DNA of 64,000 bases. Origin: Phytophthora quininea (lineage: Eukaryota > Oomycota > Peronosporomycetes > Peronosporales > Peronosporaceae). This document shows, in pieces, positions 1-64,000 of the stretch. Within the stretch, counting starts at the first letter, position 1, and the number at the start of each line of letters is the position of its first letter. Position numbers and translations under genes: made by a program. The stretch is taken from assembly GCA_011947345.1 (NCBI GenBank), contig JAAVTG010000537.1, forward strand, positions 42,148 through 106,147, given 5' to 3'. The notes under the pieces were generated by a model that had not been told where the DNA came from, did no database searches, and saw only the letters and a program-made list of their open reading frames with translations.

Positions 1-383
1 GGTCGTGTCAACACATCGCGTGTGTTGCTCTTACCTTCGCCAATCAGAAAGTGGCAGCGCATTGCTGCGGGGCGCTGGCTGGCATGCTCCACGACATGAC
101 TCGGACTGGTTGACTCTTGGCGATCTGCAGAGCTGCGGCCTGATCGTCAGTGGCAGTGACTTGTCCAGCTTGACCCGCTTCTCCTGATGCGACGAAGACT
201 GCGCTGACGTCCGCGCGGAGGCTGCCAGGGGAAGCGTCCGTCTGAGCCTCCGCAGAGCGCTGTCCTCGAGGACATCGTTCCTGCCAATGTACCCACCGAG
301 CCAATTTATGCAAAAGATACCTCTGGCCGCCCACTCCAGAACTTCCTCCAGCTCAAGCAGCTCACCGCCCAGCTCCGCGCCCC
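1..383. other. Intergenic sequence, nothing recognised
   Basis: No conserved protein motif is visible in any frame. Short open frames on both strands look like chance. The stretch is the presumed upstream region of the kinase-like gene that begins at the ATG at 384. Confidence 0.5.
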
Positions 384-1872
384 ATGGCCGACAGCTTCCT
401 CATCACAACGCTACGAGGCTCTCCGTCCAGTCGCAAGACGCTGGACGGCATGCCGATGCGGTGCAAGCGGATGCCCGAGAGCGACCACCTGCTCAAGCGC
501 GTGATCGATCGCCTCGAGTTCCTGCACCCACAAGTGGTGCCCCTGGACGACCAAGACCCTGCCAAGCGCAAGTTCGTGGACGTCGTCGTGGCGCTGCTCA
601 AGCTCATGAAGCGGCCCCCGCTGCTCTCGCGACTGGCCAGCAACGAGGCCACCCTGCAGAACATCCGAGGGCTGCAGGAGAAGTTGGACGACGTGCAGAC
701 AGCGGTGGGGCTGGCGGACGCCCCCAGATGACCCAGTGGGGCGATAACTGGGAGCAGGACAAGCAGGAGCAGGCCAGGAAGCTGCTGGAGAGAGTGCCTA
801 AGGTCACGGACCGGATGCTGGTGAACGAGATCCGAGGCGACAAAGTGCTGCAGGAGGTGCTCATGACGCTCAAGAGCGGGGCCAGCTGGAAGGGCCAGAG
901 CCAGGAGATCGTCGCCCTCAAGCAGCAGACGTACGATCGCGTGTCGACCTACTCGCACAACAACGGGCTCGAGATCTTCGACTGGTACATTCCCAGCGAC
1001 AATGTCGACTACGAGGACACTGCGATGGGGGAGCAAGGCACGTTTGGGGACGTCAGTCGCGGCACGTGGATCCACGACGGCAGGAGGGACGACGTGGTGG
1101 TCAAAAGGCTCTTCTCGGAGGGCAACGACTCGGAGTTAGCCTTCCTCAAGCAGCTGCAGCTGTGGACCAGCATCCCAAAGGACAGACACATCTTGCAGCT
1201 CTTTGGCGGGTCCCATGTAAGCTCGCCGCAGTTTTACGTCTGCGAGAACGCGATCCACGGCAACTTGGTGCACTTCTTGGAGGAGAACAGTCAGTACTTC
1301 TGGCAGATGTTCCTGAGCGTCGCCGAAGGGCTGCAAGTGCTGCACGCGCGAGACACAGTCCACGGAGCTCTGAAATGCAACAACATCCTCGTGGGTGCGG
1401 ACTACACGGCCAAGTTGACGGACTTTGGCTTTAGCTCGGTGCGCACTCTCTCCGCGGGACTCAGTGATGGAGCTGGGATCGCAGCCAGGAAAGCAATCCG
1501 CTGGAAGCCGAAGGAGGTTCTGGAGGAGACGGGCAACGAGGAGCCTCTGTTTGAGTCGGATCTCTACTCCATGGGCATGTGCATGATCGAAGCTCTAGAG
1601 CAAGAAGCGCCTTTCGCTATGGACGCGGACGAAGACATCATGGAGAAGATCGTCGGGGAGAGCTGCCGGACCGCCCAGCAGAGGCCACGGACGAGATGTG
1701 GGATCTCATCACCAGGCTGTGCAAGTCCGACCCGAAGGAGCGTCCGCCTCTCAAAGACGTGCTGAAGGAATTGAGCGCCCATGCAGCTGAAGAGAAGAAG
1801 CTCAATCCGCTCCCCTATGTTGCTGCCCTCGATTCCGCTGGAGCTCGGGCTGCTGCCACAACAACCGCATAG
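384..1872 (+). CDS. TKL-type pseudokinase, helical N-terminus (A-type, HGA)
   Basis: Cytosolic kinase-fold protein. The start at 384 gives MADSF..., matched by a similar N-terminus in the paralogue at 22508-24087. Residues about 1-180 are helical and charged with no known catalytic motif. The kinase domain follows: a loop around GTFGDVSRGTW, VVVK lysine, then VHGALKCNNILV where the catalytic Asp of HRD is Ala, TDFGFSS (DFG intact) and ESDLYSMGMCMIEA. Two frame breaks occur, in a C5 run at 721-725 and a G4 run at 1655-1658; one extra base in each restores alignment with the paralogue. Loss of the HRD Asp makes phosphotransfer unlikely, so a scaffold or allosteric role is inferred. It lies tail-to-tail with the kinase at 1948-3642, 75 bp apart. 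Confidence 0.8.
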
Positions 1873-1947
1873 GATAGGGATGGACGGAATGTCTTTCAAG
1901 CGCGATGAAGCGTATTCACGCACGAGTGCTTGTCGCCAGGTACCTGC

Positions 1948-3642
1948 TTAAGCAAATGCAGGGTTTAAACTCAACAAGCAGCCGCACTGACGGCAATAGC
2001 GGTCTGACGTGTGCACACTCTCGTCGCAAGAAGGACACGCATGCTTCTCTGATGAAGCTGTTGCCACATCTTCCCGCCTTGATGATCTCGTCATGGAAGC
2101 GCCGCACTCACCACAGAAAGAAAACCTGGCCGGCATACTCGCTCTGCAGCTTGAACATTTCCTTGTGTTTGCTGTCGACGGTCTCTCCTCTCCTTCTCGG
2201 TCGGCAAATATCTTGAGAATGTCGATTGCTGCAGGCAAAGTGATTCGACTTGCACACTCCGGATCAGTTAGCCTCTCAACAAGAGCCCACTCGTCATCTT
2301 TCAGCCCGTTAGGACGAGGGTACGGTTGCTTCTCGAAGAGCAAGTCCATGATTTCTTCGTCGTCCTTGATCCCGTACGGAGCCTCGCCTAGGACGGCCTC
2401 GATAATACACATACCAAAGCTGAAGACATCAGAGGCGAACCGCGGGTTGAACTGCGGGTCGGGGTCTTCATCTTCTGGTGCCAGGCACTCTGGCGCCTTC
2501 CAGCGGATCGCATCGGTCTGCGTCTTGGCACTCAGCCCCACCGACTGGCCGCGAATGTACGAGAAGCCAAAGTCACATACCTTGGCCTTGTAGTCGCTGC
2601 CCACTAGCAAGTTTGTGCATTTCAGGTCACCATGCACCACCTTTTGAGCGTGCAGGAAGCCCAGTCCGAGTGCAACCTCGTAGAAGAGTCGCCACAGCTC
2701 GCTCTTATTCTTCTCAAAGTACTCTGCAAAGTTGCCGTGAGTCGCGTCGTCGCAGACGAAGAAGGCGGGCTTGCTCACGTGGCAGGCGCCGTAGAACTTG
2801 AGGACGTGCGGGTGATCGAGTCGCTGCCAAACGTCCACTTCCTTGTAGAAGGACTGCTTGGCCCCATCGTCGTCTACCAGCAGACACTTGACCACCACCT
2901 CAGCCCCCTTCCCTCCAGGAGTCCCCTTGTGCCATGTGCCTCGATGTACCGACCCGTAGGAGCCGCAGTTAAAGTACACGTTGGGGTCGAAGTCCACGTC
3001 GTCGCTGGGGATGAACCAGTCTGGAATGGGTGGCAGTCGAACACTGGACAGTCCGATGAGTTTGCTGAGTGCTCGCTTGATCAGGTACAGCTGCTGTTCC
3101 GCTACCGCGTCCGTGGCGTACTCGTGTGCCCTGTGGTCGATCTCGAACTTGAGCATGAAGAGCCCCTCCACGAAGCTGGGGTTGCTCTTTTCGGCCACCA
3201 ATACCTGCTTGTTGTCTGTGAGCGCACGCATGTCTTGCAGCTTCCTGTGTCGATCCTGTCCCCACTGCAGTCTCCAGTCCTCGGCCTCTTCTTCTTCTTC
3301 ATCTGTGGACACCAGTTTCTCTAGTTTGTCCATTTCTTCGTGGAACTCTCGCAGTCGCTCCTCCACTTTGCGGTTGCCGGCCAGTCGTTTGACGAAACTC
3401 GCCTCATGGCGCCTCAACTGGTACGTGACGACGTTCGTGACCAAGCTCGCGAGCTGCTCACGGCCACGCTTTCTTTGCGGAGCGCCGGGGCCCAAACGGT
3501 GACACTTTTCCGAAAGGGACTGCAGGCGCTGGATCAGGTGCTGCCACATGGGTTGGCTCTCACGCAGTTGGGGGCAGGCTGCAGTGGCATTGGAGAGGGC
3601 CGTGGAGAGACGGCAACGCAGGGAAGGCAGGAACAGGTCCAT
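1948..3642 (-). CDS. TKL kinase with helical N-terminus and two C-terminal zinc ribbons (B-type)
   Basis: Uninterrupted frame of 565 codons from the ATG at 3642; a longer frame to 3765 exists, but MDLFLPSLRC is the more natural start. Residues about 1-230 are helical, including the family pattern SFVKRLAGNRKVEERLREF. The kinase domain has GSYGSVHRGTW, VVVKCLL, VVHGDLKCTNLLVGSD (catalytic Asp present, HGD form), CDFGFSYIRG, IRWKAPECL and SDVFSFGMCIIEA, so it should be catalytically competent as a Ser/Thr (TKL) kinase. The tail carries two CxxC...CxxC ribbons (CSSCRAS...CGECG and CPSCDES...CRQCG). It is the only kinase of its type here without a frame break. It is head-to-head with the gene at 3786 across about 140 bp, which must hold both promoters. 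Confidence 0.88.
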   Translation of the reverse strand: MDLFLPSLRCRLSTALSNATAACPQLRESQPMWQHLIQRLQSLSEKCHRLGPGAPQRKRGREQLASLVTNVVTYQLRRHEASFVKRLAGNRKVEERLREFHEEMDKLEKLVSTDEEEEEAEDWRLQWGQDRHRKLQDMRALTDNKQVLVAEKSNPSFVEGLFMLKFEIDHRAHEYATDAVAEQQLYLIKRALSKLIGLSSVRLPPIPDWFIPSDDVDFDPNVYFNCGSYGSVHRGTWHKGTPGGKGAEVVVKCLLVDDDGAKQSFYKEVDVWQRLDHPHVLKFYGACHVSKPAFFVCDDATHGNFAEYFEKNKSELWRLFYEVALGLGFLHAQKVVHGDLKCTNLLVGSDYKAKVCDFGFSYIRGQSVGLSAKTQTDAIRWKAPECLAPEDEDPDPQFNPRFASDVFSFGMCIIEAVLGEAPYGIKDDEEIMDLLFEKQPYPRPNGLKDDEWALVERLTDPECASRITLPAAIDILKIFADREGEERPSTANTRKCSSCRASMPARFSFCGECGASMTRSSRREDVATASSEKHACPSCDESVHTSDRYCRQCGCLLSLNPAFA

Positions 3643-3785
3643 GACGGGCGGAGGAATATCGGGGGAGGGGGAATACTTTCGGAAGTGTCGGAATAAGGCG
3701 ATGGCTTCAATCGGTGCAAAAATGATCGCAAGATATCTTGGACAGTCTCCAATCCGCGCCGTCAAGCACAGGCAAGCAAGTCACG

Positions 3786-5299
3786 ATGGATCTCGTCCCG
3801 GATATGCTGTCCGAGGTGGGGAGGCTGTGTGCGGAGATGCGGGAGAACGAGGAGATCTGTCGAACTCTGCATGGCCGCGCCGTTCTGCTCTGGGAGCACA
3901 TCGACAAGATGCCACAGGTCGAGAAGAGGTCCAAGCAGAGTCTGCTGTTCCAGTACCGAGTGGCGGTGGCCAAGATCCTGGAAGTTGTCAAGAAGCACCA
4001 AAAGAGACGCCTGTTCATCCGTATCTGGGGAAACCATCGAGTGGTGGGGAAGTTGAACGCTCTTTACGTCGAGATGGACGATCTGTTCCGACTCATGGGT
4101 ATCGACCACATTCAGTCCATGGAGGAGTTCAAAACGTTAGCCTTGGAGGCTCTTAAGAGACTCGAGGAGAATGCGGCCAACGAGGCGCTCCTCAGAGAAG
4201 AAATGAGCCAGGACGGCTGGCAGGAAGGAGCTGTGGCTCTTGGAGTGCTCGCGGAGCACCCGGACTCCAGTACGGTGAGCATCGATATTCCTGCTGCACA
4301 GGTGAAGCTGGCCAAGAAGACCTTCCACCGGGCTGGGTCTATACAAACCATGCCCTCAATCCCGGAGTGGTTCATTCCCAGGGATGCAGTGGAGTTTACG
4401 GATGGCAACTTCTTTGACCGAGGCTCGTATGCCACAATGCATAAAGGCACCTGGCTGCAAGACGCGAAGAACAGCGAAGTCGCTGTCAAGTGTCTGGTGG
4501 CTGACGATGTCAGGGCCCAAAAGGAGTTTCGGCGCGAGTCGACGGCCTGGTTCGGGCTGGATGATCATCCATTATCGTCAAGAGGTACGGGGCCTGCAAC
4601 GAAGGGATGCCAGTCTTCTTCGTGTGCGAGTACGTCAACGGCGACAACTTCGCCAACCATTTCGAAAAGGACAAGAGCCACCTGTGGCGGCTCTTTCACA
4701 AGGCTGCGCTCGGGCTGCAATTCCTCCACCAGAAGAACGTGGTGCATGGTGATCTCAAGTGCAACAACATTTTGGTGGTCGGGGAAAATGACGCCAAGAT
4801 CTGCGCCTTTGGCTTCTCCTACGTCCGCGATCGATCCAACATGAGCGCCAAGGAGAAAACCAAAGCGATCCGCTGGCAAGCTCGTGACGCCCTGCTAGTC
4901 ACAACTGTCTAGCCGGAGGCCGAAGTCAATCCTCGTTTCGAGTCGGACATCTACTCCCTAGGCATGTGCATCATCGAGGCGTTCTCCAATGAACCTCCGT
5001 ACGGACTGGACGACGACATGGAAGTAATGGAAAAGGTATTCGACGGCGAGCCGTATCCTCGACCGGACGGGATGACCGACGACGAGTGGAAGTTTGTAGG
5101 GCAGCTCCTAAAACGGAATTGCCACAAGCGCATTAAGCTGACTGACGCCATCGAGACGCTAAAAGGTTTTGCTGGCCAAGAGGCAGCGAAGCAGCAAACT
5201 CCTGGTTGCCCGCAATGCGACACGAGTCTGCCCGATGGAGCAAAGTTTTGCTGCGAATGCGGCACTAACCTCGAAAGCTTGGCTTCCCTCGAGGTCTAG
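3786..5299 (+). pseudogene. Degenerate B-type TKL kinase with AFG instead of DFG and an internal stop
   Basis: Paralogue of the neighbouring kinase: helical N-terminus (MRENEEICRTLHGRAVLLWEHI), kinase domain, and a C-terminal zinc ribbon (CPQCDTSLPDG...CCECG). The glycine loop is GSYATMHKG, lacking the usual second Gly. VAVK and VVHGDLKCNN are intact, but the Mg-binding DFG reads AFG (KICAFGFSY). A one-base frame break lies near 4570-4590, and a TAG stop at 4910-4912 interrupts the frame just after IRWQA, where APE should be; the same frame continues to the zinc ribbon. Catalytic residue loss plus an internal stop argue for real decay rather than only sequencing error, although a pseudokinase with several base errors cannot be excluded. 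The ATG at 3738 would add 16 residues. Confidence 0.7.
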
Positions 5300-5500
5300 T
5301 TGGTGCGAAGAAGTACGACATTGTAGCGTTAATCTATCTTGTCGATCAAGTTGTGTTGTTTGTCAAATGATATTCAGTTGGTTTTGCGCCTTTCGCCTCG
5401 TCCGTTTTGCCGCCGGTCGAGCAGTTTCTCACTTGGTGGGTCGCCATCACTTGTTGCCTCGAGCATTCCATCGTCAACTCCTGCACTGCGCGCCATTTCG

Positions 5501-6567
5501 ATGGGGAAGACTTCGAGGTCGTCGCTCAATTCAACATCTCGGCTGTCACGACCCCACCGGGCCCCCGTGGACTGCCGAAGAGCACCAGCGATTCCTCAAC
5601 GCGCTCGAGCAGTTCGGCGGTGGCCAAAGCTCGACGATCGGTGAAGCATGGCAATCCATCGCCACTGCAGTCGGCACTAGAGACATGATGCAGGTGGTGC
5701 AGCACGCCCGCGTCTACTTTGTGCAGCTGCAGCAGCTCAACGTCCAGAAGCGACAGGAGCGCCACTTCATGCAGAGTGTCGACCAGCGGTGGACGGCCGA
5801 AGAAGACGCCGCGTTTGAGAGCATGCTGGCAACCTTCAGCTCGTCGTCCGTGTGTTATCCGTGGGAGACGATGGCCGCTCGACTCCCGGGCAAAAGCCCC
5901 GTCGACCTCAAGGAGCGTTACCAAAAGCTCTGCTACGATGTCGGTCGCATCGAGAGCGGCCAACACGTCACCATGCAACTTGGACAGTTCCATCGCCACC
6001 CAGGACTCCCCTGTCGACCAAAGCAGCAGCGATCGGAGAGTCTGGCAGATTGGCGTCCCAAATGTCGACTCCTCATGTGCTCGACTGCGTCGTCACTCTG
6101 ACCCCGCCGAGGAGCAGATTCTCGTGAGTGCCATGGCTGAGGTGTTTGTGCCACCGGAAGCCCCTGCTGATCTGCTGGCAGGGATTGCATCGGCTGTAGC
6201 GGCCTTCACGAGTTCGAACGGCAGAGTGCCTCCTCAACGCACCCACCCTCTCTTCACAAAGGAACAAGCGCTTGAAGTACTCAACGGTTTATTAGCAGCC
6301 CGACAGACGAACCCTCAAGCCGTACTGGAGACGCTGGCGACGCAGCTTCGACTAACCCCGCGGGGGATGAATGTGTCAGCAGGTGTTTCGTTCAGCACGA
6401 CTGGTAGCGCCCCTAGCGCTACCACCAGCGAAGCTGAAAGCGCCGAGCCCAATCTGCACCTGCTCGCGACGACCGGCTTGACGTTCGGGTCCATGTTGCC
6501 GTCCCCGTCGCCGCTCGGTGCCGAGCTCTCATTGGGGTTTGAGATTGGCAGTACCCTCGCTTTTTGA
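5501..6567 (+). CDS. Two-SANT (Myb-like) domain protein
   Basis: Probably nuclear. Two SANT/Myb-like helix-turn-helix repeats are visible: one from PWTAEEHQRFLNALEQFGGG, the second from RWTAEEDAAFESMLATF through MAARLPGKSPVDLKERYQKL. Each has the conserved Trp and acidic WTAEE start. SANT repeats bind DNA or histone tails in transcription and chromatin proteins. The start at 5501 is inferred because a G4 run (5503-5506) and a C5 run (5562-5566) each need one extra base to join the ATG to the first repeat. Two more breaks lie between about 5980 and 6120. The C-terminal part (FVPPEAPADLLAGIASAVAAF, then a Ser/Thr/Ala-rich tail) is not recognised. It converges on the armadillo gene, with 198 bp between stops. 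Confidence 0.7.
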
Positions 6568-6765
6568 GCAGTCTTGGGTTGCTCTCTCCGTCACCTCGAC
6601 TCCACTTCAAAGGCGGCGACTTACCACCGCTTACGCCAAGTGCCCTGCACAAGAACAACAATTCCTAGCTCGTAGCGATCAATTGTACAAAGTTACTTGC
6701 CACTCAGCTCCAGAGACCCAGTCGTTTCGCCTGCATCTGAATCTCCTCGATTGATGTCGCCTCGG

Positions 6766-9700
6766 TCAAAGTCGCTGTTGATTTTGGCTCGGCAATCGGT
6801 ATCCCTGTCGTTTGGTCGGATGAACGATCGATCTCCTTTTCTTGGCTTTGAGTTGAGATTTCTTGCTAAGTTTAGCAGTCCGTGCCGCATGGTGGTCGTC
6901 GTGTTTCGGTGGTGCAGCGCCATACAGACCTGCTGCTGAGACTGCGGCGAGGAGAGCGGCACGAGCGTCAATGGCACTCTCGTTTTCACTTGCAGTCGCT
7001 GGTGGCAGAATCGATGTAGATACCGACCGAGGCAGACCTGGTGGTTTGAACTGGTGTAAATTCACTGGGGGTTGGCCACCGACGCTATCGGATCGCTCTG
7101 CAATAGTCCCGCTCGGATTCTTCGTCAAACTTGGAGACGATTGAGACCCAGCCATGCCCATTTTCCCGCTGCTTTCTTTTTGCTTCCGAGCCGCAGCATC
7201 TTTGAATTTCTGCACTGCTTGGACAGTGTGTTTCTTTCGTGACACCACCCGGGACAAAGGAGAGAGCACGTAGTTTGGTCCAGTACTGCTGCCGTTATTC
7301 CCACTTGTCACCACTTTCGGCAGCGAGTTGCCATCCGCCCGCGAGTCCCCGCCAGGGCCACTTTTGGAAGACCAAGATCTCGATTCAGGCACCGACTTGG
7401 CTGTTGCGGAGTCTTGCTCTTGGTTCACAACTTGCTCCGGTTCACCCCGGCTGGGGTCTTCGTCGCTCTCGCTCCCCTCTGTGTCGGTCATCAGCGCCAG
7501 ACTTTCCTCAGGATCTACCTTGCCAAAGAATCTCGCCTCTAAGAACTCTTGGTCTCGTGTGGAAACTGGTTCGACCGTAGTCTCGGCTGCTGAGATGTCT
7601 TTTGATGGTTTACCTTCTGAGCGTTCGCTGTTTGAAGCAGAAGACACAAGCAGATCAGAAGCAATCGCCGGCAGCTGTGGATGGGGTGGCGCACTCGCAG
7701 CCAGCTCGGCCTCACGCTTTGCTCGTCCAACGAGCGATCGCAGCTAATCTCGATGGCGAACTCCGGCAGCACTGCAAACAGTTTGTGCCTCTCCCCAGTC
7801 ACCAGCGGGGGACGAGTCAGCACGGCATGCTGTTGACTCTCACGTCGAGAAGGACTCGAGTTGCCTGACCTCGTGCCTGGAGCTGCCGCAAAGTCCAGCG
7901 ACAGATTCAACAAAGCAGAGACTGCTCCCGACTCAACGGTAGGCGACGGCCCTGACAAGTTTGACAGTGCGAGAGTGCAGTATTCCCGAATGGTTTCGTT
8001 CTCGAGCTTGGCAAGTTGGATCAGCGCTGGCATCGCTCCTTCGTCCACCATTTTGGCTGCGTTGGTCTCTTCCGACACCATTGTGAGGCTGCAGAGAGCT
8101 CCAGCACAGCATTGAAGAGTGTTGAGCGATGAAGTTTGAGCTGCTCGATACGACTCCTCACCAGCATTGGCGTGACCCCCACGCAACCAACTCTCGACGA
8201 TACTCCGGCACAGACGCAAGAGCCCATAGACTAGCGACGCTCCTCCAGCGTGTTTCTGGCAGTTGCTTCTCAGTCATAAGCAAACCGATCGCAGTCAACA
8301 CTTTTGTGTCCACCAAATGGTGTGAGGGCTTTTCCGCTTGAACGATCGATCCTCTGCGAACGGGCCGAGTATCAGCAGCCTCCTGGTCGAGCGTGTGGGT
8401 GAAGACGATGCTGCACAGCACATCAGCACAGTCCAAAGACGACTCCACGTCGTTGGTCTCAATAACGCTATCAACCAAGATGCAAAACAGCTCGAAGATT
8501 GGGGCTGGCTGGTCAGCGACAGCTGAAGAAAAATAAGCAGCGTGGCTGAGCTGACGGAGCAACACACAAACAAGCGCGACGAACTCCGCATCTCTTGATA
8601 GCAGGCACTCGTGTTCGTTGTTTCCTCTGGCCTCAGTCGCAAGAATTCCGTTCAAATGCGCCACAACATTTCCCTTTAGCATCACATCCAAGAGTTCCGA
8701 GTTGTGCGTCAGACAGCAAAGTACCAGCACACAGGCCTTGATGGTTTGGGGTGAGTAGGCCTGGAACTCATCGCCATCGTTCTTTTGCGCTTGCACTTGC
8801 AGCATTTGCGTGATTGCGATTGGGATCTCGGACTTCTCAAGGAATCTGCGAGTGCTATCGTGCCACCCTAACCAACTCAATGTTGCTGCGGCATACAGTG
8901 CACACTCGGTGATGGAGCAGTTCTCCTTTGGGGAATGCAGTCGCAGGAATTTCAGAAGTGTTTCAAGACTGGACGAGGATGTCACAGCCATTCTGCTGTC
9001 CTCACTCTTTGCCAGCGTGAAGAAAACCAGAGCGAGCTTTTTCTCCGCGCAGTAGTCGACGCCATCCCAGAAGCTTTCCTCATAACGTGAAATCCGATGA
9101 AGAGCGTCCAGAATGCCAGCGCGAACGCTGAGCAAGCGAGAATTTTCATAATAGACGAGCTCACTCAGGAGCTCTTCATGCAGAGACGCCAACTTTCTCT
9201 CCTCTGAGCTTTCCGTTAGTAGATCGTACTCCATCAGATGGAACAACGCACTCAACGAAGGTCGCTCGGCACACAACGCGTTTCGACCGACAGGGTGGTT
9301 CAGGAGTTTGCTGAAAATGTGCGTCACTAGGGCTGCTATAGGCATGGAATCCAATCCTGAAATCGCCGGCAAGATCTTCACTAGCCCTTCGCTCACCATT
9401 TGTTTCATAGTCTCGGCGTTCAGGAGGTTGAGCAGCGCTCGGATACACGTCTCTTTGGTGGAGACACTAACGGCTCGAACCATGCTGATCATCATCAAAA
9501 CCCCTACAGCGCCTTCCTTCACGAGTGCAGCTTCATTTCCTCGGATGCACGACAGATTGCACAAGACCTTGGCACAATCGCGCTGACTGTCTTCGCTGTA
9601 GGAATTGCTGAGGACAGACACGATCCCGACTGTACCTGCAGAAGCCAACGTCTCTCGGATCACTGGTTCCACCGACAAGTTGGCCAGCGTTATGGCGCAG

Positions 9701-12422
9701 CAGCTTTGGATCACCGCGTCTTCTTTGAGTTTTGCGAGTGTTGCTAGGACGGAAATGACTCCCATCTGTACCAACGCATTGCAGCAACTCGGTGGCACGA
9801 TACGCTGGCGAGTACGTGGCAGCAAGAAGCTTTACTCTCCATGTCGTGGGAATCGACACACGTTGCCAAAACCATCTCGATTGCGCCCACTTCCACCATA
9901 ATCAACGAGCATTGCTCGTCTCGACACAGCAGACTCAAACACGAGCAGCAGAAGCGCTCAATCATCACGTTGGCATGCTCCAGCACTAAAATCCTCGTCA
10001 CACATTTCACTACCGCAGCGTTACAGACGTGGGGAGCGGTATGTGGATCCGCAGCTAAGCAGGCGAATGCTGCAGTACATCGAGCCCGAATTTCGCTGAG
10101 CACGCCTGGAGATTGGCATCGATCGGGCTCCGAGTTCATGTCTTCCTCTGAACCGCTGCCGTCAGTACTGGAGAGAAAAAGCAGCGCTGGAATGACCCCT
10201 GCATCTGCCACTGCTCCTCGAGTCGCTGCCTTATCGCACAGTCCGTGCAGAGCTTTAGAAAAGAGATTGCGCGTCTCGCAAGCCTGCCCTGGAGCCATAC
10301 TGAGCTCAATCAAAGCTGTAATCGCCCCGGCAGTCACAATGTCCGCTGCTGCCTTTTGCACGCTCATCAAGTTGCATAGTGCGAGCGTGCACATTTGTTT
10401 GGCATCCTCTCCGGCAGATCGGCGAGACAGCAACGACAAAATGTTCACCGCATCGCGCTCCACGAACTTCGCTCGTGAATCCTCGCAGCATGACACATTG
10501 TACAGAGCTCGAGCACAAACTTGCAGCAGACTTTCTTGTTTGGCAGGGTCATCGATATCGTCCTCGCCTCTTGCACCAACGCCACGAATATCTTGATGTA
10601 ATGCAGACACTAGCAGCAGCAGTCCCTCAGAGACCATCCGCACTGCATTGGCAGAGTCTTTGCTGAGATTCCAGAGCGTGCTTGCGATCAGACATTTCGT
10701 CGAGAGATCGGCTGATGCTACGGCTAGAGCGCCCAACGTCGCCATGCAGCCTTTCGTCACCATTTCGCTTCTGCAGGCTGGTAGTTTCGAGAGATTCAGC
10801 AAAATGTGTGCTAGCAGCTCTTGAATCATTGAGCTGTTGGGGTGGACCAGTGAGGCGATGGCGCTGACGATGCCTTCCTCCATGAGGCGGAGGCGGATAC
10901 GTTTGAGGTTGGACAGATTGCACAGCGCTTTGGCGGTGATGTCGTTGTACTCTTCCTCTGCTCTGCCTGGGTAGCTGGAATTGTTGCCACCTCCGCTTTT
11001 TGTGGTCGTCAGGGCCATGAACGCTTTCAGCACGCTCTCAATCTTGTGGTAGGACTGCGAAACGCAGGTCAGGTTGAAGAGCGCACTACGACAGATGCGG
11101 GACACTTTCTCGTGCTCGTTGATCAGCGTCGACAGCGCACTCACCGCTCCGTCTTCGACTAATAGTCCCTCCTCGCCCTGAAGCGAGCACAAGTTGCAGA
11201 GCGTGATGGCGCAGGCCGTTCGGATCGTCTTGTCCTCCATGTCGTTCACGACTTCAGCCACCGTCTTGACGGCTCCTTGCTGGACGATTACTCGGCGTAG
11301 CTCCGTTAGATGCGATAAGTTCATCAGCGCAGTCACGCAGTGCAGAGTTGTGGTCGTGTCTCCGTCCTTGCAGAGCCGTATTAGAGCTTCCACCACATTC
11401 TCCTGCACCATGAGACGAGCGTTTTCTGGATTGAAGCTCCAGTTGCTCAATGTCAACGAGCACCGCTGTTGCTGCTTCCTCTGTAGATTTGTTAATGTGG
11501 ATTCCTGCTGATCGTCGTCTTCAGCAGTCGAGAGGACGACAGTGGAGTTTGTATTACTGCCACCATTCGCCACAGCCAAGGCGTCCGAGACACCGTCTTT
11601 CAGCACGCTTCGTCCTTCCGGCTTGGCGAGATCCCCCACGGAGGACCCGAAAAGCTGGCGTCGTGTTTCCTGCGTTGGTCAGCTCCCGAGTACAAGACCT
11701 GGTAACTTCTCTTCATGCGAGACATATACAACATCCCGTCGACGTAGTCTCCTCGAGTGCCGAACATGTCGCCGACGTACGGCTTGAGCGTCTGCGATGA
11801 GAACTCGGTACCAGCTCGCTTCCGTCCGTTCTTCCGGAGAATTTGAGCAGTTTTGGTCATGGCTGGGAACCCTGCGGTGGGCTGCACGGACGACGGTGCG
11901 ACTTGCGCTGGAGTGGACATCTGGCCGTGACTCGAACTCACTTGAGTGGAAGAATATCGACTAGTTTGGCCACGCGGGGCTGGTGAAACTGCACTGGGAG
12001 AAGCGATTGGCACTGCAACATTATTCATCGCTTGCTGCTGCGGCTGCTGCGGTGACCCCAAAACCGTCGAGCTGCTCGATCGGCGTACTCGATGGCGAAC
12101 TCATTGACTCCGCCGAAATTGGGCACGGCATCCTTGGGAAATGGCGCAACGCTCGACTCGAGCAGCAGCTGAAACACGCGATCTCGATCTTTGGCCAAGA
12201 CGCAGGACGTGCTGCAAGGCGTCGATGTTTCTTCTTGGACCCGGCCGCAGTTGAGCTTTTGGACTTGGACTTGGGCTTGGACCTCCCCACATCCTCCGAG
12301 CCGTGACTGGACAAGCTTTTTCTGCAGTCTGTGGAGCTGTGCAGCTCCGATGCGATGCGTTCCCTCTCGTATCTCCAGAGCGCCACCAGATCCATGGGCT
12401 TGGTGCTGGCGATCCAAAGCAA
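6766..12422 (-). CDS. Very long armadillo-repeat protein (about 1,880 residues)
   Basis: A chain of frames on the minus strand reads as one gene. The N-terminus is basic and disordered (SKPKSKSKSSTAAGSKKKHRR, then Gln/Pro/Ser-rich). It is followed by a long array of ARM/HEAT-like repeats of the type GAVSALSTLINEHEKVSR, CRSALFNLTCVSQSY and ALCNLSNLKRIRLRLMEEGI, spanning about 8000-11500. The C-terminus is Ser- and Glu-rich, ending in a Lys/Arg-rich stretch (KKSQLKAKKRRS). Breaks at C-runs 12056-12059, 11633-11637 and 8176-8180, and a few others, are each closed by one added base. ARM arrays form superhelical protein-binding surfaces; the partner is unknown. The ATG near 12422 or 12395 is the likely start. 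It is divergent from the PLP enzyme at 12986. Confidence 0.78.
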
Positions 12423-12985
12423 GAAAGACGCTTCAGATGCTCGAGTAACGACTATTAGAGTTCTGGGGGCTTCAGGACGAAAGCTTTAGAAACCATTGCA
12501 CAACTGCAGGCTGATCGCGACCAACTGGAGTACGATCGACCACAAGTCCATCGTCATGTTCGGGTCGGGAAAGCCTTGAGGAAGCGGTGAAGCCCAAGCA
12601 GGCAGCGTGAATCGACGGTCAGCACCGTGGGGTCAACGATGAGGGGACTGGCATGGCTGCTGTTCAATCTTCCCATTCCCAACGGAGAGCATTCGGCAGT
12701 TGCGGTCATCCCAATATTTGAACGCACAGGACGTATTGCACGCTGCAGTACGTCCTGTGATGGAGTCTGAACACCTGGAAAGCAATTCCACTGCTCCGCC
12801 TTACGGGTGCTGCGGCCAACGTTCACCTTGAGCGTGTGAAATTCGGCCACTGAATTCCACAGCGCCCCGCCAAGTCCCCGCTTGTCCAACCAGCGCGCGT
12901 AAGGCGGTTGCCTCGGATTGCGCGCCCACCTCGCTTTTCCTCCAATCGCTTGGCCCACTTTCGCATTTGCGCCCAACAGACAGCC
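12423..12985. other. Divergent intergenic region between the ARM gene and the PLP enzyme
   Basis: This 563-bp spacer must contain both promoters. I see no clear oomycete Inr in it. A long minus-strand open frame (12554-13417) crosses it but is antisense to the PLP enzyme and has no recognisable protein character. Confidence 0.5.
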
Positions 12986-14561
12986 ATGGCACTGACGTCG
13001 CAGCCGCTGGGCATCTCGCTGCCCCCACAGGACCCGCACGCGCTGTCCGTGTCGATGCCCGACTGGAGCCACGTTGTGGGCTACGAGGAAGGCCGTTCGG
13101 AGGTGCTGAGCGCCATGGCCTGTGGCTACCCTCGCTTCTTCCGCCACCCTCTGGTGGTGGAGCTCACGGCCTTTGTCCAGCGCCAGAGCTTCCCCAAGAC
13201 GACCCAGAGACGTGGGAGCTGCTGCCAGTGCCCACGGAGGCGGTGGCCGAGAGACTGCGGCGCTTCCTGGTGGACAGCAACCCGCAGACGGCCAAGGAGG
13301 AGCAAGTCTCAGTCCACTCCATTCAGGAGACGCTGTACATCGTTCGCTTCCCCACGCGCTGGCGAAGACGGCGGCGCAGTTCTGGCAGCACTCGGGGAAA
13401 TCGTCTCGTCCAGACACGCGCAGAGGCTGCTACAGGCGCTCAAGGGGCAAGGGGAAGCGCCGAAACTCGGCCAGACAGAGAGCCACTCGCAGCTCAAGAA
13501 GCGCATTGGGGAATTTACCTTCCAGGACAAGAAGATGTTGAGCACAAGGTGGCGCTCTATCCGACAGGTATGGCTGCCATCTTCTCGTGTGTGCGGCTGC
13601 TGCAGAAGTTCCGAGGGAAGGAGGTCAAGAGCATCCTGGTGGGCTTCCCCTACGTGGACACTCTGAAGATCCTCAAGAGGGAGCAGTGGTGCAAGCAGGG
13701 CGTCTACTTCTACCCGACAGTGGGGAGAAAGAGAAGGCAGAGATTGAGCAGATTGTCTCTAGGGAAAAGGTGCTGGGCATCTTCACTGAGTTCCCGAGCA
13801 ATCCGCTGCTGTCCATGGCCGACCTCAAGTGGCTGTCCAAACTGGCGCATAACAACGGCACGGCGCTGGTGGTGGACGACACGGTGGCGTCCTACAATGT
13901 GAACACCATGTACCATGGCTGCGCGGACCTGGTGGTGACCAGCCTGTCGAAGATTTTCAGCGGCACGGGCAACGTCATGGCTGGCAGCGTGGTGCTGAAC
14001 CCTGCCGCGCCTAAGGCGAAGGAGCTCGCGGCGCTGTTTGACTCGGAGGGTGACTCTTTTCTTGTCGAGGATGACGTTGCGGTGCTGTTGGAGACCTCGA
14101 AGGACCTGGCGGCGCGTCAGGCGAAGACTAACGAGACAACTGCTGCCATTGTGGAGCGACTGCAGAAGCACCCGCTGGTGAAGCAGGTCTATTACCCTAC
14201 GCTAAGCGGAGCTGAGGCGCTGTATGATCCGTTCCTGTTCCCATCGGAGCAACAAGGCAAGCCCCGATACGGCCCCCTGCTCTCCATTCTACTGCCCGGT
14301 GGATTGGAGCCCGCCAAGGCCTTTTACAACACATTGACCATCGCCAAGGGCCCGAGCCTCGGAACCAACTTCTCCCTTTGCTGTCCGTACTCTTTGCTTG
14401 CCCACTACCAGGAGTTGGATTTTGTCGAGTCTTGTGGCGTTGACCGCAATCTCATTCGCATTTCGATCGGATTGGAGGACATTGAGGTGATTTGGACCGA
14501 CTTTGAGAAGGCCTTCGCTGCTGCCAGCGTCTTCATTACACCCGAAGCAGCGACCAAGTAG
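12986..14561 (+). CDS. PLP-dependent Cys/Met-metabolism enzyme, cystathionine gamma-synthase type
   Basis: Fold-type I PLP enzyme of the Cys/Met metabolism family. In fungi and oomycetes such enzymes join an activated homoserine to cysteine in transsulfuration. Visible motifs: ALYPTGMAAIFSCVRLL, GFPYVDTLKIL, EFPSNPLLSMADLKWLS, ALVVDDTVASYNVN (the Asp that contacts the pyridine N), and VTSLSKIFSGTGNVMAGS with the PLP-binding Lys. The C-terminal domain follows, with RISIGLEDIEVI. The start is MALTSQPLGI at 12986. The N-terminal half is split over three frames, with breaks near 13200, 13350-13353 (C4), 13394-13397 (G4), 13531 and 13722-13725 (G4). Every one is fixed by a single added base, so the gene is probably intact in the organism. 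The exact substrate (succinyl-, acetyl- or phosphohomoserine) cannot be told. Confidence 0.85.
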
Positions 14562-14848
14562 AGACTAAGTAATGATGCAGCTGACCCGAGCGAACTTCCC
14601 ACCGCTGATGCATTTACTGTCCTATCAGCAAAGTGCATCACCGATGGAGATTTGCTACGCATGCCAAACATATTTTTAGTGTCCATGGGACGCTATTTTG
14701 ATAGGCATCCGGAGGTAGTACGAGACTAAATGGAAATCTTCAGAGCTGAGATTGTTCGCATGGAGCTGTGAGACGAGCAGGTTGCAATTTGCGCTGCTGG
14801 GGTGGTAGTGCTGGCTCTGTAGGCGATGAGTCCTGCAGTTTCGTTAGG

Positions 14849-17302
14849 ATGGAGTACAGCTCAACCAAGGACGAGCGCGCGATCTGCGTGGGGGAAGACG
14901 CTGATGTTCGCTTCAGTGCTGATCGGTACCGAGTATTGGACGAAGATCAGCAGCAGCGAGAGGTTTGCGAAGATTTCACGTTTGATGGCTCAAAGTGGTC
15001 TGGATGAACTAACGTTGAGCTGCTTGCAGGAGGAAGAAGTGGCGCGTATCATCGGAGACATGGAGGCCCAACGTCGTGAACGCGGTATTCCAGGACGAAG
15101 AGCAGCGAGACGAGAACCAATGACCAATTTGCGGACAAAGGACAAGAGAGAACCTCGTCGAAGTAGCGACCGTCGCTCCTGTATGGATCTTTCGGATAGC
15201 GGGGACCAGTTGGTAACCAGTGCTTTTGATGGAGTCTCACAGTCTTTCCAGAAGCAAATTCTTCTCGAGCTGCAGAAACTAAAAGAGACGCAGTTGCTCG
15301 AATTTGAGGCTCTGGAACGATTGAAAAGAGAAAAGGACGAAGCTGAGCGCAAAGCACGTCGTTTGGAAATGAAGCTGCGCGAGCAAGAGCAGAGATCTCG
15401 AAAGGAAGGCCAACGAGGCCAGCGTGCGTTATCTGCCCGAAACAGCAAGCGAGAACGAGATTTTATTGCATACGAGGGTGCTGGTTCAGAAGACGACGAG
15501 CAGTTTTATTCAGCTGAGAATAAGGATTTTGGGGATATGTGTGAGAAAGAAGGCTCCTCTGACACCGAGGGAACTGACCCAGAGGTAATCGATTGGGACG
15601 ACCAAGAGATGTCGCCGCCGCCGTATTGCTTTGTTGCTTCTCCAGCGGTACGTCTAACTAACCACCAAAACTGAGATAGACAGGATGTGTGAGCTAACTT
15701 TCCTTCTTTACTTTGACGACTAGACATCTCCCTTCAAGCGAACGTCTGGTTGGCCTTCTTGGTGTGCCGCAGATGAATCAGCACCTCCAGGTACCTAATG
15801 GGGTGTATTGCCAGGCTACAAGTAGTAGAAGTACTTACCGTTTTAAATTCTATGGCAGGTTGCAATTCACGAGAGTCACCAAAGTCTCGATCCCGAAGCA
15901 AGATTGAAACGTTTTCCATGTCAAGAAGGTCGTCCTCAGGTCCTTCCAGGCGAAGTCTATCGCGCAGTCCTTCAGCAACAAGATCACGACAAAGTATTCG
16001 AGACAGTCAAAGGCTGCGTCGATCAGGTGCATTCTTTGAAGAGAAGGCTCGAGCGCAAGCTGAAGCTGAACAGCGAGAAAAAGAGGCCGCTGATCGTCTA
16101 GAGCGAGCTTGTCGTGCGGCTCCTCCCAAAAACTTTTGGAACGTGAAGCTGTGGCCACAGAACGCAGGTCTCGGCAGATGCAGGCACTCGAACGAAGGGT
16201 GAGAGATGCACGCGATATGCAGGTGAAGGCTCGAGGTGTGCCCATATCAACGTACCTTACAGCACATGATGCTGAAGAAGCTGAGCAAAGCCGTAAAATA
16301 CGTATCCGTCAGCGTGCTCAAGACATGTTCGAGGCTGCCAAATTGCCGCCACAGATGGAGGGCACAAATAAAAGTGTTGGTGATGCAGATGCCAGTGGCG
16401 AGGTCCCTCAGATATCTGTAAAAATGAAAAAGAAGCTCGTGGCAGCAGCCGAGGAAGTAGCAAGGCGACAGAAGCCACGACCGAAGCCTGTCCCAAAGTT
16501 CGACCAACTCCACGCGCAGTGGGAAGCTTCAATGAAGAGAAGAAAGGAGCAATCACGTCGTAGCCAAGACGAGGAAGATGCTGCCAACGACGCTACTGAG
16601 ACGATGTCAAGGACGAAGAGCACAGAGTTTTTCAAGACTCGTAAAGCAGAACTAGTAGACCTGCAAGCGAGGAAGGAGGCGCGAAAACAGCGCCAACTGG
16701 CGAAAGAGGAAGTGATCCGACAGCATGCCAAGCGAGCGCAGGACAAAGTGTTAGCACGAGCGCGAGCATCAGGAGCTGACGTCGGAAGTCAGAGGAGACC
16801 CACCAAATCGGAGACGCTACGAGTGCAAAAGCTGACGACTCAATCTGCCAAGAAGCAAAAGGAACGTGAGCGAGAAGAGCGCGAAGCTGAGGCTCGAGAG
16901 AGACGTCGTGAAGAAGCAGTTCGGCGTGTTCGAGCGCAGGTGAAGCAGTCTGAGAATATCCGCCGAGACAACTATGCTGGTAATTTCGTGGCTTTGAAAT
17001 CGCTGGACGAGTTGGCGAAGGAAAAGGTTCGAGAGCAGCGGCAGCAGTTCAAGGAGGCGATTGCACGCAATCGAGAGAAATTGTTGGCTGCTGCGGCAAC
17101 AAGGCCGAGCTTGATGGAGCGCTTTACGACAGGAGTGAAGCGCGAGACTCACCGTCGATCAGCTCTGGAAGCGGTTGTCAAGACTGTTTTCCAAAACGAC
17201 TTGTCAGTTCTTAAGGGCGTCTTGACAGACGATGAGCAGGAACTTGCTCGTGAGATGGTAGCGGCGGATGACGAAAGAAATGAGACTTTAGGCGGCGAGT
17301 GA
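14849..17302 (+). CDS. Coiled-coil, RS-rich protein, possibly FAM161-like, three exons
   Basis: The start MEYSSTKDER at 14849 is chosen. Exon 1 holds a coiled coil (QILLELQKLKETQLLEFEAL). Introns at 15648-15723 and 15791-15858 are bounded by GT...AG, and removing both keeps one continuous frame across the joins, which supports them. Exon 3 starts with an Arg/Ser-rich stretch, then long charged helices (FFEEKARAQAEAEQREKEA) and a segment VKARGVPISTYLTAHDAEEA followed by KPRPKPVPKFDQLHAQWE. The spacing of these resembles FAM161-type (UPF0564) centrosomal and ciliary proteins, which would fit a zoospore-forming organism, but this is only a resemblance. A T4 run at 16134-16137 lacks one base, and another break lies near 14990-15010. 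Confidence 0.65.
15648..15723 (+). other. Spliceosomal intron (76 nt)
   Basis: GTACGT donor and TAG acceptor, with CTAAC branch-like motifs inside. The exon on the left ends at a codon boundary (Pro-Ala), and the reading frame continues on the right with Thr-Ser-Pro-Phe-Lys. Unspliced, the frame ends at a stop within the intron. Confidence 0.75.
15791..15858 (+). other. Spliceosomal intron (68 nt)
   Basis: GTACCT donor and GGCAG acceptor. The split codon G|GT rejoins Pro-Pro-Gly to Cys-Asn-Ser-Arg-Glu-Ser and enters the Arg/Ser-rich exon in frame. Confidence 0.7.
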
Positions 17303-17856
17303 TGAAAAACAATAGGAAACACAGTCGTTGAATTTGAGACTCGTTAGGGTAATCGAAGTCCGACTTCGTTTCCACCGTGACACGCGCCAGCTCCTTCACC
17401 ATTCGAAGTCCAACTAAAACAAGACGGTTTTCGAGGAATCCGTCCTTTTACCGCTTGTGAACCAGCCTTGGATGATGTGCTCCACTGTACAGCGAAGAAT
17501 AGGCCTAAGTCATGTTGGAGCGAGAGCAATTCAATATCTTTATTCTGCTCTCGTGTGTCCGCATTCAGTCGTCGTTGTAGTTTCTTATCGATTGTGTCAG
17601 GCCTCTGTTGGTGGCGTCAGTTCTTGGAGACGTGTGTTGAAGAGGCATTATCAGGCTCGTTGAGCTACCATTGCCATAGCTGCTGAAAATTGCGCTTCGA
17701 GCTTCGACCAGATCCTAGTGATCTCCTTCATCGTGATGATACAGTATCCATCCTCCACCTACTGCTATTGTGCTCTCTGCTTCTGCCTTGAGATGAACAT
17801 GTATGTTCCAAGTCGCCAGTGCTGGGATAGTGTCGATCTGACGCTTGGAAGTGTCT
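17303..17856. other. Intergenic between convergent genes, nothing recognised
   Basis: This 554-bp stretch separates the coiled-coil gene (plus) from the tandem kinase (minus); both genes end here. No conserved frame, RNA gene or repeat is visible. Confidence 0.5.
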
Positions 17857-20688
17857 CTACAGAATCACGCAGCAGTGGGGATCTACACAAGTAGATGTCG
17901 CCGTAGGTGCTGCAATATTACCTGGATCAAGTGGTACATCGACTGGTAAAACCCGTTCTCCTGGGGAAGCTCGGCCTTCCTCCGCACTTGACAGTTTTTT
18001 CAGAGAAGTGGTCGCCTTTCTTCTCTTCCAGATCCAAGTCACCGGCGTAAGGTAATCGTTCAGCAAATGAGCCAAGTGCTTTGACGACAAGGTCGAGATC
18101 AAGTCGGTCACTTGAGTTTCACAACACATTCGTGTCACAATTTCCCACTCTTTTTCTTCAAAGCGAACTGGTCGAGGTGGAAGCTTGCCTTTCTTGACCT
18201 GTTGTTCGATTATTACGTCTAGTTTAGTTCCCCACGGATACGTCCCGCTCACAGCTTCGACAATGCACATGCCAAACGAGTAGACGTCCGATTCGAAGGT
18301 TGGCCCTGCACCTTTGAGACATTCAGGCGCTTTCCATCTAAAGGCACCGACAGGTTTCCCACCGTCACATGTTCGGAGGCAACTGAGGCCGAAGTCCATG
18401 AGTTTGGCTCGGCCGTCGACGTCGATGAGGATGTTGTCGCATTTCAGGTCTGCATGAACGACATTTTGCATGTGAAGTCCTTGCAATCCGACGGCAGCGT
18501 CGTGTAGATATCCCCAAATCTTGACTTTATCCTTTTCGATTTTAGAGCGTTGGTCGAGGCTCCTCGAGAACTTGTCGCCTTCTCCATCAAGAAGCTCACA
18601 GACAAACTGACGCCCGTCAAAGCAAACTCCATAGAGAGTGGCGATATTGGGGTGACGCAAACCGAACCAAATGTTGATTTCCTCGTGCATGACTTGATTC
18701 AGGATCAAATTCTTCATCATTTTACTATCTTCGGTTGAACCAGTGCCTTTTAGAGTCTTTATTGCCACCAATGAACCTAACCAAGTCCCACGAAATACAT
18801 TCCCAAAAGCACCGCCACCAAGGTCGCTGAAAGATTTTTGTCGAATGTCCCTAGCCGACAGACGCCATTCAGAACGCTGTGGTTCGGCTGAGGAGATCGA
18901 GTGCGTCTTCAGAACGCCGAAATGAGGCCCGTAGGAAGTATCCAAACCACGCAACTCGGGCTTGAATTCTGACGTAAATACCTTTTCCGCCGCCTCCATA
19001 GCATATTCTAGCACGGTTGTTTCTTTCGATGCATTTTGGCGCTGAGTCGGAGCCTCATCAAACTCGAACTCATCGTCACTTTGGTCGTCATCGGCACTCG
19101 ATTCTTGCTCTTCTTCTTGTTCGATGGCGATCATCCGCTCAAGTATCATCGCTTGCGCCACCTTTTGCTCACTTGCCGACAAACATATATTTCCCTCAAT
19201 CGTCTTGCTCTGAATTGCTTCAGAGGCTGCTACAAGTCGCTCAAGGCGAAACACAACCTCTGCTGCTTGGATCCGCTTTGATGGGCTTGAACAGCACATA
19301 GCGGATACCAAATTCCATTCTTCCTCACTGAAACCTTCTGGCGAGAAACCTGCTTGTTACTCCTTTGGCACTCGTGACAGTCACTGTTGAGCTTTAGTAG
19401 CGTCCCACTAAATGCCTGTAGAATGCATCTTCCCAACCGGTAGATATCGTCCGAGTACCCCAAACAGTGTGATGCATGAGCAGGTAAGGACATACCATCG
19501 CCTGGTTCCGGTTCACCTTCCGGCTCGAGAACAGGCGGCGGCGACCGTGATTGAGGTTGGCTTTCCTTGTTGCTGAAGTAAAACCCAGTCAATCTACCCC
19601 GTCTTCCTGCACCGACCAGAATATTGTACAAAGCAATATCTCCGTGAACGATATCATTGGCGTGCAAATACTGAATAGCCAGTGCTGTGTCCAGGAGTAT
19701 TTGCCATATCCCCACATCAGCAGGGTCAGCACCATTTACGTTAATGTAAATAACGGAGGAAGGATCTTAACTCACTCAGTTAGTCTTAGGGAAAGTTTCG
19801 ACTGAAGGCAAATGCATCGAGTCCGCACTCGATGCTCACTGCTATAAAAAGACGTCTATAGTCCTTTTCGTACGCGCCAAACAATTGCAGCACTGTCGGA
19901 TACCTTAGCGAATACCACAATGCTACCACATTTTGAAAGCCCTGCGTCTTATAATCGAACGATGCAACTTCCTCCACAGTAACAGCGGCATCTTTCCAAA
20001 GACCTCGGTAGCGCAAAGCTAACGACGTGACAGAAAACGGAATGCCTGAATATGTAATGTTGTTGGGTAAAATGCTCCACTCAGGACTGTGATCCGTTCC
20101 TCTTGCAACCAACTCGGCCAGCTCATTAACCACAGCATCCATGCCCAGTCGCGAATTCGCATTATGGCAACACATCCGCTCAATTAGTTCCCACTCTTGA
20201 TCAGCGAAGCCGTTTGGACGTGGAGGAATTCCACTTGACTCAAGAACAGACAATATAACCTCAGAATCGGCGAGCAAAGCACCGTACGGAGGCTTACCAC
20301 TAAGAGCAAAAATCGCGCACATACCAAAGGAATACACGTCGGACTTGAAAGAGGCCAAACTGCCGGACAAACATTCTGGTGCTTGCCAACGAAGACGATC
20401 CGCCTGACGTCCCCTATCTTGATCTCTGTCAGCACGAAAGCTGTAGTCAAAGCCAGCCAAATGTGCTTGACCGTCACGCCCAATACGAAAGTTGCAAGGT
20501 TTTACATCGCTGTGGACGATGCCATCGTGGTGGAGGCCTCGTAGAGCTTTGTCAATTTCATACAGTTTCTTCCATATATCAATTCTCTTGCGGTTCTGCA
20601 TTGCATTGAATCCGAAGAAACTATGCCGCGATTCGTTCCAGTAGCTTTCCACAATTCCGACACTACTGATCTCCGTCATACCAAACAC
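17857..20688 (-). CDS. Tandem triple-kinase protein (two degenerate kinase domains plus one active TKL kinase) with CaaX-like end
   Basis: Three kinase-like domains follow each other on one strand. Domain 1 (about 20.7-20.1 kb) has VHSDVKPCNFRIG but AGFDYSF instead of DFG. Domain 2 (about 19.9-19.3 kb) has VHGDIALYNILVG and TGFYFSN, with no DFG and no APE. Domain 3 (about 18.85-18.1 kb) is complete: GGGAFGNVFRGTW, VAIKTLKG, VVHADLKCDNILI, MDFGLS, WKAPECLKG and SDVYSFGMCIVEA. The final residues are CCVIL, giving Cys-Val-Ile-Leu, a CaaX-type signal with Leu (geranylgeranyl type) beside another Cys. Breaks occur near 19336 (one C short) and 19750-19786, where the frame ends after SRNFP; the latter may be an intron or a real gene boundary. 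The 5' end is uncertain, since no good ATG is seen before 20688. Confidence 0.65.
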
Positions 20689-20709
20689 TACTGCAACTAG
20701 AGCTTAAAA

Positions 20710-21060
20710 TTGAGTTCTTTTCCGCCGTCGATACTCCCGCCCCCTCAGTTGCCTCCTCCATCGTGGGGGCGTCACGTCCTTGATCATCTCGGTGGCCTCG
20801 GCCACTTCCGTCACCTCTGTGATTTCCTTGGTCGTGTCCTTGGTCGGATTGTGCATCGGTTTGCGGTGGTTCTTCGACGGGGGTGCTGGGGCTTTTGGCC
20901 CTCCGTCACCTCAGCCTCCTCCACCATTACATCCACCTCCACCGTCACATCAGTCTCCTCCACGGCTGTATCCAGTATCTCAATCATCGTCTCCGTCTCG
21001 GTCGTCGTCTCCACCTCGTTCGGCTGTACAAACTCGCCTCTGGCGGTCGTAGACCACCAA
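20710..21060. repeat. Low-complexity tract of degenerate CATCTCC/TCCACC-like units
   Basis: A pyrimidine- and CCN/TCN-biased, imperfect triplet-like repeat. On the minus strand it reads as an acidic Thr/Glu/Val-rich segment (ETTTETETMIEILDTAVEET). It adjoins the pseudokinase fragment at 20980 and may have been its linker, or may be slippage-generated filler. Neither strand gives a convincing gene on its own. Confidence 0.55.
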
Positions 21061-21885
21061 AATGTTGCAACACGTCAACGCTCCATGGACTAATTGATGT
21101 CGATGCAACACCTGCAGCCCTTCAGCGACTTGAACGAAGATTTTCCAAAACAGCTCCATGTCTTGTTCATCGCGGAAGAACTTGATCAGGTTCCCTTGTG
21201 GCGCGTCCTCACACACATACACTAGTTCAGAACCAATGTGACAGCCCCAAGAAGCTCGAGAATGTTCGGGTGTGGCGGGAGATCAAGCCAGGCTTGCAGG
21301 TCTCTCGAAAAAGGATCCCGAGCCACCATTGCGATCTCGAAACTAGCTTCTTGATTACAACGCGTTCGATCTGACCGTCATGGTATCACATCGCCTGGTG
21401 CGTCTGCCCAAAAGTGCTCACTGCTGGCATGTCGTCGTTTACATCCAAGCTGTTGACGGAGACGAACCGCTCGAGCACTTCCACCTCTTTGATTCGAGCG
21501 AACCTCTTGACTCGGTTTAAGCCACTTTGAAGAGGGTCTGGTGCTGCTCAGTCAGAGTCTCATTTTCCGATTGTTGCTTGATCTGAATCAGCGCAATCTC
21601 CAAATTCCGCTCGCTTCTCATCTCCCTCATCAACTTACGATCAGAAGCGATGGAAATGCTTCTTTCTAGGCTGTCAAACTGGTCCGTTTGAGTATACTCC
21701 CAGTCATCTCTCCACTTGTTCAGAATTTCGTAGTCGTCTGGATTGCCTTTGGTCGCGATTCCATTGACAACGAGATGCACGTTGAAGATCCGCTGAGCAA
21801 AAGCGTCGTAGTCAGCGAGACGAACCAGCAACGGCTTTCGCCTGGTAATCTTGACAAATTGGACGAGACAATCGGCAAAAGCCAC
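20980..21885 (-). pseudogene. Decayed A-type TKL pseudokinase
   Basis: Two disconnected pieces of the same family as the genes at 384 and 22508. At 21517-21885 lies the N-terminal helical part (CLVQFVKITRRKPLLVRLAD, NKWRDDWEYTQTDQFDSLER). At 20980-21222 lies the kinase middle (YVCEDAPQGNLIKFF, then QLVHGALTCCNILVV, again with Ala in place of the HRD Asp). The glycine loop, lysine region and everything after the catalytic loop are missing or scrambled, and the 3' side runs into low-complexity DNA. More than base-count errors would be needed to restore it, so it is called a pseudogene. Confidence 0.65.
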
Positions 21886-22507
21886 TCGCGCTTCGTCCTC
21901 TTCCCCCAGTCAACAAATATCGCCATGCAGGATTTCGAGTCGGGCGAGGACTCGACGCCCGAGCACCGCTACGTCGGGCATGGCTCCGCATCGTGCGTCG
22001 AGCTTCTTCAGTACAATATCACTTGACGGACAGCCTGGGAGGCCGGCGACAGGAAAGCCGGCCATGCCGCCACGGTCTCTGAACTAAACTTGAGCTCGAC
22101 GGCGCAAAATCTGGAATGAAATATGGTGACGCAAGAGGTCCAACACTCGATGCTGACAGGCACCAGTCTTGGAATCGTTTCATCTTGGAGCTGCACGGAT
22201 CACGACAAACGAGGACAAGTCAACTAATCTCTTCGGTCGTAACAGTGAGTTGCCCATGTGTTAGGGTGACGGCGAGGCAAAAGTTCGGTTTAGGCTTTAC
22301 TAGAAGAAAGCTTGTCGGCGCAAACTGCAGATTCTGCTGAACATCGAGCATGCACACTCAAGTTAACTCGCCGAAATGGTTGTTTATTCAGAAAAGTCAC
22401 ACTCTCTCACCTGGACGACAAGTTCCCAGTCAAAGCTGCAAAAGCAGAATCTTGTCTCTCCTTGGGCAAGACATAATGCCGCAGGATCGTTGTGGACTCG
22501 GGGCTGC
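21886..22507. other. Intergenic, nothing recognised
   Basis: Only short open frames on both strands, without conserved motifs. It may include the decayed 5' end of the pseudokinase on its left. Confidence 0.4.
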
Positions 22508-24087
22508 TTACGCTGATGGAGAGAGCGGCGTGCTGCTCGCTCCGCTGTTTATTCCACCAAGCATCTCCATAGCGGCTTCGAATGGGACAGGCGACTGAGT
22601 CTGGCTGAGCTTTCTCTCTTCTTCGGTTTCGTTCGCAGCACGAGACCCGAAGTCCTCAAGCATTTGGTCCAGCGTTGGGCGATTGGTGGGCTCTTCATCG
22701 CACAGTCTGGTGATCACATCCCACGTGTCATCCGATACACAGTCCGGGTGATCCGGTAGTTCGCCGTTCAAGATCTTGTCCATTATCTCGTCGTCGTCCG
22801 TCATGAATTCCATTTCGGTATCTTCGCCTTCGACGCCGTAAGGAGGTCGGCCTGTGATGGCCTCGATCATGCACATCCCAACAGCGTAAATGTCCGACGC
22901 AAAGAGCGGTTCCTCGTTGCCAGCCTCCTGTAGCAACTCTTTAGCTTTCCAGCGAATTGCTCTTTGAGATGCGCGTTGGCCACTAACGGTCGCCGATAGA
23001 GTTCGTACCGAGCTGAATCCGAAGTCCGCGAGCTTGGCAGTGAAACCCTCGCCAACAAGAATATTGCTGCATTTCAGTCCATTGTGAACGATCGGTGAGC
23101 TCTGCGTGTGCAGTGCTCGCAGTCCTTGAGCAACTTGGTAGAACATCCTCCAGAACATGGTCGGGTGTTTCGCCAAGAAGGCGTCCAAAGTACCGAAGTG
23201 CGCGTCCTCGCAGACGTAGAACTGCGGTGAGCTGACATGGGAACCGCCATGTAGCTTGAGAATGTGAGTATCCTCGGTAATACTAGACCATGTCTGCAGC
23301 TGCCGGAAAACCCAGTCTCGGAGTCGTCGTTGTTTTCAGGGAACAGCTCTTTCACCACCACACTCTCCTGTTTGTCATTGTGTGCCCAAATGGCCCGAGA
23401 GACCTTGCCAAATGTGCCCTCGCCGATATAGTCATCGTCATTAAACGCGACACTTTCCTTTGGAATGAACCAGTCAAACGTTCTCAGCTCCTTGTGGCCC
23501 CAGTACACAAACACTCGGTTATACGTCTCCTCTTTAGCTTGAGCATCTCTGGTGAAAGTCTGGGCCACGACATCCCGCTCTGCAGGGTCATGAGCGTCTC
23601 CTTGAGCTTCTTCTCTCCCCACCAACTTCGTTGATCAGCATGCGTGCCGAAGCTTTGGGCACCGAAGCCTGGAGCTTCTCGAGCTGCTGAGCTTGGTCTT
23701 CATCCCACTTGTTGCTCCACTCTGTCATCTCAGGGGCGTCACCCAGTCCAACCTCTCGTTGGATCTCGTTCAGTTTCTCCTGCATGCCACGGATCCGTAC
23801 GACGATCGTTTCGCTCGTCGCTAGACGCACTAGCAGAGCAGTGCGCCGCATGAGCTTGACGAAGGCCACCACCACGTCGATGAAGATCTTCTTGCGTCGG
23901 TCCTTGTCTTCCAGACCCTTCACGGAGTCGTGCAAGAATTGGAGTCGTTCGAGCAGGCGGCGACAGAGCTTTTCGCACTCGGGCATGCGACTACATCGGC
24001 CGTTCATGCCAGTGAGCGTCTTCCGGCACGGCGGAGCTCCTTGCAGACGATCGATTGGAAAGAATCGACAGGCATCACGGTCTCCAT
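22508..24087 (-). CDS. TKL-type pseudokinase, helical N-terminus (A-type, HNG)
   Basis: Close paralogue of the gene at 384. The start METVMPVDSF at 24087 (or MPVDSF at 24075) fits that paralogue's MADSF start better than the longer frame to 24211. Order: helical N-terminus (CRKTLTGMNGRCSRMPECEK; RTALLVRLATSETIVVRIRG), kinase domain with GEGTFGKVSRAIW, SVVVKELF, IVHNGLKCSNILVGEG (catalytic Asp replaced by Gly), ADFGFSSVR, SDIYAVGMCMIEA and WDVITRLCDEEPTNRP, then a Ser/Pro tail with no zinc ribbon. Frame breaks near 23600 and at the A4 run 23307-23310 are of the one-base-short type. A non-catalytic signalling role is inferred from HNG. Confidence 0.8.
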
Positions 24088-24795
24088 GAGAGACTTCTTG
24101 GGCTTGACTTGAGCTGGTCCCGGCGAATCGAGGAATGAGCGAGCGGCTGCGAGTCTCCTTTACGAGGACCTCCTTGCGCCACTTGGTCTCGTCTGCATTG
24201 ACCGTAGCCATCGACTACAAGTCCAGTATCCTGCTGACCAAAGTCCTTCTCCTTCCAGCGGAGACCGTTGGAATGAGCCATGGCCTTGTTGTGGTGTCAT
24301 CCTGCGTCGGGCGTTCATGGCGCCAACGCCTTGTTGGCAGCCTGGGAAAGACATCTCGATCGTGCCTTGATGGTCGAAATCTTGCTGGTCGACGGTGGTA
24401 CTGCCGAGGTCCATGTGCGGGAAGGGAGACGCTCGGAGTTGGACAGCCTGTCCAGGCAAGGTGGATCTAAATTCCTTGCTCCGAACACCGCTTACAGCCG
24501 TGCAAGTTCATGGTCAGAAATCCTCGGCGCCGATAGTAAAACTTCCTGTGCACTTCATCCATGTGGCCAGTCCATGGGGTTTCGCCCTCCTTGCCAACAC
24601 GATTTTCTAGCGAGCTTTCCTTCATCTTCCTCCGACTTGATTGTACAGTCGGTCCAATTGAGAGGCATTGCTGCCGCGAACGAGCAAAAAGACAATTGTA
24701 TTTAGTCGTGCAATAGGCATCTCGTCTAATCACGAAGAGAATACAAGCTACACGCAGTACCTTGTCCACTACGCCCCCGGCCAACGTTTTCTCGG
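24088..24795. other. Intergenic, nothing recognised
   Basis: This region lies upstream of the pseudokinase and downstream of the mitochondrial carrier. A minus-strand frame continues a little above 24087 but has no match to the paralogue's start. No RNA gene or repeat is seen. Confidence 0.45.
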
Positions 24796-25671
24796 TCAAA
24801 TGAAGCTCTTGAAAAAGTCATAGGTCGCAAACTGCATGCCCATGTTCGGCATTGCCCGAACCAGCGTCGGCGTCAATCCACGGTAGTATACCGTCCACCC
24901 TTCGTTCCTCGCTAGCTTCACATAGCAGTCCCAGGCATTCTTGTACTGCCTGGTAACTCCCCCGCTCCCTGCATCTGCAGCCGTCTCCGGACTGTATCGT
25001 TTGGGTAGGTGAAGATGGTGGCCAGCACTCCTGCCCCACCTCCACACATGATCTTGCCCACAAAGCTCGCTTTCGGGTCGATGTCCTCGGGCAGCAACCC
25101 GGTCAGAATGTCGTACGACCCAAACTTGATTCCTTCGTAAGGCAGCGCTCCGAACAACGTGGGTCCGATGCCTCGAAAGAGCGCTCGGGGCCTTCCTCCT
25201 TCAGTGTCCGCATGAAGGTGTGGGCGATGCCGCTGTAGACCAAGTTCTCTCCGATCTGGCCCGACACTCTGGTCCTGATCAGGTCCAGTGGGTACGTCAC
25301 GATGGACGCCGTGAAGCCCGACAGACTGCCCGATACGAATGGCCCCCATCGAGGCATCTCCCCTGAGGGTTCATACTGCGGAAGAGCTCCTTGTAAAAGT
25401 CTGAGAAGGCGAAGAGCACCGCTTTGTGGGGAACCACCCGCACGCAGGCGGCCATGTTTCCTCGCCAGAAGCCCAGAATGCCCTCGCTCACGAAGATGCT
25501 GCGGGTGGTCTGCAGCATCCCCACGCTCTCGCCCGTCTGGCACACGATCTTGACGCGCTCAAAGGGCGCCACTACCGTCTTGGCCACGATGCCGGCGCCG
25601 CCGCCGGCCGCCATCTGCTTGATCTGTTTGGAGTTCCATTTGGGCGACGAGGAGAGCGTCGAGGAGGCCAT
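24796..25671 (-). CDS. Mitochondrial carrier family (SLC25) protein, CoA/nucleotide-carrier-like
   Basis: Inner-membrane solute exchanger with three repeats of about 100 residues. The three signature motifs are PFERVKIVCQT, PLDLIRTRVSG and PNDTVRRRLQM, each with PxxxxRxR-type spacing, and each repeat has the second-helix pattern (FWRGNMAACVRVVPHKAV; LFRGIGPTLFGALPYEGIKF; YYRGLTPTLVRAMPNMGMQF). The last repeat most resembles the SLC25A16/A42/Leu5 branch (CoA or adenine nucleotide carriers), but the substrate is a guess. Start MASSTLSSSP at 25671. Three frame breaks lie at C4 25360-25363, G4 25187-25190 and C5 24959-24963; one additional base in each gives a full-length carrier of about 290 residues. 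Confidence 0.88.
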
Positions 25672-25816
25672 CGAGGGGAAGGTCGAGGCAGCGAGTGACG
25701 CAATGCCACAATCGTCACAAATTTGGGTATAGTCGCAGTACCACGCTTACCCATCTTATCGGAAGTTGCCTTTCGGTGGTCGACGAGGTAAATGGGGTTT
25801 CCTGCCGGACCTGCTC

Positions 25817-26080
25817 CTAGCTTTGTTCGTGCAAGTAGACTCGACGCAGCGCAGGAGAAGACGCGAAGACAAAGATCGATGAGAGGATGCACGAGTCCAT
25901 GGCCACGTTGCTCCGGGAAAGCGCGCTGAGGAATGCCTCCATGACGTCAAGAGGCAGCGGGTCTTGCACTCGCTGGATCGGCTGGCGATGGAACTTCCTG
26001 AACTGCTGCAGGTACGGAAGCAGCTCCGATGGGACCAACATGTTGAGGTATTCCAGCGTCGAATCATTTTCCAGTATCAC
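25817..26080 (-). pseudogene. C-terminal fragment of an LRR-like oomycete protein
   Basis: An 87-codon frame with ENDSTLEYLNMLVPSELLPY and FRKFHRQPIQ, followed by LPLDVMEAFLSAL and a hydrophobic segment. The first part looks like the last leucine-rich repeat plus the C-terminal tail of a large oomycete LRR-type gene family. No upstream repeats are present in the window, so it is either a remnant or the last exon of something lost. It has no function of its own that I can argue for. Confidence 0.35.
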
Positions 26081-26287
26081 CAGCAGAGCCGCCGAATGCT
26101 CTTAGATCCGCGGTAGATTTGGTCAAAACTTGTCCCCCAACGGACTCCAGCACAAAGCTGCATCGGATCGAGTTCGAGTTGGACTAGACCTCAGTGATTT
26201 CGTCAAACTGCTGTGACCCTCTCCGCCCTTTGAATGTTGTCTAGATGATCGTAGCTTTCACTTCGGTAGCACACGCGAATCGGAATC

Positions 26288-26951
26288 TTAAGATTGCATT
26301 CCCAGCGTCATGTATAGCATGGCAATCCTGGTGTACTCCCGACTTGAATTGTCCATTGAACGGCAAAAGCGGATCAACTCGTGATTGAACGTCTGCTCTT
26401 GATTCCATTTAAGTTTCATGTCGATTAACAACAGAAATTGAGGCGCAATAGCCTCTTCGAATTCTTCTCGCCCCTCCTTTCCGAAAATCACCAAGCAATA
26501 GTGCTTCAATAGATGCATCCATGTGGAATGGTCCGCATGCTCCACTGCGCCAACGCTTCCCGTGCCAATCCTAACAATCTTTTGGAAATGTGCTTCATCT
26601 GATTCACACCAAGAACCACTTCGCATGCCACATCTCTTCGAATCGTAAGCAATGTCATAACCTCCCAGATCTTTTCATCGGTGTCTGGATACTGATCGAT
26701 ATGAGTGGGGCTAACGCCGAGCACCACGGCGCCAAGAAATTCCATCGCTGCTCCATCACAACAGTATGTTTCCCTCGATATCCAAATGAAACGAAATGGA
26801 TTTCCATTTTACGGTCAGTTGAGGAACTTGTAGTTGTAGTTGCCATATTTTGTTTCCAGTTGGGAAAGATTAAACAAGATATTTCCAAGATATGTGCACG
26901 AGAATGGCAGTCGACAAGATCAGGAAAGTTGTGAGGCACCACAGTATTCAT
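26288..26951 (-). CDS. Hypothetical protein in three overlapping frames
   Basis: Not recognised. Three successive minus-strand frames (26951-26655, 26745-26506, 26626-26288) overlap and each has protein-like composition: MEIHFVSFGYRGKHTVVMEQ, then FLGAVVLGVSPTHIDQYPD and EVMTLLTIRRDVACEVVLGV, then HLLKHYCLVIFGKEGREEF ending in MLYMTLGMQS. Two one-base shifts, like those in neighbouring conserved genes, would join them into a soluble protein of about 210 residues. No catalytic motif, signal peptide or membrane segment is seen. Confidence 0.45.
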
Positions 26952-27134
26952 TTTTCATAGTTCTATAACTAGTAGGCACTGGTAGTAGTTTCACAACGGC
27001 CGCCAAGATTGCCTCTTCATCACTCTAAAATAATACACCAACAGAGCTACGCTGTTCCTCGTCCTTGCTTCGTTCCTGCCTTCAACGCAGCTTCCTCGGC
27101 CCTAAAGACGTGGCTGGTCTCCCTAACGTGAAGT

Positions 27135-28491
27135 CTACTTCAGGAGTGGGTGCCACCATATTGCAACATATTTGGCGCTCTCAAGATTTTGTCCCGAGTC
27201 GTAGTTGATGCCGTCCTTGGTTGAAAGCCCCGCCACGATCCACGAGCCGATGGTTTCGTCCTGGCCCTGGATGACATAAAAGTTGTTGGTGGCCGGTTCA
27301 GTCTTGTTGAAGAAGTCCCAGGCCTTGGTGTAGTACTTTTGGATGCAGGTCGACGAGCCCTGCAGTCGATCGATGACATGGACGACACCGTCACGAACGG
27401 TGGACAGCATCTCGCAGTCGCCTTCAGAGTCGCCTGACCCGTAAATCGCAGCGGATCCATTGTGGAGTGGCTTTAGAACCGAATTGACGATGGTAGCTTT
27501 GCCGGGGCCCCAACTGATGGGGAAGTTGTCTTCGTACTCAGTTGTGGCTCGACCGGCTGCATCGGCCTTGAATTTTACGCCGTGCACGTGATCGTCTGGG
27601 ACTTCGTATCCCAAGCCGCCGAGACTGCTAGCTGCGCGCACATAGTTGGCTGGTGACGCACTGACAATATACACATCGAGGCCAGCAGCTCGTAGAGCAC
27701 GCATGATTGTCTCCTGCCCGTTGAAAATGCGCAGGCCCTTGTAGAACGGGCCCGTGACTGGGAAATCGCCTGTCGATGTGAACGGTTCCGTCTTGAGCTC
27801 TTGGCCCAGATGCCAGCGGGTGGCGTACTGAACGACGAACTTGACTTCGCCCTCGGTCATGTTGGCGGTCAGCAACGGGAGAACTCCCATGCCAATTTTC
27901 AGAGCCCACTCAGAGTAGGGGTCTCCACCGTCGCGACTCCAAAGAGCGTGCAGTAGAAACGCCATTTTGGCACGAAAGTTGACGAACTCCTTGGTCGTCT
28001 TCACTTGATAAATAGGAGTGAACGGGGCACTTGTGATGTGGTGGTACATCCGAGCGATGTGGGCGTGGTACAGCACCTCGTAGTCCTTTGCAGCTTCTTC
28101 GATGGCGGTCGCCAGAGTCACGTTCGTCTTGTTCACGTCCTGCCCGATGACTGTGTTGATGCCATTCATGAGGCAGTTGTCATTGCTGTTGGAGGTGTAG
28201 CCCATTGAGAAGATCGACTTGAAGGCGTCTGGGGAGATGCGAAACTTGAGCTGTTCAACTTGGTAGTAGGCAGTGGCGTAGGCCACGTCACCGAAGACGC
28301 ACGTGTTGTCCCAGTCGAAGACGGCGTAGGCTTGGCCGGGGACGGAGAGAGCTTACGTTACCGAGTAAGCCGCCAATTTTCTGGCTGACGTGATCGGGAG
28401 CTTCCGCCACAATGAAGTTGTCGGTGGCGGCGACAGAGGTGAGGAATACTATCGCCAAAACTGCGGCACGAAGAAAGTGGGCCATGGTCAT
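27135..28491 (-). CDS. Secreted HAD-superfamily phosphatase, paralogue 1
   Basis: Start MTMAHF at 28491 (or MAHF at 28485), with a clear signal peptide (FLRAAVLAIVFLTSVAA), so secreted or vacuolar. HAD motifs: FDWDNTC (motif I, both Asp present), VYIVSASP (motif II), GPGKATIV (motif III Lys) and YGSGDSEGDCEML (motif IV). The family resembles extracellular phosphatases such as phosphorylcholine or phosphoserine phosphatases; the substrate is not determined. A frame break lies just before motif I, around 28335-28350, in a CT/C-rich stretch (one base extra or two short). A good initiator-like motif lies at 28522-28537. Two further paralogues lie at 32452-33797 and 34568-35910. Confidence 0.85.
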
Positions 28492-28521
28492 GGTATGTCG
28501 ATGGTGCTGGGAGTTGGGAGG

Positions 28522-28537
28522 CAACTTGACGAATGAA
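28522..28537 (-). promoter_or_regulatory. Oomycete initiator (Inr)-like element
   Basis: The minus strand reads TTCATTCGTCAAGTTG, close to the oomycete Inr consensus (TCATTYYNCAAYTT), 31 bp upstream of the HAD start codon. Confidence 0.6.
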
Positions 28538-29114
28538 CGAATTGACCACACTCCACATCGAGTGAGCTCGCGATTCAACAACTGGCAGACTCAGTTGAAA
28601 TACGTAGTAAAAAGGATAGGAGATATCCAGTCAAAGTTATTGGCGTCGTCACGCCTACATTGTAGGTGATACCATCCTCAGTGCTGAAATCTCCGATGTT
28701 TTTGTGCTGAGTTCCGTCATTTCAAGCCCTTCTTAGGCAATAGCTGCAGATGCAAGCCGAAGCGCTCGGGTAGGAATTCATATCTCCAACTTTCGATGTT
28801 CGCGAAGTTGTACGTACACACTTCATTTCTTGCTTACGAGGGATCCGACCTACGTCTCAACTTCTCGACAGCAGCATTTCATCATCGCTGCCTTTGAAGC
28901 GTGCGTGGCTCACGCTCCGTCGGACCCCTCGCTGGCAACACGCATTCCGGCTGTTATAGCGGCACTCGGCACCCGGCAACTCGAGCATCGCGCACCGCCG
29001 CAGACAAGCAGAGGAAAGTAAACTAACAACTCATCATCGAACGTACTGGGACCAAAAGCTTGGCCTTTTGGGTGATGGCGGTCTCCACCTCGGATACACC
29101 CATGGAACCACTAG

Positions 29115-31889
29115 TCACACGAAGTACATTGCGCTCTTCATGGACTGGTGCACGTCGTACATGCGCGTGTCCGTCTCAGGGGCAGTATCGCCCGAGACGT
29201 TCGAGGCCGTGTCACTGCCATCCACAAGGAAGAACCGCGCACGGAAGGCCACGAGATGCGAGTAGTAGGCCGACGGGACCATCGACACCGACCGCGTGCA
29301 GCGTGCAAACGTGTAGCACAGACGGTAAGTGAGCGTCTGCAGCTCGTCCGCCGTAAAGCCGATCTCGTTCACGAGCACATGGTAGTGCGTTGGGCGACTG
29401 GTGCCCTGCAGGCCTGCGTGGCTCATCAAGTAAAAGTCGTTCTCGATCGGGTGGCAGATTCCCGAGTCCACAACGGTGCCTGCCTTCACGTTGCCGCTGC
29501 GATCGGCATCTTTGGCGTTGTCTGGGAACAGCCGAGTGTTGTGGCGCTTCTGGACGATCACAAACGTGATCGGCGGATTGTAGTCCTTCTCGAGCATCGC
29601 GCAGGCCTGACGAATAGCAGTCACCTCGTAGTTGACAACCATGTGGAACTGGCCTTCACTGACACCGTCACGGTAGAACACGATGCGCTCCGGCTTACCG
29701 TGAGTCATGCGATAGAAACTTTTCATCATCTCGACCACCATGTCTCGCAGCTCCATAATTTGCTCCACGCGGTGGCCTTGGGCTCGGATGGTCGACGTGT
29801 GGCGAATGAAGTTCGCGTCCATCGAGGCTGTCACCGCCGCGATGGATGGACGCGTCCTGTCCATCGGACTGGGGTGCGTCACGTCAGCCCCAAAGATGAT
29901 GGTACGTGAGGCCGACACGCGCGGCAGGCCGCCTTGGATCACAGCGTTCTTGCCGCCAAGCTTCGTGTTCACCTTCATCAAGATGTTGGCGATGTATTGC
30001 GGATTGCATTTGGGAATGTGCTTCGCTAGCATGCACTGCGACACGATGCCCATGCCTGCTTCTGTGTCTGACATCAACTTGAGCTCACCGTAAGAGCGAG
30101 CATCCGAGACAGGATTAATCATCCAAATGAGCTGCGGCGTTTGTTTGTACGTGCTCGTAGCATCCTTGACTGCGGTCTGAAACAAGCTGCGGACGGAGTC
30201 TTGTCGATTTTGCTTCTGCACAATAGGCGGCATCGCTTTCGGGCCTCGCATGCCCAGCTGCCCCATTTGGGCAACAACGGCGCTAAAGAATTTGTGAATC
30301 TCTTGCGTTGAGCAGCGTCTCGGATCGCACATGCTGACAACCGCCCAGGATTGGAACTGTGCAGGACTGTTGAACCGTTTGCCGCGCATGTTCCAAGCTC
30401 CATCACGCGGGCTCTCGCGACCCCCACCACTGTACTCGAGCGTAGGAGGCGGAAGCTGGCGGCCGGTCGTCTCCACCATCCTCGGCTCAACCTCCAGCCC
30501 GAACGCCCGCAGCGTCGGGTCCGTGTTGAAGCCCGCGTCGCATAACTTTTGCTCGATCGAACGCTTGCGAGCGTCAGGCTTGGTGCAAGTGAACTTGATC
30601 ATGTTCGCTACCTGCTTATCCGTCACCTTGCGAGGACACTTTTGTCCTGCCATAATGTGGCACACTTCCATGGGTAGATAGTTTTTCTTCTGCGGGGCTC
30701 CGACGTGTAGACACGGCAATTTGGGGTACCGCAGACGAATTCGATAGGTCTGCTGGAAGTACTCAACAATCGACATGCGCTGGCCCTGGTCGTTCTCGAA
30801 GAACGTGTTCTCGGCACTATTCCTCGACAGTCCGTTGACACGATAGCTACGTCTCACACCAGGACGGTGCGTAATGTTCACCTTGACGCCTCGGATGGCC
30901 TTGGCGAAGTCCTTGTGCTGATACTGATTCAGACTTGTCGGCACGGCTCGCAACGACAGCGACGTGACCAGGTAGTCAACCACGTCCATCTCCTCCACAA
31001 AAGCCGTCGCAGCCAGGTCGAGATTCACCACGAGTCGGTTCTGCGTGGCTCGGATGCTCTGGAAGTAGCCAAACCACAGCTCCGCTCCTTCTCCGAGGCT
31101 TGTCGCCCCATTCCCGTGGAACAAGTTCCGCCCCACCACCGTGAACCTCTGCGCCGCTGTGTGGCGCAACGCCACGTCCAGCGCCTGCAGCGCGTCGTAC
31201 GGCGTGTAGTTCAGCCGGCCCGCAAAGAGCTCCTCCAGCTGCTGCATGCGGATGGCCACCGGGTCCGCCTCCTTCACCACCGCCGAGAAACTCCTCTGTC
31301 GCCCACCGTCGTCCGGCAGCTGCAGGTCTGCGAACTCCTGGACCTGAAAGGGCAGTCTGCCGGGGCTGTAGATGTTCTTGCGATTGTCGCTCACCACGAA
31401 GGAGCGAGGGAACTGTCGGCGCAGTTCCTGCACCAGCGCAGTCATGATCTTGCCCGCCAGCGTCTTGGGGGCCGTCACTCCCAAAGCTCTGCCCGTTCTC
31501 GGCCATGGCCACGTCGTAGTGGTAGACGTCTCCAGCCAGGTTCAACTTGACCTTGAAATGGTTCGCATGGAGCTTGACGGCTCGCCCGGCGGTGCCGAAG
31601 CCTGGACGCGGAGGGAAATGGGTCTGCACCAGCGGCTGCACCAGAGTGGGGGCTGGACCGGCGACCCGGGCCTTACCTTCGAGCTCGGACGCCAGCTGCT
31701 CGGCGGAAGGAGCCGCGCGCGCTGGCGGAGGGGAGGCGCGTGCGTTTGAGGAGGGGGAGGGGAAGGCGGTGGCGCTTGGGCTGGCGCCGGGCCTCGTCCA
31801 CGGCCGCGTCCACGACCACGACCACGACCTCTACCCTGGCCTTGGTTGCCTTGGCCTTGGCCTTGCGATGCTTGTCGGCGTCCTGGCAT
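29115..31889 (-). CDS. AGO: Argonaute protein, left copy
   Basis: Small-RNA-guided silencing effector of about 924 residues. The start MPGRRQASQG at 31889 lies behind an Inr-like motif. The N-terminus is a GRG-repeat tail (arginine methylation and Tudor-binding type). N, PAZ (YPKLPCLHVG region), MID and PIWI domains follow. The PIWI slicer residues are all present: GADVTHP (Asp), MELRDMV (glutamate finger), YRDGVSEGQF (Asp) and THYHVLV (His), ending in AYYSHLVAFRARFF. Slicing activity is therefore likely. Two frame breaks exist, in a C-rich run at 31753-31757 and between about 31474 and 31500. The last 789 residues are in one uninterrupted frame, identical to those of the copy at 41631-44404. 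Confidence 0.93.
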
Positions 31890-31910
31890 CTTGAAGAATG
31901 AAGGGAACGT

Positions 31911-31923
31911 GGTTGAAATGAGG
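31911..31923 (-). promoter_or_regulatory. Oomycete Inr-like element of left AGO
   Basis: The minus strand reads CCTCATTTCAACC, 22 bp upstream of the start codon; it is identical in the right arm at 41597-41609. Confidence 0.55.
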
Positions 31924-32167
31924 TGTTGGGTCAATGACACCCCGTTAAAATCGATATGGATACGTCGAATGTGGCTGTGGGGGCAAACGTCACTACCGTG
32001 GTTGAAGTGAGAACCGATAACCCGGTGAAATGCCATGTCCTGAAACAGTTGATGCACCTGACGCGTCCGTTGCCGTTGCGTCTCCGATCTTGAAGAGAAG
32101 TGGACCGAAATCTGGCGACGCTGGTCGAGAGTGCCGCGGACAAAGCTATGAGAAGGCAGGCCTTCGG

Positions 32168-32357
32168 TGTTGGAAAGCGCAGTCCCGCAAACGCTCTATA
32201 GATGCAACGACAACTTGTTATATGCTCAGCTTCTTCCTGACTGAACTAATGTATGCAAAGCCACTAGCCGCCTAGATCTTCTGACTACGTGGTCCACTTC
32301 AGTAACTACACAACCGGTGTTGTGCTCTTGCTAACGGCAGGAGCTCACGTTCCAACA
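32168..32357 (-). repeat. Solo LTR of a copia element (190 bp)
   Basis: Begins TGTTGGAA and ends TTCCAACA. It is flanked by the 5-bp target duplication CCGAA (seen as TTCGG on the plus strand at 32163-32167 and 32358-32362). At the three positions where the two LTRs of the full element differ, it matches the 5' LTR (36005-36194). It sits at the position in the left arm that corresponds to the full element in the right arm. Confidence 0.93.
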
Positions 32358-32451
32358 TTCGGGGCATGCACGATGGTTGGAATTAGAGTTAAGCTGTAGT
32401 GGGGCGCCACACCACCACGAGTCGGGCTAATTAACGGCGCTGCTCTCTGTC

Positions 32452-33797
32452 TTACACCTCCAGGAACTGGTAGGCCGCACAGCCGTCGTAGGCGGTCACG
32501 CCCGACTTGTACGAGACGCCGTCCGTAGTGGTGAAGCCCGACGTGATCCACGAGCCGATGGTCTGGTCTTGGCCCTGCAGCAGGTACGTGTTGTTCGTGC
32601 TGGGCTCCGTCGTGTTAAAGTACTCGCAGGCCTTTTGGTAGAACGCGTTAATGCAGGTGGAGTTGTCCTGCAAGCGGTTGATGACATCGATAATGCCGCC
32701 GCGCACAGTGCTGAGCATCTCGCAGTCGCCGTCCGAGTCTCCGGAGCCGTAGATTGGAGCGGAACCATTGTGCATGGGCTTCAAAATGGTCTCGACAATC
32801 GTCCCTTGCCAGGACCCCACGTGATGGGGTAGTTGTCTTCGAGCACGGGGGTGAACAGGCCAGCCTCGTCAGTCTTGAAGCGGACTGCGTACACATTGCT
32901 GTTGGGCACCATGTTCCCAAGCCCAAGCAGGTTAGCGGCCTCCTCCGTCACAATTTGAGGCGACGCGCTTATCACAAACACGTCCATGTCCGCTGCACGC
33001 AGAGCTCGCATTGTGGCCTCCTGTCCGTTGAACAAGCGGATACCCTTTGTGAACCAACCCTTAACGACCAGGTCGCCACTTGAGCTGAACGTGAGGTCTT
33101 CAAGTGCTTGGGCCATGTTCCACTGGAGACCAGATCGGACAACAGACTTCATCTCCTCCTCCGTCATGCCCACAAACAACCGCGGGAGGACACTCATCCC
33201 GATGGTTTGGGCACAGTCCGAATACCAATCGCCTCCGTCCATGAGCTCGATGCTGTTGAGCAGGAATCCCACTTTGGCTCGGAAGTTTTGATACTCGGTG
33301 GTCTTCTTGATCGCATCCAACGAGATGTTGGTCACCGAGTCGGTGAGGTTGAACGTCGGGGCGACATAGGCGTCGTAAAGAACTTTGTAGTCCTTGGCCG
33401 TATTGCTCGTAGCCACTGCCAACGTCACGTTCGCGCCATTCGCATCCTGGCCGATGATCGTGTTTGTACCGTTGACGAAGCAGGCATCGCCGCTGGTCGA
33501 GTTGTAGCCCATGGAGAAGACTTGTTCGAAGTCCTCGGGGGCAAAGCGGATACTCAAGCTGTCGACTTGGTAGTAGGCCATGGTGTATGACAGATCACCG
33601 AACATGCTGGTGCTGCTCCAGTCGAAGACGGCGTAGGCCTCGCTGGAAGCCCGAAGAGAGTCAACGTTGTCAAGCAAATTGCCGATAGCCTTGTTGTTGT
33701 AGTCCGGTGCCTCGGCTGCGATAAAGTAGTTGGAGGCCGAGACAGCGGGCGCCAGCAACACAGCCGTAAAGGCAACGCACCCCAGGAAGCGAGCCAT
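32452..33797 (-). CDS. Secreted HAD-superfamily phosphatase, paralogue 2, motif I altered
   Basis: Start MARFLGCVAF at 33797 with a signal peptide (AFTAVLLAPAVSA) and a strong Inr 25 bp upstream. Motif I reads FDWSSTS instead of FDWDNTC, so the second, acid/base Asp is lost. Motif II (VFVISASP) and motif IV (YGSGDSDGDCEML) are present. Asn-x-Thr glycosylation sites are common, as expected for an extracellular protein. The last part, from FKTDEAGLFTP onward, is the same at DNA level as in the gene at 34568, whereas the first two thirds differ. A one-base break occurs at the C3 run 32803-32805 and is shared by both arms. Without the second Asp, phosphatase activity is doubtful. Confidence 0.85.
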
Positions 33798-33821
33798 GGC
33801 GCGGGGTGGTGTGCCCAGGGC

Positions 33822-33837
33822 AAGTTGCGGAATGAAA
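33822..33837 (-). promoter_or_regulatory. Oomycete Inr element of HAD paralogue 2
   Basis: The minus strand reads TTTCATTCCGCAACTT, an almost perfect oomycete initiator, 25 bp upstream of the ATG at 33797. Confidence 0.7.
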
Positions 33838-34522
33838 AGTATCCTTTTCGCGATTAAAAGTTTCTGATCTGGTCGAGCGTCCTCCACCACAGAGCGAGCG
33901 AGTGCTGCCCATGTGGGATAACCCGATCGGGATGTGGGGTCGCCGGAGCGGGGAAGTCGCCACCAACGCTGAGTGCTCCATTTGCACTCATCGTCGATAA
34001 CTCCGCGCAGACTGCAAGCATCTGATGGTCTCGACAATCTCCGTCACGTCTGACTCCGCGCTCGCTGCTTATAATTTACCGTGCTCGAAAGCTGTCCGCC
34101 GTCTTTAATTTTCAGTTTTGCTAATGGCGCTACCATGATCGCAACAACTTTCACACTGGTGTGGAAAGCAATGACGTGTCTAGTGCTTTACTACATGTAG
34201 TTTACGACCGCGTTGAACTGCAAACAGGGATCGCGTTTGTAAATGTGTTGGATGAGTGCTAGTCGCACCGGCGTGGCAATCGTTTCATGATTACCAGGGC
34301 TTTGTTGGGTATTGTGCCACAGCTCAATGAAAGAAACTTCATCTTTCAAACCTGACTGCATCATCAACATATGCTTGCCGTCCTCCTTGAGCGAGTGCTA
34401 GGCCAGCACTCATCCACTTTAGCCCTCAGGACGTCGCCCACCACTCTCCACATCCTCGTTGATCAAGATACAGCATCAAAGCTGTGGAGACAGACATTCG
34501 TTGAGATTGTCTCGACCGCAGA

Positions 34523-34536
34523 TCATTTCCCAATTT
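34523..34536 (+). promoter_or_regulatory. Oomycete Inr element of HAD paralogue 3
   Basis: TCATTTCCCAATTT, an almost perfect oomycete initiator, 31 bp upstream of the ATG at 34568. Confidence 0.7.
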
Positions 34537-34567
34537 GCTTTGATCTTGGCACTCCCAAGTGGCTGCC

Positions 34568-35910
34568 ATGGCTCGCTTCGTCGGCATCGCTGCACTTTCG
34601 ACGGCTCTCGCGGTATCTTCAGTCGCTGCCGACAGCTATTTTTTCGCGGCGGAGGCTCCGGACTACAACAACGTAGCAATCGCCAACCTGTTGGAGAATG
34701 TGAACGACCTTCGCGCTCCTGGCGAGGCCTACGCCGTTTTCGACTGGGACAACACGTGCACTTTCGGAGATCTCTCGTACACGACGCTCTATTACCAAGT
34801 GAGCAATTTGATCATGCGCTTCGCACCAGAGGAGTTTGAGGAGATTTTCTCCATGGGCTACAACGCAACGAATGGTGATCCGTGCTTCATCAACGGCACC
34901 AATACAGTCATCGGTCAGGACGTGAACGGGACGGACGTGACGTTCGCCAAGGCCATCGAAGAGACCAAGAAGGATTACGAGGTGCTCTACGATGCCTACA
35001 TCGGCCCGACGTACAACCTTACCAACACGTCCGCAACCGCCACACTCGACGAGATCAAGGAGACCGTCGAGTACATCAACTTCCGCGGCAAGATCGCATT
35101 CCTTCTGTACGCTCTGTGGCGAGATGGCGGCGATCCCTACTCCAAGTGCGCTATGAGAGTCGGTATGAGCGAACTCACACTTCTGTCAGTCCGCATGCCC
35201 GAAGCTGAGGTCAGTGAAATGGCTCGTGCGAGCATCCGCTGGAACCTGGCCCAGGACTTTGAAGACCTCACCTTCGCCTCGACCGGAGACTTTGTGGTCG
35301 AAGGGCCGTTCTACAAGGGTCTTCGCGTGTTCAATGGCCAGGAATCCATCATGCGTGCTCTGCGTGCTGCGGGTGTCGAGGTGTACATTGTCAGTGCGTC
35401 CCCGGAGCTCTACGTCCGCGAGGCCGGTAGCATCCTTGGCTTGGGTTACATGATCCCCAAAGACAACTTTTACGCCGTCAGATTCAAGACTGACGAGGCT
35501 GGCCTGTTCACCCCCGTGCTCGAAGACAACTACCCCATCACGTGGGGTCCTGGCAAGGGACGATTGTCGAGACCATTTTGAAGCCCATGCACAATGGTTC
35601 CGCTCCAATCTACGGCTCCGGAGACTCGGACGGCGACTGCGAGATGCTCAGCACTGTGCGCGGCGGCATTATCGATGTCATCAACCGCTTGCAGGACAAC
35701 TCCACCTGCATTAACGCGTTCTACCAAAAGGCCTGCGAGTACTTTAACACGACGGAGCCCAGCACGAACAACACGTACCTGCTGCAGGGCCAAGACCAGA
35801 CCATCGGCTCGTGGATCACGTCGGGCTTCACCACTACGGACGGCGTCTCGTACAAGTCGGGCGTGACCGCCTACGACGGCTGTGCGGCCTACCAGTTCCT
35901 GGAGGTGTAA
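34568..35910 (+). CDS. Secreted HAD-superfamily phosphatase, paralogue 3
   Basis: Start MARFVGIAAL at 34568 with a signal peptide (ALSTALAVSSVAA). All HAD motifs are present: FDWDNTC (motif I), VYIVSASP (motif II), GPGKG (motif III Lys) and YGSGDSDGDCEML (motif IV). A secreted phosphatase is the best call, with unknown substrate. The 3' third, from about 35483, is identical to the left-arm gene. The one-base frame break at the G3 run 35557-35559 is also shared; one extra G there gives Lys-Gly-Thr-Ile-Val, like the third paralogue's Lys-Ala-Thr-Ile-Val. It is transcribed outward, towards the copia element and AGO. Confidence 0.87.
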
Positions 35911-36004
35911 GACAGAGAGCAGCGCCGTTAATTAGCCCGACTCGTGGTGGTGTGGCGCCCCACTACAGCTTAACTCTAATTCCAACCATCGTGCATGCCC
36001 CGAA

Positions 36005-36194
36005 TGTTGGAACGTGAGCTCCTGCCGTTAGCAAGAGCACAACACCGGTTGTGTAGTTACTGAAGTGGACCACGTAGTCAGAAGATCTAGGCGGCTAGTG
36101 GCTTTGCATACATTAGTTCAGTCAGGAAGAAGCTGAGCATATAACAAGTTGTCGTTGCATCTATAGAGCGTTTGCGGGACTGCGCTTTCCAACA
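36005..36194 (+). repeat. 5' LTR of the first copia element
   Basis: 190 bp, TGTTGGAACG...TTTCCAACA with short inverted ends. Same variant as the solo LTR at 32168-32357. Confidence 0.92.
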
Positions 36195-36252
36195 GGGTTA
36201 TTGAGCCCGAATCATTTGGAAGAAGGTCCTGCTGTGAAGCGCCTAGGACGGG

Positions 36253-37558
36253 ATGTCTGGAGCGACGACTGGTACGACCAATTCTGCTGGAACGCCGCTG
36301 GCGGGTGTAGAAGTAAACGGAAAAGGGTTACCTGTAAAATGGAACGGTGAGCATTGGGATTACTACAAAGAGCTCATGCTGAGTCGTTTCCAAGAGGATG
36401 GCTTGGAGGACATCGCTGATGGGACCCAGGCGGCTCCTTTGGCTCCTCAAACTCCTGACTCAACTGAGGGCCAACAAAGAGATTCTGCTGCTTCCACTGA
36501 TCCTGGTCCGTCTCCGGAGATGGTAGAGTGGAAGAACAAACAGGGAACGATCAAGAGACTCATTCTCGGGTCATTATCACTAGCATTGGCGCAGCGTGTG
36601 ATGAGGAAGGCTAATGGGACTGCGATGTGGAAAACCCTGGTTGAGTTATTCGAAACACCAAGGAACCAAGCACTCAAAGTGACAGTTGATTCACCAATTG
36701 TGGCATACATGCACGCGGAAAGACGAAGACATGATGATGCATCTAGGGAGAATGTATGAGATTCGTGATCGCTTCACAACGCTGAAGTATACTGTTCACG
36801 ACGTGGATATGATCGATGCGATGCTAAATAGCTTGCCAAGACACGCGAAGTACCAACAATTGACGAACATGATAACATTGAATCCTAATGGAGGTGCATC
36901 TGTGGACGATGTTCGTGATATTATCCTGGTAGCTGCGTCCCAACTGAAGGAGGAGAACATGGAGTTCTCGGGAAGCCGCGCCACTGCAGGAAACAACCGA
37001 AATGGCAGCGGAGACACAAAGGCTGGGAAAGCTGGAAACCAGAAGGGACAGCAGCAGCAAAAGCAGCAGAAAACACGCGAGGTTAAGTGTTTTCATTGCC
37101 ATAAGACAGGTCACATCAGGAAATACTGTCCTGACCGTGAGTCAAGAGAAATTAGTAGTGCGGAAGCGGTGAGGCCGCAGGCGCAGGTTCCAGGCGTTAG
37201 TAAGTGCAGCAAATATGCAGAGTCGCGGCAGGAACTTGTAGGGCGAAGTAATGTGGACGACTCCACGGACTTGAAACCAGTGGCCGGAAACTACAACGCT
37301 CGTCGCTGGGTGTACGACATCGGGTGTAGTGGCCTTGTTGTAGAGAGTATGAAGTATTTTGTGACCTATGAAGAGTTTGACGACGGTCCTGAACAAGTAA
37401 AAGGATTCGCAAAGGGTGTGCAATCAAACGCACGCGGAGTTGGTGTCGTCGCGCTGGCGACGGATGTTGGCGACGGTGAATTGACGATAAGCATGTTAGA
37501 AGACGTCGCATACGTGCCAGACTCGAACTGGAATTTGTTCTCGGTGAGACAAGCCTGA
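36253..37558 (+). pseudogene. Copia gag and protease region (element 1)
   Basis: The gag start is MSGATTGTTN at 36253. A frame change near 36715-36740 leads into a second frame carrying the CCHC zinc knuckle (CFHCHKTGHIRKYC), then an aspartic-protease-like site in which the usual DSGAS reads DIGCS. The frame ends after SVRQA at 37558. The altered protease motif and the broken frames suggest inactivity. Confidence 0.8.
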
Positions 37559-37626
37559 AAGCAAGGCTTCATAGAACGAAAAACGAGAAGACTGGCGAAT
37601 GTAAAGTCTATCGTAACAATAAGCTA

Positions 37627-40600
37627 GTGTTGCGAGGAAATATTGGCGAAAATAATGTGTGGACTTTCGATGCACATAATACGTGGATTGATGACGAGTC
37701 GGAACCCGGGGACGAAGGAGCCATAGCAAATTACACCGTTGCGGATGGCATTCCCGGCATTCGTACCTGGCACACGAGACTTGGGCACACGTGTGCACAG
37801 CATTTAAAGCAGATGGTAGACAAAGAATTAGAACGCGGAATGCTACTAAAAGGGCGAGACTTACCAGCTTGCATTACCTGCGAGGTGACAAAGCAAAAGA
37901 GATCCAAACACGAGTCCGTCTTTGATCGAGACGATAAGGAGCCGAATGATGCCATCTACGTGAACCTGATGGACCCAGGACGGAAAAATCGCACGAGGTA
38001 CACACATGTGCTTGTGATCGTGGATGGGTGTTCGCGGTGGACGACGACGTACATGCTAACCAGCAAATCAGAAACATGTGACAGGCTGAAGCAATACGTT
38101 GCATGGGCGGAGAGATAGCTTTCGCGACCAGTGAAGAAAATACTATCCGATAGCGGAAGTGAGTTTGTAAACCAAGAAGTGAAAACCTGGTGTCATGAGC
38201 ACGGAATTCAGCTCGCGACGGTTGCACCTGGCGGGTCGTCAGTGAATTATGCCGAGCGCGCGATTCAAACACTGAGAAACACGATGAAGTCGATGTTGAA
38301 GCACTCTGGACTTCCATTGAGTTTTTGGCCTGATGCATTGGGAAATGCATGCTATGTTCGAAATCGAGTACTGTGTAGAAGTACAATGCGGACACCATTT
38401 GAGCTATTCCATGGTAAGAAACCCGACATACATCGTATTCGTACGTTTGGTGCATTGGTGTACGCTCACATTCCGAAGGACTTGCGACCGAAGAACGCTG
38501 ACACAAGTGATGTAGGATTCCTGTTGGGATATTCTGAAGAAAACATGGGTACGAAAGTCTACTTCCCGCAGTATCACACTGCTAGGATTGTGTACACAGT
38601 TCGTGTCAACGAAGATATTCTGTACCGAGATCGAAACGTTCTTCCTTCATCTGCAGTTGGCTGGATAGCAGATCAACATGTTGATGTTGAGGGAAGAGAT
38701 GGTGCGAGCGATGATAGCTCTGCCAGTGAAGCCGATGACTCGAATTTTATAATGGAATCGAGTGACTCGGATGATGGTGAAGAAATGTCCAATTCAAGTG
38801 ACCATGGAAGTGATCAAGAGCCTGATGACGACGAGCCAACCGTGCTACGACCTCGAGTACACCTGCATTTGTTGACGGACGAACATGACGAAAATAATGA
38901 CTCAAATGACATTATTGTAGATGCAGAGAGTACTACGGATGAAGTTGTAGCTGGTGCAGATAACCGTGAATATGACGCAAGCAGTAGCGAAACGGGTGGA
39001 GATCAGCGAGACGGCGACATCGAACCTCTTGGAGTGGAATATGGAGATGATGTAGCTGCATTTGATGATCCTGACCCCGAAGATTTCCCCGTTTGTAGCG
39101 ACGATCAAGAGCCAGAGAGATCTGAAGCTGGTGATGATGTTGGAAATGCAGTCGTTGATCAACCCGAACATGGTAAGGTTGATGTTGGTTTCGTCGAAGA
39201 AAATGATGACCCTATGGACATTGAAGTCGAGACCTGGGAACTGCAACCCGATGCGCAGATAGTCGTTGAGCATGAGCGGAACCTCGTAGATCACATGAGA
39301 TCATTTAGCGCGACCCCAAATCGTGGAGAAAACACACACGCGAATCAATAATCGACCGACGTGAAGACGTGAAGAAGCAGCGCTACGAACCTCGGGACGT
39401 TAAACGTCCGAAACGTGAGCATAAACTTCCCAAGTACTTAGAGGATTACGTCGTAAACGCTACACTACGGCCATCTTTAATTGGAAAACGGTGGAAGTCG
39501 TCGGAGGTAAAAGTACCGAAGACTTTCCGTGAGGCGATGCGCTCAAAGCAAGCTGGCGAGTTGAAGGCAGCAATGGAGCGAGAAATACAAGCCCTACGTG
39601 ACAAAGGTGTCTTGACATTAATTGAGGAGCTGCCTGAGGGGCAGCATGTAATCGATACGAAGTGGGTTTATGATGTTAAAACCAATGAAGAGGGATACAT
39701 CATCCGATTTCGTGCGCGTGTCGTTGCTCGTAGATTCAAGCAGATACCTGGCTTGGATTTCCTGGAGACATTCTCTCCTGTTGCGCGGTTATCAACAGTG
39801 CGTATGCTGTTGGCACTAGCATGTGCACTTGACTGGGAAGTTTGGTCAGGTGATGTGAACAACGCTTATCTCAACGCTAAGTTGAAGATTAAGCAGTATA
39901 TACAGAAAATTGATGGATTCCCAGAAGAGAGTGGAGTCTTTCGAGTAAACCAAGCATTGTACGGCTTGAAGCAGTCCGGTAGAGAATGGAACGAAGAAAT
40001 AGATGGCTGGATGAAGGAGCGAGGTTTCCAACCATGCAAGAGCGAGCCTTGTCTTTATTTCTATGCTAGTGACGGAGTGCTAGCATTTGTTCTAATCTAT
40101 GTGGACGATGTTATCTGTACCACAAACTCGGAGGAGTTCAAGTGCAGGCTGTTTGAAGACTTGGAGCAAAGTTACGGTTTCAAAGATATGGGACTTTTGA
40201 AAAGTTACTTAAGCATCCGAGTGCAGCAAACTGAAGTTGGAATTCTTATCGACTAAGAAGAGTATGCTCGTAAACTCTGTGAAACGTTTGACTTAAAAGC
40301 AGGTCAGTCTAATAGATGTGGTATTCCTATGGAGACAACCGTGAAATTGAGAAAATGTGAGCGTGAAAAGACAGGAGATTGTCAACACGCACAAGGCAAA
40401 GTTCCGTACCGTGAAGCGGTTGGTGGTTTGATGTACTTAGTGACCGCTACGCGACCAGACTTGATGTACGTGGTCGGGCAGTTGAGTAGGTTTGTTGAAC
40501 ACCCAACGGAGCAGCACATTGGTGCATTAAAACGTGTGATGCGTTACTTGCTTGGAACAGCTAGTAAGGGAATCCAGTACGAGAAGCGTGGGTCACTGGA

Positions 40601-41090
40601 CATTGGTCTACACCTACAAGGGCATTCAGGTAGTGATTGGGCGAATGATGTCGATACTCGGAAGAGTACGACAGGTTTTGTCTTCACCATGACTGGCGGG
40701 GCGGTGTCGTGGGCATCGCGCAGGCAAACCATCGTCGCGCAGTCAACTGCTGAAGCAGAGTACGTTACTGCGTGCGAAGCAGCGATGGAAGGGAAAGCTC
40801 TGATGAATATTTTGGACGAGTTGCTACCAGAAATGAAGCGAAAAATTACACTAGGAGTTGACAATCAATCATCCTACGTGATGGCAACAAATCCAACTTT
40901 TGGCAGGCGAACTAGACATATTGAGCTGAAGTGGCATTTTGTGCGGGAACAAGTCATGAAGAAAGAGTCGTATCTCTTGAAGGTAAAGTCTGCCGACAAC
41001 CCAGCAGATCTCTTTACAAAGCCGTTGGCAAAACAGCGTTTTGAACTACTTTCGAGTTTAATTGGAATGACCGCGGCACGAATGAACTGA
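37627..41090 (+). pseudogene. Copia integrase, reverse transcriptase and RNase H region (element 1)
   Basis: GAG-pre-integrase zinc finger (WHTRLGH...CITCEV), then the integrase core. The first catalytic Asp position reads YVNLMDPG (Asn), while SDSGSEF (Asp) and NYAERAIQTL (Glu) are kept. A long acidic Asp/Ser/Glu-rich linker follows at about 38690-39330. Reverse transcriptase (RVT_2) has DTKWVYDVK, LYGLKQSGREWNE and the YVDD catalytic box. The RNase H end has QSTAEAEYVTACEA and RHIELKWHFVRE. In-frame stops lie at 38116-38118 and 40254-40256, and a frame break lies near 39350. Confidence 0.88.
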
Positions 41091-41163
41091 AGCAAAGTGT
41101 CTAAGTATCCTATATTGCCGACCTGTGATACTGAGAGTTAACGCAGACACGGCAAAGGAGGAG

Positions 41164-41353
41164 TGTTGGAATGTGAGCTCCTGCCGTTAGCAAGAGCACT
41201 ACACCGGTTGTGTAGTTACTGAAGTGGACCACGTAGTCAGAAGATCTAGGCGACTAGTGGCTTTGCATACATTAGTTCAGTCAGGAAGAAGCTGAGCATA
41301 TAACAAGTTGTCGTTGCATCTATAGAGCGTTTGCGGGACTGCGCTTTCCAACA
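41164..41353 (+). repeat. 3' LTR of the first copia element
   Basis: 190 bp. Differs from the 5' LTR by C to T, A to T and G to A changes, all in its first half. Confidence 0.92.
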
Positions 41354-41596
41354 CCGAAGGCCTGCCTTCTCATAGCTTTGTCCGCGGCACTCTCGACCAG
41401 CGTCGCCAGATTTCGGTCCACTTCTCTTCAAGATCGGAGACGCAACGGCAACGGACGCGTCAGGTGCAGCAACTGTTTCAGGACATGGCATTTCACCGGG
41501 TTATCGGTTCTCACTTCAACCACGGTAGTGACGTTTGCCCCCACAGCCACATTCGACGTATCCATATCGATTTAACGGGGTATCATTGACCCAACA

Positions 41597-41609
41597 CCTC
41601 ATTTCAACC
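41597..41609 (+). promoter_or_regulatory. Oomycete Inr-like element of right AGO
   Basis: CCTCATTTCAACC, 22 bp upstream of the ATG at 41631; the copia element inserted upstream leaves it untouched. Confidence 0.55.
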
Positions 41610-41630
41610 ACGTTCCCTTCATTCTTCAAG

Positions 41631-44404
41631 ATGCCAGGACGCCGACAAGCATCGCAAGGCCAAGGCCAAGGCAACCAAGGCCAGGGTAGAGGTCGTGGTC
41701 GTGGTCGTGGACGCGGCCGTGGACGAGGCCCGGCGCCAGCCCAAGCGCCACCGCCTTCCCCTCCCCTCCTCAAACGCACGCGCCTCCCCTCCGCCAGCGC
41801 GCGCGGCTCCTTCCGCCGAGCAGCTGGCGTCCGAGCTCGAAGGTAAGGCCCGGGTCGCCGGTCCAGCCCCCACTCTGGTGCAGCCGCTGGTGCAGACCCA
41901 TTTCCCTCCGCGTCCAGGCTTCGGCACCGCCGGGCGAGCCGTCAAGCTCCATGCGAACCATTTCAAGGTCAAGTTGAACCTGGCTGGAGACGTCTACCAC
42001 TACGACGTGGCCATGGCCGAGAACGGGCAGAGCTTTGGGAGTGACGGCCCCCAAGACGCTGGCGGGCAAGATCATGACTGCGCTGGTGCAGGAACTGCGC
42101 CGACAGTTCCCTCGCTCCTTCGTGGTGAGCGACAATCGCAAGAACATCTACAGCCCCGGCAGACTGCCCTTTCAGGTCCAGGAGTTCGCAGACCTGCAGC
42201 TGCCGGACGACGGTGGGCGACAGAGGAGTTTCTCGGCGGTGGTGAAGGAGGCGGACCCGGTGGCCATCCGCATGCAGCAGCTGGAGGAGCTCTTTGCGGG
42301 CCGGCTGAACTACACGCCGTACGACGCGCTGCAGGCGCTGGACGTGGCGTTGCGCCACACAGCGGCGCAGAGGTTCACGGTGGTGGGGCGGAACTTGTTC
42401 CACGGGAATGGGGCGACAAGCCTCGGAGAAGGAGCGGAGCTGTGGTTTGGCTACTTCCAGAGCATCCGAGCCACGCAGAACCGACTCGTGGTGAATCTCG
42501 ACCTGGCTGCGACGGCTTTTGTGGAGGAGATGGACGTGGTTGACTACCTGGTCACGTCGCTGTCGTTGCGAGCCGTGCCGACAAGTCTGAATCAGTATCA
42601 GCACAAGGACTTCGCCAAGGCCATCCGAGGCGTCAAGGTGAACATTACGCACCGTCCTGGTGTGAGACGTAGCTATCGTGTCAACGGACTGTCGAGGAAT
42701 AGTGCCGAGAACACGTTCTTCGAGAACGACCAGGGCCAGCGCATGTCGATTGTTGAGTACTTCCAGCAGACCTATCGAATTCGTCTGCGGTACCCCAAAT
42801 TGCCGTGTCTACACGTCGGAGCCCCGCAGAAGAAAAACTATCTACCCATGGAAGTGTGCCACATTATGGCAGGACAAAAGTGTCCTCGCAAGGTGACGGA
42901 TAAGCAGGTAGCGAACATGATCAAGTTCACTTGCACCAAGCCTGACGCTCGCAAGCGTTCGATCGAGCAAAAGTTATGCGACGCGGGCTTCAACACGGAC
43001 CCGACGCTGCGGGCGTTCGGGCTGGAGGTTGAGCCGAGGATGGTGGAGACGACCGGCCGCCAGCTTCCGCCTCCTACGCTCGAGTACAGTGGTGGGGGTC
43101 GCGAGAGCCCGCGTGATGGAGCTTGGAACATGCGCGGCAAACGGTTCAACAGTCCTGCACAGTTCCAATCCTGGGCGGTTGTCAGCATGTGCGATCCGAG
43201 ACGCTGCTCAACGCAAGAGATTCACAAATTCTTTAGCGCCGTTGTTGCCCAAATGGGGCAGCTGGGCATGCGAGGCCCGAAAGCGATGCCGCCTATTGTG
43301 CAGAAGCAAAATCGACAAGACTCCGTCCGCAGCTTGTTTCAGACCGCAGTCAAGGATGCTACGAGCACGTACAAACAAACGCCGCAGCTCATTTGGATGA
43401 TTAATCCTGTCTCGGATGCTCGCTCTTACGGTGAGCTCAAGTTGATGTCAGACACAGAAGCAGGCATGGGCATCGTGTCGCAGTGCATGCTAGCGAAGCA
43501 CATTCCCAAATGCAATCCGCAATACATCGCCAACATCTTGATGAAGGTGAACACGAAGCTTGGCGGCAAGAACGCTGTGATCCAAGGCGGCCTGCCGCGC
43601 GTGTCGGCCTCACGTACCATCATCTTTGGGGCTGACGTGACGCACCCCAGTCCGATGGACAGGACGCGTCCATCCATCGCGGCGGTGACAGCCTCGATGG
43701 ACGCGAACTTCATTCGCCACACGTCGACCATCCGAGCCCAAGGCCACCGCGTGGAGCAAATTATGGAGCTGCGAGACATGGTGGTCGAGATGATGAAAAG
43801 TTTCTATCGCATGACTCACGGTAAGCCGGAGCGCATCGTGTTCTACCGTGACGGTGTCAGTGAAGGCCAGTTCCACATGGTTGTCAACTACGAGGTGACT
43901 GCTATTCGTCAGGCCTGCGCGATGCTCGAGAAGGACTACAATCCGCCGATCACGTTTGTGATCGTCCAGAAGCGCCACAACACTCGGCTGTTCCCAGACA
44001 ACGCCAAAGATGCCGATCGCAGCGGCAACGTGAAGGCAGGCACCGTTGTGGACTCGGGAATCTGCCACCCGATCGAGAACGACTTTTACTTGATGAGCCA
44101 CGCAGGCCTGCAGGGCACCAGTCGCCCAACGCACTACCATGTGCTCGTGAACGAGATCGGCTTTACGGCGGACGAGCTGCAGACGCTCACTTACCGTCTG
44201 TGCTACACGTTTGCACGCTGCACGCGGTCGGTGTCGATGGTCCCGTCGGCCTACTACTCGCATCTCGTGGCCTTCCGTGCGCGGTTCTTCCTTGTGGATG
44301 GCAGTGACACGGCCTCGAACGTCTCGGGCGATACTGCCCCTGAGACGGACACGCGCATGTACGACGTGCACCAGTCCATGAAGAGCGCAATGTACTTCGT
44401 GTGA
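41631..44404 (+). CDS. AGO: Argonaute protein, right copy
   Basis: Second copy of the slicer-type Argonaute. Start MPGRRQASQG at 41631, GRG-repeat N-terminus, then N, PAZ, MID and PIWI domains. PIWI residues: GADVTHP near 43630, the glutamate finger MELRDMV near 43765, YRDGVSEGQF near 43845 and THYHVLV near 44132. The last 789 residues equal those of the left copy. The C-rich run at 41763-41766 has four C here and five in the left arm; neither length keeps the frame, and six would (three also would). A second frame change between about 42020 and 42050 is identical in both copies. The promoter and Inr lie inside the duplicated arm, so both copies may be expressed. Confidence 0.93.
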
Positions 44405-44697
44405 CTAGTGGTTCCATGGGTGTATCCGAGGTGGAGACCGCCATCACCCAAAAGGCCAAGCTTTTGGTCCCAGTACGTTCGATGATGAGTTGTTAGTTTA
44501 CTTTCCTCTGCTTGTCTGCGGCGGTGCGCGATGCTCGAGTTGCCGGGTGCCGAGTGCCGCTATAACAGCCGGAATGCGTGTTGCCAGCGAGGGGTCCGAC
44601 GGAGCGTGAGCCACGCACGCTTCAAAGGCAGCGATGATGAAATGCTGCTGTCGAGAAGTTGAGACGTAGGTCGGATCCCTCGTAAGGAAGAAATGAA

Positions 44698-45896
44698 ACA
44701 TTGCGTGAGTGCTACTTTCCCGGTTGCTTGATGACATTGTATTCAAGGCACATGTGTCAATCGCCGAGGTTGGGGTGTTGATTTTATGAGGCTGGGCAAT
44801 GTTCACTACATGAGAATCGCGTACTTGTAAGGAACTTGCCAAGCCAAGGTAATACCCCGGAATTCTGGAAGCTGCGCTGGAGATAAGACCTTGTGATTCG
44901 AGTTGCTCGGGCCATTGCCATTTTGTTTTTGCGACTGTCTCGGCTTCTGTTTTCATGTAAAGTTGGCACACCGTTGTCAACCAACTCGGGGTAGCGCAAC
45001 AGCACTCATGTACTATTGATTCACTTCCCGCGAACGAACACGATGGATTTAACGAGTGGAAAAACCGCGACTGAGTGCGTTGTAGCGGCAAGAAAAGCAC
45101 TCGTGGTGATGAAATTGAGGTTCACCCGCACCCGCACACAGGGTCGTGCCAGCCTCGGAAAGGAAACATCGCCTCGGGGTCGTATAATTCCCTATGAGCT
45201 GGCAAGTTCGTAAAAGCAACGGCACGTGACACTGTAGTGTGGCGGCCAGCAATGCATTCTCCACTTGCACTGGGCCGACGATCGCTGATGATCAGCCAAC
45301 TCAATCAATTCACCCGTTGTGTGACGTGAGCGGCTGCCTTCCGCCAACAAAATTGGTGCATTGTCCTCGCCCCGCCTCACGCGCGTTATCCGCTCAACGA
45401 CTAAGCTTTTTGCGCGGTGCTTGGTTCTCACGCTGCAAAAAATGGAGATGCGCTCATAAACACAGGCTGTTCGTCGTCATGACGACTTGGTGTGGCTATT
45501 GAATTGCAAGCTGCCATGCATATGATCAGCTTTGATCCGCACCGTGATGGATATCGTGTCAACTTGTGATCCAAGCGTAAGCCTCGGACCAATGAGAACC
45601 GGCACCAGGCAATTGCTAACACCATTTGGACTAGTTAGTGCTCCTCCGTGAGCATGAGCGTACCCGCCTAATCGATGCCAGACCATGTCCAAGCAGTACC
45701 GTCGTCACTTTAGAGGCTGGCGGCACGTGGGCAGCAAACAAGACTTGTGCACCTTCCAACCGATTATCTGTTGTCTGCTCACGCCCCACCAGCAAACAGT
45801 GTGGTCGTACAACCACCACTTGAGGATGTCAGGCTCCACGACTGCAGCGACCTTGTACTCTTGGCCAGTGGTGGCAAAACTCTCCTTAGGCGATTC
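44698..45896. other. Intergenic, nothing recognised
   Basis: 1.2 kb between the outer edge of the right arm and the transporter promoter. A 200-codon minus-strand frame (44498-45100) begins here and runs into the arm, but it has no recognisable motif. A shortened form is found downstream of the left AGO. Confidence 0.5.
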
Positions 45897-45912
45897 GCTC
45901 ATTCTCGGTTTT
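45897..45912 (+). promoter_or_regulatory. Oomycete Inr element of the BT1-type transporter
   Basis: GCTCATTCTCGGTTTT, matching the GCTCATTYYNCAATTT consensus at most positions, 19 bp upstream of the ATG at 45932. Confidence 0.7.
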
Positions 45913-45931
45913 GCGCTCCACTCGCCACGCC

Positions 45932-47601
45932 ATGACCTCCCAAGCCCCGACACCGACCGAAGCCTCCGCCAAGACTTCCAAGTATCCTGGAAACTACTTC
46001 GACCTCAAGACGCCAGAAGACAATGGCGACATTGAGAGCGGTACTCTGCGGACCGGTGGCGCGCCTTCGATCTGGTCGATGCGCAACATCGGCGTGCTCG
46101 TCAGTTTCTGCTGCGTCACGATTGTCTACGGCATGAGCATCAGCATCCTGTACGCGGTGATGAACAACTACCTGTACATGTCGGGGCTTCTGGTTGCGAC
46201 TGCCAAGGCTCTTGTCCACATCCCGCGCGTGCTGCGTGTGTTCCTGTCGTCCTTGTCAGATGTCTACCCCATCTTTGGGTACCGTCGTCGTCCGTACATG
46301 ATCCTCGGTTGGGGCGTTGCTCTCATTGCGTGCTTCATCATGGCGGTGGTTCCTCTCGGCGAACCGTACTATGAGGACTCGTCCCTTGAAGACATCGACC
46401 TGGCCGATATGACGCCGGAGCAACTGGCGCTGATCCACACGGACGCCCCGCACCGCGGTGTCAAGTTCATCTTCCTCTTCATGATCGCCAACCTCGGCGC
46501 CGTGATCGCCTACGGTCCGACGTACGGCATCTTCATCGAGCTGTCCCAGCAGGAGCCCGAGCACATCCGTGGTCGTCTCCAAACCAATGTCTTCATGGTC
46601 CGCAACGCGCTGGCGATCTTCACCGCTTTCCTAACCGGTCTGTGCTTGAGCAGCACCGAGTACGGCGGCACCTTCTCCTGGTCCATCGGCTTCAACGGCA
46701 TCATGTGGATCTGCACGGCGGCGTGTCTGGTCACGATCCCGTTCTGCTGGTTCTGCGTGACCGAGGAGGAGGTGGAGCAGACCAAGCCCCTCCTGACCTT
46801 CTACAGGGAACTCTACGGCGTCATCCAGCAGCAGCCGTTCTACCGCTTGATTGTGTTCCGCTACTTCACCAAGATCTTCGCCTCCGTGTCCGTCACGGCG
46901 TCGAGCAACATCCAGTCCGTTTACGCTGGAGTCACTCCGCTCAACGACGGCATCGCTGCCTGTCTGAGTCAGTTGCTAGTCGTTGCCGGGCTCTTCTCCA
47001 TCAAGAAGTGGGGGCTGCAGTGGAATTGGCAGTACCTCGCCATCTTCTCGCAGCTCTTTGCCGTCTTCGTGGACGCCTTCCCGACCTACTTTACCATCTG
47101 GAACGTCTTCCGCAGCCAGTGGTTCTGGCTTGGCGTGCCGCTGCTCGAGGACTTTGTGGGGAGTTCGTCGACTACGCCACCACCATCACGATGGTCGAAA
47201 TCGCTGACCCTGGTCGCGAGGCCACCTCCATGGGCTTCTTGGGTTCCATCACTGCCGCTGCCAAGCCGTTCGGGACGGTGATCACCAAGTCGGTGGACAG
47301 CTACTTTGAGATCGGCCAGAAGGCGCTCAAGAGAGACGACCACGCCGTCCACATCGACCTCTCGTACGCCTACCTCATCGCTTACCTCTTCAACGTCGCG
47401 GCCATCGCGTTCGCGTTCCTGCTGCCTCGTCAGAAGCACGAGGCGCAGGCCATGAAGCAGAGCGGAGGCAGCAGCAAGTGGATCGGCACGGCCACGATCG
47501 TCATCTTCCTCTTCTCGGTCTGCTGGGCCATCATGACCCACTTGCTCTCGCTCTGGGACTCGACCTCGTGTCTGCGCATTGCCGGCGGCAGCGGGTGCTA
47601 G
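45932..47601 (+). CDS. BT1/FBT-family major-facilitator transporter
   Basis: Multi-pass membrane protein of about 556 residues. The soluble N-terminus starts MTSQAPTPTE at 45932. About twelve hydrophobic segments follow, with the family patterns KALVHIPRVLRVFLSSLSDVYPIFGYRRRPYMILGW, shown here only in part (VLRVFLSSLSDVYPIFGYRR), AYGPTYGIFIELSQQEP and VEIADPGREATSMGF. The BT1/FBT family in oomycetes and trypanosomatids includes folate/biopterin-type transporters; the substrate here is not determined. One frame break falls in the G4 run 47158-47161; one more G joins LEDFVG to EFVDYATTITMVEIADP. It has a good Inr and lies upstream of the kinase pair. Confidence 0.88.
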
Positions 47602-47900
47602 ACGAGTGGGATATGAGATGTACTATCCAAGTCGGCCGCACACCTGCGGACCACCACCAAAGCACGATCTGCACCAGCAGAATATCCATCTCAACGGCAT
47701 GCTCCTTTCCTCATCTGGCGATATCACCTTCTTCCACCTCCTCGCTCAATCGTATCTTTTACTGGTTCATGGCGATCTGCTGCGTCTTTCTGGGCTTGGG
47801 TTCATTTAGCTGCTTGTACCAAATGCGTCACCTCATCCCTTGTGTTCATTCCTGAACGCACTTCCCGCCGCTCAAGTCCCTCGCACCCTCTTTAGCCAAC

Positions 47901-49462
47901 ATGGCCGCTGTCTGCTCGCTCGTGGCGCAATTCGTCGTCCCTGGCGTCGGGAGTCTCATCGTCGACTCCATCTCCAAGATCTACGAAATCTGCCAAGAGC
48001 TCGAGGAGAACGAGGAAATGTGCTCGTCCGTCTGCAAGCGGCTCGAGTTCGTCAACGAGGAGCTGTCCAAAGTGACGGACGAGGAGGCGGTCCGTCAGAA
48101 CCGCATCCTGTTCCAGTACGGCCAGACCATCGCCAACTTCCTGCTCTTCTTGCAGAAGCAGGCCAACAAGAGCTTCATCAAGAGACTGGCCAGCAACCGC
48201 AAGGTGGTGGCGGCCATCCAGGAGTTCAACGAGGACATCGATGACCTGTACAAGCTGCTGAACCTCGTGCACATCCAGGAGATGACCAAGTGGAGACAGG
48301 AGTGGGAGAGCGACATCCGCAACCAGGAGCACAAGCTGCTGGAAATGGCCATGGACCAGCAGCGCGTCCAGACGGCGATCAAAACAACGACGGAGATCTG
48401 GTCGAAGGGCTCGCGATGCTCAAGTTCGAGATCCAGCACAAGGCCAACGAGAACTCGAGCAACGCGTTGGCGGCCATGAAGCGAACGTTCAAAAAGGTGG
48501 TGAGCCAGTCGAAGGCCAAGGTGCCGGCCACGCCCGAATGGTTCATCTCGAGTGACGACGTGGATTTCGAGGCCAAGAACACGACCGAGTGCGGCACCTA
48601 CGGCTCAGTGCATCGTGGAACGTGGGGAAGAGGCACCGAAGTGGTGATCAAGTGTCTGCTGATGGACGACAACCAGGCCAAGGAGTCCTTCTTCAGGGAA
48701 GTGGAAGTGTGGCGCAAACTCAACAATCCGCACGTGCTCGAACTGTTTGGTGCTTGCCATGTGAGTACGCCAGCCTTCTTTGTGTGTGAGGATGCCATCC
48801 ACGGCAATTTCGTCGACTTCTTCGGCAAGGATAAGAGCGAGGTGTGGAGGTTGTACTACGAGGCTGCAGTGGGCTTGGACTACTTGCACTCACAGAAGGT
48901 GGTGCATGGCGACCTGAAGTGCAACAATATACTGGTGGGGAGCGACGACAAGGCCAAGATTGGGGACTTTGGCTTCTCGTACATCCGCAGTCAGTCGGTG
49001 GGGCTGAGTGCCAAGGCCCAGACCGACACGATCCGATGGAAGGCGCCAGAATGCTTGATGCCGAGTGGTGAAGACGTTCCAGATGCGCGCAACCCAAAGT
49101 TCGCTTCGGATGTCTTCTCGTTCGGAATGTGCATTATCGAAGGCGTCACGGGCGAGCCTCCGTACGGATTCGTCGATGACGAGGAAATCATGGAGGCCAA
49201 GTACGAAATGCAGCCGTACGAGCGCCCGGAAGGCTTTGCAGACGACGAGTGGGCGTTGGTCGAGAGACTTTGCGATCCAGACTGGGAGAACCGAATTCAA
49301 CTCTCGACTGCCATTGAAGAGCTCAAACGGTTTGCAGACCGCGAGGCAGAGCGAAATCTTTTGGCCAATGCAGATCGCGAGTGCCCGGAGTGTAAGGCCA
49401 AGGTGGCAGCCGAATATGCTTTCTGTGGGAGCTGCGGACACCGAGTCGCTCCTCCAGCATAA
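47901..49462 (+). CDS. TKL kinase with MLKL/HeLo-like helical N-terminus and zinc ribbon (B-type)
   Basis: Start MAAVCSLVAQ at 47901, about 520 residues. The N-terminal 150 residues form several amphipathic helices (IYEICQELEENEEMCSSVCK; FLLFLQKQANKSFIKRLASN; AAIQEFNEDIDDLYKLLNL) in a pattern reminiscent of the helical bundles in front of MLKL and fungal HeLo proteins; this is an inference. The kinase domain has GTYGSVHRGTWG, EVVIKCLL, VVHGDLKCNNILVGSD, GDFGFSYIRS, IRWKAPECL and SDVFSFGMCIIEG, so it should be active. The C-terminal ribbon is CPECKAKVAAEYAFCGSCG. One break occurs at the A4 run 48381-48384. It is tail-to-tail with its paralogue, 104 bp apart. Confidence 0.85.
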
Positions 49463-49566
49463 GAGTGTCTCGATAGATGTCAACAGTTCGAGTGTATTCA
49501 ATCCACGCGTTCATTTAAAAGTTGGATATGCTTGCTATGGCGTACGAACACTCATTACCAGTTCCT

Positions 49567-51144
49567 TCAAGCTGCTGCACTCTGTGGTTGTTCGTCTCCC
49601 AACCGGAAGCCACACTTGCCGCAGAACTTGAAGCCGACTGGGATGTCATTCGAGCAGCTCGTGCACACCTGCGACTCCTGCTGCGTCGCGGCCTTCTCGC
49701 GATCCGCGAACACCTTGAGCTCTTTAATCGCTTCTGGTAACTTCATTCGGCTCTCCCAGTCAGGATCACACAGCTTCTCGACCAGCGCCCATTCGTCGTC
49801 CTTGAACCCTTCCGGACGCTCGTACGGCGTCATCTCCAGCTTCGCTTCCAGGATCACTTCATCGTCCTCGAATCCGTACGGAGGTTCGTTGGAGAACGCC
49901 TCGATAATGCACATACCAAAAGCGAAAACATCCGAAGCGAATTTCGGGTTGTGGTTTGCATCAGGAGTCTCCTCTTCACTCGGCATCAAACACTCTGGTG
50001 CCTTCCAGCGGATCGTATCCGTCTGCGCCTTTGCACTCAAGCCAACCGACTGGCTACGGATGTACGAGAAGCCAAAGTCGCAGATTTTGGCCTTGTCGTC
50101 AGCCCCCACGAGGAAATTATTGCATTTCAGGTCGCCATGCACCACCTTCTGTGAGTGCAAGTAGTCCAAGCCAAGAGCGGCCTCGTAGAACAGTCGCCAG
50201 ATCTCGCTCTTGTCCTTCTCAAAGTAGTCGGCAAAGTTGCCGTGGATGGCGTCCTCACAGACGAAGAAGGCCGGCGTGCTCACGTGGCAGGCTCCAAACA
50301 GTTTCACCACGTGCGGACTGTTGAGCTTGTGCCAGACTTCCACCTCCTTGAAGAACGACTTCATGGCAGGCTCATCGTCCATCAGCAGACATTTGATCAC
50401 CACTTTGGCCCCTCGTCCCCACGTTCCGCGGTGCACTGACCCATACGATCCGCAGTCAAAAAGTCGTCATCAAAGTCCACGTCGTCGCTGGCGATGAACC
50501 ATTCCGGTACAGGCGGCACTGACGCCTTGGACGTGCTCACCACCTTCTTGAAGGCCTTCTGCATGAGTCTCAACTGCTCCGGATCGTTTTCTTCCTTTTT
50601 GTGGTCCAATTCGAACTTGATCATGGCCAGTCCTTCCTTCAGGGTCGACCCGGAGCTCTGGATTTCGCTGTGGATGGTCTGGCCGTTGGCCAAGATCTCC
50701 CCATCTTCTGGTTGATGCGCTTCCTGTCCTCCTCCCACACCTCCTTCCACTTCTGCATCTCCACCATGTGGGCAATGTTGAGCAGCTTGAACAGCTCGTC
50801 CATGTCCGAGTGGAAGTCCTGGAGGGCCGCCACCACCTTCCGGTTGCTGCCGAGACGTTTGAGCAGACTCTTCTGGCTCTGCTTCTTGAGGAACTTGAGG
50901 AAGTTGGCGATGGTGCGGCCGTACATGAACAGCACTCGGTTCTGCCGCAGCACCGTCTCGTCCGTGATCTTGTACAGCTCCTCGTTCACGAACGTCATGC
51001 GTTCGTAGACTCGGCGGCAGATTTCCTCGTTCTCCTTCATCTCTTTGATGAAGCCCACGACGTTGCCCAGCGCTTCCGAGATGGCTTCCCGATCTCTGGG
51101 ATGATGAACTCCGCCACCAGCGAGCACACTTCCATCTTGGACAT
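49567..51144 (-). CDS. TKL kinase with MLKL/HeLo-like helical N-terminus and zinc ribbon (B-type)
   Basis: Paralogue of the gene at 47901. Start MSKMEVCSLV at 51144 (or MEVCSLV at 51135), matching MAAVCSLV of the sister. The helical N-terminus includes EEICRRVYERMTFVNEELYK and KSLLKRLGSNRKVVAALQDF. The kinase domain has CGSYGSVHRGTWG, VVIKCLL, VVHGDLKCNNFLVGAD, CDFGFSYIRS, IRWKAPECL and SDVFAFGMCIIEA, and the tail has CTSCSNDIPVGFKFCGKCG. Three frame breaks lie at C3 51088-51090, C4 50699-50702 and A5 50458-50462 (plus-strand bases); one extra base in each gives full agreement with the sister gene. Confidence 0.85.
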
Positions 51145-51359
51145 CTTCGCCCCTCCTGGATCTTCGCCGCCGTGGGGACTGCGAGTCTTGCGTCCAAAGA
51201 AGAAATGAAGGGCCAAGGACCGATGGCTACAACAGTTTGAAATCAGCATGCGGTACTTTCCCGCTTCTCTGACCACCTCGTTGCTTTTGAATCCGGGTGT
51301 CTGCTGCTGTGCATGGTTTGGTTGCTTTGGTTCTGCTGCTGCTAGCTACGTTTTCCTTC

Positions 51360-54300
51360 TTAGAAGATGCGGTAGGAGGACGGCGAGCGGCGGCGGTCCC
51401 ATTTGGCCTCGTAGTGGGCCCAGTGTCCCCATTGCAAGGCGTCGAGGGTGGTGGTGGTCTCCTTGGCGAGTTTGTCGTCCGCAATGATCTTGCTCTTCTC
51501 GGCCTGCTCCAAATCCTGCACCTTGCGCAGACGTTGCAAGGCAAGACCGTGCGCTTCGTAGTGGCGATCGTGCAGCAGTGCGACGTACAGATACGTCGGC
51601 TTCTCGACGTCTTCCCACTTCTGCAGCCCAGCGTACGTCTTGAGGAAACTTTCCCACTGGGCAGAGTCGCCTTCTGCACGAGCTTTACGGGCGAGAGCAT
51701 CGGCGAGAATGGCCTTCTCTTTCTCCTTCTCCTTCCGCAGCTTCTTCTCAGCAGCAGGTGCATCTCCTGGGACGCTTCTCGTGCCGAAGAAGAGCGCCAA
51801 CTCGTCCTGCTTGATGAGAGCGAGCACAGCGTCGGCTGCTGCGATGATTTCGGTCAGCTGCGACGACCGGTTGGCTTCAGCGTCCAAGTGGTGGAGCTTC
51901 GCTTGCATCGCTGACAAGTGGTTGGGGAATTGATCTACCAGACTTTGCCAGACCGGCAGGAAGGTACTTTTGCCAACGAGCTTCGTGGTGCGCTCTAGCA
52001 ACAAGTCACGGACAGCTTCCTTCACGATCTCCTCCTCGTCCCGCTCGTCCTTGAGCTCTTCCGGCTCCGGATCCTTGACGGGAGTTGGCGCTGGGGAATG
52101 ACATACGTGATGTCAAAGCCGCCTGGACGTCTGCCGCTCCTGCGCAAAACGGTTAGTTTGACCATTCTAACAAGCAAAGACAATCTTCAACTTACCCCTT
52201 GATGGCGCCGTCCTTCTGGCCAAAGTGAATCTTTCCGGTTAGCACATCGCCCACAGCATTCCCAGCGGGGAGCTTGTCGTGAGCTGGCTCGCCGATGAAG
52301 AGGGGCACGTACTTACCAGTAGGCAAGCTCTTCTTGTCTAGCGGCTTCCCACCCAACGCGACATCGTCTTGGTGACCGAAGACAGAGGCAGAGACCTCCT
52401 TGATGTCGTGCTTCAGAAGGAGCACCATTTGCCTGAGCTTTTCCAGCTTGGTGACGTCTTCGTGACGAACTTGCGCATGAACGACGTACGATCCTTTCTT
52501 CAGTGTAGTCTCATCGCCGTACGCATCAGAGCAGCCCAGGTATTGCTTCTTGTCGTCGAAGATCATCATGAGCTGCGCTTCAAACGGAGACTCGTACAGT
52601 CGCCCATTCAGCAGCGGCAAACGCGGTACCACCTTCCCAGGTTCCTTCTTGGTGAAAGGATACGTCAGGACTAGCTGATAAACTTGACGTTTGTCTGGGA
52701 ACTGGTCGCGACTGGAGCTCAACGGCGAGATCTCTGCCGAATTTGGGCGAATACGCTGCACGTACTTGGTAAAACCCACCTTCGGACCCAGCTTTTCACT
52801 CTCGACAGAAGTCGACACTAGCACCTTGTGTGATTCCTCTCCACCCGTGACCACGATCTTCTCCTGGTCAGGTTTAATGCCGTGGAAGCGGATCTCAATC
52901 TGCACGATCGAGTCTCCGAGCGCACTCCAGAACTGACCCAAGCAGAACTCGGTCGTCAGCCCTCCGATGAGGTCCAGACTGAACGCAAGTTCATCGCCAG
53001 GTTTGAGGAAGAAAGCCTTGTGGAATGAAGAATCACTCTGACGCACAAACGGTTGGAATTGGATCGCGTCAAACATGTAGAGCTTGCCTGACGAGTTTGA
53101 CTCGACCTCGCGCTCGCCATTTAAGCTGGCACGAGAGAAAATCACGTCCGCCCACGTAGCGCCCAACGGAGGAGTGACGAAGCGACGTGAAATGCTTCCA
53201 GGTTGGAATTTATGCTGGTAAAGCACAGTCGATGACACGTCCTCGGGCTTGATGACACTGACAGGGATGGTGACCAGAGGCCCGCGAGCCTCGTTCTGCG
53301 TGTCGAAAGCCACAATCTCACCGTAGTGTTCTCCAACACTCAAGTACTTGGTGTCAACAAGCACCTTAAATCCACGTCCGCTTTGCATCAGAGCCAAGCT
53401 GCGACCGACGTCGATCCATCGCGCAGAAGGAACCAGACGCACGTGCTGCTCGAAGTGGACCTTGTCGTCCTGGTTCGCCTTCTTATGGAAAATTGGCGTC
53501 ACTGTGACGTCTACCTCCGTGCTGTCGTGGGAGAAATCAGCTCTATCGCGGAGGAAAACGCCCCGAGCGTCTCCATTTCCAGACGAGGTTTTGATCTCGT
53601 AGTATAGAGGGAACTTTGTGGTTCCGTCGAAGGTGTTGCCATTCTTCTGCAAGTACTCGAACGCTGGTAGTACCTGGATAAGACCCTTGCCTTGGGCGTA
53701 GACTTCCACGTTAGGCACTTTGACCGCAGTGGTCTCCAACGCACGACGAATCGAGTACGGTGTGTACTCAATACCTTTCGCCTTTAGCGCACTGACGAGT
53801 AATGCAATGTTCCCCGCACAGTTCGGGGACGACATGGACGTGCCATTCATCAACTGCTTCTTGTTGAGCGTCCAGTTGGGCACAGGCGCGATGGCAGCTC
53901 CAGGAGCGCAGATGTTGACTCCAAGATCGCCATCAAACGTTGGCCCACGTGATGACCAAGTGTAGGCGATACCGGACAAGTCGTTGTCGCGCATAATGTA
54001 CTCGCCCTCCATCATCTTTGGGGAGACGTAGGCTCCGACCGACAGCATGCTGGAAGTTGTGCCACCCGGAGCACCCACCGTTCCCAACGCAGGGCCGTTG
54101 TTGCCTGCACTAACTACAAACGTAACATTGTGCTCGTTCACGAGCTCGTTACTCAGCTCAACAATCCGCCCGTAGTCGTGCTGGGAAGCATACTCCCCGT
54201 AGCTCATGTTGACAATGTCCACCTTCGAGTCCATGACCGCCAAAATCGCACGGCTCAGCGCCGACGACGTCTCCATACTCCCCAGTCGACCATCGCCAAT

Positions 54301-55168
54301 CTTCACCGCGACGATCTGCGCTCCAGGCGCCACGCCGTTGCATTCCGGCTGCTCTGGGTAATACGCCGCCACGATCCCCGCCACGTGCGTCCCATGGGCA
54401 CCGACGTCGTTGACCACACTGAGCGTATTGCCCTCGTCGTAGACATTCAGCACATAGTTGAGCTGCGACTCGTCCGAGAACATCGCGTACTCGTGTTCGT
54501 CTCGGAAGTTTGTCAGAGCTTTGACGCCCGTGAAATCCCCACTCTCTTTGGTGTCCAGGGCCGCTCTCCAGCAGTTGCCATCATGGAAAACCACCGCGTC
54601 GTAGATCGGTCCTGGGTCCTCGTAGCTCTTGCTGAGCTCCTGCAACGCCGTCAGTCTGGCCTGCAGGTCCTTTTATCTCGGAGCTTGTCGACGACCCCGT
54701 CGTGGCCGCGTTATCTTTATTCCACTGAGCTAACAGCTCCTGCACGTGGTTAACGGCCTCTCTCTGATCCACGTCGAACTTCTCCCTCCTTTCCTGTTTG
54801 AGTCTCGTGACCAGAGGCCCTGGGAACAAGTGGAAGCCTGCGACGCTGCCCACGTGGAACTTGCCGTCTCGGCTCTTCCACTGCGGATTGAGCTTCAGCA
54901 CGCGGCCATCCGCCAGCGTCAGGGCCCCGTCCGTGGCCTCCAGCACCGTCGAGGTGTCCACGTCCCCGGCGCCCGTGGCATCCACAAAGTCGACGATCTT
55001 GGGGCGACCATCGGGCGTTTCCTGCAGGCCGGGGGCGCCAGGGTCCACACCCGTGTCGAAGATGGCCACCACAGCGTCGCGGCCATCGTGGTCCGGGTAG
55101 CGCTGCAGGAAGGCGTCGGCCAAAGTCTCCTCCTTGGGGAGCAGCGAAGCAGTCGGGAAGCTCTTCAT
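51360..55168 (-). CDS. TPP2: Tripeptidyl peptidase II
   Basis: Large cytosolic subtilisin-type serine peptidase that trims tripeptides from oligopeptides released by the proteasome. Start MKSFPTASLLPKEET at 55168; a longer frame to 55258 is less like the family. The catalytic Asp is in VVAIFDTGVDPGAPG near 55055, His in GAHGTHVAG near 54390, the oxyanion Asn in VSAGNNGPALG, and Ser in MNGTSMSSPNCAGN near 53840. The long C-terminal region typical of TPP2 follows; total length is about 1,230 residues against about 1,250 in animals. One intron lies at 52140-52195. Frame breaks occur between 54581 and 54700 and at the G4 run 52093-52096. Confidence 0.93.
52140..52195 (-). other. Spliceosomal intron (56 nt) in TPP2
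   Basis: On the minus strand: GTAAG donor, CTAAC branch-like motif and GCGCAG acceptor. Removal joins Ile-Lys-Gly to Ser-Gly-Arg-Arg-Pro-Gly-Gly-Phe-Asp-Ile and bypasses the stop at 52192. Confidence 0.8.
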
Positions 55169-55400
55169 ACTCGGCAGATCTTGGTAACGTTTTGCGAGTG
55201 ATATCTGCGACGCGTGCCAGATGTAAAACTCTGGCACAAATTCCTGTGTGCTAGGCATTCATACGAACGGAGACGACCTCAACTACCTGGAGGCGGGGCA
55301 AGTGCAGTGGACGAAGAAACTCAAGGCGACGCAGCTGAAGATTACCAGCTATAGCTCATAACAACTTAGTTTACTTGATTTTAGTTCATATCTACGCATT

Positions 55401-55757
55401 TCACTGGCGTAGTCGACAGTCGGAGTCCTTGGTTTTGGTCGAGTCTTTGGTGGTCGTTGTCGTTTTGAACGCTGCATCCCACCAGGCCGTGACGCGCTCC
55501 CAGACGTTGGGGTACTTGGGTTTGTCTTCGGCCGTACGAGTCTCGCTGCTAGTTGGGGCGTTGACGAGGAACGGAGTGCCGCCACCAAAGTTGGCAGCGA
55601 TGCGTTCTTCCTTGTCTGCGGACGACTCGAGGCCCTCGAAGGCGAACGAGTGGGTCTTGCCAGTGTCTTTGGTGGTGGTGGTGTCGACGTTGCTGGCAGC
55701 AATGGCGCTGGCACAGAACGCGAAAACGACGAGCAAGGCGAGCTGATTCCGACGCAT
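55401..55757 (-). CDS. Small secreted protein with EER-like motif, effector candidate
   Basis: 118 residues, start at 55757. Signal peptide RRNQLALLVVFAFCASAIA, then a Thr/Lys-rich spacer, then SSADKEERIAANFGGGTPF and a Trp-containing segment (VWERVTAWWDAAF) with a Lys/Thr-rich tail. There is no RXLR; the DKEER placed about 30 residues after the signal peptide recalls the dEER part of oomycete host-translocated effectors, but composition alone cannot prove this. An Inr-like motif lies upstream. It could equally be an apoplastic or wall-associated protein. Confidence 0.65.
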   Translation of the reverse strand: MRRNQLALLVVFAFCASAIAASNVDTTTTKDTGKTHSFAFEGLESSADKEERIAANFGGGTPFLVNAPTSSETRTAEDKPKYPNVWERVTAWWDAAFKTTTTTKDSTKTKDSDCRLRQ

Positions 55758-55810
55758 CTTGAGGCAGGCAGGGGCTACGGTCGGCGTCGACTGTCGGTCT
55801 GCTGGATGGA

Positions 55811-55823
55811 AGGCAAAATGAGA
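55811..55823 (-). promoter_or_regulatory. Inr-like element of the small secreted protein
   Basis: The minus strand reads TCTCATTTTGCCT, a TCATTY core 54 bp upstream of the start codon. Confidence 0.4.
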
Positions 55824-56869
55824 AGTGGCAGCGTATCCAAGCGCTGAGACTATTAAATAAGAGCGTGTTCGCTACGCAAGCGCAGACGGATTTCCACCAT
55901 TCGCCGTTTGCTGCTTGCCGGCATATCGGGTACGCAGCAGCTGTGTCCGGAGCAAGACCGGGTGCGTGGAGATCAAGAGCGATCTGAAGTACATGGTACA
56001 GACCCAAGCAACGGAAGATTTGTCTCGGGTGGCATCAAATCTCGTTTCCACGTGTGCTCAAACCGAAGCTGCTGTTACTGTCAGCAGCAGTATCTTAGCG
56101 ACAACCAAGAACAATATCGAATACTCGGTGTTAGTAGTTGGAACGCGCCGCGCTTTGCTAGCTCGCAGCCGCGTGACTCACTTTGCCACTGTTTCGCAGA
56201 CGTGCATCTCGTGGGGATCGTGACGACCCATTTTCGAGCGTCTATCCGGTGCCTTTGCCTGGTTGTGGTCCGCCGTCGAGACAACGTACCGGTAGCGGCG
56301 TCGACGAGCTGGACACGGTCGCGAAAATGGATTACGGTCGCAGGAGAACGAGTGGCGCGGAGATTCCTGCGCCAGGAGCCAAATCCGTGGCCTGCGTTCC
56401 GCCCAGGCATCCAGACGACATTTCACGGCGCTGGCGTCGGCGCAGTATCCGCTTGATTGGATGCCAACAGCAATGTGGTGGCACGATCGTTCTCGCCAAA
56501 GCGCCGAGCGCATGAGTCTCGACCGAAAACGTGTGATCAAACGTTTCATTAGCGGAAGTTTCGGCGGTGGTCTTTCGATCCAGTATTCGTCGGAAATGCT
56601 AAAGCTACGATCGGGAAACATTTCCCCACGTTTATTGATCTGCGCACCAACCAACCAACAAAGCGATAACGGTATTAAAGGTCTTGCGCAATATCGGAAG
56701 TGTTGATCGTTTCAATCGCACGTTCCTCCCGATTAAACTCTCGATGTGCTTTCGAACGTGATGAAATGTATAAACAAGATGTCGATCGAACTTCGCTGTT
56801 GCTCGAGGTCGTCCGCCCGAAGTTTTGCACACTGCACATTTGACCCGAAGACTCGCAAAGTTCGGCGTA
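55824..56869. other. Intergenic, nothing recognised
   Basis: Short overlapping frames on both strands with arginine-rich composition and no conserved motif. No repeat or RNA gene is apparent. Confidence 0.45.
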
Positions 56870-57090
56870 ATGCGGTCTCGGCGCATATTTGTCGTGCTAT
56901 TCATCGCTCTTCTGGCGACGTTGGCAACTGGCAACGCCTTCGACTCCGATGTCAAATCGACCGTTGGCAACACAGAAAACCGAATTGCGGGGACTGCTGC
57001 AAGAGGTGGCGGCACAGTGCCGTACTACGGAGAAGTTGGAACTAACCAAGACAAGGGTCCGGAATCGGGCAAGGTGGATGTCATTCAGTG
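56870..57090 (+). pseudogene. Truncated small secreted protein joined to copia sequence
   Basis: Start MRSRRIFVVLFIALLATLAT at 56870, a typical signal peptide, then about 50 residues rich in Gly, Thr and Asn. After Val-Asp-Val-Ile-Gln-Trp the same bases begin to encode a copia pre-integrase segment in another frame, so the native C-terminus seems to be lost. The open frame continues to 57238 but reads transposon sequence out of frame. Confidence 0.5.
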
Positions 57091-57353
57091 GCTTGTGCTG
57101 AAGTCAAACAGTCGCGAAACAGGCAGCCTACGCAAGACACCTCAGACTCGACACCAACGGATGAGATCGGCGCAGTTATTTGCATGGACCTTAAGATGGA
57201 CCTCAAACCTGACCGAAATGGTCACCGCCACGTCCTGACGATCGTCGACCACGCCTCCAACTACAACCAAATCTACCTGCTGCATACGAAAGACGAAGCC
57301 TTCGACAAATTCCTGCAGTTTTCGAACGAATTCCAGCGGCAGTACTGCTGAAG
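57091..57353 (+). mobile_element. Copia pre-integrase/integrase fragment
   Basis: The frame reads ACAEVKQSRNRQPTQ and then GAVICMDLKMDLKPDRNGHR and VLTIVDHASNYNQIYLLHTK, the zinc-finger end and first catalytic Asp region of a Ty1/copia integrase. It ends with a TGA at 57349-57351. No LTRs belong to it; it is an old fragment of a different family from the two full elements. Confidence 0.7.
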
Positions 57354-57568
57354 GAAGCACAAGTCCTACAGCACCATCAAATCAAATTGTTAGACCACAG
57401 TTAGCCCACCACCTAAAGCACCACATCACCGCCAAACATACTGGCTTGCGCAAATGGCTTGGCGGCTCCTCCTGGCAGTCACAGCACCCGTCAAGTGGCC
57501 GTCAAGTCGTCGACTGGCGCGTCTCCACCTACAGCGACGCGGAAAGCCCTAATTAGTTCACATCAGAC

Positions 57569-57617
57569 ATGTCCTACGAAGCACAAAAGCGAGTGCTAAC
57601 GCACCTGCTTGCGGAGA
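57569..57617 (+). pseudogene. 5' part of an open frame split by the second copia element
   Basis: ATG at 57569 reads MSYEAQKRVLTHLLAE and stays open up to the LTR. Skipping the element and one target duplication, the frame continues at 62700 with NHKPACGRCHGLLAADARGG, then at least one frame change to 62786-62968. It was probably a host gene of unknown function disrupted by the insertion. The CxxC hints at a metal site only. Confidence 0.4.
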
Positions 57618-57827
57618 TGTTGGAACTTGCGTGCGCACGGTGGACAGCCGATGGCGATAAGATCGGCGGTGGCCCAGCATGAGCGGATGCAGCGCTAGTA
57701 GTCCAGAAAGATAGCGGACAGCAGGTTGAACCAAGTCCACGTGTGTAGGCCACGGCGTGGAGGCCGACAGCGGCGAGATAATGCTCAGTCTCAAAAGTTC
57801 TTCCAACTGCACAAGTCCAATTCAACA
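57618..57827 (+). repeat. 5' LTR of the second copia element
   Basis: TGTTGGAACTTGCG...TCCAATTCAACA, 210 bp, with one GT unit more than the 3' LTR. Confidence 0.93.
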
Positions 57828-57834
57828 GGTTATG

Positions 57835-60245
57835 AGCCCAAACGGTTCCAACTCGTCCTCCCAGCAGCCCTCTCCGGCGTCCGGCATTGCCGACACTGAC
57901 GTGCATACACTCAACGTCGTCACTGACCCGTTCGAGCTGTTTGAGGAAGCCCACTCGGTCGTGGCTGCCTCTGACGGGAACGAGCAAGAGAGCCGAGCTT
58001 CAGACGCGGTCTCTGAGCGGATGGATCGACTTGAGGGGCTCCTCGAAGGGATGGTGCGGCGACAGAACGAGTTCATCGCCAACCAAGAAGAGCGGGCTCG
58101 GCTCGCTGCGCCGTCGCCGGCACCGACCTCCGAGCGCTCATACGCCGGTTCAAGCGCGTTTACCGACTTCGCGCGCGCGACCGACGGATGAGGTTGAACT
58201 CGCTGGACGAGTCGATGCACACTGCAACTCCGACAGCACCACGACGCACACCGTCGCTTCAACCGCCGCCGCAGCCTGTGGCGAGACCGCCACCGCAAAT
58301 GCCGCCGCATTCGGAGCCGCAGTTCGTGCCCCTGGCCAACTTCGGGCTCAAGGTGCCGAAGCCCAGGGACCTCGACTGGCCCGGCTTCACGAAGTTCTCC
58401 GGCATGGAGACGTACGTCGGCGTGGGTGCTGACTTCAAGGCGTGGGGACTGCGGTTCCTACAAAGACTCGGCGCAGCCGAGCAGATGAGCGGCGGGGCAT
58501 GGCCGGAGGAGTTCAAGATCCTCGCGCTCAATGGAAAGCTGGAGGGTGCGGCCCTCAGCTACTTTGAGAAGATGCTGCCCGTGTGGACGATGGTGTCGCA
58601 CACGCTGGAGCACGTCATGAACAGCATGCTGTCGCTGTACATGACGCCGATTCCGTCGATGAAGGGGATCGAGATGATGGGGGCCGAGAAAGACCGCAAC
58701 AAGACTTGGCCGGAGCACTTTCAGTTCCTCGTGTATGTGGCGGAGCGATCTGGCAACACGGAGCAGAGCGTGCTCCAGTGTCTGTGCAAGTCGGCACCCG
58801 CGAATGTTCGGACGGCGATGTTGACTCGGATCGACACGCGACGGACAGACTACCTGCAACAAGCAGCTGAGCTCGTGGCGTTCGCGATTGACTTCGACAT
58901 CAACATGAACAGGCAGCTGTACAGCAACGGGAGTGGAGGCGGCCGAGGCGGTCGCAACGGACGTGGACGAGGTGGTCGCTTCTCCGGTGGGGGCCGAGGC
59001 AGCCAAAATGGTCGCGGAGACGAGTACGTCGCTCGAGTAAGCAGCGGCGAGTCGCGCACGTGCTACGGGTGTGGCGAGGTTGGGCATATCAAGACCAATT
59101 GTCCTAATCGCGAAGGAAATAGTGGCGCTGCATCGTCAACCCGAGTCGCGCTGGCGGTGAGGACGAGCGCCAACGTAGACCCGGCCGCGTGGATTTTGGA
59201 CAGCGGGTCCAGTGTCCATCTTGTCAATGACCCCAGGCTGCTCAAGAACGCGATGGAGTGCGACACGAAGTGCAGGGCGGCAAACGACACGATGGTGCAC
59301 GCGAGTAAGGTCGGATCGGTCGAGCTGCGGACGGTGGTCGACGGCCGAGAAGTGGTGATTGACCTGACGGAGGTCTACTACTCGGCGAGCCTCCCCGACA
59401 ACATCATCAGCTACGGGACCCTCGAGGAGCGCGGGGTGTTCCTCGAGCGGCACGATGGCAAGAGCTACGCTGTCCGCCAAACCGACGGCCTGCGGATCTT
59501 CGAGGTGCACCGGCGCAACAAGGTTCTGACGGTCGACGTCATGGGCGAAAAGACGAGAGAGGCGCGCGTTCGTGTGGTGAGCGCCGCCGTACACGAGTCG
59601 AGCGCAGCGATCGACGAGGCGGTGACCGAGATGACGCTGCTGGCGTTGCACCAGCGACTGGGACACCTCGCGTACGACACGGTCGAGCGAATGGCCGACG
59701 CAGAAGGCTCGGGTATTCGGCTCACGGATCGCGCGCGGCCAAACTGCCTGACATGCGCGCAAGGAAAACAGCACAAGAACAACCAGTCGAAGAAGGACAC
59801 AGGTGGCCACGCACCGATCGACAAAATCGGCGGCGTGATCGGCTCCGACATCAAGGGGCCAATGACCCCTCTCGACCGGCGCGGCAACAGGTACATGATT
59901 AACTTCGTGGACTACTCAACGAACTACGTGCGCGTGTTCGTGTCCAAGAACAAGGTGGCCGCCACGAAGATGTTCGAACACTTTCTAGTGTACTTCGAGA
60001 AACGCTTCAATTGCAAGATCCACGTGCTGCGCACGGACGGTGGCAAGGAGTACGTGAACGTTGATCCATTCTGCAAGGCGACAGGCGTGAGACGCCAGAT
60101 CAGCGAGGCAAAGAACCAAGCGTCGAACGGCAAGGCCGAGCGGATGCACAGGACAGTGCTCAACATGGCACGCTGCATGCTGTTTGCGAGCGGCCTGGCA
60201 CTGCACTTTGGGGCGATGCGGTCGAGTACGCAACGTACGTGCTGA
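57835..60245 (+). CDS. Copia gag, protease and integrase region (element 2)
   Basis: The gag frame starts at MSPNGSNSSS (57835), with a break near 58185. The gag core includes TWPEHFQFLVYVAERSGN. A Gly/Arg-rich basic stretch precedes the CCHC knuckle (CYGCGEVGHIKTNC). The protease site is WILDSGSSVHLV. The pre-integrase zinc finger is LHQRLGHL...CLTCAQGKQ. The integrase triad is visible: GSDIKGP, RTDGGKEY and GKAERMHRT. The frame stops at 60245 because the G4 run 60210-60213 is one base short; the next frame resumes with VEYATYVLNRSSC. Confidence 0.88.
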
Positions 60246-62476
60246 ATCGCAGCTCGTGCAGCGCGAACCCCAAGCGCATGGCTCCGCTGGAGATGCTGAC
60301 TGGCACGTCGCCAAACCTGGCGGACATGGTGACGTTCGGTAGCCCGTGCACGGCGTTCCGAGATCCCGGTAAGAAGGCGTGGAAGCCACGCGCGCAGGTG
60401 GGCATGATCATCGGCAAGAACGACGAGACCAAAGGCTTCAGGGTCTACCTGCCCAAGGAAAGGGTGGTGATCACGACGCAGCACCTTCAGAACGTCGAGA
60501 CGCTGAACAACGAGCAGAACGCGCAACTGCAAGCGCAACTCGAGCTCGAAGATCCAAATTTGCGACGCGCCGTGGCCGAGCGCGACGAAGCTGTCAAGCG
60601 GAAGGAGCCGACAGCAAGCGGAACGCCTGCAGCGGCACCCGAGCGTGCGACAGCAAACAAGCAGATGACGTCCAAGTCGACGAAGAAGGCTGCGAAGGCG
60701 GCCAGGAAGAAAGTTAAGGACGCGTTGAGAGAGAATTTTGGTTCGGAAGGAGCCGCCACCGGCGACGAGCATTTGCCATCAAGCGAAGTGCAGCCCACCA
60801 GGATGAGGACACGGAACATGGGCACCAAACACGTGCGAGTGAACGCGGTTTTGCTGGTCGACCCGAAGAATTTCAGGAGGCGATGCGCGACCCGCGGTGT
60901 GAGAAGTGGAAGGAGGCTATGAGGACCGAGATCGAGGCACTCGAGCAAAACTCAACATGGAAAGTGATCGTCAAGCCGCGTGGCGCCAAGTTGTTGCACT
61001 CCAAGTGGGTCTACAAGCTCAAGCTGCACGCAGACGGCTCAATCGAGAGGTACAAGGCTCGACTTGTGGCGCGCGGAGACGAGCAAGTCTACGGCGTCGA
61101 CTACACCTTCACGTTTTCGGCGGTGATGGAAATGACCTCGGGTAAGGTGATCCTCGCGGTATCGCGGATCTGGCGGGTACCGGCGCGCCACGGCGACGTG
61201 CCAAGCGCGTACGTGAAAGCGGAGAAGGAGCCGGAATTGGAAATTCTGCTCCACATTCCACAGGGAATGGAGATCACCGACGAGCTGCTAAAGAAGCTCG
61301 GCGTCAAGGACAAGCGGGAGCTCGCGCTGCGGCTCGAGAAGGGTCTATACGGGCTCAAACAGTCCGGGAGGCTGTGGAATCTGATGCTTCATGGGGTCCT
61401 CTTGTCACTTGGCTTTCGCCAGTGTTATACAGACAGCTGCCTGTACGTCAAGGTCGAGGCCGACGGCACGACGTTGGTCGGCATCTACGTGGACGACATC
61501 CTTGTAACGGGCACCAGCGTGCAGAAAGTGAACGCCTTCTTCAAGGACATGAGGATCGTCGAGCTCAAGGACCTCGGCATGGTGACCAAGTTCCTCGGTA
61601 TCGCTTTCGACTACGATGACGAGACAGGGTGGGCGCTCAACCAGGAGACGATGATCAACGAGGTGCTCGAGAAGTTCGGCTTGAGCGAGGCGGCGCCAGT
61701 TCGTGTGCCAATTGGCGGCGAGGAAGGCGAAGAACACGGCGAGTTGCTGCCGACGGGCGGCTGCGGCTCACCGCAGCGACCGACAGTTCAAACGTTTCAG
61801 TCACTAGTGGGCAGCTTGCTTTGGATCGCCAGGTGCACGCGGCCGGACATCGCGTTCGCCGTGCATCGGGTGACCCGACACTCACGCGCCCCGCCAAGGC
61901 GACTGGCGACTGGCGAAGAAGATAGCCAAGTACCTCAAAGGAACGAAGAAACTCAAATTCACCATGGTAGGTGAGAAGGCGGCGAGGTGTGGCGACGGGG
62001 TGCTGGTAGAAGCGTTCAGCGACGCCGACTACGCTGCGGACAAGGCGGACCGGAAGTCCGTGAGCGGTGGCGTGCTGATGGTGGCGGGTATGGTCGTTGG
62101 ATGGGTGTGCAAGAAGCAGAAGTGTGTAGCTCTGTCAACTATGGAGGCGGAGTTTGTGGCGGCCAGCCAGACGACGGCCGAAATGCTGGGCATCGTGGAG
62201 CTGCTCAAGGAGATTGGTGTACCAACGCAGCCAACAGCGGTGCTGAACGTCGACAACCAAGCGGCGATAGCGCAGATCGAGGGCGAAGACACAAGTGGCC
62301 GAGCCAAGCACATCGACGTTCGGTTCAAGTTTGTGAAGGATTTTGCAAAGAAGAAGGTACTCAAGGTGCGTTACTGCGAGTCCAAGTGCATGCGGGCGGA
62401 CATCCTGACCAAGACACTTCCTGCTCCGCGCCTCGACGAATTGCGCGAGCTTGTTATGCTCTCCGGCCAGGATTGA
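60239..62476 (+). CDS. Copia integrase C-terminus, reverse transcriptase and RNase H (element 2)
   Basis: 60239-60922 holds the integrase C-terminal part and a Lys/Ala-rich linker. From 60883 the reverse transcriptase (RVT_2) follows, with HSKWVYKLKLHADGS, GLYGLKQSGRLWN and the GIYVDDILVTG catalytic box. Near 61875 a two-base (AC) shortage changes frame. RNase H (61964-62476) has AFSDADYAADKADRKSVSGG, LSTMEAEFVAA and AKHIDVRFKFVKD. No in-frame stop inside a domain is seen, unlike element 1. Confidence 0.88.
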
Positions 62477-62491
62477 CCTCCCGGGAAGGAG

Positions 62492-62699
62492 TGTTGGAAC
62501 TTGCGTGCGCACGGTGGACAGCCGATGGCGATAAGATCGGCGGTGGCCCAGCATGAGCGGATGCAGCGCTAGTAGTCCAGAAAGATAGCGGACAGCAGGT
62601 TGAACCAAGTCCACGTGTAGGCCACGGCGTGGAGGCCGACAGCGGCGAGATAATGCTCAGTCTCAAAAGTTCTTCCAACTGCACAAGTCCAATTCAACA
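62492..62699 (+). repeat. 3' LTR of the second copia element
   Basis: 208 bp, equal to the 5' LTR except for one GT unit at GTCCACGTGTAGG. Confidence 0.93.
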
Positions 62700-62968
62700 G
62701 GAGAACCACAAACCCGCGTGTGGCCGATGCCACGGTCTGCTCGCTGCTGATGCTCGTGGCGGGGCCCCCAAACTCCGTTTGCTGAATGGAGGAGATTTGC
62801 CGGCTCAACGGGCGCTTCTTTTTCCCGACTGTTTTGGCGTGGCTAGCCCTGTCGTTCGACGTGGGCGACCTTCCTCAAGTTATAGGAGGTTTTGATCGAA
62901 AAGATGGGAGAATTTTATATTTCCTCCTAAAGCAAACATCAATAAAGACTCATCGCCTCCAAGCTTAG
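62700..62968 (+). pseudogene. 3' part of the open frame split by the second copia element
   Basis: Continues the frame interrupted at 57617 (see that entry): NHKPACGRCHGLLAADARGG, then after a frame change near 62780 MEEICRLNGRFFFPTVLAWL and VGDLPQVIGGFDRKDGRILY to a stop at 62968. Function not recognised. Confidence 0.35.
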
Positions 62969-63503
62969 TCTCGTTGATCTTCCCCGGAGTTCCTGCTCCT
63001 GCAACTGTTCTAGAATCCACATCTTGGGAACTATCATTGTCGTGGCGTCGAGTGGAAAGACGGCCAACACAGTTCCTGCCGGGGCCTAAGCGAGTGCTTG
63101 AGCTGAATATTGCATGGACCAGGAGACGCTAAGCGATAAAACTTGGCGCCAACTGTCGAACACGAGGTGATTGAAATCGGCGATTGAATGCCCTTACTAT
63201 TTGGCTATCGATTCCGATGTACATCGTTCTCATTTTTGGGCGAAGTCACACGAAAGCGTAGTTTTGCTGACACCACACAGACCAGTTGCGAAAATCATCG
63301 ATCAAAAGTATTCATATAGGCTCTCTGCGTTAGAACGATGGACACTTTTGGTGTTTTTAGAGCCTCGCAACCAATCGAGAGAGAAACGAAATTGCAGCCC
63401 CTCTCAAACGCACTTCAGATGCGTCGAAACGTTCTCAGCTGCCGGATTTTCGGTTGTCGATACGGGGCGTTGTGGGCGTGGCCTCGTTCCTTGATAGCCG
63501 CTT
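62969..63503. other. Intergenic, nothing recognised
   Basis: AT-richer than its surroundings, with only short frames. It may be the 3' side of the copia element whose gag lies to the right on the minus strand, but no LTR could be recognised. Confidence 0.4.
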
Positions 63504-64000
63504 TCATCTTTTCAGCTCGGGGCAAGCGGGGCCACGGTGACCCTCGACGCCACACACGTAGCACACTATCTTTCCGCCTGGCCTTGCTGATGCAGCATGA
63601 GCTTGACCTTGATTTCCACGTTGTTGCTTTGGCTTCTGCTGACCGATCTCACGGGGATGTTGGTTATCCGCAGCGGCCTTCTTGTCGCGCTGCCCGGCGT
63701 TATTAGTTGGACGCCCATTTTGGGCTCGCTTGCGGCCATCACCGCGTAGGTCAACGAGTAGCGCAAGCATGCGATCTGCCTCTTGGAGGTAATTCTGATT
63801 GGAGCGATCAATTTGAGAAATCAACATGCTGGCGAGGTCTGGGCAAGCGTTGGTGCAGAAATTTTCCAGCGGCAACAGGCTATGATCACCCATCATTAGG
63901 CGAGCCACGTATTTTAGGTAATCGAGATATTCTGACCACGAGTCTTGTGGACGCTTAACCGACGTTAAACGCTTGTAGAGCTGCACTTGACTAAGTCGAC
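63504..64000 (-). mobile_element. Copia-type gag, 5' part cut by the window edge
   Basis: An open frame running in from beyond 64000. It contains a gag (UBN2-like) core (SWSEYLDYLKYVARLMMGDH; ISQIDRSNQNYLQEADRMLA) comparable with that of the element at 57618, a Gln/Lys-rich basic stretch, and one CCHC knuckle (CYVCGVEGHRGPAC), ending with ELKR and a stop at 63504. The separate stop after the knuckle suggests a truncated or broken element. Confidence 0.7.

Follow-up and report, generated by a model that had tools for sequence, protein, structure and literature searches.

A palindromic AGO1 gene pair in a Phytophthora-like oomycete carries footprints of probable gene conversion between its arms

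The locus described here holds an inverted pair of AGO1 genes that is very probably old and has very probably been homogenised by gene conversion between the two arms of a palindrome. The palindrome is present on two haplotype contigs with the same junctions, and sequence variation sorts by chromosome inside the arms and by arm outside them. Palindromic gene pairs that undergo gene conversion have a clear natural example here, recorded within a single genome by independent footprints of several kinds, namely the sorting of sites, an insertion present in both arms, and displaced tract edges; the affected gene is the one that runs RNA silencing in an oomycete. Ongoing gene conversion was one of two causes of the near identity named in the initial annotation, and it is strongly supported by a palindrome older than the haplotype split, chromosome-sorted variation in the arms, and an LTR copied between them.

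The window (the whole 64,000-nucleotide stretch that was analysed) lies on contig C526, in an assembly of 87 Mb and 993 contigs. Comparison of the window with itself aligned positions 28822–32360 with 44697–41161 in inverted orientation at 99.75% identity. In an alignment of both arms from C526 and from a second contig, C153, the last inner sites specific to the right or left arm were at 32880/35482 and the first outer ones at 28821/44698. The palindrome was therefore divided as follows:

28822–32879, minus strand: left palindrome arm, with the HAD2 3' end, a solo LTR, the AGO1 promoter region, and the AGO1 gene
35483–44697, plus strand: right palindrome arm, with the HAD3 3' end, a full copia element, the AGO1 promoter region, and the AGO1 gene
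32880–35482, no strand: non-homogenised centre of 2,603 bp, containing the 5' parts of HAD2 and HAD3, which are divergent

A near-perfect AGO palindrome with these arms and a 2.6-kb centre had been proposed beforehand, and both the self-comparison and the junctions in the four-way alignment bear it out. On the AGO side, the C526 arms differ by three mismatches over 3,344 aligned bases and two one-base gaps (99.85% identity), and the C153 arms by one mismatch and seven gap openings (99.53%). One arm difference lies at 32052/41469. The two sides of the centre are 61–69% identical to each other in their paralogous part and 50–53% closer to the middle, and the C526 centre is 98.6% identical to that of C153. 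Two HAD-phosphatase paralogues have their 3' ends within the arms, which can be added to the earlier description of the locus.

The AGO1 genes of the two arms were annotated as follows:

29115–31484, minus strand: left AGO1 (clade I) frame, 789 aa, likely ATG at 31889; Pfam matches to Piwi (3.3e-99), PAZ, Mid, L1, L2, and N
42035–44404, plus strand: right AGO1 frame, encoding the same protein, likely ATG at 41631

All six domains (ArgoN, L1, PAZ, L2, Mid, and Piwi) were found in the AGO frame of each arm, and its D, E, D, and H align with the catalytic residues in the active site of human AGO2. The pattern of AGO I catalytic residues in the available text of PMC6284064 agrees with this D-E-D-H. 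The domains and the active site uphold the earlier reading of a full slicer-type AGO in each arm, but the ATG-to-stop frame is broken as assembled. Inr-like motifs begin 13 and 33 bp ahead of an ATG common to both arms (31889 and 41631), which supports the proposal that each AGO has its own Inr; outward transcription of both genes, also proposed, is confirmed by a left frame on the minus strand and a right frame on the plus strand. Among the 7,995 candidates scored, chosen as those with the most words in common, the closest relatives were Phytophthora proteins, headed by an unnamed P. kernoviae protein (85%); several of them are named Argonaute1, including those of P. megakarya (83%) and P. 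cinnamomi (82%). The domains, the D-E-D-H residues, and pairwise identity to these named proteins place the window genes in the oomycete AGO I clade (AGO1).

Between C526 and C153, the AGO sequences differ at 22 synonymous and 10 non-synonymous codons, with one codon gapped (dN 0.006, dS 0.041), and these differences look like the outcome of purifying selection. None of the 789 codons differs between left and right in either haplotype. In a GC-bias comparison within this genome, GC3 was 0.76 for AGO vs. 0.74 for HAD2 and 0.73 for HAD3. Since the AGO frame appears to be under purifying selection between haplotypes, its simplest function would be that of two interchangeable AGO1 genes, and both copies are probably active. 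The initial suggestion of two active copies fits with the same open 789-codon frame in both arms and with this apparent selection. Ribonuclease III domains and an RdRP are also encoded in the same genome, which would be consistent with a working silencing pathway.

A genome-wide search recovered two further AGO1 contigs in the same genome: C153, which holds an inverted pair, and C869, which holds a single copy. C153 is colinear with C526 on both sides of the AGO1 locus, and a 3.5-kb flank segment has exactly two copies in the assembly, 98% identical; C526 and C153 were therefore taken as two haplotypes or two homeologs. The C153 palindrome has the same outer junctions and centre as that of C526, and 9–37 SNPs per kb separate the contigs across the six segments compared. 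On the AGO side, the left arms of the two contigs show 76 mismatches over 3,336 aligned bases and the right arms 57 over 3,029 (301 end bases unaligned). A recent simple inverted duplication, leaving a second AGO1 too young to have diverged, would account for the nearly identical arms of C526. This is extremely improbable given that C153 bears the same palindrome and junctions at the above distance from C526 and that the LTR lies in both C526 arms and in neither C153 arm. Recent duplication, the other cause named in the initial annotation, is therefore rejected, as the palindrome already existed when the two haplotype contigs diverged.

Contig C869 carries a solo LTR. One of its flanks has the C153 allele at 26 of 35 mismatches, and after ~40 bp of the copia element the contig continues into unrelated genes. 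Against C526, it shows no mismatches and 13 gap openings over 8,740 aligned columns, a gap-only difference that is the pattern of long-read error. A third haplotype was considered and rejected for C869 on account of its zero mismatches to C526 over 8.7 kb, its mixed C153 alleles, and the unrelated sequence beyond the element. It was treated as a redundant, partly chimeric contig, left out of the four-way counts and included in a five-way alignment.

In the assembly, no AGO1 copy among the five has an open frame all the way from ATG to stop. The frame runs for 115 and 71 aa before the break in the left and right C526 copies, 81 and 314 aa in the left and right C153 copies, and 71 aa in C869. 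All five share a break in a C run, the right C153 copy alone lacks a break in the N-terminal region, and C153 and C869 have one extra break each. We regard these breaks as probable homopolymer-length consensus errors of the assembly; the MID-region break of C153, if real, would affect both AGO1 copies of that haplotype. Breaks of this homopolymer type, together with a C869 contig that repeats part of the locus and then passes from the element into unrelated sequence, are what an assembly or polishing artefact might leave, with a single AGO locus represented twice or differences between the arms averaged out. Such an artefact is nevertheless very unlikely because two contigs bear the structure with different private content. 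The arms also carry differences of their own and hold the insert in different states (solo LTR vs. full element), C869 has the solo LTR as well, and an adjoining inverted kinase pair was not homogenised. Polishing could have erased a few genuine differences between the arms.

The four-way alignment (two arms from each of C526 and C153) contained 1,019 variable gap-free sites, which comprised 68 sorted by haplotype, 836 sorted by arm, none in the third pairing, and 115 that were singleton or multi-state. Within the tract (28822–32879 / 35483–44697), 68 sites were haplotype-sorted, 2 were arm-sorted, both in a poorly aligning C/T run, and 28 were singletons. Outside the tract, where outer-flank and mid-centre counts come partly from non-homologous sequence, no site was haplotype-sorted and 834 were arm-sorted (Fisher p ~8e-101, nominal because sites are linked), which indicates that the spacer and flanks are not homogenised. 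The fair comparison is with the paralogous HAD part (alignment columns 501–1500), which contained 292 arm-sorted sites and one haplotype-sorted site, the latter within the tract. The adjoining kinase pair served as a negative control:

48488–50552, no strand: inverted kinase pair, not homogenised, with arms at 48488–49296 and 49745–50552 that are 79.6% identical

Its sites were 159 arm-sorted, none haplotype-sorted, one in the third pairing, and nine other. The AGO1 locus thus combines the marks of a converting palindrome, with arms >99% identical, a duplication older than the lineages, and paralogues closer than orthologues.

The 28 singletons within the tract consisted of 11 at its inner edge, 4 at its outer edge, 8 in the C153 left arm at an N-terminal repeat indel, and 5 that were scattered. 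Those at the inner edge are clustered (35491–35520) and deviate in the C153 right arm only, a pattern that places the inner tract edge of C526 ~38 bp further in, with left-type sequence written into the right arm. This shift relative to C153 suggests that separate conversion events, running from left to right, may have occurred at the inner edge. The four outer sites are likewise clustered (28829–28844) and deviate in the C153 left arm only, and the outer tract edge may also differ between the haplotypes.

Both arms of C526 also contain an insertion at the same position:

36005–41353, plus strand: copia-type LTR element with 190-bp LTRs (36005–36194 and 41164–41353) and gag, integrase SH3-like, and RVT_2 matches
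32168–32357, minus strand: solo LTR occupying the same site, flanked by the CCGAA duplication (32358–32362 and 32163–32167)

The target duplication of the full element is CCGAA, at 36000–36004 and 41354–41358. The arms had been described as mirroring each other except for the copia element; the right arm does carry the full element, but the insertion is present in the left arm too, in the form of a solo LTR. Of 190 positions, 3 differ between the 5' and 3' LTRs of the element, and at each of these the solo LTR has the 5' LTR base, as would be expected had the internal part been lost while the insertion was being copied or afterwards. Both C153 arms have an empty site at the LTR position, and the insertion is private to C526, yet it occupies the same base in both C526 arms. 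As two independent insertions at one base are implausible, the LTR insertion was copied between the arms, and a new insertion was thus transferred to the opposite arm, as in a converting palindrome. On the C526 haplotype, the LTR lies ~280 bp upstream of both AGO1 start codons and may affect the expression of both copies. In this way, a retroelement that has inserted upstream of one silencing gene can spread to the twin gene.

The age of the locus was approached through three HAD-family phosphatase paralogues, the HAD matches of which all fall under curated cut-offs:

32497–34037, minus strand: HAD2, HAD-family phosphatase paralogue with HAD-type matches (frame 32781–34037; final part in another frame)
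34559–35865, plus strand: HAD3, HAD-family phosphatase paralogue (frame 34559–35581; final part in another frame)
27135–28286, minus strand: HAD1, third paralogue, just beyond the left arm and transcribed away from it

HAD3 is 63% identical to HAD2, rising to 100% in the last 32 codons of the frame, which lie within the arm. Outside the tract, the two differ with a dS of 1.64 (near saturation) and a dN of 0.30 over 306 codons, and within the tract there are no differences over 32 comparable codons. With this dS against the 0.041 of AGO between haplotypes, the HAD pair long predates the haplotype split, whereas the identity of the AGO arms over 789 codons in each haplotype indicates that the arms were equalised after that split. 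In a tree of 28 sequences (24 of 53 proteins picked by hand, the three window copies, and one C419 paralogue), HAD2 was sister to P. boehmeriae PHYBOEH_008929 (support 1.0), and HAD3 and HAD1 grouped with further genes of P. boehmeriae and P. kernoviae (support 0.88). This placement suggests that the HAD2/HAD3 duplication is probably older than the divergence from P. boehmeriae and P. kernoviae. Taken together, the relatives of AGO1 and of the HAD genes indicate a position of this oomycete near these two species. The AGO copies are either as old as HAD2/HAD3 or were later copied beside an old HAD pair.

The second of these options could take the form of a single copying event before the haplotype split (e.g., break-induced replication from HAD2/HAD3 homology) that made the second AGO1, with later conversion only retouching it. 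The tract starts within the HAD paralogues and extends through AGO1 in one direction, HAD2 and HAD3 apparently split before the P. boehmeriae divergence, and AGO1 is single in most Phytophthora species covered in the available part of PMC6284064, all of which lend such an event a real, if less than even, chance. By itself, it would leave the chromosome-wise sorting unexplained. The shared HAD 3' part is closest to a P. kernoviae protein (78%), followed by PHYBOEH_008929 (74%) and PHYBOEH_008930 (71%), so no donor of the original copying can be named. A single copying event concerns the origin of the pair and is compatible with its homogenisation by gene conversion.

Homogenisation by gene conversion would act on a divergent inverted AGO1 pair with intact slicer residues, flanked by HAD genes, in a diploid or hybrid Phytophthora-like oomycete. 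Pairing would take place between the two arms, probably within one chromosome or with the sister chromatid, and conversion during repair would write one arm onto the other across ~3.9 kb (insertion excluded), in a tract that would extend from the HAD 3' end through AGO1 to ~290 bp beyond the AGO1 stop. If both copies are expressed and interchangeable, the result would be a double, error-checked AGO1 dose. With respect to the left flank, the centre is oriented alike on C526, C153, and C869, and no inversion by crossing over was seen among these three centres; we infer that conversion rather than crossing over does the homogenising.

The arrangement could also be a self-silencing locus, as was initially suggested, in which the inverted arms would give AGO1 double-stranded RNA and feed back on AGO1. 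Both AGO genes run outward from the centre and their two mRNAs have the same sense sequence, the nearest recognised genes, HAD1 (minus strand) and a BT1-like gene (plus strand), are transcribed away from the palindrome, and the copia frames share the direction of the right AGO; therefore, no transcript across both arms is predicted. Self-silencing thus gains no support here and seems very improbable, even though no feature type in P. infestans yields more small RNA per Mb than inverted and tandem repeats (available text of PMC3804510) and this genome encodes the ribonuclease III domains and RdRP mentioned above. A second kinase and TPPII point toward the arms from at least 4.9 kb past the right junction, and a domain-less minus-strand frame (44498–45100, 0 Pfam families) spans that junction. 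Antisense transcription from such domain-less opposite-strand frames is possible, and no convincing antisense source is predicted from gene directions at the locus.

Within Phytophthora, Bollmann et al. (PMC6284064), in the text available, describe AGO1 as mostly single, except that P. infestans has two nearly identical copies, P. pinifolia two, and P. cryptogea three. PiAgo1 and PiAgo2 of P. infestans lie on the same (minus) strand ~20 kb apart on one supercontig (PMC3804510, as excerpted). Like the pair described here, they are two AGO1 co-orthologues, and their proteins are 99.9% identical; unlike it, they are direct repeats and are described as a recent duplication in the passages available (PMC3804510, PMC6284064). 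The word "conversion" does not occur in the main text of PMC6284064. Among the matches listed in a search of mostly open-access literature, no paper dealt with Argonaute palindromes or with the conversion of AGO genes in oomycetes; one listed paper, on the Piwi-clade genes of Aedes albopictus, contains the term gene conversion (PMC6907866). The AGO1 copy number of Phytophthora, and the "recent duplication" label for pairs such as PiAgo1/PiAgo2, may have been misread. A broader and rather doubtful scenario is that AGO1 palindromes are old and widespread in Phytophthora, collapsed to a "single-copy AGO1" in short-read assemblies, and kept because arm-to-arm conversion protects dose and sequence, with a retroelement that entered one arm being copied upstream of both AGO1 genes on one chromosome.

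Outside the oomycetes, the inverted Hsp70 and Amylase pairs of Drosophila are homogenised by gene conversion, with paralogues closer within a genome than orthologues between lineages (PMC3924832, available text). They share with the AGO1 pair a tight mirror-image linkage, and the Amylase flanks are also non-homogenised in the same source. The AGO1 case differs in gene and kingdom, in that the comparison is between haplotypes, and in that a retroelement marks the transfer. Mammalian sex-chromosome palindromes are far longer than the AGO1 palindrome. Both have arms >99% identical and kb-long conversion tracts, as in human Y P6 (PMC3723533, in the part available), whereas the mammalian palindromes are sex-linked and here the partner chromosome also bears the palindrome. 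In C. elegans, active maintenance was inferred for long inverted repeats with homologous gene pairs; these are likewise near-perfect inverted repeats, and their homologous genes are arranged divergently or convergently, but the comparison there was between species, and the abstract mentions no Argonaute case (PMC1803023). Conversion-homogenised palindromic gene pairs are already known, and AGO1 is an unexpected gene for one.

The inverted kinase pair neighbouring the palindrome, detected through self-comparison and domain matches, served as a control for homogenisation of the arms carrying the Argonaute gene AGO1.

48488-50552, convergent, second inverted gene pair, kinases with zinc ribbon

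This pair lies approximately 4 kb past the right palindrome junction, and its arms share 79.6% identity and are not homogenised. Self-comparison of the window also revealed direct repeats of ~215 bp (57613-57829 and 62488-62701; 98.6% identical), likely to be the two LTRs of another element. The frame between them (58188-60245) had Pol_BBD, integrase, and zinc-knuckle matches.

Both AGO1 copies on C153, the other haplotype or homeolog of the window's contig (C526), carried the same single-base frameshift within the MID region, adjoining an A run.

G000:C153:341148-343513, AGO1 copy with the MID-region frame change
G000:C153:348591-350956, AGO1 copy with the MID-region frame change

This change represents either a real loss or a homopolymer error. 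A third contig held a redundant copy (G000:C869:10001-34965) of the left flank, left arm, centre, and right arm to ~40 bp inside the copia element, past which it continued with unrelated genes, through either a misjoin or a true rearrangement. In its left flank, alleles of C526 and of C153 formed a mosaic.

A genome-wide search identified further, more distant Argonaute homologues on contigs C673, C643, C16, C17, C111, C691, C595, C942, and C184 of the assembly, with 30-48% identity in matched pieces. Several contained internal stops, and the set probably comprises AGO II members and pseudogenes.

P. boehmeriae AGO1 was not found by name among the AGO1 protein matches listed, many of which were listed without a name. 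The P. boehmeriae HAD relative PHYBOEH_000486, which grouped near the HAD-phosphatase paralogues HAD3 and HAD1 in the tree with weak support, was located on a very short contig (5,163 bp). A collapsed palindrome could account for both the short contig and the missing named AGO1.
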